Below, one piece after another: positions 1 to 64,000 of a stretch of DNA of 64,000 nt; within the stretch, counting starts at the first letter, position 1, and each line of letters begins with the position of its first letter. The notes beneath the pieces are model-generated. The model was given only the letters and a program-made list of their open reading frames with translations. It did no database searches and was not told the DNA's origin. Source of the stretch: Parelaphostrongylus tenuis (lineage: Eukaryota > Nematoda > Chromadorea > Rhabditida > Metastrongylidae); contig JAHQIW010007276.1 in NCBI GenBank assembly GCA_019055375.1, positions 1 to 64,000 of the forward strand, given 5' to 3'. A program made the position numbers and the translations under genes.

Positions 1-59
1 TTTTGTTAAGATGGAAAGCATTTTATTCAGATATTGCTTACACTAACACACCGTGCAAG

Positions 60-335
60 CATATTTTAGGCCTTTCATGAAGCTTGTTAAGGGTACTTAT
101 ACAGCGCTATACACGTGCTTCAGGAGGTTCGCCTTTGCAACCTTGCAGCCTTGCGTCCTCACAGCTTTGTCAGTTGCACAGTACCCTCGTCTGCGCCAAT
201 CCCTCTCGAAGGCAAACCTCCTTGCATAGAGGAATCGTCGGCGAACACTTAACCCCGTGGGTAAAGTGGAAATTTGCTTCACCCACGAGTAATATATCAG
301 TGCATGTCCAGTGACTTGATCACCGGACATTGCAG
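60..335 (-). repeat. Single arm of hammerhead-bearing repeat, decayed
   Basis: Read on the minus strand this matches the arm repeated near 4.6, 15.4, 37.9 and 49.2 kb. It has a 5-prime part with CCTCTATGCAAGGAGG and GGGATTGG, then GTGCAACTGA, and at the inner end ACGTGTA followed by TAGCGC, which is the cleavage site and distal stem I strand of the hammerhead core. The core is damaged (CTGACAA in place of CTGANGA, GAAGC in place of GAAAC), and extra bases enlarge stem II. It is probably an inactive fossil. No coding sequence is supported here. Confidence 0.6.
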
Positions 336-379
336 TGAATAACAGTCATTTGCTCAAGGCTGGTTTTTTATCACAATAC

Positions 380-545
380 CTCTATTAGTCGACTATATTT
401 TTTTGAGACCTCGCTTAAAATTAACACATCCTAACAGCATATTCTGAGCCTTTCAAGAGGTCTGTTACGAAACTTATATAGTGCAATACACGTGTTTTGG
501 CCTTGAAAACCATGTTTCTGCCGCACCCGAGATTCTGAAAAATAC
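380..545 (-). repeat. Second fossil arm of hammerhead repeat
   Basis: This lies directly beside the previous arm in the same orientation. The minus strand keeps GGCC, AAAAC, ACGTGTA and TTGCAC, followed by the family tail (AACAGACC, then a CTTGAAAGGCTC-like segment). The half that should hold CTGATGA is lost. Confidence 0.5.
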
Positions 546-2115
546 TTATGGCTTTATTTCTCTCGGATACCGAATGGACTTGGTCAGTTATCGTAATGAA
601 TCCAATTTAGATCGAGTGCTAGAAATGGACTTCTTTCGCTGTCTAAGTGATTCGCGAAGCAGACGTCACCTTTACGATTCGTTCAGTTTAAAGTTATTTA
701 CCGATTTTCTGGACGTTTCCAATATTTCCCGAACAAATGGCGATTGTCGCGTGGTTCATTCACGTTTGGTTCTTCACAGTCCACAGAATTCTTGTTAAAA
801 ACGTCATCGTTGATTTTTGGTCACCTGATGAGCGTCGCTGTCTGTATGTTGATACGTGCCCACAGCCTCCTCTGTCTTTGAACGATCATACACCACCTCT
901 AAACCGTCTCAAAACCATACACGTTGCCAAGTCCTGCGTTCAAAAGCGTATCCTTCACACTATGTGGCATATTAAGTTGTTCTCGCCTACAGTAGCGACC
1001 TTCGAAAGATGTAAGACCAGATAATGCCATTGCATTTTTTCAAAGATTTACCAGGTAGAGCAATCAACAGAAAAATGTTGCACTAACAAATTAATCAAGA
1101 ACTAAACCTCGAAATGTAAATAGCAACAAGGTGGGCGCTAGATAAATATTGTTTGATGTGTTTATAAGCCCATGAGAATGAAATCGATAACCATTGGCGA
1201 AAAATGGCAACCTAACACCACTACTTGTTTGTTGAAAACAATACAATGTTAATTTATTAATGAAACGGCAGTAATAATTAGAGTCATCTTATCTTCTTTA
1301 TAGAAGATCTTGTCAATCGCCACGCTAGAGTCTGTGATCCATCGCATCAGGTGGGATCGCTGGTGTTCATTTTTTACTTTTTTTATACTTATTGCATGAC
1401 TTTTTTGTTTATTGAACGATATCGCCAAACTCTCCATTTTTCGATATTTTCATTCACTATCATTTTTAATTGAAATTTTTAGTTCATTCATCTTACGTCT
1501 ATTAGTAGATCGATGCATGAAAGCTCAATTATATGAGAAAGTGTGCTCTAGAGTACTTGCGATGATAAAAGTCCATCATTTACATAGATATCTTAGTGAC
1601 ATCCAGGTTTGAATGATCCAGGATAGATTGGATTTGTACAAACGGTGGTTTACTTCTTGCAAAAAACAGCGTGGTAGTGAGGAAGTCCACTCCTCTGAAC
1701 AGAAAGAAGAGACGAGTTCATTTCAGTAATGTACTTGTAGATTTACGATATAGGAGAATGACCCGACTTATATCACAGCAGCAGCAGAAGTAACTCAATT
1801 TTGCACATCGTCTTTGATTTTTTAGACAACTAATATCCAATGTTCTGAAAGAATCCGAGCAGGTAAAGCTAAGCAAATTCCCAAATTTTTTTTTTACCAA
1901 TTGTCTTAGGTGGAGAACTTGAGGTGCCACAGCCAGCAACTACATTGAGAATCAGAACAATCTTAGTGAATATAGGTCATGTAAACCACACACGAGTACG
2001 TCATGATGTCTTCATTTGACTATCGTATCATCTTTGCTTGATGTGTGATACTCTCAATGTTATCTCTACGGACCAATTTTGCCCCTAACACTAGTTTGTA
2101 CTGACGTTAAAAATG
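546..2115. other. No gene recognised
   Basis: AT-rich DNA with short open frames only. I see no splice-flanked protein-like stretch, tRNA or recognisable transposon in it. Confidence 0.5.
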
Positions 2116-2402
2116 ATAAAGGAAAGAGCTCCTGGCGTTGATTAATCCTGGGGATGCGCCATGCACTCGTCTTCAATTTTCAATTTCGTCTAAGGTGATC
2201 GAATGCATATCTGGCCTTCACAATGACTCGCGGTAGCCTCGAGCTATACCGAACCAGTGCTACTTATCCTCTTAGACAATTCTGGGATCTCTATTGTACC
2301 AATTTACCCAAGGAGATGGCTTGGTGAGCCATGAGCGCGAGATCAAATTATTGAGCTCGTGTAAGATGCAGAGCACCTCCAACCACTGCGCCACATGCGC
2401 TC
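2116..2402 (-). repeat. tRNA-derived SINE, family 1
   Basis: On the minus strand this begins with a tRNA-like head: GAGCGCATGTGGCGCAGTGG is box A, and the box B region is decayed here. The body runs to GGCGCATCCC and a tail ending AGCTCTTTCC. The same unit occurs at 26.9-27.2, 53.7-54.0, 55.3-55.6 kb (all minus) and 57.9-58.2 kb (plus), with fragments elsewhere. Flanking DNA differs between copies, as expected for dispersed retroposons. It is not a functional tRNA because the cloverleaf cannot close. Confidence 0.7.
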
Positions 2403-3059
2403 TCATAATGATGACGATGACGTTAATTTGAAAAAATAACTCCACCGATTTCATCTCATGGGCCTACAATATCAAGCAATCTTTTTCCACACTTGTAATA
2501 AATGGATCCCTGAAATTAATCTCATTTTATAAATATTTCTTCTATGGGTTGCAAAGATTTTCGAATACTTCTTTGAAATTTACTCTGCAGGGCCAGCTTC
2601 ACGTGGTAGGTTATCGGTGATAGACCTGTATTCACCGTTTTTTGTTCCCAGAGGTTCTATGTAACCGAAATAGCAGTGCGAGACAATCAGTAAGATTTAA
2701 TAGAGACAAAAGGGCAGTTCTGAATCCTTCGCTAGATATGGATTACTGCAACAATTTTGAAGTCTTTTGAATTACGTACTGAACAAATCGACATATGTGG
2801 TCTTGGTTGTCATGAAAACCACCTTATAGAAAACAAACAGCAACCTACTTGCTAAAGAATCAGTTCTTTATTCACTTCTATCTAACGACTAGAGATCTCC
2901 TTAGAGAGTGGTTTCTGCCATGAGCCTTGTGTCAAGGGTTTTCGTCTCGGAAAGATGTTTAGTGACGGCCATGTTCAATTAATATTGTAAAATTCGGTAG
3001 TTTCCTGTTAGACGGCGACCAGTAAATGTTCGACTTTGTTCGCTGGACAACAATTTTTC
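2403..3059. other. No gene recognised
   Basis: No exon, RNA gene or complete mobile element seen. Confidence 0.4.
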
Positions 3060-3845
3060 ATAAGAGTGTTAGTAATCATATGAAAGCTTAGATCTCTGGC
3101 TAGAGCCTTGTAAACGGTTTTTCAAAACAATCTCTTATAGCGCTGTAAAATCCGCAGTAATATTATGTTTCACCTGACCGCGCGATTTTTTCTTATCTTC
3201 CTTATATTTTTTTGCTGGAAAGGACTCCTCCCTTAGATTGCTCGTACTCTTTCGGTAGCACAGGCCTCGAAGAACTCAAGAGAAAGTGTGCTTTCCGGAT
3301 TTGTTCTTCTGATAGCGCTGTAGGGGAAAAAAATTGTGCTTCAAACCTCGCCGCGCAAAGCTCTTTCTTTAGACTACTATTAATCATTCGATAGCGTAAG
3401 CTACAATAACTTCGAAGCTGTGCTTATTTTTTTGGGAATGTCCGTCCCACTGCAGTTTAGCAAGGGAAATAAGATCAAGTTCACAGAATCATATTTGGCG
3501 AGCTTGTTTACCAGCTAACCTACGCATTGAGGGGTGGAAAGATCGATCGATGGCCTAAAGTGTTAGACAAAGTCATTCATTTGGGAGATTTTCCTCTAGA
3601 AATTTCAAAAAAACCGATTGACTTATATACTACAGAATATTCTCTACATGTTGATATGCTTTTCGTGCTTCCAGCGATTTAGTGATGGAAAGGAAGGCGC
3701 GCAGCGGGTGTGAAACATAATTTTATTTTGGATCTTACAGCGTTATAGAAAAAAGTTTTGGAAAATTGGCTACGTACGACTCTAGCTAGATATTTAAGTT
3801 TTCGAATGATTACTAACAGTCATATGAAAGATTCTTGTTCAGCAA
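3060..3845. repeat. Long palindromic element, family P2
   Basis: Two arms of about 120-150 bases are inverted copies of each other (about 3060-3185 and 3695-3845). They share GTTAGTAATCAT, AGCGCTGTAA and ATTATGTTTCAC. The centre holds a further inner arm with CTTTAGACTA and AATCATTCGATAGC. Related elements lie at 14.3-15.1, 43.3-44.2 and 52.8-53.5 kb, with pieces at 15.6-16.1 and 61.6-61.8 kb. No transposase is visible, so it looks like a non-autonomous foldback DNA element. Confidence 0.65.
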
Positions 3846-4284
3846 ATGGGGTCGAATGTTATTTTGTCGCCGTCTAACAAAAAGAAGCAAAATTTTTTTC
3901 TCCTCGTTCACCGAAGGTGTTAGTCTTACCTGTGACTGGCGTATTCTGATGAGAGAGCAGGAATTGACGTTGATCGTATACCGTGGATCGCTATGACATC
4001 TACCTCTCGTCTTAGTCATAACTTCAATTCAATCCTCTGAGATTTACAATAACTCAGATTGATGCTTTTCAGCTTTTTGCAGGCAATGGGAACACGAGCG
4101 GCGATGTCTAAGAGAAAGAGAGTATTTAGAAAACATGATATGAGCTTGGTGAACACTTCAGCCACTTGACGGTAGTCTTGTAGATAGTTCATCTTGCACC
4201 GCTTTACTTTTATCTATATTAAGCTGTAATTATACCTTTATTTTGAGTGTTTTATTAAGACCACGCTCAAATTTCAATAAAACT
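3846..4284. other. No gene recognised
   Basis: Spacer between two palindromic repeats, with no supported feature. Confidence 0.4.
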
Positions 4285-4338
4285 TTTCATTATTATTTGA
4301 GCCAACTTGTCATGTGGTCTGGTAAGGGCTCTTGTACA

Positions 4339-4380
4339 CCCCGATGCACGTCTTTCGTCCTTACAGACTCGTGAGTCGGG
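4339..4380 (-). ncRNA. Hammerhead ribozyme, mutated copy
   Basis: This is the mirror copy of the intact ribozyme in the right arm. Stem II (GTCT-GTAA-GGAC) and stem I (CCCGA with TCGGG) are preserved. The core reads CTCACGA instead of CTGACGA, GAAAC has become GAAAG, and the site is GCA, so loss of activity is expected. Confidence 0.6.
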
Positions 4381-4602
4381 CAGAACCCGATGTCTTTCGA
4401 TCTTGTTTATTAGTCAGTTCTCGCGGGAACCCTACTCTCCCAAAATACCAGCCAAAGAGCAATCGAGTGTACAACACTCTGTGTTAGGTAAAAACTTCAC
4501 TTGACATAGAGTGTAAAACGTTCGTCATCGATAACTCTTTGTAAGGAGATTAACTCTCGAAAGAAGTGACTAATAAAAAAGATCGAAAGACGACGGGTTC
4601 TG

Positions 4603-4645
4603 CCCGACTGACGAGTCTGTAAGGACGAAACACGTGTATCGGGTT
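4603..4645 (+). ncRNA. Minimal type I hammerhead ribozyme
   Basis: All conserved parts are present in order: stem I 5-prime strand GCCCGA (4603-4608), CTGACGA (4609-4615), stem II GTCT-GTAA-GGAC closed by a GNRA tetraloop (4616-4627), GAAAC (4628-4632), ACGTG, then TA with the predicted cut after A4639, and stem I 3-prime strand TCGGGT (4640-4645), which pairs fully with GCCCGA (one G-U). Stem III is very short (A-U, C-G around ACGT). Known family behaviour: such short-stem-III type I hammerheads occur in Penelope-like elements and retrozymes and may cut best as dimers. Activity here is inferred, not shown. Confidence 0.85.
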
Positions 4646-4886
4646 GTTTAAGAGCCCTTACCAGGCCACATGACAAGTTGGCTCAAATAATAATGGAAGG
4701 ATCGATTAAGCTGTAATTTTCAAAAAGTAAGTTATTTCATATACCGGTTGTCCCTTTGTATGGAGTACGCTCATATTTGTTTTACTGCCATCAATTCGTC
4801 TGTCATTTGATACTATTTTCACGATGCTCTATTTGGATCGCTTTGTATTATGACTTGTGTCTTATAGGTATTCATATAATTTTCAG

Positions 4887-7800
4887 GACGATGCTCCTCT
4901 TTACGGGTTCACCATGAATTCCGTGCTACATCCAAATGACATCAGTCTTGCATCTGAACTGGCAGCCATGCAAAGAGCACCACCGTACCATGACAGCTTC
5001 GCAACAGAATTACGGTATGCTTCACTTTCCTCGTACGAGATTAACCCATTCGTTTCTTCGCCAACCATATATTCTTGACAGAGAACTGTTAAGCGTCTCT
5101 TGCATATATCGATTACGCGAATATCCTTGAAGTCATTTAGGCCGTTTAGTGTTTTGGTATACCCCACTGAGAACAACCAGACCTCTTTTAGTCTATTTGT
5201 TTTCTATTTAAACTTTATTTCATTAAATAAATGAACCTTTGGCTTATTTAACTGCCGGAATTTTAGAAGATTACTCAGCAAATCCAGAATCGCAACAAAG
5301 CTCGCATAATTAATCAAAATGCATTTCATTTGACTACCTTTAGCGGTGGTAAGATGTTATAATATACCCAGTGATAAAGAGTGATGTGCAAAAATATTTG
5401 CGTTAGCTGGGATTCGAACCCATACTTCAACCTATCTGGGGACACATGCTGAACCGTTACACAACCGACGTCCGTTTTGACACCACTCTTTCCACGGTGA
5501 AATGTGGGTTTAAATCCCAGCTGACGCAAAAGTTCGGGTACCGTGGTGGCGAGATTCATAGGTCTTCCCCATCGGTCAATTATTCGTTTTCTGCACCCTG
5601 AAATTAAAGCCAGAATCCAAGGAAAAAGATTCAAATCTACCGACAGGACGAAAAATTGTACTACGGCGCAGATGGGAAGAGTTTTTGATCCATTCAGTGT
5701 TGTTTATCTCATTACTCGTCAGTCGTTGCGTTTACTACATTTATCTATTGTTTGATAGAAATGTAAATGCGAATCTCGATTCATAAGCACTCAAGAACTA
5801 CTTCTTGAAATCTCTAATCAATGGGACGATTCAATGAAGCTTCAGAAATTAGAAATTCAAGGTGATGTGATAGATAAACTTTCATTTTGTCGATTGAGAG
5901 ACTATGACAACAAGAAGACATTTGCGAAAACTGAATATTCAGCGATTTTTCTCACAGCTTTGTTGTTGAGGAAGTGCTTTGCTCACAAGGAAAAGCGAAC
6001 TCCGCCACAAAATTACATTAAAGAAAATTTCAGATAATCTGTTCATGTCATAGATCGCTTATGAATAAAACCAACATGTAACACAAAGCTTAGCTTGTGC
6101 TTGTAATTAATTCCTGGCCTTTGTTTGGTAGTGTTCTTGGAAGACGAAGGCAACCAATTCATGTCCAGAATGCTTCATAATTGCCACGTTAGTCTCAAAC
6201 TTATCTGAGGAGATAGCCGTTTGGTCCACATAGGCGGGAAACTGTCAGATGTGGCAAATCAGAGCATTGTCATTGTTATTTCGAGATTCTAGAAAGACTA
6301 AGCTCGGCTAGGTTCCAAGGGCGTTCATAGAGAAGGCAGTGTTCTCAAGTGACAGCTGTAACGATCAAAAGCCAGTGTGCCTGACAAATGTTAGGCAAGA
6401 TATCGAGTTAAGTGTTGCGGACTGCAATATTCGTGAAAGGGGTCACAAAAAATAGAAAAATTGTAGGCTCTCAACCTGCTTTACCCAGATCATGTCTCAG
6501 CATTGATGTCTCTTACCAGATTTCCTTAGGACTTCTAAGTAGCAGAACTATATTGTTATCATCAACATTGTGAAATATTCTGCATCTGACTCCCCAAGTT
6601 GCATCGATCGTGTGTGCTTTTTCCTACATTAGAAATGCTGATATTGAATGCATGCAGGCTTCCAGCCAATTAAACTTGAATAGAATACTCATAAAAAAGC
6701 ATTTAAATTTTCTGGAAAACAAATTGACAAATACAAGGACGCATCTTCTGGATTCGTTCATTCGGCATTTTTTGATAATGTTAACTTCTATTAGCGAACA
6801 AATTGCAATAAAAAGGGATAGTTATCTTTTGATTTGCAAGGTTTTTTTCCATCGCATAACTCTATTTGTTCAGTATTTGTTCACAGACCCTTCACTAATA
6901 GTATGAAATTTGAGTAGTCTACCAAATTCATGAAAATCGCTCGGATTAAAAGGATCGAAAAATTCTAAGTCTTGTTTGATAACGTGATCAGATACTTTAT
7001 TTTCATATGATTCAAATTATTCTAGTAGTTATTGAGATCCTTCCCTTATTTATTTACTTTTACGGGTCTCCCCATCGCTCACCCATCCTCTCCATTGTCT
7101 CCCATTGCCGTCGTGTGCTTTACTCTCGCCCTATTCCAAACAAATTTATGAGCTTTTTGTGCTTTTTCATTTATCCTTTGAGAAAAATTTGTAGTAGCGA
7201 TAAGTAATAGTAATAGAAGTAGTAAAGGTAAGTGGTAATAGTGGTAGTAGTTCTGTTCTTGCTGTTCGATGGCTGAAGTCTCAGCAATATTGCCTACTTC
7301 GTAGTCTGGACATGGTGCGTTACACTATTCGTACAATTATATCGTACAATCATATTACTTGCTTATCCAATATTATTATTTTACACGATTATATTCTACT
7401 AAAAAGTGTTACGTAACATACTTCCAGGCTCTGGAGGCGGCGATTTCGCCAAAACATTAGCCAATAAACAGCAACATCAACAACTACTATATTACTACTA
7501 CTGTTAGGTTGAGGAAAAAGTTCCTCAACACTCGCTGAAAGTTTAAAGTTTATACGTAGATTCAATTGAGGACAACAATAATTACTCTTTGAAAAAAAAG
7601 ACCATCATTCATTTTTTACGATCTTCTGCCGACGCTCTAAAATCTTCCGATTCGTGGATGCGTTGGAGGAAAAGTACCCGACATTGATCGTCGTAAGCGC
7701 GCGCTATTTCATCAAGACAACCAACGCCCTCAGCTCGCACCGCAAAGAATAAGGAAAAGTTCAATGAACTGGAGTGAGTCGAGGTCTTTGCGCACCCAGC

Positions 7801-10800
7801 CTACAGTTCAAATGCTGCGCCCTCCGATTATGGTTCACTTCCGCTCAAAGGAACATTTCTGCGTGGACGTCGATTCGAAGAGGCTTGTTAAAAGTTTTTT
7901 GACTCAAAGCCCGAGTAAAGGTATCTCGAGCAGACTCCGGAAGCTTGCAGATCGTTGGCAGAAGATCGCGTATCTTGATGATCTTTATCTGTGCGAATGG
8001 TTTTTGTTGCTTTCAATTTGATCTATGCGTAGACCGTGGACATTCACTGGGTGTTGAGGAATTTTTTCCCAAACTAGTGTTACCAAACTCGCGTTTGCTA
8101 AACAAAGAATTCCTGAAGAGTTGCATATGTTAATATTGATGCTGATGTTTACAGGAAAGTCCGTTTTTAGAATTAATTTTTTGTTGAGTATGCTTATTGT
8201 TCTAAAACTAACTTTCTGTGCAGTAACATTGCCTATGATATTTCCGATAAGATCGAAAAGATATATGACCGTAACGACAGTATGGTGCTTTCAAATCAGC
8301 AGTATTGATATCTTCGTGGTATTTTAATTTTTGTTCGCCTTCCTTTTGCTTCAAAATTGTTTATAAACTCTTTTATCAGCTTGTCCCATGAGTTTTGGCA
8401 CTAGAGAAATAAACGCCAAATTCATTGACCAGAAGTAATCAAAACTGCATGAATTCGGTATCATTCAACTGCGCATTGTCTTGCGAACATTTTGAATTAC
8501 AACTTGCCCATACTTGCTTGAAGATGAAGCTGTCAAAAAACACGCTCGCTCACCAAAATGTTCTCAAGAAAATGCGCAATTTAGCGATAACAAAATCTAT
8601 TTAATTCCAATCACCTGTCATTGATAAATTTGGTATTTATTATTCCAGTGTCTAGAGCTTATGGAGAGACCTGATAATTTGACAAAAATGTCACTGGCAA
8701 AATGATCAAAAGGCAACTGTGTAATGGAACATAAATTTGCTTCTTCCTATTTACGTAGCACTTAGCAATCACTACGTAATCTTCGTGTTTTACTATAAAT
8801 TTTTGGGTTTTTAGCACTCTGCAAGAAGCATCCAGTGAGTTTATGGTGAATAGTTTGGCAACCACAATGGCCAATTTGATCCACAGAGTATTGTTCAGCT
8901 CGCATCGGACTCGTGTGCAAATGACAAGCACTTAAGATTCCGATTTCAAGTCAAGTTTTTTAGAAGTGCTCAAAGCTTATTGAATTACTTAGATAGTCAC
9001 CACTTCAGATGATGTACAGCTCCTGCACCTCTTCTACTTGCACTATTACTTCACCACTATTATCCATTGAAGTTTGTCTTCTGCCCTCATTGACTTGTAC
9101 AATCATCGATGCGCTGGTTGTTATTGCTGAAATTAAGAAACGGAAGTACTGGAGCACTCTGAAGTCTTAACACCCTTAACGATCTAATGTTATCATAATC
9201 AATCAATAAGATTGGTAAAGTGCAAGACGTTGAGCTTTCATCAGTCCATGAAAATGTTCCGTGCATTCCACCCCATTAACCTCTCAGAGTTAATGGGATG
9301 TCTATACGAAGGCAACCGATGTCTTACCGATGTATTATGCTGGCGATTTTATTCCCCCAATCAAGTCTAGAACCAGTGCACTGACCGCAGAGAAATAGGC
9401 GAAGCTTGATTAGCTATGGACTCAAGGTTAAACCAACGATTATGTATCTATCACGGGACACCTACTGTGCTACACGGGTTTGGTTTAAGGCCATCTGTAA
9501 CTGTGTGAGCTTTTGTGAAAATTCCTATCAAATAAAAAGAATCTAGTTGGTCTTTAGTCAGAGAACCTGCTTCTACTGACAAGGGCTGTTTCAGATCCAT
9601 GTTCGTTCTGGATAGTTCAGCAGGTGGCCTACGATCAACAAACAATATTTCTACCATTAATTTTTCGAATTAAGCAGCTAATACCTATGTCTTTCGAACT
9701 GGTTGGGTTGAATTTCCAATTTTATATCTACATAGTGCTGAACGTGCGTAATTAATTTCATCATTTGTCAATCATTCTCCTTCTGACGCCTCTTCTCCTC
9801 TACTCCATGCTCGTGCACTGACATTTCTGTTATCTTGAAAACCGACTTTGCTTTAACTTCGGCATTACCGCTCATTCATGAATTCTTTTTTGATCAAGCG
9901 GCAAGCATGAAGTTGAAAAAAGACTTATTTATTCGTCTGACAATAATGCGTTTTGTCTTCTTCAAATCCGACTGATGCAAGCCGATGCTTCACATTCGTT
10001 CGTCCTCAGTCTCGTCCACGCATTCGTTATCTTTCAATTCGGATCTTCGATTTTCCATCAAAACTAAATGCTATCAGCGGACATTCTGTATCATCAACAA
10101 CTATCCTGTATAAAAGGAGCACTGCTGCCGGTTCGGTCTTCAATCGCGTGATGCTCCTCCGAAGAGTATTCAACTTTAACAACAACGAAGGCGAACCCCG
10201 CAGTCAGCATGAACGACTGTGGAGCATCGGATCGGATCAATTGCTCTTGAAGTAGACGAAGCGCGGCGAAACATCAGCCGATTGAATCGGTCTTTTTATC
10301 ACATCGTGTTTGTCATAAGCAACGAAGAATATTCGATTTATGTCAATATTTTGGCTCTTGTAAAACCACTCCAATTTTTTTTTTATGAAATCCCATGAAC
10401 GTTTTTTTATGGGCATGAGATTGACTTTTATTGAAAATTCCATTATTATGTCACGAAGACAATGAAAGGCTTCATCTTATCCATACGTAACTAGTTATGC
10501 TATAAGGAATAGGGCGATTATTCTTGAAGCAATAGGGGAAACAAGTCCATGCGTATTGATTTCTTTTCTGCTTTTCATTTTGAATCATTTCTAACAATTT
10601 CCAGTCGCAGCCTATTGAAAGTAAAAAGTTAACTTCTCTAATCTTGATCAATCTCTCAACACTTCACCATTCATTCGGCTCCATTTTTATTCTAGTAATG
10701 TGTGAATGCATATCTGGCTTATACGATGGCTTGCAGTGACCCACCTATTTATCAAATCAGTATTTCTATTCATCCAGAAAGCATGTAGCCAGTTTTCAAT

Positions 10801-13800
10801 CCAGTTGGTACGGTACTGATTCAGGACCATGAGCCTATCGCAAGACACCACTGCTATACGCTAGCCCTTCCATATCGCGTTTTTGAACTTTTTTTAAAAC
10901 GATATCGATGAAAGCGATATGCGAAATATCGATCCTAAGCGGCATTGAACTCGCTTTTCCTCAATCGACGGACCGTGCTAACACTATACACCGAGGCCGC
11001 CAGTCTGTTACAACTCTTTCCTCGATACCTATCGAAATGGTCAGGAACCAGTCTCCAACGCGTTCAGTCCCACAAACACATATTCGCATGTAACCCACTT
11101 GTCTTGACAACTACTAGATACTTATAATCTATGACAATTCCGTGTTCTAGTACTTTTTGTCAGTGTTATGATGATGTTATCATAATCGGGAAATGATATC
11201 GAAATGTGCTCGCCACGTTATTGCAGTTCAAGGTCGAATGTCAACAGTTTCGATAATTCATATAGAAGAAAGAGCGGTGACAAGTTGATGGCTTTGTCAG
11301 CTGTAGTGGCAGCACCCGCTCTCGATATGGGTGGAAACACGGGTTCAATTCCTTCGTGAGGTCGACTGGTTCGCACATTACTCAGAAACTCTCGAAGTGT
11401 CTAAACAAAGCATCATACCACAGCTAAAAAGCAGAAAACAAAAAATTCTTTCAGATTATACGCCACACTATTGTTGGTAGTTACCACACTCAGTTAGACC
11501 TCGCTGTTTACTTCATGCCGAATCGTCCATCATTTATACCAAAGCTGAAGATATTTCTATTGAGAACAATACTCGACCATCCAGAGATTTCTGCTGTTGA
11601 TCAATGAGTATGCTTTGGTGGGAAAGTTGTCTTGTTACTTGTTTATGAGTCAAAAAAAATAAATGAGTGAATATGAAAGTAAAAATTCTAGAGTAGTTTA
11701 CACTGAAAACTTCAAGAAATGTTGCGCAAGATGATTTCTTTTGTCATGACTACGGCTTCTTGTTTAGGAGCGCATCTAGCCCAGTGGCTAGAAATTCTTT
11801 TTTATATATACATGTTTATTTATTGCACTCCGCGTTTTCGGCAATTCTAGCTGGCATCTTATCACTTCGAAGTAGTTAGACTAGGTTTCGTCTGGAGGGA
11901 TAAAGCCGCGATACAACGGAAGACCACCTACAGGCCAGTTATGTAATCAGTCACCTTCACATCTTTTTATAATGTCAACTTCTCAATAGACTGAACCAAG
12001 CCATACGCTTTATGTTTTTTCTTCTATGCATATAGACAATTTTATGTTATAGTCATTGAAATGCCACTCATAATTGTTTTATGCAAGCTGTTTTAGATGA
12101 TCTCGTTCTAGATGACCCAATCGCTGCCGCATAGGCTCTTTCAGACATATTACGGTTGGAAAGAAAGTTCTGAGAGCACTTCAATAAGCATAAGATAACT
12201 CCCAGGCATATCATGGGATTAATACAGTTTTTTCATGTCGGATTTTCCCACTGAAGGCTTGGATATTACTCGCCTTTATTTTCACTTTCTTATAAGCCTC
12301 CGCCATGTCCACAATCGAAGTTTGTGTTTTATTGCGTCAATGTTGGAGAAAGGGTCTTTCACAGCCAGCTGCAGTCCATGAATTCAACGAAGCTGCAGGG
12401 GAAGGCACAGCACGCGAATCTGCTGCTGAATGCTGGTTCCAACATTTCAATGCTGGAGATCCTGATCTCGAGGACAAGCCTCGTTGAGAACGTCCAACAG
12501 AGTTGAACAACGAAGATTTGATTTGGACTCGTTTCAGTGACTCAGAGAGATTCGAAGTTGAAGAAATGGTACTTTGACCACATCTGAAACTTGGCGGACC
12601 GAGAGCATATAGTCGTAGGAACGGTGGCCTTTATTTTGAAGCATAATTATTACTATTTTTGTTTGAATTTTGTGCATCAATTTTCAAATTTTTATTAATG
12701 CCCTCTGAACAACCGTTCCTACCTGATATATTGGAGGTCCGTATGATACATTGTAAAAGTGGGTAAAAATTCTGTTGTACTGCCTGGAAAAATGTTTTTT
12801 ACATATATGTTAAGTACGAATTTGAGCACACCAGAAAGCTCGTTTCTTGCGCATCGAGCGATGTATTATTTGTTAACATAGCCTTCAAAATGGAACTATC
12901 CAAAAAAGAATTTCGTCTGTTGCTCCACTTTTACTATAAATAGGATGTCAGCGCTTCTGAAGCTCATCGAAAAGTCTACAGGACGTACGATATAACTGTG
13001 GCGGAATCCTTGTGCTGCTGGATATGTGGCTGAATTGTCTTTATAGGAAGAAGACCACTTTGCTTATTGATTTTTTTTGTTTGAGCTTTTCTTTTCAAAA
13101 AATTTTTCTTGCATTTTCAAGGTACAATAGAATTTACAGCCTATTTAAAGCCACTAATGCATTTACTCGTATCTGCGACACTACGAATAAAGTTGAGTGC
13201 ATTGCGCAATCCTCAAAGTATTATTCAACGGCTAACATCTTAAAACGTGGAAGGAAAGGTGTATAACAAATGTGCCTAATGAATGTTGCTCATATTTTAG
13301 TCTTTGAGATATTGGAAGGGAACTAAGAAGCGTATTATCATACACCAACAATTGATTGTTCATGGCAATCTATGGACCCAATTTTATTTCAAGAAATAAG
13401 AAGTTAGAATTAGGACCCATTATGCACCTCAGTAGTGATAGACGATAGTGATTAAGATTTTCAGGCAGCAGTTAGCGGAACAAGAGAGTCGGCCAAAGCA
13501 GGATCTGGAAACCATTTACGAACATCCGGTGAAGATCAAGGTGAGCGTGTAACTCCTCAGAAGCTAAACAAGGCCATGTACTGCCTGCAATAATTGAGAA
13601 ACTCACAAGTTTGGCACAGTAGGCTCTAAATGTGATCTTGCATTATATGTAAAAAAAAAGATAGAGTTAGAATTGTTTTCAACGCCTCTATGTTAAGAAT
13701 AGCTCACTTGGGATTTTATATTTCCAGCGGCCACAGTTTCGTCCAATGGAAACGGACCTAGGCGGTGTCTCACCGATGTCACGGCATGGATCACCTCAAT

Positions 13801-16800
13801 CACTGGCTGATGTAGGTTTGAATTTTCTCCTAACACAATTTTTATCTACTTTCTGAGCCACACCTGATAAAAATGACAGGTCTCGATTTCGAAAGCAATT
13901 TCGACAATGTTGTCATAGCAAGAAGCTAAAATTTTTTCGGCTACTTCCAACATGCAGCAACAAAAAGTCTGTCAATGATTTCCGTAGAGATACCTCCGTA
14001 TGGAATCGATTCTAATCCTTTTACGACCTGACTCAAATTCGCGTAGCCGTTTTTCCGGGCCACACTTAATTTCCAGCCAATGCAATTTTTTCATAATTTT
14101 GCATCTGACTGTTTTTACAGACCTCCCTCAAAAAATATTTAATTTTATAACACATCTTGAGCCTATCATGAGGTCTAATATGGCACTTATGCAGTACTAG
14201 ACAAGTGAATACTGATATGTTAGGCGAGAGATAAAAAACCGATCGCTTTCGGTGGACAAAATTTCATAAGATGTCATTCGAAAGCCTAAATATGCGGATA
14301 GAGCCGTTCGTGGCTCTTTTTTGGGAAAGATTTGTCATGAAGCTAAAACGTTTAAGATTCAGAATAAAATTATTTTCCGCATGCACCACTTGCCTTTTTT
14401 TCTTTCGCTTCTAAATAGGTCAACAAAACAATTTTTTTGGACTACTAGTAATTTTTCGACAGCACCACTCTAGGAAATCCAATGATGTGTTTGCTACTTG
14501 GAAAGGCTTTTTTAGTGGCGTTGAACAGAAATAATACATTTGTGTTTCACATACACGTTCTTCTCGCAAGACGAAGCTCTTTCTTAGACTATTAGTAATC
14601 ATTCGACGTAAGATTTAACTACTCCAACGTTCTGCTTATTTTGTGGAAAGACTGTTTTTCTGCAGTGCAGGAGGAATATAAGATTGATTCATATAAACGG
14701 ACAAGGGTTTTTGGACTACTCAAGAGCTGCAGGGTGACGAGGCAGGGGGTTGCCGCTATCATCGATCGATCACGCTCACACGGGTAACATGTGGAAAGCG
14801 ATTTTTGTTATTTGATAAGGAGTTTTTTCTCCTCTTTGAAAGAAACTCCTGATTAAACGAATGACTGTCATACTGCAAGATTTCCTGTGTGCTTTTCGTT
14901 CTCACCACGGATTATACACGTGAAAATGAAAGTGCGTGGTGAGTATGAAACATAATTTTATTTTGAATAATACAGCGCTGTGACAGGCTTTTTGAGGAAA
15001 TCAGCGCATACCGCAGTAGTCAGTGATTTAAACTTTTGAATAATTACTAACACCCTTATGAAAAAGTCTTGTTCAGCGAAAGGGATCGGTTATTCATTAA
15101 GTACCAGTACGTGTTTCGGCATTACAGCCTTATCAGTAGCACGGTGCCAATCTGTTCAACCGATTCCTTACAGAGTGATAGACCCCCTACATATTAAGAA
15201 AATGGACAGTTGGATGCAAATGTATGCATTATTTTACCACCCATGAGCGATCGACTGTTGGTCACTGCAGGGTGGGGATGTTTATCACCTGACGTGAGCT
15301 AATCTTTAATTCGACGTTGATTCCTTTATATACAGGGGGTTTATCAACCTGCAAGGAATGGCTAAATCGAAAGGTACCGTGCTTCTTATGGCAATGTAAT
15401 GCCGAAAGAGGTGTCTAGCACTGTTCAAGTGCCATAACAGGCAATCGTTCAGATATGTGAAAATAAATAATAATTTCTCGATAATTAGAAAGACGGGAGA
15501 AAGAAATGCAAGCAACACAGAATTTTCGCTTCTCCTGTCCATGGGTATAAAATATATTACACTATTAAATATGTGGTACCATGACTTATGCAAGTACAAT
15601 AATATTGAAGCTTGAAATTTTAGAATACCGTTTTCGGAAAAAGTGGATGTCTTTGCTAAACTAGGATTCTCCTTAGACTATTAGTGATTATGCGAAAGCA
15701 TAAATTACTATAATTCTAAATCTATTCTTAATCTTTGAAAAGGTGTTCTTACACTACTGTAGCGAGGAACGTGTGTTTCACACGCGTCCAGCGTTATCGC
15801 GCAAAATTTCGTTACTTTTTTGGCAAACTTTCACTCTGCCCTCGTACAGCTTTTCAGGTTTTTTCGACTGGAATCCCAGAATAACTTCGCTCTATCGTTC
15901 TAAAGCTTAGATATTTCTCCATTTTACATTGCCAAATAAGTCCGTTCCTGAGCCTAAGCCTAAATACAAGCACGAAAAACTTTTGAACGTGAGAGGGAAA
16001 CTTGTGGTATCGCCGTTTAATGGTTAGTGATTGCTTAGGGAAAGAGCTCAATCCAGCAAAATATGAACACGATAGCGCACGTCTCATGTGGAACAAAAAT
16101 TCATCTACTCCTACAGCGTTGCAAAGAGGCCATTTTGAAAAACAGATGCATTTTTGGATTCGCAATGATTTTAGCTTTCGAATGGCTTGAGGGTCTCTCT
16201 GACAACAGAATTGTACCAAATTTTGTAACTTGTGCTAGTCTTTTTCAGTATTTTTCATACTTGTACACATGCATGGTAGCCACGCTATACCATCTTACCA
16301 TCGTAAAAATTGAAATAATTATCGATTACCACTTGTCTTCCTCGTCTCGTTCTTTGAACTAGCTCGCAGGACAGATTCTGAATATTTTCTTTGATGATTT
16401 AGCTAACATCACGAGATGTCGCTTTAAATGCTCTTAATCCTTGGTTTTTATTGACATTTTGTGTATTTATAATTACAGAGTAGAAAATTCTCCGTCAAAC
16501 GCTCAACACAACATCTTTGTTCTACAAACTTTCGATTGATTAGGAAAACCTTGGAAAAAAGGCTGCGCGCAGAAATAAACCATCAAAAAGCATGCGCATA
16601 AAAAAAACATAACATGCTGGGGTTTGGTTTGGACTGAACAGATAATATGTTACTGTGTATGTTAGTGTGATAGAAATTTTGACACTCGCTTCTTGAAACC
16701 AAGTCTGCGAACTCCTGCCATAGCAGAAACACGAGATTACTCAGATTGCGCTTGTCAGCTGATGCGAAGTCTATCGGTTTTACCTTCTATGACATCCGAG

Positions 16801-19800
16801 CGCGTTCAGATGGTCGTCAACGGTGTAGTCATGTGATTTTCAGTTGATTTGTTCCTACTCTTTCTCGGATGTTCTCCTAATCGGTATATGGATAGGTGAG
16901 TGGTGATCGTCATTAGAAGAGTGTCGATCATGTTTCTATCTGATTGGACACGATACCAATGATATCACGCTTGTGTTGACGTCAGAGAAGCGCATGCTAT
17001 TGCTGACGTCTGTGAGAATAGATGAAAGTAAAGCTTCCGATGTTGATAAATCCTCAAGGAATGCGCCAGGAATTCGCTTAGCGGGATCAAACCATTGACA
17101 ACCGATTGATCAACCATGTGTGTCGCAGAGCCTCTAGGCACTATGCTGCACCAGCTTTGGTAAAAGATAACTTGCAATAGTACAGTAGAGTTATATTTTT
17201 ACCTTGCTATGATGCCATATCGTATCTTCACTTGAGATCCCGTGGAACGTCTTGCAATGTGTTCGCATAAGAAGTACCTGAGAGAAATTCAAAACTGGAG
17301 AAACAGAAGAAGAATTTGTTGACAATACTGTTAATTTTCTGTCGCCTTTCTACTTTTCTATCAAAATCATTAATCAGTTTATTTAGTAATTATCAAAATA
17401 TGACTTAGTCGTTTATGACCGACTATTTTGCTTCAATACAGAAAGGTCAGTTCTAATAGAGTGTCGCTCCTTAACTTATTTCTTTCTTTAGGAGCTGAAT
17501 GAGGTAGAGAGGAAGCAAGAAGGCGGTAAACAATTGTGATGAGGTAAGTTATTGTTCAAGAATTTTTCGACATTGTTCTACTTCTCAGTAATAAAAGAAA
17601 CTTAATAATAAAAGAAGCTAACTACAATTTTTATTCAACTGTAAATACATTTCTGTTTCATAAGTGAAACGGAAATGTACCAAGTATTCGGAAACGCACA
17701 AGTATATTACACTAGGGCGCTTACAGTTTAGGATCTGCGAACACCGGATCGCATATTCAAGGTGGTCTTCGTTGGTGATTCGGCGGTTGGAAAGACATGT
17801 TTCTTGCATCGGTAGGTTCATTCATTAGGGATCACCAATCAACTCTATCCTTGAATAATATACAGTGGATTATTTGAAGTCTAAGAGCAAGCCCATAATT
17901 TCGAGAGAGCGCTAATAGTGGTTCATAAATTTGCTAGTGAATTGTATTTAATGATTCTTATATAGCCACTAAAGGCATGTAAAGCGCAAAAGTTAGAGGT
18001 GCTCAGCAATATGCACTTGAGCGATACGTGCCACGAGGCACTCACCTCATCCACGGTCGGTAGCTTAGGTGTGTTTACGTAAAAATTCCTTAATCATTTT
18101 ATTTCTAGAATTCGTCCCAACGTTTGTTGAGGTGATGCGCTTACTGTAGTAGTGCCTCATTTCCCAAATGATGAATTGATTTTTAAACCTTCCATGTCGA
18201 AATCTTGCAGTACTCTAGAAGGAATCAACTCAAAGGAATACCATAGTGCTATACGTTCAGGTTTTGTTACAATCGCTTCAAGCCGTTGTTCAATGCGACG
18301 ATCGGTGTTGATTTTACAGTGAAGACTATCAGTGTAGGTGATCGTGTAGTGGCCTTGCAACTCTGGGACACTGCTGGCCAAGAAAGGTACGCTTTCTTTT
18401 TGTAAGACTTAATTATCAGAGGAGGCATGAGAAACCTACTGTAGCATCTCTATATTTTATAAAAGATTAACAATATGCGGTGACTCGTGAAAAGCAACGA
18501 TGTCACATGAAAGTCGAGTGAATTCAAAAGATAACATCAAAGTAGCATTCTAACATTATCATCAACCGCTTGAGGCCTCTTGGTATATATATTTGCCAAG
18601 GACATTTCGCGAGCCAGGATTGTTTATGGCCCACGCACATGAAGTGAAAATACGGGAAAATATGTAGTGAATTCAGGTTTTTAGAGAACGTTGTCACACT
18701 AAGTGATGAAGTGTCACGAAAAATACTCCTGTGAAGGTTTCCATGGCTCTTTTACTCTATAAAGAACGCCCCCATATGTCTAGAAAACAGCTATCTTCCA
18801 ACAGGAAAGGCTGCATCTTCCCAAAAAACGAACACATTGTCTAATTTTTCATAATTTTTCATAATATTTGCTTACACTTGTTTCTTCTTTTTTATCCACG
18901 TTTTTGTAGTCGTTCGATAGCTTTAGAAATGCCGATTTTGACACTAAGCTTGCTTTGTAGTTCAACATATGAAAGTTTCAGTCTTTCATACTACATTTTA
19001 CTAACCAATGAAGGGTAACGTTTCGCAATCGCTCGCACTTCATTAATGAATTTCACAGGGGAATTTTCGGTATTATATAATGGTTTATCAGATTATATTA
19101 GATAGAATATTACGGAAGGGCACATGAAAACACATTTTCAGAAGACTGCCCAGCTTTCTTGCAAAAGTTCACCAATCCTTGAAAACTTAGTAAATGCTGT
19201 CTCATTCAAGACGATTGCATGGCGCATACCACAAAGACTTATCGCCGTTGAGAGCTTTATCCTTCCGATTTTTTGCTCTAGGAGTGCGTCGTTTCAACTC
19301 TACCGCAAACTTTGTTTAATATTATAAAGTACAGTTTGAATTCTAAGCATACTTCATCGCTACGAAAAGATTGAATATTACTGGAAAGAGTTCTATAGGC
19401 GAATCTTCATTGAAAGGAATGCCCATGTCTTAAAACTCTCTACTTACCAGCACGAAAGCTGTATACTTGGGATGTTGATCATAAATGTTGACTGGCTCCT
19501 TGCATGTGAGCATAAGGTCATTTGATCATCCATGTGATTTGCTTTTGATATAAACGAAGAATCATTTCCGTAATCTACACTCTGTTTGGACCCTTTGAGA
19601 AAAACGCGTTTCTTGGTCAGGCTTAGAGTTATAGTTATTATATTATTCGATAGCTTGGATCACGGGAATTTCAAAAATGTATATTACTTTTTAGAAAGGC
19701 CTATCTATTGTACTGTTGTAGTAAAGGCGAAATTATGCTCCACATTCGAGCACTTTTCACTGGGCAGAGCTTTTTTCCAGGAATCTCAACATACCTTCGA

Positions 19801-22800
19801 TAACTGAAATTTTGGCAATTTCAATGACGTAACTGATTTTTCAAAAAGACTCCTCATTGCAATGTAGCAGCCAAAAGAAGATCAGGTCTTACAGATTTGG
19901 ATCATTCTGATTCAAACACTTAAGAAAAACGCATTTTCCGATTCATTTTGAACCTTGAGCAGTTATTTATTGGCTTGAGTCTCAAAAATTTTGAAAATCC
20001 GCTTAATCTTTGGAATGGCGTTTCTATTGCGCTGCAAGAGCCACAAGAAAATTGTGTTTCACACTTAAGCATTTCTTGCTTCACAAGGATTTTCCTTCAA
20101 TTTCAATAATCATTCGATAACTCAAACTTTGAAAACTGCAACCAATTCCTTAATTTTGAAAAAGTCTGCTTATCGCGCTGAATTGAGTCTCGAACCCGGC
20201 GCGCATTCTTTGCTTTGGTTGCAGATGGGATCCATCGCGCGGTGCGAGTTGAAGAAGGCTTCTGAAGTATTAAACTACACCAAGATTCTTGTGATTTGAA
20301 CTATTGAAAGCTACCAAAACTCTTGAAAAATCAGGAAACGCGTTTTTTTCAAGGGGCCGGAAGACGGTGTGTATAACACAGGGGCAGTAAAATGAGTCAT
20401 AAACATGAGTGGAATATGGATAAATATCAATAAGAGAGCATAAAATTGTCCAATATTAGTGCGAAATGCAACCTTTTCGTAGGTATCTGGTTTCTTCCTT
20501 CATAATGTGGCGTTTTAGAAAAAGGATTGGCATTGATTCCGGGTTGCAGCGATGAAGCGATAGTCATACAGAGTATAAGTGCATTTGTAGAGCGTTTCCA
20601 CTTATAAGACATCAGAACAGGGTCTTCTCTACAACTTCAAAGAAGTCCCAACTTGTGAAGTCTCTTATGTTGAAAAGTTTTTTCAAATTATCGCTGAAAT
20701 CCAAGAAATTTCAATATGCAGTGTCATTTTTGACGAAAAGTTCGCTTTCATGATTGTTTTGGCATCTGGCTGCTAAATATAATCTCATTGAAGTCTCATC
20801 TATCATATTTTCTTCTTACTGACGATTAAACTTGTATTAGTGATGATAAAAATGTCAATATCAATGAGAAACTACCACATTGTCATTGTAACGACGTGCA
20901 CTCACCGACCGCCGCGCAGAAAATCAACGCGGAACCTAAGCGCTCAACAATTCATTACAATCTGATAAGGCAATAACATATTTTGAGCTGCTAGGTCTAG
21001 TGGTATACAAGCGCCTGTTCCGTCCTTATTGGGACTCATCAGTCCACACTCCCTTGATTCAGCCGATCCCCTGAGATTAAACAATTCTCTATAGAGGAAT
21101 CGGCGCCGGTTAAAAATCAACCCAAGTCAGACGATGATGTTACCTGACATTTTGGTGACAGCTTGATACATGTTATATCCTTATCAGGTTATATCATTTT
21201 GAGCGGGTCTGTAAAAAAGTGGTCGATAGAAGAGTTATGAACCTATGTACATTCAAAAATTACCATAGTTGCTTTGTCATTTAGATTTCGGTCCATAACG
21301 AAGCAGTATTTTCGAAAGGCTGATGGTGTATTGCTGTTATTCGATGTAACATCGGAGCAAAGTTTCCTAAACGTCAGAAACTGGATCGAATCAGTACGGT
21401 TAGGTGTTGATGAGTCGACGATCATGGCATTGGTCGGCAACAAGGTTGATTGAGCAGTCAATTTTTCGAACAATTTGTTTAATATCATTTTCAATCAACT
21501 ATTTTGGGATCTACTTTGAAATTAATATATTCTGACAATATATTTCAAGCCTTTCATTAGGTCTGTTATGGCATCTATAAAATGCTGTACATGTGTTTCG
21601 GCCTTTCAGCCTCATCAGTGGCATGGCTTCTTTCGGCTCACTCAGTTCTTCGGGAATTAACACCTACAATTAGAGTAAGAGACGCCGAACTAACAACAAC
21701 GTACGGTGAAATAATTACCGTGGTGTCCTTTCAAAATGATCGATTGTGGATTGTCATTTTCTTAGTTTGCGGCTAATACGACAGCATATACCTCAGTGAA
21801 ACCTCATAAGAGGTTTGAATTTGCTGTTAGGATGTATTTGTTGATTTCTCGGAATATGACCGGATTTTACATGCAGCGCATATCGCATACTTCATCATAT
21901 CAGTTCGTTGTGCCTCGTCGCATCCATCATCTGAATGTCATCACCGCATTCGCAAAATTTCTTTATCATCACTGCTTTTTAGCAGTAGTATGGTGTTAAC
22001 ATATACATATACACACAGGGTTACACATGCATAGGATTCAACACCCGCCTGATGTTGAATGTTTTGCATAACATTTAACATTCTTAAATGTCATCGTAAT
22101 TATTGCGGTTGCAGTTTCAGGACTATTCTTCTTTCTGAATGTCGTTATATTCTGATTCTTTCTGTAACCCTTGGCTTAACCTACTGAAGCATTCTCTGGA
22201 ATTAAGCACCGAAGTGGTTTATAGTCGGGCCTGTATTGCAGAGAGCTTATTCACGACAGATTTGTGTCACTTTATCGACTTTGATTGAACGGCAGACGTA
22301 ATTGACTCGATGTGTGATGAATTTGATGCCCATATACGTGATACGCTCTGGATTTCTGACTGAAGAAATCCCATCATTCCTAGATAGTTCAACGAGGATA
22401 AGACACATGTCGACGAGGAGCGAGCTGAAAATAGTTCTGAGCTGACAAGAGGCATGAGTATTTTCCAAAGTGATACGCTATAAAGTTATATCAGAGAAGT
22501 TAGTATGATGGGAATCCCTAAGTTGATAACTACTTTCTTTAGTACCTGGATGACCTCTCTTTACAAACATGAATTCATGGCGCTCTAGCGCAATTTTTTG
22601 TCGATTGCTAATTTGGAAGTTTAACAAGTTTCTTCCTCTCCAAAGAATTTTGAAATTAAAAGCGTTTGTCATTTTACAATAACCATAACTTGTCAGCTAA
22701 TGGTTATATTGGTGTTATGTACCAATAATGCTGTGACTGACTCACCTTCTCTGGTCTTGCTTTCACATTCCTTTTCAGCGTGGATGACTATTCCGCGAGA

Positions 22801-25800
22801 TGGACCCGTTTCAGTACGTTGCCGTCCGAGAACCACGACGGCGCCCCTCTCTCATAGTCGTGATGAGATGAGATGATAAGCCATCCCCTTATACTCAATT
22901 TTATGTGCAAAAAGACCGAAGTCCTAGACATCACGAAAGACGTTTTTTGACTTCGTCTCCTTTCGTTCAGCACGTTCTCTGCTCTATTAGTGCCACAACA
23001 CAAAGTCAATATCTTGCACTCATTGAATTCTGAACAATTTCCACCTATCAAAATATCCATTTTTGAAAATGACTAATATCATTCACACTTTCAAATCAAT
23101 TTCGAACTTTCTCGCAGGTCGATCTATTCGGCAACGATTCAACTCGCAACGCCGTGTTCAGAGCGGGAAAGAAGCTTGCTGAAGTAAGCTTTCCTTAGTT
23201 TTTTCTTAAAAACGTTTTTCATATTACTTCACTTCATGCTCTTATTTGAGAACAGTTTCTATTTCCGACGTTAACGGGATGCAATATCATTATTTGATAT
23301 AATTAAGCATTTCCACAGATCTCCCTCTTTGAGGGATCCTGCCCGGTTAGTCGCGAGGGCACGTAGCACTTCCCCAGGTGGTGGTTAGGGGAATAAATGC
23401 GAACCAAAAGCGACCGTGTGCTTTCCAGAGACGCAAGTGAATTCAGGAAATGAGCTTCTTGCTTCCGCAGCGCCGACTTGACAAAACTCTATTTCTACGA
23501 GTCAAGTCGGCCAGAAGCCTGCAATCGAGCGGCTGGGAAGCAAATGGGAGGCGGTTAGGAGTCGCCTCTAACAAATAAGCTCCTCTTGCTCCTCCGAGAG
23601 AGACTGGTAAGCTACTCGTGAGAACTCGGCCCCCACGTTCATAGCTCAGCAAGCTATACGTTGGGTATTGAAATGCTAAAAACAGCAACAAATATGGGCC
23701 TCATTACCCTAACCTCGGAAGAGCCCCCAGAACGGCAGCGCTGGGTAGGACGAGTACGGAGAGGCTGCTAAAATCTCAGGGCGAAACTAGGCTGCCAAGA
23801 TCGAAACGGACTAATATGACGATCTGTACCTACAATATTAGAACACTTGCTCACAAATCCGCTGTAGAAGATCTATTAATTCAAGCAAGAAAAATAAGGT
23901 ACGACGTCATTGGCCTGGCTGAGGCGAGAAGAGGTCATCCTTTTTACGCTGTTTATGACACCGGAGAAGAATTGTTCCTTGGAACATGAGATAGCAGAGG
24001 TATCGGCGGCGTTGGCGTCCTCGTCAAATCAAATTTGACCGTGGACATCGATTCTTTGAACAACTAACAATCCATATTGGGCGATTACGGTTGAAACGAT
24101 GTGGTTCAATGCCGACCTTGACCATATTCGTTGCTTACGTACCAACATCAAGCTATGACGGAGACGAAGTCGGAGCGTTCTATGGAACTCGAAAAATTCT
24201 TCAAGGTCATTGTCGGAGATTTCAACGGGAATATAGGACCTAGGAAAACGTCTGAAGAACGTCACATTGGGACTCACGGATTAGAAAGGAATGAACGACG
24301 TGAGAGGCTATCTGAGTTTCTCATGACGACTCAAACCATCCATGCTAGCTAACAATTCCAAAAGCCTCACTCTCAGCGATGGACGTGGGAGTCTCCCAAT
24401 GGAGAATACCATAACGAAGTAGACTAAATCTTAGTAAATCGAAGCTTTTGCCTGACCGATGTCGCTGTTGTTCCTAAGTTCTACACGGAATCGGACCATC
24501 GCCTCCTTCGCGTTCCGTTTTTTTTTTCGTTCTTCCGTTTTTCGCGAAAAGGAGGGAAAGCCGCTAAATTCAAACAACGGAGTCTCAGAACTACCATAAA
24601 CTTGGATGTATTCAAATCATTAATCGCCTCCTGGGAAGATACCGTTGTCGTCCACATCGATGAAGAATACTATCGGCTCGTTGAATATCTTCACGTTAGC
24701 ACTGTAAAAGGCGAGAGTCCTAAAGTCACGAAGAGACGCTTGTCTCCGCAGACACTTGAGTTGATACGTCAGCGTGGAATCGCACGAGCTACAACCAACC
24801 GAAACCTTACGTCCGATCTTGCGAAGCGCTGCAGAGAAGCGATAAAAGAAGACCTTGAATAGAGACGAGAGCAGTTATGGCAGAAGCTGCAGAAGCTGTG
24901 AAGAGCATTCGCAAAGTCCAGCGAGCCTTTGCCAATTATAAGACCAAGATGATTGCACTCCGATGCCCTGACGATGCACTTATAGCTTCCAGAAGGGCTA
25001 TGGAAAAAATCATCCACCAGTACTACTCGGACCTGTTCGCTAGCCACGTCCTCTTGCCGTCACATAAATTGAAAGAGGATGAATATGTCTTTCCACCGGT
25101 CCTTCCTTCCGAAATCCGACATGCTATATCGTCGGTGAAGAACACAACAACACACGGTCCACACAGGATTAGACCAGAGCATCTGAACAACCTATCGCCA
25201 ATTCTCATCAATACCCTGGCTCGGCTCTTCACACTCTACCTGTCAGAATGCAAGGTTCCTATTCAATGGAAAACCAGCAAGAGCGTCTTGTTGTTCAAGA
25301 CGGGGTCTCCCTTACGACATAGGCAGCTAAGGCCCAATGTGCCTGCTGTCCGTTGTCTATAAAACTCTTCACTCGAGTCATCCTGAACAGGACTGACAGA
25401 ACACTGGACGAAGGACAGCAATGCGAACAAGCAGGGTTCCGAGAAGGATTTAGTACTCTTCAGCACATCCACACGATAACAAGACTCATTGAAGTTTCAC
25501 GAGAGTTCTAACAACCAAATTGTCTCACTTTCATCGATCTGAAAAATGCCTTCGATCCAGTGGAAACAGAAGCGGTTGTAGAGACTCTGGATAACCACGG
25601 CGTCCATACTCGGTACATAATGATCTTTCGTGAGCTGTATAAAGATTTCACGACCATAGTATCTCCATTCCACAAGAATATCACCATCGACATAGAAGAG
25701 GGGTTCGACTAAGCGATACAATTTCGCCAAAATTATTCACTGCCACCCTCCAAAATGTCATGCGAACATTAGAATGGGACAATATGGGAGTGAAAATCAA

Positions 25801-28800
25801 CGGTCGGCAATCAAGCCATCTTTGCTTTGTTGATGACATCGTCCTCATAACACCAAGCATCAGCCAAGGGGAACGAATGCTGACCGATTTCGACAACGTC
25901 AATGGAAAGATTGGTCTTCAACCAAATCTAACAAAAACGATGTTTATGAGGAACGGATGGGTTTTGAATGCCCCATTCACACTCAACGGAACGAAAATCT
26001 CCGAATGCTGCAGTTACGTCTATCTAGGTCGAAATCAACATGATGAACGACCTAGCTCCAGAGTTGAGCAGGAGGAAACGAGCGGCTTGGGGAACGTTTA
26101 AGAGTATCGAAGATGTAGTGAAGAGCATAAAGAACATCCGACTCCGGGCCCACCTTTTTGACTCGACAATTATCCCTGCTCTAACGTATGCAGCACAAAT
26201 CTGGTCGCTAAGTAAGCAGGATGAAAGATCACTTGCCATCATTGAACGCGCAGTCGAAAAGTCGATGCCAGGAGTATCCCGTATCTTGCAAATGAGAGAG
26301 ATGATCCGAAGTTCCGACCTACGTCAACGATCGAAAATCAGAGACACCGTTCTACACGCCAAGATATCGACAATAAAGTGGGCCGGACACGTGATGCGCT
26401 TCAACGACAACCGATGGACGAGAGCCGTTACCGACTGGATTCCTCGGGACACCACCGTTCTTCACGAAAAGTGTAGAAGAAAGATATGATGCACAACAAA
26501 TTCCTAGAGAGAGGAGACCCACTGGGCTACTCTTGCACGCGATAGGGAAAAATGGACGTGTTGCTGGTACCCGCTCGAGTCACTCGGCGATCAACGGGAC
26601 GGCAGGTGATACAGGTGAGCTAACCATTTAGAATGGGAATACACAGTCAACTAATTCTGTCGTAGTTTTCTTCATTTTGCAAATGAATGTTTTCGATTTT
26701 CCAGCTAACTGACTGCTAAAATGGAAAAAATGGATTCAGGCTACATTAGAGCATCCGATATCAATGAATTTATACCAGTTCCTTAGTGTAATTGGATTTG
26801 TTCCTAGTACTATAAATATGTATACATATTTACATATATATACGTATATATGAACATATGCATATATATAAATATAAATATATAAAGGATAAAGGATAAA
26901 GCTCTCGGCGTTGATCAATCTCTGAGGGATGCGCCATGCATTCAACTTCGATTTCTAACTTCGTTTGAGGTGATTGAATGCATATCTGGCCTTTACAATG
27001 ACTCGCGGTGGCCTCCCGTGAACCGAGTCAGTGCTGCTTATCCTCCCAGACAAGTCTGAGACCTGTCTGGTACCAATTTACCGACCCCGGAGGGATGGAT
27101 GGCTTGGTGAGCCATGAGCGCGAGTTCGAACCGTTGACCTCGTGTGCGACGCAGAACACCTCTAACCACTGCGTCACATGCGCTCATAAATATATACGTA
27201 CACATATATGATTATATCCTATTCTAACAGCACAGTTCTTATGGAGATACACTAGAATACTATGCTAGCTTGAAATAGTGTTTAGGAGTTCAACATGCCT
27301 TTCTATGAAACCAGCGCCTATACAGGATATGGGATCGATCATTGTATGAGATCAATAGCGGAGTAAGTTATCTTCAACATTTCCTTTCACGTTCTCATAC
27401 CATTTATTCACAATGCTGACGTTTTGGTGAATTTCACGTTCTTCAGTGCTTTTTATTCTGTCAAATAAATATAGCCACTAACCTTTCTCACAGAGAAGTC
27501 TGTGACCAGTTATTCGCGAGCCCACGTAGCGCATCTCTACGTAGCGAAGAGTGGGTTTGAATGTCGATGAAAAGCTACTTTTGAAGCTCCAGTTTGGTGT
27601 ATATTTTTGTATTCTACAAATCACAGTAGCCAAGAACCGCGTTCATGTCAGTGAGAAAAACAATGGGAGACGGGTAAGAGTCACCTTCATCAAATAAGCT
27701 TTTTCTATTTCACTCTAGAGCAGACTGGCAAAATACCCGTGAATATCGCATCTCCACGTTCAAGGTTAAACAAACTACATGTAGATTTCGAAAGTCAAAC
27801 GCAGTAAAATAAATCCCAAGACCGACTGTTTATCAAGCTCGGCATGTTTCAGTAATTCTTATTTTTCCTTCTTCTTGAGCGAGGCACGAGGTGTTAAGTC
27901 CAAACATTATTCACACAATCAAACAACTAACGTTTCGGTAGGTCGCCTTTCTCAGAGCGTGGAAAGGTCAAAGTTGTCCAAAATTCAATCAGTCAAACAC
28001 TTCCATCACTTTTTTAGAGAAATTTGTCATACCTAGATTTCGATCGCATCAAGCGCAAAGTCAAGCTCAAACATACTCACCGCTTTTATTATACGTCTTC
28101 AACTGAATGAACAGGTGAAGAACAATGGAACGGTAATCACATAGGCCAGTAATGCACTATACCCATCAAAACAACAGTCTAATATACTGACTCATTTCAC
28201 GGGTGATTATGAGGCATTCTTCGCTGCGGTTCATAGCTGGATTGGTCGTGCTTATCCAGAACGCCTCAAGTATCTTCCGCGTTGATGTGTTTTGCTCCTG
28301 TTTAAGGATGGTGACCTCTACATCAAATCCTCCGGCATGCTTTTGGGCTCTATGTATACCTAGCGGGGTGTTTTTTCTAGTATGGCGCATGTCAGTTAGG
28401 TGTTCATCTATGTGAACATAGAGCGGCCTACCCGTTTCGCCAATATACTCATCGTCGCACGATTTGCAAGAGATTAGCTACACTGTGCCCAGGATCATGC
28501 AATCACCGTCTCTGCCGTAAGGGCACATTCGGCAGTTTTTTGTTGTGCCGAGACGGTCATAGAAACGATTACGAACTAACTGGCACCTAAGAGTATTTGG
28601 TGCTATTTCTGTTATTGACACCAGATGCTCTAAACCTGCCCTCCAAACAGCTTTGACCTTTCCAGGCTCTGACGAACGCGACCTGCTGAAACGTTAGCTG
28701 TTTGAGTGTGTGAATAAAGTTTGGATTTAACACCTCGTACCTCGCTAAAGGAGCAGTAGAATAAGTGGACCCATTTTCCTGACCTGGAAAATCTCCGATA

Positions 28801-31186
28801 TTTTGGGTAAGATAGGTGTGGAGAAATAGCTTGTATCTCAGGCCTATTTCAGGTAGGTTAAGTTTACAAGGACCCAAGGTCTGTATTTATAACGCACATA
28901 CACATGCATACGGCTTCTCTATAGAGCATCTGACCATGTTGACAAGAAGGATAAGGCGCGACGTTATGGGCTTAGCTGGGACGAGAGAACGCCTTTCATT
29001 TCACGCCGCCTATGGCACCAAAAAACTATTACTGAAAATATGCGATAGTCGAGAAGCCGGTGGCATAAATCTTTTTGGTCGCATAAGTTTGGATACGGAA
29101 TTTGATCAATTCGGATAATTAGCAATCCCAATAAAACGCTTAAGTTTGAAGTGATGGAAATCAACACTGGAAGTTGGAATCGCGATGTTTTATGAGAGCG
29201 TAGAAGAGTTGCGCAGTGAAACCATGCATTTTTTTTGAAAGCTGATTTTTTACCATGAGAGCTTTTGATGCGAAACTCATATCCAGAAGAACATTTGAAG
29301 ATCGTCACAGTGGAGCTCACGACTTAGAATGGAAAGAGCACAGACTGAGAAGCTATCAGAGTTTATCATAGCAATTAAACCATGCATGGTAATTAACAGT
29401 CACCACTGAACATCCCCAATGGAGAGTACTTTACGAATAGGCTACATCAGAAAATCGATGTTTTACCTAACTGTTGTCGCTAGTGTCGAGGAATTTTGCA
29501 CAGGGGTCTGACCATCACCTCCTTCACACCACATGCCATGTTTTGCGGGAACTAGAGAAAGCAGTTAGGTTCAGATAGAGCTATTTCAATACTGTCCTGA
29601 ACTGCAATTTATTCATGTCACTATCTGGCATCTTTAAAAGATGCGCTTATTGGCAACATTAATGAGAAGTAGGCTGTCAAACGTTCTCATGTCGTAGCAA
29701 TGATGGCTGAGAGTCCGAAAGTCATCAAGAGACTCCAGTAACACTCGTGTTGATAGGCCAAAAATGCATAAGAGATAGGTATCCGCTAATTGAATTGGCA
29801 AAATTATAAAGAAGCGATAAAAAAAAGATTTCAATGAGATAAAAGCAGCAGTTTTTGAGGCATTCGAAACTTCGTTTCTTACGAACACAGCTTTTTGAGT
29901 TTTAGTTGAAGACCAGTCTTTCCATAAGTTTTTTCGAAATTGGTCAACATGCATTCCACTTGAGGGATATTTAATAGCATTCTTCCGGAAAGGGAAAATA
30001 GCTCTTAATTAAGTGACGCTGTGCAGAGCGATTTCAATTACCTCCTCGAAAAAACGATCGAGAGCTGTGCGATTTTCCTCACTTATCTTGACATTTTTCC
30101 CCTACTCAAAAAAATTTCTAGGTGTTTTCACAAGACTTGTAAAGGTGACTTTGCTCTATCATCTTATTGGTAGAATTTCTTTTTGTTTCGGCATGCCAAA
30201 TAAACCCGCTACAGAGTTCAAACGGTGAGCTAACTAGTTCGAGTGCGGAAGTATGATTTTTTGCTTCAACAGAACTCTACAAAGACCGTTTTAAAAACTA
30301 GTCATAGCATAAAAGTTGTTCTAAATTCGAGCTTTCGAATGCGTAATCTGTATCCTTGTATATCATTAAATTGAGTGTTTATAGCTCTAGTGCCAAACTT
30401 TATGAGAAGACCCAGTAGTTGTTGTAGTGGTGACAATTATGAGTGGCATTTCGGCGACTTCATATTTTTCAAAATCGAAACGTACGTTGATTTGATTATT
30501 CGTATGATTCGATAGATTTTGATGCCTTCCGTAATCCTCCTAGGTGAGTCACAAGTTCAGATAGAGAAAAAGCGTCGTGTTTTGCGTAACAGAGACTCAT
30601 TTGTTCTCCCGCTTTATCTTTGCAATTTTTGTGTTTTGCCAAAACGCTTCAAAAGTTTCACGCGTTGATGTTTTTGACTCGTACGTTAATATTGTCACAT
30701 TCAATGCATATTTATCATCTTTAGCTCTTTCTGCTCCATGCGTACTTAGAAATGTACTTTGTTTATCGTCAACCTGCTGATCCTCGTATACCTGGTATGA
30801 TATTGTGTATATTTTGCCTGAATCCACACAATCCCTCTCTTCCGTTAGAGCAGATTACATAGTTTTCTGAGTTATGCACACGATTACAGAGGCGGTTAAA
30901 GACCAATTGACGCTGTAATATAGGTGAGCGCTAAGGATTTGCTACAGAACTTCCTATCACTTTTTTGTGTACCCCTCTATATCGCCACTTGGCCTCGTTC
31001 CATAGAAGGGTAGCTTGAAAGGAGTTTAGAAGGAGTGGTGGCAAAACAGGCGTCAGTAGTGCAATCAGTTTAAGGCACGCGCCCCGAACAGGCTATTTCT
31101 CATGACGTCAAGCCTTTGCACAGCACTCAACACCATTGGGTGTACCTGATGATCATTTTTTAAGCCACGCATGTGGTCTGTTATCC

Positions 31187-31252
<66 letters not shown>

Positions 31253-32108
31253 TGAAACAGGTCTCATGCATGGCTCAAAAAATGATTATCAGGCATATTG
31301 AAATTTGAGTGTGGTCTTGAGAAAACACTCGAAACGAAGGGTATGATATATTAATTAATGAGCATATTTGTAACATACCACAGCTAGAAAGCGGTAAGAA
31401 AAACAATTGTTGAAAGGAATTTAGTCTAGGTTCGAAATATTGTTCAGGGCAAAACCCTACCTTTTCTTCCTTTTAATTGGAGGCTTAAGAATAATGTATT
31501 ACAAAGCCGCTTGATACGTTAATATGGAACGAGGTAACATTAATGACTTAAATACATGCAAGCTGTTCAATCGCGCGCATCACAAGTGATCTAGGAACAT
31601 TTTGACACCCGGTAGATTGGCTGGTACGAAGTTCAGCAACTAAGTGAGAATGAGGTTCAAAGTCGGTCTGTCTGTGCAATTTATAATAGGTTTAACTTTA
31701 TGTGTTGCTAGATCGCTCGCCGCAAGATCATCATCAGAAGTTAACTTATGTCTTCTAATGAGTAAGGTTAGGATATGATTTATCATTTCTAAGTTCAATA
31801 ATTTCTGAAGCTTCCAAACCCACTCAAGTACACTCATGGTTCAGTTGTGAGCAAGCTATAAGTCCTAAACTGTCAGGTGGTGTATAAAAAATGTGATTGA
31901 TGGTGTGGCACACGTGAAAAATCGTTTTGAATGCCAAGAGGCAGTGCTCAAAGAGCATCATATACCTTTTTGTAGGAAGTAAAAATTTTTTGGATTTTAC
32001 ATCTGAGTTTTCAGACGTTTGCAAAAACGCGAAGAAGAACAGCTACATGATGCATTGAAATTAGAAATGGAACCGACAACTAAAAAACGAAGCTGGTGTT
32101 GCCTTTGA
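4887..32108 (+). CDS. RASEF/Rab45-type large Rab GTPase, 3' part
   Basis: A small GTPase that by family should act in membrane trafficking, anchored by C-terminal lipids. Exons with consistent phases: 4887-5014, (candidate 10940-11089), 13465-13540, 13728-13811, 17732-17811, 18261-18386, 21285-21444, 23118-23183, 27286-27362 and 32015-32108. The first four encode a polar Ser/Pro/Gln-rich linker. The rest give a complete G domain: GDSAVGKT (G1), ATIGVDF (G2), WDTAGQE (G3), GNKVD (G4), YETSA (G5), then KKRSWCCL and a stop. RADGVLLL-like and SFLNVRNW segments resemble RASEF/Rab45 rather than ordinary Rabs. The start lies left of the window, where EF-hands and coiled coil are expected. Introns reach 2.9-8.5 kb and hold RTE, Penelope, mariner and palindromic repeats. 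The G-domain exons are firm. The linker exons rest on phase and composition. The C. elegans counterpart could be rsef-1 or its paralogue, so no symbol is given. Confidence 0.85.
5398..5530. repeat. Two inverted tRNA-derived SINE (family 2) pieces
   Basis: From 5402 the antisense tRNA-like sequence reads CTGGGATTCGAACCCATA (box B complement), followed by the box A complement near 5455-5475. A second, oppositely oriented piece at about 5496-5530 carries GGGTTTAAATCCCAGCTGAC. A head-on pair of the same family occurs at 55.8-56.0 kb. This is not a functional tRNA because acceptor and anticodon stems do not form. Confidence 0.55.
5531..7502. other. Intronic repeats, no exon recognised
   Basis: Within the long Rab intron. 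Contains an AT-rich stretch with short open frames (6610-6906) and a degenerate GTA/ATAG-type microsatellite (about 7200-7255). A segment near 7425-7465 (AGGCTCTGGAGGCGGCGATT, then CCAAAACATTAG) resembles the Penelope 3-prime end motif seen at 28.65, 41.74 and 63.0 kb. No protein exon found. Confidence 0.4.
7507..8074 (+). mobile_element. Internally deleted mariner transposon
   Basis: Terminal inverted repeats start GGTTGAGGAAAAAGTTCCTC at 7507 and end at 8074 with the complement (GTGTTGAGGAATTTTTTCCC). Both sides carry the TA target duplication (7505-7506 and 8075-8076). Between them are mariner transposase pieces in shifted frames: a FHQDN segment (about 7710), FRSKEHF (about 7840) and [11 protein letters not shown] (about 7940-7970), which is the conserved C-terminal region. 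The N-terminal HTH and first catalytic part are missing, so the copy is dead. It lies in a Rab intron. Confidence 0.8.
8085..9940. other. Intronic DNA, nothing recognised
   Basis: No exon with splice sites, RNA gene or identifiable transposon. Short open frames only. Confidence 0.4.
9953..10260 (+). repeat. Arm of TATA-containing palindromic repeat (family P3)
   Basis: The segment about 10060-10260 aligns with 38990-39180. It shares ATCAACAACTNTCCTGT, a TATAAAAGG or TATAAGAG box, GCTCC-TCGGAGA and a GAAGGCGAA stretch. The 100-residue frame that spans it has no recognisable domain and is probably fortuitous. Confidence 0.45.
10261..10939. other. Intronic DNA with a SINE 1 fragment
   Basis: About 10706-10745 (GAATGCATATCTGGC and GCAGTGACCCACC) is a short minus-strand fragment of SINE family 1. 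No exon seen in the rest. Confidence 0.35.
10940..11089 (+). CDS. Candidate linker exon of the Rab45-like gene
   Basis: The 150 bases are open, have coding-like codon use and encode a Ser/Thr/Pro/Gln-rich stretch (for example [12 protein letters not shown] and [12 protein letters not shown]). The phase is symmetrical: the exon enters with one base and leaves with two, matching the exon ending at 5014 and the one beginning at 13465, so it could be included or skipped without a frame change. The donor CAT/GTAACC is acceptable. The acceptor CCTAAG is weak for a nematode. Disordered linkers of this sort are expected in the RASEF family. Alternative: a chance open frame. Confidence 0.35.
11765..11880 (+). 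repeat. Truncated SINE family 1 head
   Basis: GAGCGCATCTAGCCCAGTGG at 11769 matches the tRNA-like box A head of SINE family 1, after which the sequence departs from the family. The rest of this intron between 11090 and 12150 shows nothing recognisable. Confidence 0.4.
12150..12725 (+). mobile_element. Mariner element, transposase middle deleted
   Basis: From 12305 an open frame encodes the mariner HTH region: [19 protein letters not shown], then [13 protein letters not shown] and DPDLEDKPR, followed by a stop in place of the usual Gly-Arg-Pro. After a short gap, 12612-12647 encodes [10 protein letters not shown] and a stop, like the extreme C-terminus of mariner transposases (Asp-Gly-x-Tyr-Phe). 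The whole catalytic DDE region is missing. GGTTGGAAAGAAAGTTCTGA at about 12150 and the inverted TCTGAACAACC at about 12704-12714 are the likely ends. Confidence 0.65.
14140..14235 (-). repeat. Hammerhead-family arm end, fossil
   Basis: On the minus strand the piece CACTTGTC then TAGTAC, followed by TGCATAAGTGCCATATTAGACC and a CATGATAGG-type tail, corresponds to the cleavage site and downstream flank of the hammerhead repeats. The core 5-prime half is missing. Confidence 0.45.
14265..15070. repeat. Long palindromic element, family P2
   Basis: The outer arms at about 14265-14390 and 14930-15065 are inverted copies (AAGCCTAAATATGC against its complement region, and AATAAAATTATTTT against AATTTTATTTTGAATAAT). 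The core has CTTAGACTATTAGTAATCAT and an ATCGATCGATCAC motif at about 14760. Same family as 3060-3845. It abuts the hammerhead palindrome that follows. Located in the intron between 13811 and 17732. Confidence 0.6.
15071..15450. repeat. Palindrome with two decayed hammerheads
   Basis: The left arm (about 15095-15200) and right arm (about 15310-15450) are inverted versions of the same repeat. Left, on the minus strand at 15098-15144: GTGCTA, CTGATAA, GGCT-GTAA-TGCC, GAAAC. Right, on the plus strand at 15379-15421: GTGCTT, CTTATGG, a 12-base stem II region, GAAAG, a GTC site and TAGCAC. Each has one or more changes in invariant core positions, so neither should cleave. Sits in a Rab intron. Confidence 0.6.
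15451..17731. other. Intronic repeats, no exon certain
   Basis: 15615-16080 is a further degenerate P2-type repeat (TTAGACTATTAGTGATTATG near 15674). 17040-17140 contains minus-strand fragments of SINE family 1 (AACCATTGACAACC and GTGTGTCGCAGAGCCTCTA). No G-domain or linker exon is confirmed here. Confidence 0.4.
18387..21284. other. Rab intron filled with degenerate repeats
   Basis: About 19197-19260 is the 3-prime end of a SINE family 1 copy in plus orientation (GCATGGCGCATACC, then GAGAGCTTTATCCTTCC). About 19570-20360 consists of diverged repeat units (TCGATAGCT/CGATAACT, AAAAAGNCTNCT, then GCNGCNANAGNNGCCA), loosely tandem and related to the P2 palindromes. No exon seen. Confidence 0.4.
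21535..21680 (-). repeat. Single arm of hammerhead repeat
   Basis: Minus-strand copy of the arm, from the GGAAT-like inner region to the conserved tail (CCATAACAGACCTAATGAAA). It encloses the ribozyme at 21582-21624. No opposite arm is evident nearby. Lies in the Rab intron between the exons ending 21444 and starting 23118. Confidence 0.65.
21582..21624 (-). ncRNA. Type I hammerhead ribozyme, core intact
   Basis: Read on the minus strand: ATGCCA, CTGATGA, stem II GGCT-GAAA-GGCC with a perfect GNRA loop, GAAAC, ACATG, TA (cleavage after A), then CAGCAT. All invariant core bases are present. Stem I has four good pairs (ATGC with GCAT) but mismatches at the two positions next to the core, which should weaken it. 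It is antisense to the Rab gene, so it would not cut that pre-mRNA. Confidence 0.7.
22500..23060. other. Intronic sequence, unassigned
   Basis: A relatively GC-rich block (about 22780-22860) has open frames on both strands but no recognised domain. It may be a repeat. No exon call is made. Confidence 0.25.
23320..26620 (+). mobile_element. RTE-type non-LTR retrotransposon, near full length, broken
   Basis: Inserted in the intron between the Rab G4 and G5 exons, same strand. A 5-prime leader (23320-23815) is followed by an AP-endonuclease-like domain starting [16 protein letters not shown] (23817), with [21 protein letters not shown] and ESDHRLLR. Next comes a linker with [11 protein letters not shown] and [10 protein letters not shown], and a reverse transcriptase (about 24877-26100) with [30 protein letters not shown] and the catalytic FVDDIVLI (a FxDD box). 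The C-terminal segment has [16 protein letters not shown] and [18 protein letters not shown]. Several stops and frameshifts interrupt it (for example at about 23988, 24067, 24351, 24860, 25511 and 25711), so it is dead. Wording and order match RTE elements abundant in hookworms. Confidence 0.9.
26806..26885. repeat. AT/ACATATAT microsatellite
   Basis: Alternating TATATA and ACATAT tract at the tail of the adjacent SINE 1 copy, possibly grown from its AT-rich 3-prime end. Confidence 0.7.
26886..27190 (-). repeat. tRNA-derived SINE, family 1, well preserved
   Basis: The minus strand starts GAGCGCATGTGACGCAGTGG (box A) with TTAGAGGTGTTCTGCGTCGC, then GGTTCGAACTCGCGCTCATG (box B). It runs through the conserved body to GCGCATCCCTCAGAG and ends AGAGCTTTATCC. 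This is the clearest copy for defining the family. It lies between the RTE element and the next Rab exon. Confidence 0.75.
27480..27800 (+). mobile_element. Degenerate RTE 5' leader fragment
   Basis: Aligns with the leader of the RTE element at 23330-23690: TTCGCGAGCCCACGTAGCGC against GTCGCGAGGGCACGTAGCAC, ACCTTCATCAAATAAGCT against CGCCTCTAACAAATAAGCT, then AGACTGGCAAAATACCCGTG against AGACTGGTAAGCTACTCGTG. No coding part remains. Confidence 0.6.
27890..28600 (-). mobile_element. Penelope-like element, GIY-YIG end, one stop
   Basis: On the minus strand a linker ([20 protein letters not shown]) leads into a GIY-YIG endonuclease: [53 protein letters not shown] and [16 protein letters not shown], then a stop at about 28166. 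An in-frame TAG (minus strand, 28478-28480) replaces the Tyr expected at the start of the motif. The 3-prime UTR continues to 27890 with ACCTTTCCACGCTCTGAG and GAAACGTTAG. The reverse transcriptase proper is missing. Such elements use RT plus GIY-YIG for retrotransposition. Located in the last Rab intron. Confidence 0.8.
28601..28869 (-). repeat. Penelope-type terminal sequence
   Basis: 28645-28730 contains, on the plus strand, CCTTTCCAGGCTCTGACGAA, CTGCTGAAACGTTAGC and GAATAAAG. This is the conserved 3-prime end motif of the Penelope-like copies, in the opposite orientation to the neighbouring GIY-YIG fragment, suggesting a second, inverted terminus. Confidence 0.45.
28870..29960 (+). mobile_element. 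Heavily decayed RTE copy
   Basis: Fragments match the endonuclease domain of the element at 23.3 kb: [16 protein letters not shown] (about 28945-28990), [14 protein letters not shown] (about 29040-29085), then GAAGATCGTCACAGTGGAGC near 29300 and CCCAATGGAGAGTACTTTAC near 29413. A later piece near 29700-29740 matches the linker. Many stops, no usable frame. Confidence 0.6.
29961..30555. other. Intronic DNA, nothing recognised
   Basis: No exon or recognisable element. Confidence 0.35.
30560..30790 (-). mobile_element. Penelope-like GIY-YIG C-terminal fragment
   Basis: Minus-strand translation has [37 protein letters not shown] and IKRENK. It aligns residue by residue with the C-terminal part of the GIY-YIG domain at 28.2 kb ([18 protein letters not shown]). 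The YIG motif and everything upstream are lost. Confidence 0.65.
31025..31095 (+). repeat. Fragment of SINE family 2
   Basis: GAGTGGTGGCAAAACAGGCG and GGCACGCGCCCCG match the head of the family 2 copy at 55.9 kb. Box B is absent. Confidence 0.4.
31140..31350. repeat. Palindrome arms around a TA/GA microsatellite
   Basis: About 31147-31185 (TGATCATTTTTTAAGCCACG, GTGGTCTGTT) and 31256-31300 (AACAGGTC, CATGGCTCAAAAAATGATTA) are inverted copies of the outer arms of the hammerhead palindromes at 4.3 and 48.8 kb. The ribozyme parts are gone. In their place is an uninterrupted (TA)n tract (about 31187-31228) followed by (GA)n (about 31229-31252). Confidence 0.65.
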
Positions 32109-32141
32109 ATTTTTATGACCAAATATTTGATAATATATTAT

Positions 32142-32147
32142 AAATAA
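32142..32147 (+). promoter_or_regulatory. Poly(A) signal of the Rab gene
   Basis: AATAAA 34 bases after the stop codon of the Rab45-like gene. Confidence 0.65.
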
Positions 32148-32159
32148 AGTTTTTCTCAA

Positions 32160-34940
32160 CAGCCACTCTCATGGAAAGACTTTTGAAAAATTACGAGAAC
32201 ACACCGATGACTGAATAATAAACAGTAACACGTAAAAATGTCTATGAAGAAGTGAAAGTGAAAAACCAAGACCACTCAAGATTGCCCTCACGTGTACGCT
32301 CTGGCTCTGCCAAGGTGTACTGCCAACATTAGCAGAGTATTTGCATGAAGATGACGCTTGCTTTTCGTCTCATGAATCCCTTTGGAGAGTAAAGCTTCAA
32401 CACTATATCACGGTATCTGACTTAGATCACTTTCAGCGATGATGAGACAGTAGATGTTTGATTTTAAGAGGCTCAAAATTGTTGCCTTTTTATTGAGCAA
32501 GGTAATATGTGTGATACATATAATAGCAACATCAAAGTGATTTAATCAGATTTTGAGCTGTTTATTACTGTTTTCCAAAAAAAATTTTCATACGAGCCCA
32601 GTAAAACGCAGTGCGAAAATTGTTATTAGAGAAAATCAAATATCTGGAGAAATGACGAGGTTTTTAACACGTCGTGGATCAAATGCATGAACTTTCAAGC
32701 ATCGCTTACGCCCCGCGTGCTAAGCAGTTGGCATTGGCCCGCACCGCAATGGAAACAAGAAGTTTTACTTAACAAATTAGAGTTCTGGGGAGACATCATC
32801 ATCACTGAATGATAAAATCTTAAAAATCCCTATGTTTTAACGAGAAACCACTTTCTTTCCGAGAAGTGACATATTTTCGGCTGTTACCGAACATTTAATG
32901 CTGTTTTATACACAACTCTTGAGTTACTTGATAGTTTCACTTATATAGATCTGGATACTACGCTTCACTTTCCGAGAAGTCTTCTTAGCATGCTCTATCA
33001 ACCTGAAGGAAAAAACGTTTGTTTGGAGTAGTAAGCCTTTGTTTGTTTGTTCGAACTTCATCACATTCGTTCGCACATATTTTTTATTTTTTCAGTTAAA
33101 AAAACTTTATTCAAAAGTGTTTACAAAAAGAACAAGAGTAACAGCATGGGCTACACTATAATTGATGTAGATTGTCATACGGCACTTCAAAGTATAATTG
33201 CAATTTTGGAGTCACTTAGCCGCTAGTAAAGGATAGAAGTTACAGTATGGTTTTCTGTGAACGTAACTTTGATAAAAAGAACGCTTGCCTGTTTGTTCTA
33301 GAGATCCCTGCTCTTTAATACGAAAGCCACATGACTGCGACAGCAACGCATTGCTCTTTTTTCGCATTCCTTTAGACATAGCTATGATTTATATTTGGGA
33401 ACACGCTTCCCGCAATGTGCGATTGCTTTAAAAAGCACATTTGTGCATTTTTCCAGCATGTACTTGATGAAAGGGTAGAAAGAGAGTGCACTGATCAGTT
33501 TGAGGGATTCGGTGATTGTTTTACTCATGAATATGTGACGTTCGGAGGAAGGATTCAAAATGTTTCTAATACCCATAGTCTTAGCAAAGTCTCTTTCCAT
33601 TATATTTATCGCCAACGGTTAATTTTCCTTTGGTAGCTATCAAAAGCTCAAGCATTAGAAAGCTATGTTACGTTGTTACTGTAGCTCGATTACCGATCGA
33701 CGTTAGCGTTGCCCGCTAGGCGAAATATCAACGCGGTTCGCAACGTGTTAAGGCATACAGTTCTTTGCTGGAGGGCATCATGACTACAAAAAGTTAGATC
33801 TGCACTTTAGAATAAGTAATTTAAAGCTGATAATTGTCAAGAATCAATTGCAAAACTTTTGCTCATGAAATTTTGGCAATTATTGAAGGCTAATTTTAGT
33901 TACATAAATTTCACCACTTGATATTCCAAATGTGTTCGTCAGTTTCTGAAAAAACTGTTTCCTCGAAACATTCAAAAGCATCTGATAATATATGCGCAAC
34001 GGAAATATTGTACATCTACTTAGACAAAGCAGCCAGAAAAAATGTGCGACTGGCGACGGAAGTGTTCTCTCAGATAAGCCACGTGCGAAACAATAGAAAA
34101 TTTTTTGCAGAACATTTACGATAACGACCTCAGCAATACAATTAATGAAGATAGTCAAGAGCTTCGGCCAATTCGTTTCAATGAAATTCCAATGTCAATC
34201 CATTTGAAGTTGCAGTTAGTCGTGGTTAAGTCGTCTCCTAAAATTCTACTTCAATAAGCCGTTGTTGTTTACAGTAAAAGTGAGTTAGTATTGCTAATCA
34301 CAGATGTTCTCAGCAAATGATGGCCGAAATCAAAGGTTTCTAATTTTATTTCTCATCTTTCAAATATCACACCTTTTGGCATATTGGGCAAGGAGGTCTA
34401 GAGTAATCTGTAGTGCCTTCAAGCATAGCATAAGTTAAAACTACTGGTAATAGGAAAATATCCTCTTAAAATTGAATCGTCAGTTTCTTTTAGCATAATA
34501 TTACCATCGCTACGATTTCTGGAAGCTAACAATTATTCACTGTATCTCCAGAGCCTTTGCTTTGCCTTTCTTCTAGCCATGTTCTAACTTTGTCGGTGCC
34601 ATCAACAATAGCGGATTATTTCTGTTACATCGAGAAGATTTTTTGATGGGACCCCTTTTGTCACACTAAAATTTTCATCAAACTATCAATAACAATCAAA
34701 CAATCAATTGTCATTCAAAAGTCTGAATCGCGCTGCATCAAAAAATTTTTGGAAACCTTTTTACAGCTGTGGCATTCAAAATAAAATTGCTTCACACATG
34801 TCATGCATTGACGCGAGGATCTTTGTTATTTAATGCGAAAATTTTCCTTCGTACCGCAAATGCTTTTACGTTTTTTGTATCAAATTGTAAGAGGAATTCT
34901 GCTCTATCGTTTTAGTGCTTAGGTTTTTATTTCGTTTTAT
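32160..34940. other. Intergenic, no gene recognised
   Basis: Between the Rab gene end and the next SINE. Open frames at 33415-33636 and 33918-34124 show no domain, no flanking splice pattern and no repeat partner I can name. I see no RNA gene. Confidence 0.4.
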
Positions 34941-34944
34941 ATTG

Positions 34945-35180
34945 CCAAATAGGGGGCGCCGTGGCCTAGTGGTTGTGATGTTTGTCACGGTGCGCGAGGA
35001 GCCGAGCTCCATCTTCAGTTCTCTCCGGCAGCCAACAACAACGCCCTATGGATCGCCGCAGCAAGGCCATCTTCGAGATTGCAAAGAAACTCGCTCAACC
35101 AGTATTCTACGTCGTGAAGACGAAAAACGAATGCGATAAGTACTGGGATATTCACAGTGAAAAAAGAATAGCGTGATGAC
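34945..35180 (+). repeat. tRNA-derived SINE, family 3, with an odd open frame
   Basis: The head GGCGCCGTGGCCTAGTGGTT is a tRNA-like box A. From 34982 a frame of 64 codons stays open and, from about 35040, looks protein-like (DRRSKAIFEIAKKLAQPVF, then NECDKYWDIHSEKRIA and a stop). No family is recognised. It may be the body of the SINE or a captured exon. Confidence 0.4.
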
Positions 35181-36250
35181 GCATCAGATAAAGTGCAAAA
35201 TAAAAAGTGGTTTATTGCTAAATAAAACCGCTACTAGGGCTTAGCCTATGACTAGAATTACCCTAGAAATACTAGAATACTACTATACTATTAATACTAC
35301 TAGATACTAATGCTAGAAGCATATGAACGTGTAGAGGAAATCCTCACCCATAAGCGTCACATGTTTTATTTGGTTTCCTCGCCAAAACGGAAAAAACCTA
35401 ACAAGATTTTCACTCCACATGTGGATTTCGCCTGTGCGGTCAATCGGGTCGCAGCTGTGATCCACAGCCACCATGTCCTAACCGGCTTATTTCTAGTGCG
35501 ACAGTGCAGTAAAATGGTTTTTCCAGAAAACGAAAATGGTATGGAATTGGTGAAGTATACTCTATCTAATAATTACTAGTAGTCTTAGGGAAGTGTTCCG
35601 CTGCGCTCGATCAAGGTGCGATAACGCGCGACACGACGGGGACGGCAGAATTCGACATTGAGCTTATGTTGAGTTACAGTTATAGGCAAAACCATGCTCT
35701 AAGTTCTATTCACTGCCTACTGCTATCACAATGGTGAGATGCGATATTAGATGCAATCAAAGGAACGCTGATGTAGCAAAACGTCGGATCTTAGTCGGGC
35801 TTTAAATTCGCGAGTATCTTTTCTGGTAGCTCAGATCCTACCACTGCATCACGAAGGCCTTTGCTTTTACTTGCTTTCAGCCATAATTCAATTTTAGATA
35901 AAATCAAGAATAGCCCATCAGCACTGTTTCTGGACTTTAAGTTTCAATCACACTTCATGTTTTTTGTGATAGCACTTCACATACTTCTGCCATAAAGAAA
36001 ATAATAAGCAGTGAAAAAATTCAAATCACTTTCATAATAATGAAATCAGAACATTCACATCATGTGTTCTATCCATGCATTCTTCAAATGTCTTAACTTT
36101 CTCACAGCTTTTTTCAAATCCATATTTGGAAGACATTAGGTCGAGCAAAATGTTGTGGGAAATTTTTGTGAGTTCCAATTTTTGACATCTTCGTGTCGTT
36201 TTTTATCGATAGTTTTGTACACATTTATCTAGTTCATTAATTTGGATAGC
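35181..36250. other. No gene recognised
   Basis: Contains a short ACTAG-rich low-complexity tract (about 35250-35310) and an 89-codon open frame (35310-35579) without a recognisable domain. Confidence 0.35.
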
Positions 36251-36254
36251 TAAA

Positions 36255-36680
36255 TCGCGTCCACGACAAACTGGTGGAAAAGTATCCAGGATTGGTCTGA
36301 CAAAAGCACGCTTTGTTTCAACGGGACAATACCAAAATGTTTATGGCCAGGAAGACCTAAAAAGTTTGAAGAGTCATCCCGCTCTTAGTTCAGACGTTTC
36401 TCCATTCGATTATGGCCTTTTTCGATCAATACAACACTTTTTGAATGACCGTCGATTTGAAACATTCAATGAGGGTGAAGAAGAATACCAAGAGATTTTT
36501 GGTCAAAGAACCGGAATGAAAACTCCGAGCAGATTGAAAATTCTGAAGATGGATGGTGGAAGTCGTGGACATTGGTGGTCTACACTTTGAAGAATAGTCA
36601 TTCTTGTTTTTGTTATTGCTTAGCGCATAAAAACAAAACTTCCAAAAATTTCTTGGGTCTTTTTGATCAACCATGGTATG
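36255..36680 (+). mobile_element. Mariner transposase remnant
   Basis: Frame-shifted pieces of the C-terminal half of mariner transposase: KLVEKYPGLV and KHALFQRDNTK (about 36270-36335), then DVSPFDYGLFRSIQHFLND (36396-36450), the hallmark PxDxxLFxSxQHFL region with the last catalytic acidic residue, then a decayed tail to about 36590. ACTTCCAAAAATTTCTTGGG at 36639 may be the 3-prime inverted repeat. Stops and shifts make it a pseudogene. Confidence 0.75.
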
Positions 36681-37004
36681 AAACACACTACTGATAGTTC
36701 CTTATATTGCTCGTGATTGCTTCAACATTAATCATCATCGCTAGTAATCATTACAACTACTAAATATAAATTTGATGTTGACCGATTTTCCATTTAATCG
36801 CACCCAATAATTTCCTTTCTCCGCTAGAATATACTAGGTAAATAATTGCTATTCTATTCTCATTGGTACAACAAAATCTCAGGTAGCGTCAACACATGTT
36901 CACAGATTTCCAACAATATTATAGTCCAACACTTTCAATCAAGCATTTTAGACCTTCCTCAAAGTCCAATATAATCTGATAGAATTTTCCAAAATTTTCA
37001 GAGG

Positions 37005-37425
37005 TTTGGTATGACACCTCGAGTGCTAGACGTACGTTTTGGCTCTCACGCAAGTCTCATCAATAGACATGCCATTCAGCTGCTCGTCCCCCACTATCAC
37101 GAAGAATCGGCGCCGAAGAAGTTACTCTCGTGTCAGGTGAAAAAAGCCCCGACGTGGTGTTTTTTCCACAATGATTGACTGCCGATGATTCGAAACGCGG
37201 TCGCAGAATAGTCGAATGATAGTGTTGGTGTTTATATATACTGGCGGAGGCCGTGCCAAGCAGACGACAATTGGCACTCAATCACTCTGAAAGAATGCCA
37301 TGCTGGATAATGTTTTCATTTGACCCGGAGTGCAACTTCTTCGGCGCCGATTCCTTGTAATGGTAGACGACGAGTAGCCGAATGGCATGTGTTATTGATA
37401 AGACAATGAGACAACAGGCAACGGC
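37005..37425. repeat. Palindrome with vestigial hammerheads
   Basis: The inverted arms at about 37067-37140 and 37318-37392 share TCGGCGCCGAAGAAG and CTCGTC/GACGAG blocks. The outer minus-strand piece at about 37020-37065 has TTGATGA, AAAAC, a GTC site and TAGCAC. The outer plus-strand piece near 37395 has GTGTTATTGATAAG. Both are decayed hammerhead cores. The right arm is related to 63408-63480. Confidence 0.5.
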
Positions 37426-37699
37426 AACGACGATTTTGATACAAAGAACTACAAAATCTTTACAAAATGGAGAAAAAATTTCCGAACAAGTGGCAACGCT
37501 CATAAGCTCGATGCGTATGCTGTAAAAACAAATTTATTTTGAATGCTGCGGCGCCGTCAGAAGGGCTTTCCACATAAAAGTATATTTCTTAATTCTCCTG
37601 AATTTAAACTTTCTAATGATTGCTGAGAGTCTAATGAAAATCTTTGTCCAGCGAAACCTTCAAAAAACCCTGCGCGGTAACAGAAATGATCCTTTTCTT

Positions 37700-37990
37700 A
37701 TCAGATTGTCATCAGATTATATATTGCCTTAAGCGAGGTCTATAAGGAATTGAATGCAATGGTATGATTCCTTCCACCAATCAGGAGTGAACGACTGCTG
37801 GTCATTGCAAGGACGGGAGAATTTGTCACCTGACATGCCATGATTTGTTAATTCGATGTCGATTCTTCCATATGTGGGGGTTTGTCCCTCTGCAAGGGAT
37901 TGACTAAATCGAAAGGCACCGTGCCACTGATGAGGCCGTAATAACGAAACACGTGTCTAGCACTGTGTAAGTGCTATGTCAGACCTCGTG
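37700..37990 (+). repeat. Single arm of hammerhead repeat
   Basis: Closely matches the right arm at 15.2-15.45 kb along its length: CGACTGTTGGTCACTGCA against CGACTGCTGGTCATTGCA, TTCGACGTTGATTCC against TTCGATGTCGATTCT, and GGCTAAATCGAAAGG against GACTAAATCGAAAGG. It ends in the ribozyme at 37921-37963 and the tail TGTCAGACC. No opposite arm nearby. Confidence 0.65.
37921..37963 (+). ncRNA. Hammerhead ribozyme, stem II weakened
   Basis: GTGCCA, CTGATGA (37927-37933), a 12-base stem II region, GAAAC (37946-37950), ACGTGTC with the canonical GTC site (cut after 37957), TAGCAC. Stem I pairs at five of six positions. Stem II (GGCC-GTAA-TAAC) has lost most pairing, so activity is doubtful although every invariant core base is kept. 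Confidence 0.7.
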
Positions 37991-38189
37991 ATATGGTGAA
38001 AAATTATCACTACATCCTTTCCTTCTTATTCACTTAGATTCGATGAGCGCGACCATCTTCACATTTCATACGGCAGCAGGCCGCAGTTATTTGTTTTCCT
38101 ACTCAAAATTTCTAATATTCTAACTGCATTTTTCGCAGTGTTATGATGTTTCGTGTGCACCTAGGAAAGTTGAGTGGTGAGCAAAAGCA

Positions 38190-38285
38190 TGGCATCAGGC
38201 GGGAATCGAACCCGCGTTTCATCCATACGGGGGCGCGTGCTCTACTATTACACCACCGACACACATATGCACCACCACTCATTCT
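38190..38285 (-). repeat. tRNA-derived SINE, family 2
   Basis: On the minus strand: GGTGGTGTAATAGTAGAGCA (box A) and GGGTTCGATTCCCGCCTGAT (box B). It resembles a tRNA over its 5-prime half, but the acceptor and anticodon stems do not pair, so I call it a SINE rather than a tRNA gene. Confidence 0.65.
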
Positions 38286-38559
38286 TCAACATCTCTGTGT
38301 TACCTACCAGCCAGTAACCTTTAACAGGTTTGGTCGGGCTCGCGCTTTCGCTTTGCAAACGCAGTTGAGCTGACAGCCATTGTAATAAATAATACTCGAA
38401 ATACTAGTATTTTAATTGCATTTTTCGTGGTGTTACTTTTCTTTGTTGCTTTTGTTAGTTTTGTTTGTGTTAGCTTCTTACTTTGAAACTATTTTCCATA
38501 AAGTGGAGAACAGATTCAGATGAGTTTGACGGCAAGTTTTTATATCGTGCTGATTTGGC

Positions 38560-39180
38560 TGGTAAAATAAGGTTGATATAAATGAATCAGTTCGACTACG
38601 GTTTCGACATCATCGGGTTCTCCAAACTCGATAATCCGAGTCGATTTTGCGCAGTCGTGCGCCCTCGTTATGGTTTTTGTCTTCGTTGCTGTTCCAGTCG
38701 AATTAATTTCGCTGCGCACCCCTCAAATAAAGAGCCTGTACTCGACGTTCCTTTATATAAAAGACGATTGTTGATGATACTAGATGTTCATCAATAAAGC
38801 TTTGTTTTTTAGACAATCCATCTGCATTCGATGTCAATACTGACAAGCGAATGGCGTTATAGCGTATAACCAGCACTTAGTGTTATAGTAACTAACGTGT
38901 TTGTGCGTCATAGCATTATAATAACCGTGTGCTAGTCCATAATGACACCGACTAATGCAGGATGGATTGTCCACTGAAAACAAAGGTCATCTATGGTTAT
39001 TCAGTGTCATCAACAACTGTCCTGTTTATAAGAGCGTCACCAAGTGGAGTTTTTTTATTCGAGCTGTGCTCCATCGGAGAGGATTCTACTCGAACGGCAG
39101 AAGGCGAAGGCTATAACAAAGGAGAACGACTGTGTACATCGACTTGAATCATCTACTGTGAAGAAGAAAAGGAAGAAGAC
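38560..39180. repeat. Palindrome with TATA-like boxes in both arms (P3)
   Basis: The left arm (about 38740-38822: TTATATAAAAGACG, TTGTTGATGA, TTAGACAATCCATCTGCAT) and right arm (about 38955-39040: ATGCAGGATGGATTGTCCAC, TCATCAACAACTGTCC, TTTATAAGAG) are inverted copies. Both TATA-like boxes point away from the centre. The outer parts (38600-38730 and 39060-39180) differ. A single arm recurs at 10.06-10.26 kb. Confidence 0.55.
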
Positions 39181-41960
39181 GTCGGAACGTTAGCATATCA
39201 AATTTATTTTTATCGGCCTCCTGCTATTGGCTTAATCAAAAAGAAACATGAATCGATTGGTAATGCCGAAGTTACAGGAAAGTTGCTTTTCAAGTTATTA
39301 GAACGCTATAAGCGAAGAGTTGCTAATGTGTAGTTTCGTCTCTCCATTGGTATTCCAAAAATTAGTGGGAATGATTTTTGTTGGGATTCCTAAAGAGCAG
39401 CAGTAAGATCGCTGAAAGCTTTTGCTATAGCTAGCAGCCGCGCTTTGTTTTTCGAAAAAGGTCTCCCGCTTCAAAATTAGGAATTTTCAGTACTCTAGTG
39501 AATCTTATGATTGGCTGGGCGTTTAGCAGGAGGCAATGTAGTAGGAGTGATTAGGCTCTAATTCTCCAGTATATTCGAACGACCCGTCTTCACAATGATA
39601 TCAAAATTCAGTGCATTTCACATTTGTGTCTTTCAGCGTAACTGCCGTCCTCAAAATGACTAAATTTAGGTACAAGTCGTCCACTTATAGTGCATGCGAA
39701 CATTGTAGAGACGTTCGCTTTCACTTTCGAGTTTTGAGATTCCCTTACGTTAGAGAAACTAGTGCTCATCTCGAATTATGAGATGCATCAAATTCTTAGA
39801 GTGGAACCCACTTTTCAATCGAACAGTAAAACTCTGGATGAATGTGGCGTCAAAACATCAGCGCGGAATTCTGAATTTGTTAGTACTATGTTGACTTTTC
39901 TACGAGTTCAAAATGCTGTCTATACTGCAGGTATTTCCGTGCACAGTCTTCATTCTATCTCACCGTTTCCATATTGATGATATCGCTTGTGTACACGTAA
40001 ATTATGGTTTTTGAGTACAACTTCACTGTTCGTCCATTGATCTCAAAATCCTTCTTCTCCAGAGTGATCTTGCTTGAATATCATTGTACATGATGTTAGA
40101 TACTGAAGAGCATTTCCAAGTTATAATAAGGCGAAAACTAATGGTAAGGTGGGGGATGACATCGTACTTATTTCCATATCATTAGTTATCGTTAACCATG
40201 ATAAACATCTTATAAAGCAAAATTTTGCTATACTTGCTCATATAGGGCAACACAGTATTGCGAAGGTGGAGTGAGTCGCGATATCGATACCCACATGATT
40301 AAGTTACTTGAACCCATTAACGTCAAATCACTATCATAAAACAGGAACAAAAGTTCAGAGGTGAATGTACGGAGTAAGCCAGTCAGACAATAGTTGAAAT
40401 GGAAACATGAAGAATACGAAAGAAGTATGCAGTTTTTTACACATTCGTAATCGGTTCACAAAGGTATGAAGTGCTAAGAGCAAGAAACGGCGGGTAAAGC
40501 TTCAAATTTTATGACTACCATTGGAAACAAGAAGATAGACCACATTCAAAGTTGAGAACGACTACGGAGCAATGCCAGTTTTCAAAAACTAGGTCAAGGA
40601 GAAGAGAAGAGCAGAACGAACATTATGAAGAACTCAGAACACATTGAGTAGTCCTAATTCATAAGCTTGTAACCGAGCTTCTTTTTGTGAATTTCTTCAC
40701 AAAGTTTGTGATAAAAGCATTCAGTAGAGTAGTAATGATTACAACGACGACTTTCTTAACAAGGTAGTTCTAATCGTATATTCTCTGTCGGTTTGGAGAT
40801 ATTACAGATTAATTGCTATGTGCTTACAATTCACACCAACAAATCCGTACATTTTGAATAGATCATGAATTTTTGTTGTTTACATGGCCTTCTTTTTTCT
40901 ATTCTTTCCAACTGGATTGCTATAAGTTGCGAGACATCTTGATTTTATGTCAGTCAGTTAACTCATAAATATTCAGATTATGGACAAGGAAAGAATTTTG
41001 GATATCAAGAGAAATCTGTATGTAATCAGTGCAGAAGGCAAGCAAAATTTCTAAAATCGGTCATATTTATATCCGAAAATACACGTGTAATGATTGGTTC
41101 GACCCAAACGCCAAATTAACCTACCTCACCTCTCTCGTTTAGCCAACTGGTACCACGCTTGTTTAGAAAAGTAGAAAGCAGCGGTATGACGCATCGATAG
41201 GCTTCCTTAATATCATCAGAGTCGGGATTACACATTCATTCACCTCCACGATTCCGCGGATGATGTCGAATGCATGCTGCATTCGTAACCCATTGATAAG
41301 CGATGAATATCACACCTTCTACCGCTTTATCTCAAAAAGCAAAAAGGGCATTGAATTGAAGATGGTGAAGAGTAATCTTATCATTACTAAAGTTTTTGAA
41401 CATTATCTGAATTTCCAACCGACCATGTGTCAACGTCAAAATGGAGTGAATAATTCATATCTAACCCTTTTAAGCAGATAGGTTGCTAATGACAGTAGAT
41501 GTTGAATACAATAGTAAAACACTACCATAATAGTACAATAAATGACGAATACGACAATATCGCCTTCTTCAAAGCCTGAATGAGTGAAATTTTGCTTGCA
41601 ATCCACTCGTTCAAGCACTTTCATAACTAAAAATTAATTTGTAAGCATCTAGTGTTGCTTACGCATTGTTTTTGTTTCTGGCTATGATTGAGTTTGGTTG
41701 AGTGAATTGCGTTTCAAAATTTGACTCTTCCAGGCTCTGAAGAAGGCGATACTGCCGGAGCGTCATCCATTGTACTATAGTGTGCTGTTTTACTATTGTA
41801 TTTGATAGATACTAGTATTAGAAACCTTAAATCAGTTTAAATAGAGGATACTGAATAATCTAAATTATGAAGGTCAATAAAACCCGTAAGTTTCGCTGTT
41901 TCTATCAAACAAGTGTTGATACATGATATTAGGAGAAGCACTGACAGGCACCCTTTTCCA
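39181..41960. other. Intergenic, no gene recognised
   Basis: Mostly unique-looking AT-rich DNA. 41734-41768 carries a Penelope 3-prime end motif (CTTCCAGGCTCTGAAGAAGG then CGTCATCC), the mark of a short Penelope-like remnant. The first exon(s) of the receptor gene should lie here, but I cannot place them. Confidence 0.35.
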
Positions 41961-41961
41961 G

Positions 41962-44900
41962 GTGTTCTTATACTGATCATTAATGTGCCACTCGTCCTAC
42001 TTATTCTTGGATTGGAACGATTTCGTAAACGTAAAGAGCTCTTATTCATTGCCGGCTTGGCGATCGGTGATCTGATTTACACTACTGGTTATCTATCTAT
42101 GGCAATTCAACGTATGCTCTATCTTGAGTACCGTGGTAAAGTGATGTTAACTCGTATTCTGAAAATATTAACTCTGTATTCATTATTAAAGTAGAAAACG
42201 ATATGATGAAAGCATTTGCAGCACTTGACATTGTAGACAGTTGAGTGTTGAATGTGTAAGAATGATTATCGTGAACTGCAACACTGTTTGGCTGCAATCT
42301 TGAGATAGATGTATCATAGATGCTATTTTTTCTCAGAATGGGTTCGAAAAGCTGATTACGCCCCTGAGGCTAATTACTCTGTTAACCATTTCTGACACAA
42401 AATTTCTTCTGAGTAGTCTTCAGGAAAGATATTAGACTTAACCCGGTGTGGTTTACAGGCAGAATTCCTGACTGTTTTCCAGCGCTGATCGATGGAACAT
42501 TGCTAAGCTTTTGAACCAAACTTACGAAGTTTTTCTGCCTGTTTTTTTGTCTACTATCAAAGAAATCCTTTTTTTTTTTGATCCTGGGTGCAGTACAGTC
42601 TCTGTTTTCTATAAAAAGCACTCTGAACCACATCAATCAAAGCAACCCATTTTCACAACAAGAGTACTAAGATAGCACTTGATTTTTTTTCCTTATGAAA
42701 CACTAAGAAAACCTTTCAAGAAACCAAAAACATTAATGGGATTTTTGGAGTTTGATCTATTGCTCGGTTTTTTAAAACTATAAAAGAACCGCCCTGGTTA
42801 GTGAGAAATCTTCGAACGAGAAACAAATTATCATTTTTGCTATTTCAACGCAATAGCGAGGCCTTTTTGAAAGTGAAATACACCATTCAAATTCTCGATT
42901 GCGTATTTAACACTAAAAACGTTAAAAAAAAGTACATTTTTTCCTATGGATCAAAGTGAAGAGAGAGTAATTGAAGTGCTTCGTTTTTTGCAAAATCCAG
43001 TCTTTTTTCGGCTGTCACAGCGTAATACCAGGTCCTTTATATAAACCAAATAGATTACTGGAATTCTTAGTATTTGATCTATCGATGTGGCCACTAAAAC
43101 TGCGAAGGAAAGCTTTGATCAGCAACAAATTTTTCAATGACGAACAAAATTGTAATCTTACTCTTTCAGGGCAGTAAGAAGACCTTTTTGAATATGAGAT
43201 ATACCATTCAATTTTTCTTAATTTGTGCTATCAAACAACTATCTGAGCATTGAAAAAGGCCAAGAAATACGTTTTTTGCAAGAGGTCGAGAAGGAGATCA
43301 GATAACGGAAAAGTACGTTTTCTTAGACAGTTAGCATTCATTCGATACCGTAATTTTCGATAATTTCAATGCTGTGCTCATTTTCTAAAGAGATTGTTCT
43401 CTGTAGTGCAACAGTAAGAATGAGATTGCATTACCATGCGCGATATTCTGGTGTCTGGCCAAATCATTAGCCGCTCGGTGGGGCCCCTAGGTGGGCGACG
43501 CAATGACCGATCGAATTTCAAGCATATGAACGTGTAAGGAAAATTTTGTAGCATTTGAATGCCTAGGAGTCACTGTCGGAAGCAATTAGGACGTTTGTAG
43601 CCTATTGAATTCCATCAAAGTGGTCACAAAGGTGATTGATTCATCCGTAATCATGGCGAAAATTAAAGTGCTTGAAGTGTTTTTGTGGAAGAGTCATACG
43701 TTTTATGCGGATTTTTTCTTTCAAAGTGAAGAAACAAATCTTTATTGAATAATAAAAAACGCACGTCCATAAGACCGCACAAAATCGATCGATCATTACG
43801 TTAGCCCACCTAGCCGTCTCACTCCGCGTCTCATGAATTGACCAAAAACTACTAGCTCGCTTGTGTGGATTCAACTTTTTCCTGTTGCATTGCAGAGAAG
43901 CGGTCTTTTTAGAAAACAGGCACAGCTTTGAAATAATTGAAACTTACGCTATCGAACGATTACCAATAGTCTAGAAAAAAGCTCTGTCCGGCAAGAAATG
44001 TGCTCGTGCGGAGCATGATTTTACTCGGGATTTTGCACCGTTTTGAAGAGTCTTTTCAAAAGCCGAACACGTATGTCTGTGGAAGATTGAAGCTTTCGCA
44101 TGAATACTAACAACCCTGTGCAAATTTCCTGTCCAACGACAGAAGTGAAATATCATCTTGCTCCTTATGACCAAAAAGAATCTAGGGGATTCATACATTG
44201 GTTGCTTGTGGACGAAGATATGATAACCTCATTTTCGATTTAACAGTGGCAACTACTGAAATCAGGCAATCACACATAGGATGAAATTTGGTGGTAGCTG
44301 CGAAGGATTTAGAAATTTTTTGAACAAACTTTTATCCTTAGTTAATGATCTCGCTTTACATTGTGATATCTAAGACAATGCTGTGTGCCAAATTCGTGAA
44401 AGGCACCCAAATTCGTGCACCCATGCAAGCACTGAAGTCTCTGCACATAGTGACGAGTTACGGGTATCCGCAAATAGTTGTTTTCTAATATCTTCATCAC
44501 TGATGAGTTCTCTCACAGAAGATGCGACCGTTCGAATCTTACTGCCTACATAAACATAAGTAGCTAATTTTTGTTCGCATAAACCATGCAATTGAGACTA
44601 TTTGCAACTTCTTCGAACTGTTGTTATTGCGCAGAGAATGCGACTGTGTCAAAACGAGATTGCGTAGTCACATTTTCATATACGTTGTTTCAAGTCGGAA
44701 ATGGAGTTGTAGGTGAGTTTATTGGAGTATTTATCAAAAGTCGTCTTGAAATAAAACACATAGCAATTTTGGCTTGATTGGAATCTGGAAAGATACGAAA
44801 GCCTCAAGAGATTACAAATAGAACAACGGTAGACATGTTGAGCAGAACCCCATTATTCTGGATTGATTCCGTCTCCCGCCAAACAATCCTTCCAATCCTC

Positions 44901-47900
44901 TGGGGTCAGAAAGCTGGTGACAAGCTTGGCTGGGAAAGGTAAATACCGATTCACAGAGTCATTGTTTATGATGTGAACGTCCTAGAGCGGCTAACCAAAG
45001 ATCTTAGAGAGAATCGAGCCAAGTAGTATTTAATGAAGCGCAAGGCGCTCAGCAAATCACCCAGGGAACCACGCAGGAAATCCATTTTCGTAGGTGATGA
45101 ATTAGAGGGAAAGAACTGTAAGGAAAAAGTGTTAAGATCCGCTACTTGACTCGATTCATTCTAAGATCTTTGCTTAGCCGCTAGGAAGTTCACATCATTA
45201 ACAATGACTAGACTCTGTGGATCGTAATTACCTTCTCCAACCAAGTTTGCTACCAGCTTTCTAACCCCGGAGGAATGGAACGATTGCTTGGCCAGAGACG
45301 AAGTTGATCCAAGATAATGGAGGTTTCGCAGATGTGATATAGGATCGTATTAAAGGTAATAAAATATTAGAACTAGAAAGGAAATAAAAAGTATGAGTCT
45401 ATTACGAGTAGCGTTTAGGCGAAATGACACTGTTCACCTCAATCGATCGCTTGATTGCCACCGTATTCCCTTTGTGGCATTATAGACAAAACATTCTGTA
45501 CTCAGTTATTATGTGCTCAAGTATGTTTACCTTCCAACTTTTTCTTCATTTATTGTAATTCTGACTCCATTTCTGTAGAGTATTTAGCGAAGACTCGATC
45601 TTTACAGTACCACTACTGATTGCAGCCGTTCTAACTGTACTCAACTACGTTTTCGTTATGCTCTTCACGTATGTTATTATATCTCTATTAATCTACGAAT
45701 GTTAAGCTGTATGCAAAACACTCGATCCTAGGAGGGAGCTGAACCCGTGTTTCACCCATGTCGCGGCGCTTGCTATAGCTGCATCACCGAGGCCACCGCT
45801 TCGCTACATTTCTATGGATATTTTAATTTCTTACACTGCCTTACTTTAATCATTTCTGTCATCTAACAATGTATTTTGGCCCTTTCATGAGGTCTGTTAT
45901 GAGCACTCACACAGTGCACGACACGTGTTTATAATCGAATTATCGACGACAAACTTTTTGTACTCAACATACGGTAAACAGTCATCATGATCTTCTTTCA
46001 GACTGTCTTACTGTCGAATGCATGGGTACGGTTGTTACGTGGGTCACAGGTAATAAACGTTGCAGCCATACGTCATGCAGTCGACATTAAGTCACTTTTA
46101 AAGAACGCCACGTCGAATGTTTCACCGCACGTTCATTGTGAAAAGTTTGTCGTCGATTTCTCTATGTAAGAAGTATTCCCAAAAGAACTGACTGAACGAA
46201 AAGACACCGTGTAACTGATGAGGATGGGAGGTCGAAACATGTGCCTTGTACTGTATAAATGCCTATAAACAGGCAGGCTCTATGAAAGACTTAAACACAT
46301 TTAAAGATAAAAAATACACAAATACCCCGCAAAATTACAAAATAGATGCAATAACAAGAATATCCTGGTTCACTATCTCCTCTCACATTTCTCACATAGG
46401 AAAAAGGCGCGTTAGTAAAAGACATGTTTTGAAGAGCCGCCAATGTGCGAAGTGGGGATGAACCGAGAGTAGAATCCGTGAAACTGGCTCGGGAAATAGG
46501 CACTTATAATGGATACGATTTTGTAACCGCTTGGCTCAGGTTTGGAGGAAACAACAAAGGAAAAATTCCGTTTATCCCCACGTTCTTTTAAAATAAGATA
46601 AGTTCAGCTATAAAACGCTGTTCATAAGCAGCGGGTTTAGAGCAATCGTTAGCTATCAATGAAATTCCACCGAATACTCTAAGGCACCATTGGTTCACAA
46701 CCGCTTATATGACCGTCTCTTTATAATGAAAGATTGTAAAATATGTCCTAACGGCAGAGATGGTGATGTCATGAGCGTAGATAGAGTCTACCGAATCTCT
46801 TGCAAAGCGTGTAACAATAAATATATTGGCAAAACGGGTAGGTCGCTCTTTGCCCGCATAGTAGAACACCGTCATAAGTATAGAAGAACCGTAGTTGACA
46901 AGCGTCATAATAGACAAAACACCCTGCTAGGTACACGTAGAGCACAAAAACACGACGGAGTAGATTTTGACATCGAAGTTATCATAAATGCGAAGGAACA
47001 TAAAGCATCAGCGCCAAAATTCTGGAAGCACTTTGGATTAACACCCAATTCAACTACAAACCGCAGGGGGAATGCCTCATTATCACTCGTGATATGAGTC
47101 GCTATATAAGACTGTTGTTTTGATGGGTAGGGTGCATTACAAGCCTATGTGATCTCCTTCCGGTGATTTCCACTTGAATCATTCAGTGGAACACATATAA
47201 AAAGCGGTGAGTATGTTGAGAGTTGATTTTGTCCTTGATGCGATTGAAATCTAGGTCTGGTGATTTTTTCTAAAAAAGTAATGGAGGTGTTTAACTGATT
47301 ATATTGCGGACAATTTGACTTTTCCTGACTGTGAAGAAGGCGAACTGCCGTATTGAATAAAGATTAATGTAACACTGCGTGTTTGACTTAAAGAAGAAAA
47401 TTAGAATTTTTTCAAGCATGCCGAGGTTAATAGACAGTCGGTCATAGAAATTATTAAAATACATTGTCAGATCACATTGTTCATGAGCGAGGTCTGAAAA
47501 TATTCTATTGCATTGACTGCTTTATTCTTGCGATCTCCAACAATCTTCAGCCCAATGGCATTTGGGCCCTATCTGTTGTTTTTTGAAGGTTCTAGTAGTC
47601 TTTCATAATTTAAACCTAGAAATTTCAAACGCCATACTTTTTTTCCAGCGAAAGCTTAGCTATTGCGTTGTAGCAGCAAAAATAAGGTTAAGTTCAAACT
47701 TGGCGTGTTTTAGTCAGATTGAGCGCTTTCCCTACGAGTGAGAAAACGTTGGTCAAGAATCAGCGCAGACGTTGCCATTCACGTTGTTCAGCTTGAGCAA
47801 GCATTCACATGAGTAGTGGCTGTTTCACCTCCATCAAATGAGCTTCACCTACCTACCGACGAGCTTGAAGAGCCGCTGTTCATGAATATGTTCAGCGTGA

Positions 47901-50558
47901 AGCTGTTTATTCCAGTGAACTAAACAGTATTATTTCTCGTTCCCAAAAATACACCATGTTAAAGAAAAAATTTACGCAGTCTGAAGAATGCTAGCAAGAC
48001 AATAATTTTCTCGGGACTATACTTTTTTTTTGCAAAGCTTGTGAAGTTGTCCACATTAGTTGACCAATTCCCATTGATACTTTCATAGCAGTGTTCAAAG
48101 TAAGCTAGACTAGCCCGGTTGAAATACTTGACCATCACAGGTGAAGCTATACTTGTGTTTTTCGACACACTTAGGTCTTAGTTTCAGCGACACTGATCAA
48201 GCCTCCGTTCTATGCTTTGATTCCACATTTACGTGGTTTCGCTCCACCCTTACTGTTCATCGTTGCGGCTCTGTGTTTCTGTCGGGACTTATTTACATCG
48301 CCGTAATTTCACTGCTATACAAAGTGTTTTGCTGTTTTTTTTCTATTTTTTGAGGACTTGGAGCTTACTGATTTTTTCTCGAGTTTTGCACATGTTGTAT
48401 ATAACGCAGCATTAAACGTCTTAAGTAAATTCGTTGAATTTCAGAAAAACTCTGGACAGTTCGTAATCAGTCGAAATAGAAATTTAAATCAACAACAGAG
48501 AAGAAATATCAAGCGTGCAACGATAACTATGGGTAAGAAACTTCAAACATTTATCTGTTCACTGCCAGTACTCCACTCATTCGGACACTGTGTTGCAAAA
48601 GTCAAAAACAATTCCGGATTTTAGAGGAATGTTGAGTGATATTACAAACTTCGAGTCTAACGCGAGAGGGTCAAAGTTTTGTATATCACTCAACGTTCTT
48701 GGGTGAATAGTTATAAAGTCATGGAACTGCTATACAAACGATGAACTAGAGAATTCTTGCAATTCGTTTTGATGCATTAATGAGATATAGGAAACATATT
48801 ATTTTGAGATTTATACCTTTGGTTTCGAGTATTTTCATAAACCACGCTCAATTTTCAATATGCCTGATAGTTATTTTTGTGCCATGCATGTGGTCTGTTG
48901 TGGGACCTTATACAGTACAATGTACGCGTTTCGGCCTTGCAGCTTCTTACAGCTGCACGGTGTCTTTCGTCTTAGCCAATCCTCGTAGAGGAATCCAACC
49001 ATTTCACATAGAGGTGACGCAGACGTACTATTCACACGTGCCATCAAGTGAAAAAAATCACCAGATGGGCAGTGTTGTATACTCAATGGCTCTTGGCTGG
49101 CATCTAAGTCTGCTTCTCCTCTATGAAAGATGATTGTGGTTCCACACATGAGGATTGGCTAAGACGAAGAGAACTGTGCAACTGACGAGGCTGCCAAGGT
49201 CGAAACACGTGTATAGCACTGTATAGGTGCCCATAAAAGACCTTGTTCATGGCTCAAAAATAACTACCAGTCATTATTGAAATCTGTTGAAAACCGGTGC
49301 CTATACGTTTTGTCCTAGTTGGCGAGCATACGTTACGGATAAGTATTAATTAGCCTTATAAAACCAATGTAAATAGCTATCTTCAAATAGCGCGATCACT
49401 AACCATATAGCCTGCATGGTGGATCTGTTAGGGAATGATGAACGCTGAGAACATTATCTTGTCATCCCTTTGTTGATTGAGTCAAACTTCTTAACAGGAA
49501 GTCAGTCAATGGATAGTTGTGCTAAGGCTTTCCTTTGTTTTGTGGATCAAAGAGAGCTTCTCAAACAGTCTTGGTGCAGAACCCAAGCTCCGGAAGAATG
49601 ACTTCTTTGATTTATGATGGGGTATAAACTAAGGCCTTACGCGTAAATCAACGGCTTCACAACCTATGAACTAGCCTCATGCCTGAGCGATGCTATCTGT
49701 ATGTTTATCAAGTTCTTGATTAGCTCGTGAAAGATTTTTGTGGATTAAGTGAGAAAATGCCAATTAAAGATGGGAGCAGATTAATTTTCTCATTATGCAT
49801 ATAGAAATGAAGTCAAATAAATTGTCATCTAAGAAGTAAAGTGAGGTGTCGAACCAGGATATTCATGATGACTGCGCGCACAGTCATTGATATTTGAGTT
49901 CGATCCTGTTGAATATAAGAGTAAACATTTCTTATCAAGCACGAGAGCATGTTGACTACGCGAAATTAGGGTGGAGGCAATATGCCCATCTCTCTCAAAA
50001 GTGATAGGGGGATAACGGTGCCTGGAAGCGCTAGGCTCCCCAGTCTTATTGTGGATACCCACAGTGCAAATTTGCTTCACCACATTCATTCTCTCACTGG
50101 AATTTTAACGTCAACCCAAAAGCTGTTCGAATCACCTTCGAAGGAATCGATGAAACAGCACACCCACTCTTAGAATTTGAAAATTCGTAAATCATTTCTG
50201 TGAACATTACAGGATTGACCACCTTGAACGCCGTAATATTGTTGATGACGCCAGAACTTCTATTGTATTTCCGAGTATTTACAAATCCATCAATGTTCTT
50301 GATCCTCTACTCGCTTATACTCAATAAGGTAATATCAAATAAGATTCTTTCCATTTTCTAAATTTATTTTCTTATTTCAGTGTCTTGATGATTTATGATT
50401 CTCAAGGGTTCCTAACTGATGTAAAATAATCTACAAATCTTATTAACTAGAGGTTTTTCTCCTTTTACGACTACTACTTACAGATCATGGTGAATTTCAT
50501 ATTATTCATGACACGACATCGAGAATTTCGACAAGCATTTAACAGTTTATTCAAGTAG
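41962..50558 (+). CDS. Nematode rhodopsin-class 7TM receptor, incomplete model
   Basis: Exons recognised: 41962-42135 (TM1 and TM2: VPLVLLILGLERFRKRKELL and IAGLAIGDLIYTTGYLS), 44635-44712 (extracellular loop 2 region with a Cys), 45581-45668 (TM5: FTVPLLIAAVLTVLNYVFVM), 48445 or 48471 to 48532 (intracellular loop 3, QQQRRNIKRATITMG), 50213-50328 (TM6-TM7, TLNAVILLMTPELLLYF) and 50484-50558 (RHREFRQAFNSLFK, stop). The last three join in clean phase and give a typical class A receptor tail. It should be a plasma-membrane G-protein-coupled receptor of the large nematode chemoreceptor/peptide-receptor type; ligand unknown. No exon for the N-terminus or TM3-TM4 (with the DRY-like motif) was found between 42136 and 44634, where P2 repeats sit. 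Either the exons are too diverged to spot or the gene is damaged. Confidence 0.7.
42640..43300. repeat. Diverged repeat units in receptor intron
   Basis: Two to three loosely similar units of about 300 bases (GAAATACACCATTCAAATTC against GAGATATACCATTCAATTTT; GGCCTTTTTGAAAGTGA against GACCTTTTTGAATATGA), related to the repeats at 19.6-20.4 kb. No open frame of note. Confidence 0.45.
43300..44210. repeat. Long palindromic element, family P2
   Basis: Inverted arms: 43310-43430 (TTCTTAGACAGTTAGCATTC, GATACCGTAATTTTC) against 43900-43985 (GAAACTTACGCTATCGAACG, ATTACCAATAGTCTAG). Inner arms carry GACCGATCGAATTT against AATCGATCGATCATT and GCCCCTAGGTGGGCGA against TTAGCCCACCTAGCCG. Related to 3060-3845, 14265-15070 and 52.8-53.5 kb. 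This insertion occupies the receptor intron where TM3-TM4 exons would be expected. Confidence 0.6.
44870..45310. repeat. Palindrome containing SINE 1-like ends
   Basis: 44870-45020 and 45135-45310 are inverted copies: CCAATCCTCTGGGGTCAGAA against CTAACCCCGGAGGAATGG, and GTGAACGTCCTAGAGCGGCT against AGCCGCTAGGAAGTTCAC. The ends resemble the middle of SINE family 1 (ACCCNGGAGGAATGG, GATTGCTTGGC). The loop of about 115 bases shows nothing. In a receptor intron. Confidence 0.6.
45725..45812 (-). repeat. tRNA-derived SINE, family 2
   Basis: Antisense box B (GAGCTGAACCCGTGTTTCAC) and box A complement (GCATCACCGAGGCCACC) as in the copies at 38.2 and 55.8 kb. In a receptor intron. Confidence 0.5.
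45870..46290. repeat. Palindrome with hammerhead arms next to Penelope fragment
   Basis: The left arm (about 45885-45965) has, on the minus strand, AAACACGTGTC and GTGCAC (the 3-prime half of a hammerhead) and the tail ATAACAGACCTCATGAAAGG. The right arm (about 46135-46290) has the hammerhead at 46209-46251. Inner arms share CGACGACAAACTTTTTG and AAAAGTTTGTCGTCG. It lies in a receptor intron, about 260 bases 5-prime of the Penelope-like fragment. Confidence 0.6.
46209..46251 (+). ncRNA. Hammerhead ribozyme with altered cleavage site
   Basis: GTGTAA, CTGATGA (46215-46221), a weak stem II (GGAT-GGGA-GGTC), GAAAC, ATGTG, CC, TTGTAC. Stem I pairs at all six positions with two G-U pairs, although its sequence differs from the other copies, so pairing has been kept. 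The site triplet is GCC instead of GTC, which should abolish cleavage. Confidence 0.6.
46550..47390 (+). mobile_element. Penelope-like element, linker and GIY-YIG domain
   Basis: The frame from 46690 to 47097 is open: LVHNRLYDRLFIMKDCKICP (linker with paired cysteines), VYRISCKACNNKYIGKTGRS (GIY-YIG motif, Tyr and YIG present), ARIVEHRHKYRR, DFDIEVIINAKEHKASAPKF and NRRGNASLSLVI. Upstream, decayed residues such as FISSGFRAIVS (about 46612-46645) belong to the end of the RT region. The 3-prime UTR (47098-47390) parallels the minus-strand copy at 27.9-28.16 kb and ends with CTGACTGTGAAGAAGGCGAA and GAATAAAG. The reverse transcriptase is absent, so this is a 5-prime truncated copy, in the receptor intron. 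Confidence 0.8.
47400..47725. other. Intronic DNA, weak repeat similarity
   Basis: Resembles the diverged units of 19.6-20.4 kb (GTTGTAGCAGCAAAAATAAG). No exon. Confidence 0.3.
47730..47940 (+). mobile_element. RTE leader fragment, decayed
   Basis: GGTCAAGAATCAGCGCAGAC and GTTTCACCTCCATCAAATGA correspond to the leader copy at 27.6-27.75 kb (GCCAAGAACCGCG, GTCACCTTCATCAAATAAGC). No coding region. Confidence 0.4.
48780..49330. repeat. Large palindrome with outward hammerheads
   Basis: The left arm (about 48830-49000) and right arm (about 49110-49300) are inverted copies: TGATAGTTATTTTTGTGCCA against TGGCTCAAAAATAACTACCA, AGCCAATCCTCGTAGAGG against ACATGAGGATTGGCTAAGA. The right arm carries the intact ribozyme at 49176-49219. 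The left arm carries a minus-strand one with stem II (GCT-GCAA-GGC) and GAAAC but a rearranged CTGATGA region. Inserted in the receptor intron between 48532 and 50213. Confidence 0.75.
49176..49219 (+). ncRNA. Type I hammerhead ribozyme, intact core
   Basis: GTGCAA (49176-49181), CTGACGA (49182-49188), stem II GGCT-GCCAA-GGTC (49189-49201, two G-U pairs), GAAAC (49202-49206), ACGTG, TA (cut after A49213), TAGCAC (49214-49219). Stem I pairs at five of six positions. All invariant core bases are present, including A/U/C-type site base 17. It is in the same direction as the surrounding receptor gene, so it would lie in that intron's RNA. Confidence 0.8.
49331..50212. other. Receptor intron, nothing firm
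   Basis: 49840-49930 has a weak tRNA-like antisense box (GTGTCGAACCAGG) of uncertain nature. No exon. Confidence 0.3.
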
Positions 50559-50660
50559 AAGATGAAAAGTATTAGCCATCTAATGGATGCACTATTGGAG
50601 CATTAGCAGGCAAAACAATAGATTTACTCATATATTTGTTGAAAGCTTTCTATTTGATGG

Positions 50661-50666
50661 AATAAA
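50661..50666 (+). promoter_or_regulatory. Possible poly(A) signal of the receptor gene
   Basis: AATAAA about 100 bases after the receptor stop codon. Confidence 0.5.
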
Positions 50667-50669
50667 GTG

Positions 50670-52790
50670 AATGCTGAATTTTGGTCGTTATGAAACGGAG
50701 AGGAACTCTACGTAGCACAGGAAACAATTTGTTCCTTATTGAAGAATTTAAATATTCGACTATCAGTACACTCTCAGTCGTTTGTGTATGAGAAATAGAT
50801 CCACGATGTCACTTATTCTGACACGATTAACATTACAGACAATGTGAAATAGAAGTGAAGTGTAATTTTCATAACTTCAAATTCCTGATAGAAATTGTCT
50901 GATCTTTCCTGTCTCATCTCCAAGGCGAGACATGCTGTCAAAAGCAAGGACAACACCACGTTGCCGTTCAACATGCGCCTATGTCGCTGGTTCGATCTCA
51001 CTCTGAGCTGACCACACTCTCTATCCATTATTTGCCGGCAGAGTGCAACCAGAATTGTTTGCAAAAGCTCCTTTTACTCACAATTGGCAGTCAAAGGTAG
51101 AGTGAAGACGTAGAAATGCTTTAGCAAAGCTGATCTAGGATTTAATTTGCACTAAATAGTCATGAAGAGACGGACAGCGCAGTCGGGTGACACCGCGTTC
51201 ACTACAAGCAGGACTCTGATTCGACCCGTAAAAGGCCAACCAGGTATTCCATTATTCGAGGGTTCGGAGGTTAGTACTAAAGTTTTCTGAGATCATCTGG
51301 ATCTCTCCAACCTAAAAAAAAAACGCTGCCTTTGATGAACATTTGAGAACTCTGGTGCGATACGAAAGAGAATAAAATCGACCAAAATGGGCGTGATCCC
51401 CACTTGTGTCGAGCGCCCCCCGTAAAACCAGCATTCCGGGAGAATCTTTATCTGCATCCGACACCATTAACAACGAAAAACATCAAGTTCCCATAACTAC
51501 ACTCCATTGTCGAAGCTCTTCGTAAATTACACATGCGAGACGAACTGAGTTGCAGTAATGCTAGGATTTAGACAAAATGTGAGATCGAATCACGTAGAAG
51601 TTCTCAATCTTCTGACATATTTGAATCCTGAACTCCAATTACTCTCGGCTTATTCGGCTATCACGTTGGCTTCAATTTCCATTTCGATCTACTTGCGCCA
51701 ATAGATTCAAAAGCTTAGGCGCTTGTCAAGAACGGATGACATGTCACCGTGACACTTGCATAACTAAATTTATAGGATAAAGGAGGCCCCCACGCGCGTT
51801 CCAAGTACGCATTTTTTGAAGAAAGAACTAATTTCTTAGGTAAAGAACACGTTTCCGATCCTTAATACTCATTTTCATTGGCGATGCTGTAAGCCCGTAA
51901 CTCTAGAACACTTATTCTAGAAAACACGACCCATAGAAGAAATTTGAAAGGAGGGGAGCTGAAATAAGCGTAGAAAGAAATCGTACTTATCACTTTGAGG
52001 AGTAATTCATCAAAAAAAATGTATATCTCCATGTCTTCTTTTAGAATATCTTACTAATGTTTTGAAACTTTCACTCAAGATTTTTATTCAACAATCAACA
52101 ACTCACATGATCAACACTGATCAACAATTAACCCTCAACAATTCACTTCCTCACCTAGCGATTCTAACTGCCATTATTCCGAATATGCAGACAAGAACCA
52201 TGTTTTCCTCTTCCTCAGTATCAGCACTTATAAGGGATAAACAGGTGATAACATTTCCTTTGATTAGGATCTTAAACCTGAGCATAAAATGCGAGTTTCA
52301 TTAGCGAGGACTTCCAGAGTGATCTAAACGAATCAAAGGTCAATAAAGGGCTAGTCTTCAATTACAAGTAACCTTACTGCTGTCAAGCTCAAAGCGGGAG
52401 GCACCACTGTCGATTGTTTCCCCATCAGCAGTTGCAGTAAAGTCTACAATTAGAAGTAATTTGAATTGGAACTAGGGAAAAACGCAGTACCATTTCAAGG
52501 ACATACTCAATAAGTGATCTACCTTTGAATGACTTGACAATGTCGATGAGCTTAAGCTGAGACGGCCAATGATAGCTTGTCATAATAACCTAAGTCTGCA
52601 TCACAGCAGAGGAACCCGGATAAAACTCTACTACCTTGCCTCCTGAACAAAATATAACGAAAGCATGTAGAACTAAACATCACCTTCCGAAGGAAAAAAG
52701 CTAATGAAAAGCTTCTAACCCCATCATCACATCAATACACGATAAGGTTCTTCCCTGTTATACAAAAACAAATGAAGAAACGACTCCTTT
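50670..52790. other. Intergenic, no gene recognised
   Basis: A tRNA-like piece lies near 51170-51235 (GACAGCGCAGTCGGGTGACA and ATTCGACCCG), perhaps another SINE head. Otherwise only short open frames. Confidence 0.35.
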
Positions 52791-53460
52791 CTCTTGACAA
52801 ATTTACTTGAGTGTGCCAGTAATTATTCGAAAGCTCAAATCTGGCTCATGCACTACGTGCTCCTTTTTGAAAGCCCTCCTATAACGCTGTCAAATTCAGA
52901 ATAAAATCACATCTTTCACTATTACTTCGCTGGAATCACGAAAAGCATACGAACTTGGCGTGGAAATCTTGCAGTATCAGAGCCATCCGTTTTATGTGGA
53001 GTCTTTTCCGAAAAGGATAAAACATTCCTAAATAACAAAAATTGCACGTTATATGAACAACGCATCAGCGCAATTGATCGGTCGCCGTGTTGAAGCCACA
53101 GGCAGCTCACCTGCCCCTCTCTCAGCCCGCAGATTAGCTGAAAAACAAATGACGTGTCTGTGAGCTCAATCTTTGCTAGACTATGATGAAACGGTCTTTT
53201 CAGAAAATAAGCACAGCGCTGAAATCGCCAAAATTTACTCTATCGAATGTTTACTTATAATTCCAAGGAACAGTTCTGTCCTGTGAGAAATATGGATGTG
53301 CGAAACACAGATATTCCCTGTCTGTTACACCGTTAAAGACGGTCTCCTTCAAAAACGACCACGTAGCGCAGTGACCAAAGATTTCAGCTTTCGAATGATT
53401 ACCAAGTGCAAAGAAGATTCCTTCTGCAGCAAAAAAGATCTTTTTTCATTTGTTCCCGAA
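52790..53460. repeat. Long palindromic element, family P2
   Basis: The left outer arm 52810-52920 (GTAATTATTCGAAAGCTCAA, CCTATAACGCTGTCAAATTC) and right outer arm 53320-53415 (AGCTTTCGAATGATTAC) are inverted. The inner part has GCGCAATTGATCGGTCGCC and ACAGCGCTGAAATCGCC. Same family as at 3.1, 14.3 and 43.3 kb. Confidence 0.55.
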
Positions 53461-53739
53461 TAAGGGAAAAGAACCTACGATGACTACTAAATGTTCAGGT
53501 GAACATTTGTACTCACAAAACGATAGACCAAAGTCTCTTCTAAAGTTCTATGGTTGTCTCAAGTTCTAAAGTACACTGAAGACCGCACAATGGAAGAGAG
53601 CTTTTTCGTCACTCACAAGATATTGACAAGGTTCGAAGACATGGGGAGCCGAAGAAGATGATTATATAGAACTCTTGTAAGTTGGAGAAACACGAGAAAA
53701 ATGAGAATGCACCAAGCTAGTCAGATAAAGCATTCAGCG

Positions 53740-54008
53740 TTAGAACAACTACTGAGCATGCGCCACATATTCGTCTTCATCAAGCATCATCTTCAAACGA
53801 CTTAATGCATTTGTGGCCCTTACAATGATTCGCGGTGACCCACCAATGTACCAATTCAATACCACTACCCTCCTAGTCAAATCTGCTGCCAATTCACCGA
53901 CCTCGGAGCAATGGATTGCTTGGCGAGTTTTGAGAGCAAGATCGGACCATTACTAATCCCACCACGCGTCATAGAGCACCTCTGACCATTACACCAACGT
54001 GCTCTCCG
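53740..54008 (-). repeat. tRNA-derived SINE, family 1
   Basis: The minus strand begins GAGAGCACGTTGGTGTAATG, then runs through the conserved body (CTCGCCAAGCAATCCATTGC, CGGTGAATTGGCAGCAGA) to GTGGCGCATGC. More diverged than the 26.9 kb copy. Confidence 0.6.
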
Positions 54009-54179
54009 AGGAGAGAGGCGTCAAGTAAGTGTCATGACAACAGGAAAGTAGCACTCCATTTCATGTTTTTCAGGTCGTACAGAGTGTGGGGGTATATCAT
54101 GCTTCTATCTCCACTGCAGATCGCAATCCGGGGTCGGAACGGCATATCACACGAAGCTGGTGCGATCGAAGGTTTACAA

Positions 54180-54260
54180 TATCAACTTAGAAAAACTTGA
54201 TGTTTCCAGGCTATGAAGACGAAATTTGTCGACACGTCAGTTTAAATAACTTAATGATAA
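54180..54260 (+). repeat. Penelope-type 3' end motif
   Basis: GATGTTTCCAGGCTATGAAG and GTCGACACGTCAG match the conserved Penelope-like terminus seen at 28.65, 41.74, 47.33 and 63.0 kb. Confidence 0.4.
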
Positions 54261-54328
54261 CAACCTCGTTTGTTGGTTTATGAACGAGAAAGAAAACTGT
54301 AAACCGAATCAAGGACAGCTTACCGAAA

Positions 54329-54933
54329 ATGTCCAGCAGTACTCCTCCAACTCAAGTCAGGATGATCGGCATCCACAAGTCGCTCAGTCACTGGTTCCTT
54401 ACTAAACTGCCCTCTGCGCATTCAAGATCTAAAAGTACTAAAATCACACAAAAATTACCAAAAACCATCCAAGGCACACGCAGTATTTACAACACTCGAA
54501 TTGCCGGAGGGCTCGTATCTGACTCACAGTTCCAGAAACTTTCCACTGAATCAAATAAAAAAGCTCTTGGAATAGAAGCAAGGCGAAAATATCTAGAAAA
54601 ACCTTGCTAGAATATAAGTCTCGTCGCTTAGTTCAGTCCATGCATACTAGGAACTCCCCTGCCTCTCAGCACAGAGAATCGCTCCACATATCAGATCAAT
54701 TTGAATGTATCATCCGATCTAACAACTGCCTTTTTCTATGCAAAGAAAAAACCTGCACAAAATTGGTATTTCTCCCTCCAAGTTCAATGGCTAAAGTAAA
54801 TGTTTATTCCAGTGGGCTAGAAAGGAGAGAGATTTGCCTGGTCAAAATCGACCAGAAGAAAGAGCAAAAAGGTCCTCTTCTCTCTTCAAAATCGCTAATA
54901 AGAAACGAAGGCATCAGGTTGGTGCACAAGTGA
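54329..54933 (+). pseudogene. Unrecognised protein-like region, two frames
   Basis: Two consecutive open frames, 54329-54610 (93 codons) and 54604-54933 (109 codons), overlap by a few bases in different phases, as if one reading frame had shifted. The products are basic and polar (SRSKSTKITQKLPK; FQKLSTESNKKALGIEARRK). It lies just after a Penelope-type terminus and could be part of a decayed element N-terminus, but I recognise no domain. Confidence 0.3.
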
Positions 54934-55183
54934 CTGCGGTTTTCCGATGACCTGAAACAGCAATAACTTTTTCACCAGTCTTCTATTTCCTCCTCCAAAA
55001 TCTGTTAGAAGAGAAAAGAAGTTTAGCCATGGAATCTTAAGAGAGTCATACCTGCTCGTGGAAGGTTTATTTGAAGAGAACGCCATGTTAGAGATTATTT
55101 TTCGTTACCATGCCGATATTTGAAGAGAAAGTCGATCTTCTCAGTTGAGGTCAGGAACCGCGGTTACTTTTGCACCAACCTAA
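54915..55183. mobile_element. Mariner-type MITE
   Basis: The ends are inverted repeats of about 28 bases: CAGGTTGGTGCACAAGTGAC at 54915 and GTTACTTTTGCACCAACCTA ending at 55183. This sequence (GGTTGGTGCAAAAGTAANTG) is the well-known terminus of cecropia-type mariners and their MITEs in many animals. The 270-base interior has no transposase, so it is non-autonomous. Confidence 0.75.
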
Positions 55184-55315
55184 TACACTCAGAGAGTAAC
55201 AGAGTAACCGTTTTCCTTTTCTACTCGAACTAGCAAGGCTTTCATCATGTATAGAACAAACAGACATTGGAAGCTAGAGATCCACCGCTTTATTTTGATG
55301 CAGACATGTCTATTA

Positions 55316-55585
55316 AAACGATGAAGCTCCCGCCAATGATCACTTCCTGAGGGATGTGCCATGCATTCATCTGAATGCATATCTGCCTTTACAAAGACTC
55401 GCGGTGGCCTCCCGCCGTAGCGAATCAATGCCACCTATCCTTCCGGGACAGGCCGAGACTAGTCTGATACCATATTGCCGACCCTGGAGGGATGGTTGAC
55501 TGGACGAGCCATATTCCATGGTCGAACCACTGACCTCATGTGCGACGCAGAGCACCTCTAACCAGTGCGCCACATGCGCTCAGGA
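55316..55585 (-). repeat. tRNA-derived SINE, family 1
   Basis: The minus strand runs from GAGCGCATGTGGCGCACTGG through AGAGGTGCTCTGCGTCGCAC (box A side), GTGGTTCGACC (box B), AGACTAGTCTCGGCCTGTCC and CGGGAGGCCACCGCGAGTC to GCATGGCACATCCCTCAGGA. One of the best copies. Confidence 0.75.
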
Positions 55586-55784
55586 TGGCAGTTCAAAAAA
55601 GAATGCCGCGCAGGATATCTATAAATACTTACATACGTCTGTAGATAGAAAAAAAAGTTGCACAATAAATATTCAAAGGAATATTTCTCGTCTATAAATA
55701 CCGATTCGCATGAAAAGAATAAAGTAGTTGTCTGTAAATAAACAAATAACGTATACCCAATGATGCTGAGTGATTTGCAAAACT

Positions 55785-56020
55785 TTGACGTCAGGCAGGA
55801 CTCGAACCCGCATGTTTCATCCTTTCCGGAGTGCGTGCTCTTGTCCGCAGCACTACCGATGCCTGTTTTCACCACCCCCTTCTACTGACAAATTGATGTG
55901 TTGCAGAGTGAAAAGAGTGGTGGCAAAATGAACGTTGATAGTACAAAGGCAAGAGCGCGCGCCTCCGGAAAGCGTGAGATGTACGGGGTTCGAGTCCCGC
56001 TTGACGTAAAATTTTTTGCT
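55785..56020. repeat. Head-to-head pair of SINE family 2
   Basis: The minus-strand copy at about 55785-55890 (antisense box B CAGGACTCGAACCCGCATG) and plus-strand copy at about 55905-56015 (GGGGTTCGAGTCCCGCTTGA) face away from a short centre at about 55890-55905. Together they form an imperfect palindrome, flanked by GATGCTGAGTGATTTGCAAA and its complement TTTGCTCATCATTCAGCATC. Confidence 0.65.
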
Positions 56021-56099
56021 CATCATTCAGCATCGCTGGGCATTTCTATGACGTCATACCACCGCAAGAAGAGGTTAAATAAACATGATTCTGAGTGAT

Positions 56100-56485
56100 A
56101 AATAAGTGAAATTAAATGGAAATAGTTTTAAGTAGTCAATAAAAAGTAGTAGATAGTAAGTAATAAACAAACAAACAAGTAAATATTTCTGTTTCACCAT
56201 ACACTAAATAAGTAACTGCTTGGAAATATTGCTGTTACAATAGTGAACGCTTAGAATTTTCCTGTTTATAAATAAAATAAGATGTGTGAAAACAAACAAT
56301 AAACAGGCTAGGCTCTTGAACAGCAGTAAATACGTGTAAATGAGGATAAATCCCCACGAATAAACAAATAAACAAACAAGCCTCGTACAGAAATAAACAA
56401 GTAAACAACCCCCCCCCCCCGTCCAGGCGTCGATGAGTCATCCGGCGATGACGAGCCGTGCCGGGAACGCCGTCGAGGCTGCCGA
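56100..56485. other. hsp-1 upstream low-complexity region
   Basis: Repetitive AAACAAACAAGTAAAT-type sequence (56150-56400) ends in a run of 12 C at 56409-56420. No coding sequence. Confidence 0.5.
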
Positions 56486-56488
56486 TGG

Positions 56489-56616
56489 TTCTCGAACATT
56501 CGCGCCAAAACACGTCCTTTGAATTTGATGACGTAAGCGACCAGAATATTCTTTGGGGACGTTTTTCTCGGGAACCTCGTGGGTGATTTTCATCGAAGTC
56601 ATCTTCCAGAAACTTC
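56489..56616 (+). promoter_or_regulatory. Distal heat-shock element cluster
   Basis: Three HSF-type sites. 56489-56501 is a perfect TTCnnGAAnnTTC (TTCTCGAACATTC). 56544-56551 is a GAATATTC dimer. 56604-56616 is a perfect TTCnnGAAnnTTC (TTCCAGAAACTTC). A TGACGTAA (CRE/ATF-like) sits at 56529. They lie upstream of the first TATA box of hsp-1, where HSF trimers are expected to bind. Confidence 0.7.
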
Positions 56617-56686
56617 CAGGGCCAGAAAAACCCCGCCCGAGCCGCTATCGAGCGCATTTCTTTGCGTGATTTCGATAGCCTGCATC

Positions 56687-56770
56687 GGATAACGCGCTCC
56701 ATTCCACAAGTGGTTCCAGAATGTTCGACGGGCGATCCCTATATAAATACCGCCTCCAGGCCATTCCTCA
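56687..56770 (+). promoter_or_regulatory. hsp-1 core promoter, copy 1
   Basis: GATAACGCGCTCCATTCCAC, then the heat-shock element TTCCAGAATGTTCG (56714-56727) and the TATA box TATATAAATA (56740-56749), followed by a CCTCCAGGCCATTCCTCATT-type initiator region. HSE-to-TATA spacing is about 13 bases, as in the second copy. Confidence 0.75.
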
Positions 56771-57208
56771 TTTCTTCGCTCGTCTGGTGAGGTGGGATCT
56801 CGTTTCGTTGTGTTCTTCCGGGTTTTCATCTCTCACTTTCTCTCTCTCTCTCGTTTTCTTTTTCAAGAGGTTTCCATCTTTGTAGAATAGCCCCATCTAT
56901 CAGAAAAAGTGAGTTTAGTTAGGTGGTTTTGTTCGTGAGCTGCTATCGATTTTTGTTTAGAGGCAATTTCGGCCCCTCTCACTTGAGAGGTCCCTTCCTT
57001 TTCTCGCTGGTCCCTTCCTTTTCTCTCTTTCTTCGGTGCTCCCAGACCAAGCGCTAATGTTTCGTACAATAATGTTTTACGACGCCGAAAAAGAATTTCG
57101 TCAGCCCTACTCGCAAATAAGCATGAATTTGGTGACAAGGATAAAAAAAAAAACCCGGCCTCTAGCGGTTAATGAACTATTTCGCCGGCGACCGATAGCT
57201 GACGTGGA

Positions 57209-57290
57209 ATAACGCGCTCCATTCCACACATGGTCTAGAATGTTCGACGGACGAGCCCTATATAAATAGCTCCTCCAGCCTAGTTCTCAT
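57209..57290 (+). promoter_or_regulatory. hsp-1 core promoter, copy 2
   Basis: AATAACGCGCTCCATTCCAC, heat-shock element TCTAGAATGTTCG (57234-57246) and TATA box TATATAAATA (57259-57268). This is the promoter nearest the coding region (ATG at 57755). The leader probably holds an intron, or an SL trans-splice acceptor at CATTTAAG just before the ATG. Confidence 0.75.
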
Positions 57291-57754
57291 TTTCTCTTCA
57301 CGTCTGAAGAGGTGAGGTCAGGCCTTTTGCATTGGTTATGTTTTCCCGGGTTGGGTTTGATCTCGCCCTATCTCTCTCTCTATCTTTCCTAAGGTTTTTA
57401 TTCTTGAGAAAGATCTCCACTTATGTCTTTCCGCGCGCCGGTATCGGTGACACCTTGCCTTTTCGTTAGGATGGCTCCTTTTTCCTTCTGGTTCCTTTCC
57501 TTTCTTTGTGGGTCCTTCCTTTTCCTTCCTACTCATAAACCCCCAAATCAGCGCTCTTATTTCTACACTGTTTTATATCGTGGAGAAACGATTTCGTCAG
57601 CTTATTCTGGAAATAAGTATGAATTTTGTGTGAAAAGTTTGTTTGCTAAATAGTAGTCTCGTTTTTGTGACGCTGTGTTTACCGCCGTGTATTTCCTCCA
57701 TCGCTGATGTTGTGTCGATCAAAATCTTTCCTAAATGTATGCATTTAAGCTATC

Positions 57755-60432
<2,678 letters not shown>

Positions 60433-60524
60433 GCTGTGTTCCCTAGTGATCTCCGACATCTCAAGTCAAATGTGTGTGGTGGGCGAGTATGTGGCTCTCG
60501 TTTATTTAGTTTTGTAATACTTAT

Positions 60525-60530
60525 AATAAA
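60525..60530 (+). promoter_or_regulatory. Poly(A) signal of hsp-1
   Basis: AATAAA 93 bases downstream of the hsp-1 stop codon, in an AT-rich 3-prime UTR. Confidence 0.75.
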
Positions 60531-60539
60531 TGTCTTTGT

Positions 60540-61555
60540 TGTTGTGTTGCAATCTGTATAGGGTAACCTTTAGAGGCTAACATACGAAAGGTTTTTTTCT
60601 GTAGTATTATTGCAGTGATTCGTAGGCTGCATAGAAATGTAGAATCCGTGGCTTGTCTCTCACAAAAGGGTATGGCTATGGAAATAATGTTAATTTTGTT
60701 ATCGATGAGATGTGCTGTCTGGTCTGGCCGTTAGGTTCTAAAATAACAGAAGTATTGAAGCAAGAGAATTGCTCTAAAGTAGCTAGACAATGTTTTATGT
60801 ATGAGCTGTTGTGACACCTGATAATACATCGTTTGCAGTTGTGACTTGCACAATAGGAAAGACAGAAGGATTTATTACACAATAGAGAAATTACACGAAT
60901 GAAAGTAATGAAGTCTGCTCACTCTGAATATATCGTCGTTGACATTCTTGGTGTTCATGATTGAGTAGATATAACCTAAACGTCATAGTGCAACCTCGAA
61001 GAATAAAGTAAGTAATGGTACCACTTAAGTTGTGTGGATTGTTATTTTTGTTCCAAGCGGTATGGAATGGTGATAGTGTAGTTTTGGAGAAGGACGACAA
61101 GGGATTATTAGCCTTAGTCCAACATCTTAGAGTAGTTTCTCATGTCGCGTCAAAAAGAGGATAGCTGTTAGGTTCGGGAGTTCAGTGCCCTCTCTACTCG
61201 ATTTCTACGAAAATTCTTGGTCAGCTTACTGATTTCGTTCCACTGGTTCATTGAAGATCATCAAACGAAATCGGCGTAACATCAAGACTTGTGCACGAAC
61301 CTAATGTGATGAATCATAGAGTTGACTGCAAGCGGCGTGAACCTGTAGTCGTTCATGAGTCCGTGGAAAAATTCGAAGAACTGCCTTTTCTGCGTGGGGT
61401 TAGGAGAGTGGAGTTCAATGTTTACCTGCAAGCATAACAATAATGCGGTTACTGTAGCTTTTTGGAGTTTAGATTACATAAATCTGGCTACGATTCCGTT
61501 ATCGCAATCCATTTTCAATCCACTAAGGACAGGACCTTTTCCAAATCTTCCGTAT
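60540..61555. other. Intergenic downstream of hsp-1
   Basis: No exon, RNA gene or recognised repeat seen. Confidence 0.4.
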
Positions 61556-61559
61556 TTCT

Positions 61560-61780
61560 AGTAATCATTTGATAGCTCGAATCTCTTTGATTCCAATACA
61601 ATGCTTCTTTGCTGAAAGTAGCAGCGAAGACAAAATTGAGTTTTGCGCGCGGCTCGTTTTGGCATATTTTCTTGCTCGAAAGAGTTTCTTGTCTAGAATG
61701 TTAGCAATCATTCGATAGCTCAGATCTCTGTAATTTTGGAGTTGTGCTTAGTTTTTGAAGAAGCGTTATTATCGGGTTGT
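61560..61780. repeat. P2-type repeat fragments
   Basis: TAGTAATCATTTGATAGCTC (61560) and TAGCAATCATTCGATAGCTC (61701) are two copies of the conserved P2 core motif in tandem, with the GTAGCAGCNAAGACAAAATT-type flank. Confidence 0.5.
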
Positions 61781-62865
61781 AGCAACCGAAGAAGATTACT
61801 TTTCACCTTCGGTACAAATCGCGCTTATCGAGAGTATCAGCAAAACTCGAATAAGTCTGTAACAAAACATCTGATCATAACTTTATTTATGATGCGCGCT
61901 GCGCGCAGCGATTTTAAAGCTGCCTCGCGCTTTTCATTATCTAGTTATGCTATCTTTTCCTCTCAAGTAAAGATCTGGTTCAGCGTATAATGAATGAGAA
62001 AAGACTTGATTCTATCTGCAAAGGCTTCTGAATTTCACTTTAAAATGTCATATAAGTCTGCTACTAAGCTTGAGCTTAAGCAGCTTAAGTCTAAGAATAC
62101 AAAGGTGATCTTCTTTTTGTTCTTCCAGCGCTCTACGAAGATCTTTCCAAAAATCAAGGTTAGCTTCAGAGTCATCCAAATTTATGCTGTCACATAACCA
62201 GTTGGAAATCTGATAAATGATCCACTGGCCCTAGTTAGGCAAGAACTGCCCACCAAGTGTAAAACAACTTTATTTTCGCTACTCCAGCACACACTTTTCC
62301 GGAAAAAAACAAGATATAGAATGACCACTACGGGTCTGAAGAAGCGGGAAGGTCTTGTTCGCAAAGGGTGAAAAGTGAATTACATAATGGAATATATCTA
62401 ATTTCGTGTATATTATAAGAGAGTTGGTACTCAATTCTCACCTGGCAAATAACTATATCCGATTTCTCTAAGTCTCCACTTCTAAGGAAATACGGCAAAA
62501 TTTCGTATTCTGCCCATTCAATATCAATCATTAGTTGATCGATGAGCTTAAGAGAGCTTTTTCATGAGCATTTGTTGACAATTGATAAAAAAACAAAGAT
62601 CTTTTAGAGTTTACAATTCAAACATTTTAAAACCGAATATTCGAAGCAATGGGTCAATGCGAATCACTCTTGAGGAACAGTGTTTAATGTCCGTGATCTT
62701 TACACGGCTTCAAATTTGACTATGTTGAAGAAGATTAACAGTAGCTTTTCATAGTTAACAATCAGTGATAAGTTCGTAAATTACTAGAATACTCGATGGG
62801 GCTGTTATAACGCAGAAATACGCAGAAATTAGAACCGTTTTTTTTTTGCAATCTAGCCTGACAAA
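61781..62865. other. Intergenic, no gene recognised
   Basis: Short open frames only. Confidence 0.35.
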
Positions 62866-62869
62866 ATGT

Positions 62870-63500
62870 TTTAAGCCTTTCATAAAGTATGATATGCCAC
62901 TTCTAGTGCTAGACGTATAGACCTTAAACACGATTCAAAATTCAATTCTGACGTTTCTGCTGGGGTTATGGAAGTTCTGGCTTAATGGATTGTGGATCGA
63001 TATGATCTTTCTAGGCTCTGAAGAAGAAGATCCGCAGAAACGTTAGCTACCGCGATTAATGTAATATTCATGCTGCATTACTATTTGTATTGTTGTATTG
63101 CTTCGTTAACATTCAATGGATATATCAATAACATCTCGGAACGGTACAACAGAAGGAAATACTGTTTTGTTTCGGCTTTGTAGCAAGTTTCACCAGCAGC
63201 ATATGCCATTCGGCTAATCGACGCTATTATACGAAATCAACGCCAAACATTTTCACTGGATTTTTGAGCGAGGTCTCAAAATAGTCGATTAAGAAGTATT
63301 GATGTTTATTATAGTGAAACAACCATAAGCAGTCAAAAACAGTTAACAATCAATTACTCTAAAAGAACATCCGTTGACTGCTCCTTTCACCTTAAGCAGA
63401 GTTTAACTTCTGCGGAGTCGATTCTCTATAATAGGGGACGAGTAACCCAATGGCATGTGCTACTGATGAGGTCCAAACGCACTCCTGGCAGCAGAAGTAT
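62870..63500. repeat. Hammerhead-repeat remnants around a Penelope-type end
   Basis: On the minus strand 62880-62925 has a GTC site followed by TAGCACTAGAAGTGG and a TTATGAAAGG tail (the 3-prime half of a hammerhead arm). 63004-63050 has CTAGGCTCTGAAGAAGAAGA and GCAGAAACGTTAGC, the Penelope 3-prime motif. 63408-63490 is a right-arm piece with GTGCTACTGATGAGG but no stem II 3-prime strand or site. The order suggests a decayed Penelope/hammerhead composite. Confidence 0.45.
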
Positions 63501-63504
63501 CAAT

Positions 63505-64000
63505 AACAGACCGCCTAAAAGGCTTAGAACATTCTATTAGACTACATTGGATTTTTAAGGGAGGTTTCAAGTGTAAACAGTTGGGCGATATGGTTTGATC
63601 AGTGTAAGGCTCGCGACAGGCAAAATATCTCATCTCGTTGAAGCTGGTAAAGAATATACAATCACTACTAAAACCTCCATCCTTCTTCCTCTTCTTGTTA
63701 AGAAATCGATGACTAAATCGATCAAAATACATACGCTCTTTCTTGTGAAATTCCTCAAGAACGTTGCTATATCCACAGATTTCACTTCGCGAACATGATA
63801 ATCTCCTGTTAAAAATGATTAAAATTTTGTCCAGCATTATCTGAATATCGAGGGAAAAAGAGTAGAAAAATATACTTTTTTTGGCAAAGAAATGGACTAG
63901 TATTCGCAAAAAAAGGTTATTCTTAAGCGTATCAAAAAATTCAAGTGCTGTTCTTCTTCATAAAGCTTGTGCAGTTAAACTCGACTATTACCTTGTTCGA
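63505..64000. other. No gene recognised at window end
   Basis: A 149-codon minus-strand frame (63460-63909) has no recognised domain and overlaps repeat sequence at its start. Confidence 0.3.

Follow-up and report, generated by a model that had tools for sequence, protein, structure and literature searches.

Hammerhead-bearing palindromes in a nematode contig read as Penelope-like element insertions with an inverted pLTR head-to-head with a direct one

The six palindromes in the 64-kb window (the whole stretch of Parelaphostrongylus tenuis DNA that was analysed) are read here, with a probability of about 0.85, as insertions of a Penelope-like element (PLE) of the canonical type—that is, one encoding a reverse transcriptase (RT) and a GIY-YIG endonuclease—that have mostly been reduced to the pLTR, with an inverted pLTR lying head-to-head with a direct pLTR. 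This identity is supported by arms that belong to one family, outward tails, the pairing of long and short ends, the lack of a common junction, a target-site duplication (TSD) at palindrome A, and endonuclease remnants beside palindromes C and E. The copies are old and decayed, and represent a known kind of mobile element, ordinary and well explained. Thus, ribozyme-bearing palindromes need no new element class, PLE integration itself leaving them behind.

An arm profile of 342 positions, built from 15 units, was searched against the whole window and matched 20 units at E<=4e-5 (Table 1). Twelve of these form the six palindromes, each consisting of a minus arm and then a plus arm with the tails outward (head-to-head), and the other eight (N1, N2, F14, G21, K21, H37, I63, and L62) lie outside. 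An earlier note on this DNA had proposed such a layout of minus arm, spacer, and plus arm at six places, and the profile located all six palindromes near them; that note mentioned neither the eight units outside the palindromes nor the remnants of PLE coding sequence in the window. Units not used in training were still matched, namely J_L (1.2e-21), J_R (6.2e-14), K21 (1.5e-9), L62 (1.1e-8), and E_L (3.7e-5), and leave-one-out analysis over ten trained copies recovered the units at E-values from 2e-3 (E_L) to 4e-39, with only the 45862-45930 part of C_L being recovered. Neither the reversed window nor five dinucleotide shuffles of it yielded a match to the profile at E<=1. The limits of the profile are partly set by where the training units were cut. 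Further copies came from a blastn search of the window with the arms as queries; the J copy (37005-37425) was not linked by blastn, yet was matched by the profile. An exact-pattern search of viral contigs and genome contigs gave no match.

Table 1. Positions of arm units, hammerheads, target-site duplications, and PLE-type coding remnants in the window
Feature	Positions	Strand	Description	Evidence
A left arm	4231-4519	-	inverted pLTR, long tail	profile E 2.1e-44; leave-one-out 2.7e-21
A_L hammerhead	4339-4381	-	core broken	core table
A right arm	4444-4709	+	direct pLTR, short tail	profile E 1.6e-54
A_R hammerhead	4602-4644	+	core intact	Rfam RF00163, 30.1 bits
A left TSD copy	4218-4231		14 bp	exact 14-mer at both ends
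A right TSD copy	4705-4718		14 bp	exact 14-mer at both ends
B left arm	15088-15200	-	truncated pLTR; hammerhead core broken	profile, leave-one-out, core table
B right arm	15206-15442	+	pLTR stops before tail; hammerhead core broken	profile, leave-one-out, core table
C left arm	45826-46037	-	inverted pLTR, long tail; hammerhead 5' half deleted	profile E 3.5e-27
C right arm	46048-46301	+	direct pLTR, short tail; hammerhead without U16.1	profile E 3.3e-54
D left arm	48811-49114	-	inverted pLTR, long tail; hammerhead core broken	profile E 2.9e-69
D right arm	49052-49285	+	direct pLTR, short tail	profile E 5.8e-45; leave-one-out start 49117
D_R hammerhead	49176-49219	+	core intact	Rfam, 24.3 bits
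E left arm remnant	31141-31183	-	short tail end	E 3.7e-5 (0.002 with E_R left out)
E right arm remnant	31256-31344	+	long tail	profile E 5.7e-17
J left arm	36929-37185	-	long tail; hammerhead decayed	untrained, E 1.2e-21
J right arm	37262-37403	+	decayed	untrained, E 6.2e-14
N1	4-372	-	6 bp from N2, direct order; runs to window edge	profile
N2	379-507	-	truncated near hammerhead; continues straight into N1	profile
F14	14111-14207	-	truncated unit	profile, leave-one-out
K21	20942-21157	-	about 330 bp from G21, direct order; hammerhead core changed	
G21	21483-21763	-	hammerhead core intact	profile, leave-one-out, core table
H37	37735-38012	+	about 330 bp after J_R, same direction; core intact, stem II weak	
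H37 hammerhead	37921-37963			Rfam, 26.0 bits
L62	62849-62926	-	truncated; about 340 bp from I63, tails outward	
I63	63270-63596	+	tail-like motif precedes at 63262	profile, leave-one-out
EN1	28169-28654	-	5'-truncated C-terminal part of a PLE-type ORF, GIY-YIG endonuclease included	tblastn
EN2	46323-47120	+	5'-truncated Penelope-like ORF up to and including GIY-YIG; stops, frameshifts	tblastn, best 4e-52
EN2 3' tail	47455-47500	+	resembles hammerhead-arm tail	profile E 0.0018 on window
EN3	30558-30918	-	decayed PLE-type GIY-YIG fragment adjoining E	tblastn, 5.4e-6 and 4.6e-12

The outer ends of the units fall into two classes about 40 bp apart. Long ends (model positions 320-338) are present in nine of the 20 units (D_L, G21, I63, A_L, E_R, J_L, N2, C_L, and F14) and short ends (278-302) in seven (K21, D_R, A_R, L62, E_L, H37, and C_R), with three others (B_R, B_L, and J_R) ending earlier and N1 being cut by the window edge. 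Each of the four palindromes that could be assessed—A, C, D, and E—has one long and one short tail. The inner ends were placed in the left/right arms at model positions 67/43 in A, 133/22 in B, 25/13 in C, 26/90 in D, and 51/42 in J, these values being approximate, because the left- and right-arm matches run into each other at the centre of A and D and the values shift in leave-one-out analysis. No common inner junction across the palindromes was seen with the profile or in leave-one-out analysis. A fixed central spacer, noted by eye in A, B, D, H37, and N1, was rejected as a candidate, alignment and profile identifying it as the 5' part of the longer arm's unit.

A TSD was found at one palindrome. 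The 14-bp repeat at A brackets the whole palindrome and was reached in 0 of 300 shuffles, and with a TSD at A alone, an origin in a single event is directly shown once. No TSD was found at palindromes B, C, D, E, and J, where it was likewise sought. None of the repeats sought at G21, K21, H37, F14, and EN1 was convincing, and a 9-mer flank repeat at I63 (shuffle P 0.03) was not counted as a TSD.

With respect to coding sequence, three decayed bodies with GIY-YIG remnants (EN1, EN2, and EN3) are contained in the window and are read as remnants of a canonical PLE. Two window ORFs match Pfam GIY-YIG below the cutoff (17.8 and 18.3 vs. 22.6 bits). EN2 starts approximately 20 bp after the sense arm of palindrome C (C_R), and the link to Penelope pLTRs that the earlier note had drawn is upheld by PLE-type coding sequence adjoining both C and E. 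The 3' tail of EN2 aligns locally with the tail upstream of I63 and with that of C_L (0 of 500 shuffles); outside this tail, the 3' region of EN2 showed no match to the arm profile, and local alignment did not find the family tail in the 3' flanking sequence of EN1 or EN3. An autonomous partner of the pLTR family is therefore not proven, only EN2 among the three bodies bearing the tail. The 3' region of EN1 is repeated in inverted orientation at its other end (27863-27977 / 28647-28761), an architecture similar to that of the palindromes but without a hammerhead.

Queried by itself, the EN2 ORF retrieved no relative in a protein search. A two-sequence EN profile retrieved 23 relatives at E<=10, all of them at 1.3e-11 or better (best 1.6e-46), and those from Ancylostoma ceylanicum, Angiostrongylus cantonensis, Parelaphostrongylus tenuis, and Necator americanus—nematodes that we take to be strongylids—were matched at E-values from 5e-35 to 2e-27. 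A search started from one EN relative returned 138 proteins at E<=0.001, at least nine of which (among 120 of the 138) carry tags for RVT_1 as well as GIY-YIG; seven of these nine come from named nematodes, Haemonchus contortus being among the relatives. A domain scan detected both domains in all nine, with RVT_1 above the Pfam cutoff in four and below it in five, and GIY-YIG above the cutoff in all ten relatives scanned (the nine and one other). These nematode proteins, relatives of EN1 and EN2 that carry automatic names and some of which join RVT_1 and GIY-YIG, were compared with the window by protein only. When 17 of 131 relative proteins were used as tblastn queries against the window, only EN1, EN2, and EN3 were obtained, and no RT part of a PLE. 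A PDB sequence search gave no match below E 0.9, and a structure predicted for EN2 on the basis of two sequences had a mean pLDDT of 37.7 and was not used.

The anatomy of the palindromes resembles one already described for Penelope, in which the pLTRs are inverted and head-to-head, the inverted one being shorter, with an optional 31-bp tail on one inverted pLTR and TSDs of 8-10 bp; head-to-head was the commonest pLTR order observed, and self-priming was suggested as its cause (Arkhipova, Yushenova and Rodriguez, 2013; PMC3846280). The Adineta vaga Penelope elements (Pen2a_Av and others) are similar to the window copies in having a shorter inverted pLTR head-to-head with the direct one, an optional tail on one inverted pLTR, and a TSD around several inserts and none around others, and they also encode an RT plus GIY-YIG protein and include 5'-truncated copies with inverted pLTRs (PMC3846280). 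Compared by description, the window copies differ in mostly consisting of a pLTR pair without an ORF and, at A, in a TSD of 14 bp rather than 8-10 bp (PMC3846280); furthermore, unlike the window units, hammerheads go unmentioned in the available text of that article (0 occurrences).

Minimal type I hammerheads are known from PLE pLTRs (PMC7761336, PMC6155905), and the closest biochemical parallel is Poseidon of Anolis carolinensis (PAc). In the work of Frangieh et al. (2024; PMC11167929), the PLE protein was reported to cut and extend both target strands; reverse transcription began at two internal sites that lie next to each other, and this accounts for the tail. Like the window copies as they are read here, PAc has a hammerhead at the pLTR-ORF boundary and two adjacent start sites shortly inside the ORF that give an optional 30-40 bp tail; the PAc hammerhead is protein-dependent, and insertion in vitro can do without it, hammerhead mutants still inserting (PMC11167929). 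This comparison involves the biochemistry of one vertebrate element, with no palindromic products reported in the available text (PMC11167929). The window copies agree with this published picture in pLTR order, tails, and hammerhead. Among the matches listed, no open-access title or abstract describes hammerhead-bearing PLE palindromes in nematodes.

With regard to how the inverted pLTR arises, we lean towards extension of both target strands on one RNA, a mechanism drawn from the anatomy of the copies together with the published biochemistry. The endonuclease of the element would cut both target strands, and its RT, copying a single RNA, would extend each of them from one or the other of two neighbouring start sites located downstream of the hammerhead. 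Each cDNA would thereby begin with a tail at the flank, and the two 5'-truncated cDNAs would be joined in the middle. Such extension would result in outward tails, a choice of start site for each strand, variable 5' truncation—and hence no fixed junction—and arms copied from one template. The presence of the hammerhead would follow from its position within the pLTR, and, where intact, it would most likely act on sense transcripts only. A more specific and distinctly tentative suggestion is that each palindrome might record a single two-strand event in which the strands usually start at different internal sites, as a dimer with unlike halves might do; the pairing of one long with one short tail in all four assessable palindromes points in this direction.

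The main competitor concerns the mechanism only. In it, the element is the same, and the inverted pLTR results from self-priming of the RT on an antisense template, as proposed for pLTR pairs in head-to-head order whose junctions are palindromic (PMC3846280). The central overlap of the arm matches in A and D is consistent with such priming, as is partial self-complementarity of the 5' part in N1 (shuffle P 0.003) and A_R (0.03); however, the other six of the eight units tested lack self-complementarity at the 5' end, and self-priming alone gives no account of outer tails at two alternative positions, which a choice of start site does provide. Self-priming is accordingly considered doubtful, though by no means negligible. 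As for two-strand extension from two start sites, the dense set of 20 units in 64 kb offers natural insertion products with which this in vitro activity can be checked, and such a check would help to settle PLE integration, left open by the 2024 paper (PMC11167929).

The arms themselves, on the evidence of their sequences, derive from a type I hammerhead whose stem I covaries. In an alignment of nine hammerheads (leaving out N1, I63, K21, J, and units without part of the motif, and with A_L and A_R not being independent), both sides were changed in four of the six pairs of stem I, and its covariation score of 0.352, compared with 0.168 +/- 0.035 after shuffling, was reached in 0 of 500 shuffles; the number of pairs with a double change was reached in 18 of 500 and, for pair types, 66 of 500 shuffles reached the observed number. 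Pairing is poorer in stems II and III (72 and 56%). Rfam was searched at E<=5 over five stretches only (A, C, D, G21, and H37). Hammerhead_1 matched A_R (E 1.8e-5), H37, and D_R, none of the three reaching the 34-bit gathering score; A_L and G21 matched Hammerhead_3 only (23.1 and 19.5 bits; gathering score 48.5), and C gave no hammerhead match. At the gathering threshold, the whole window yielded only a tRNA. A MIR821 match over palindrome A (102 vs. 249 bits) was taken to reflect the long hairpin, not a microRNA. A loose hammerhead pattern was swamped by chance matches, and a strict one matched A_R alone in the window but gave 3 and 0 matches in two shuffled versions, its count therefore being no evidence.

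Core positions follow the standard hammerhead numbering (U16.1, H17, and the core letters). An intact core was present in only four of the 18 units examined (A_R, D_R, G21, and H37). No palindrome has two intact cores among A, B, C, D, and J in the core table, and E is without a hammerhead, a (TA)n(GA)n microsatellite at about 31190-31253 occupying the site of both hammerhead regions in its sequence. Working ribozymes in both arms are thus not confirmed, and the trimming of an RNA at both element ends, as suggested in the earlier note, is without support in the window. These observations bear directly on whether the palindromes are a new non-autonomous foldback element moving as a fixed palindrome with two outward ribozymes, the class that the earlier note had put forward. 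In its favour are the similar layout of the six palindromes and the fact that in A, D, and J each arm is most similar to its partner. In addition to the missing second ribozyme, though, there is no common junction, the outer ends are asymmetric and differ between copies and arms, eight units of the same family lie outside palindromes, some of them in direct order or apart, and PLE-type bodies adjoin C and E in an anatomy already described for PLEs (PMC3846280). A foldback class is therefore regarded as very improbable.

Chance head-to-head insertion, in which separate pLTRs would have landed within or next to one another, is a further possibility to which we attach hardly any weight. Arm-to-arm comparison gives it some support, in that both arms of B, as well as C_R and E_R, are closer to other copies than to their partners, and C and E show a best match to the partner from one arm only (by one point for C_L). 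In A (a 153-bp inverted repeat, 88% complementary), D, and J, the two arms are mutual best matches, pointing to one event per palindrome. Moreover, all six close inverted pairs are tail-out, with the arms within 76 bp of each other or overlapping, and the single 14-bp TSD at A encloses both arms; the chance insertions that the earlier note had named as a refutation of its idea are thus not what is seen at A. With respect to pLTR order, the six inverted tail-out pairs are accompanied by two pairs in direct order, N1/N2 and K21/G21. The L62/I63 pair, which was left out of the palindrome count, is perhaps a seventh, decayed palindrome. A weak reverse-strand profile match (E 0.12) lies between its two units at 63168-63260.

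Metazoan non-LTR retrozymes, small non-coding tandem repeats of 150-300 bp with type I hammerheads for which PLEs are the likely helpers (PMC7761336), share with the window units the hammerhead type, a small non-coding unit (342 profile positions here), and the direct order seen in N1/N2, and yet are a highly unlikely identity, because retrozymes are described as tandem repeats producing circRNA ('inverted' being absent from the available text of PMC7229834), whereas the main form here is inverted, there are two classes of tail at the outer ends, and units are adjoined by parts of PLE-type ORFs. No tandem head-to-tail monomers bounded by hammerheads were found in the window, N2 being without the 5' half of the hammerhead and K21 and G21 lying about 330 bp apart.

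The other contents of the window are eukaryotic, comprising a reverse-transcriptase ORF with an RVT_1 match and HSP70-like ORFs. The decayed reverse-transcriptase ORFs at 23672-26486, with the RVT_1 match at 25643-26098, are by eye presumably RTE-like, and the gene at 58290-60429, which lies in pieces parted by probable introns, is by eye taken to be HSP70-like. Nested or short inverted repeats at 41480-41827 and 44986-45182 show no arm-profile match. By eye, a further inverted-repeat element (2989-3173 / 3710-3896) seems to have relatives near 14265, 15055, and 37610, of which one lies beside palindrome B. Finally, a dispersed repeat family with approximately 69-80% identity is represented at 26881-27186, 2108-2402, 55372-55582, 57916-58195, and 53724-53951.
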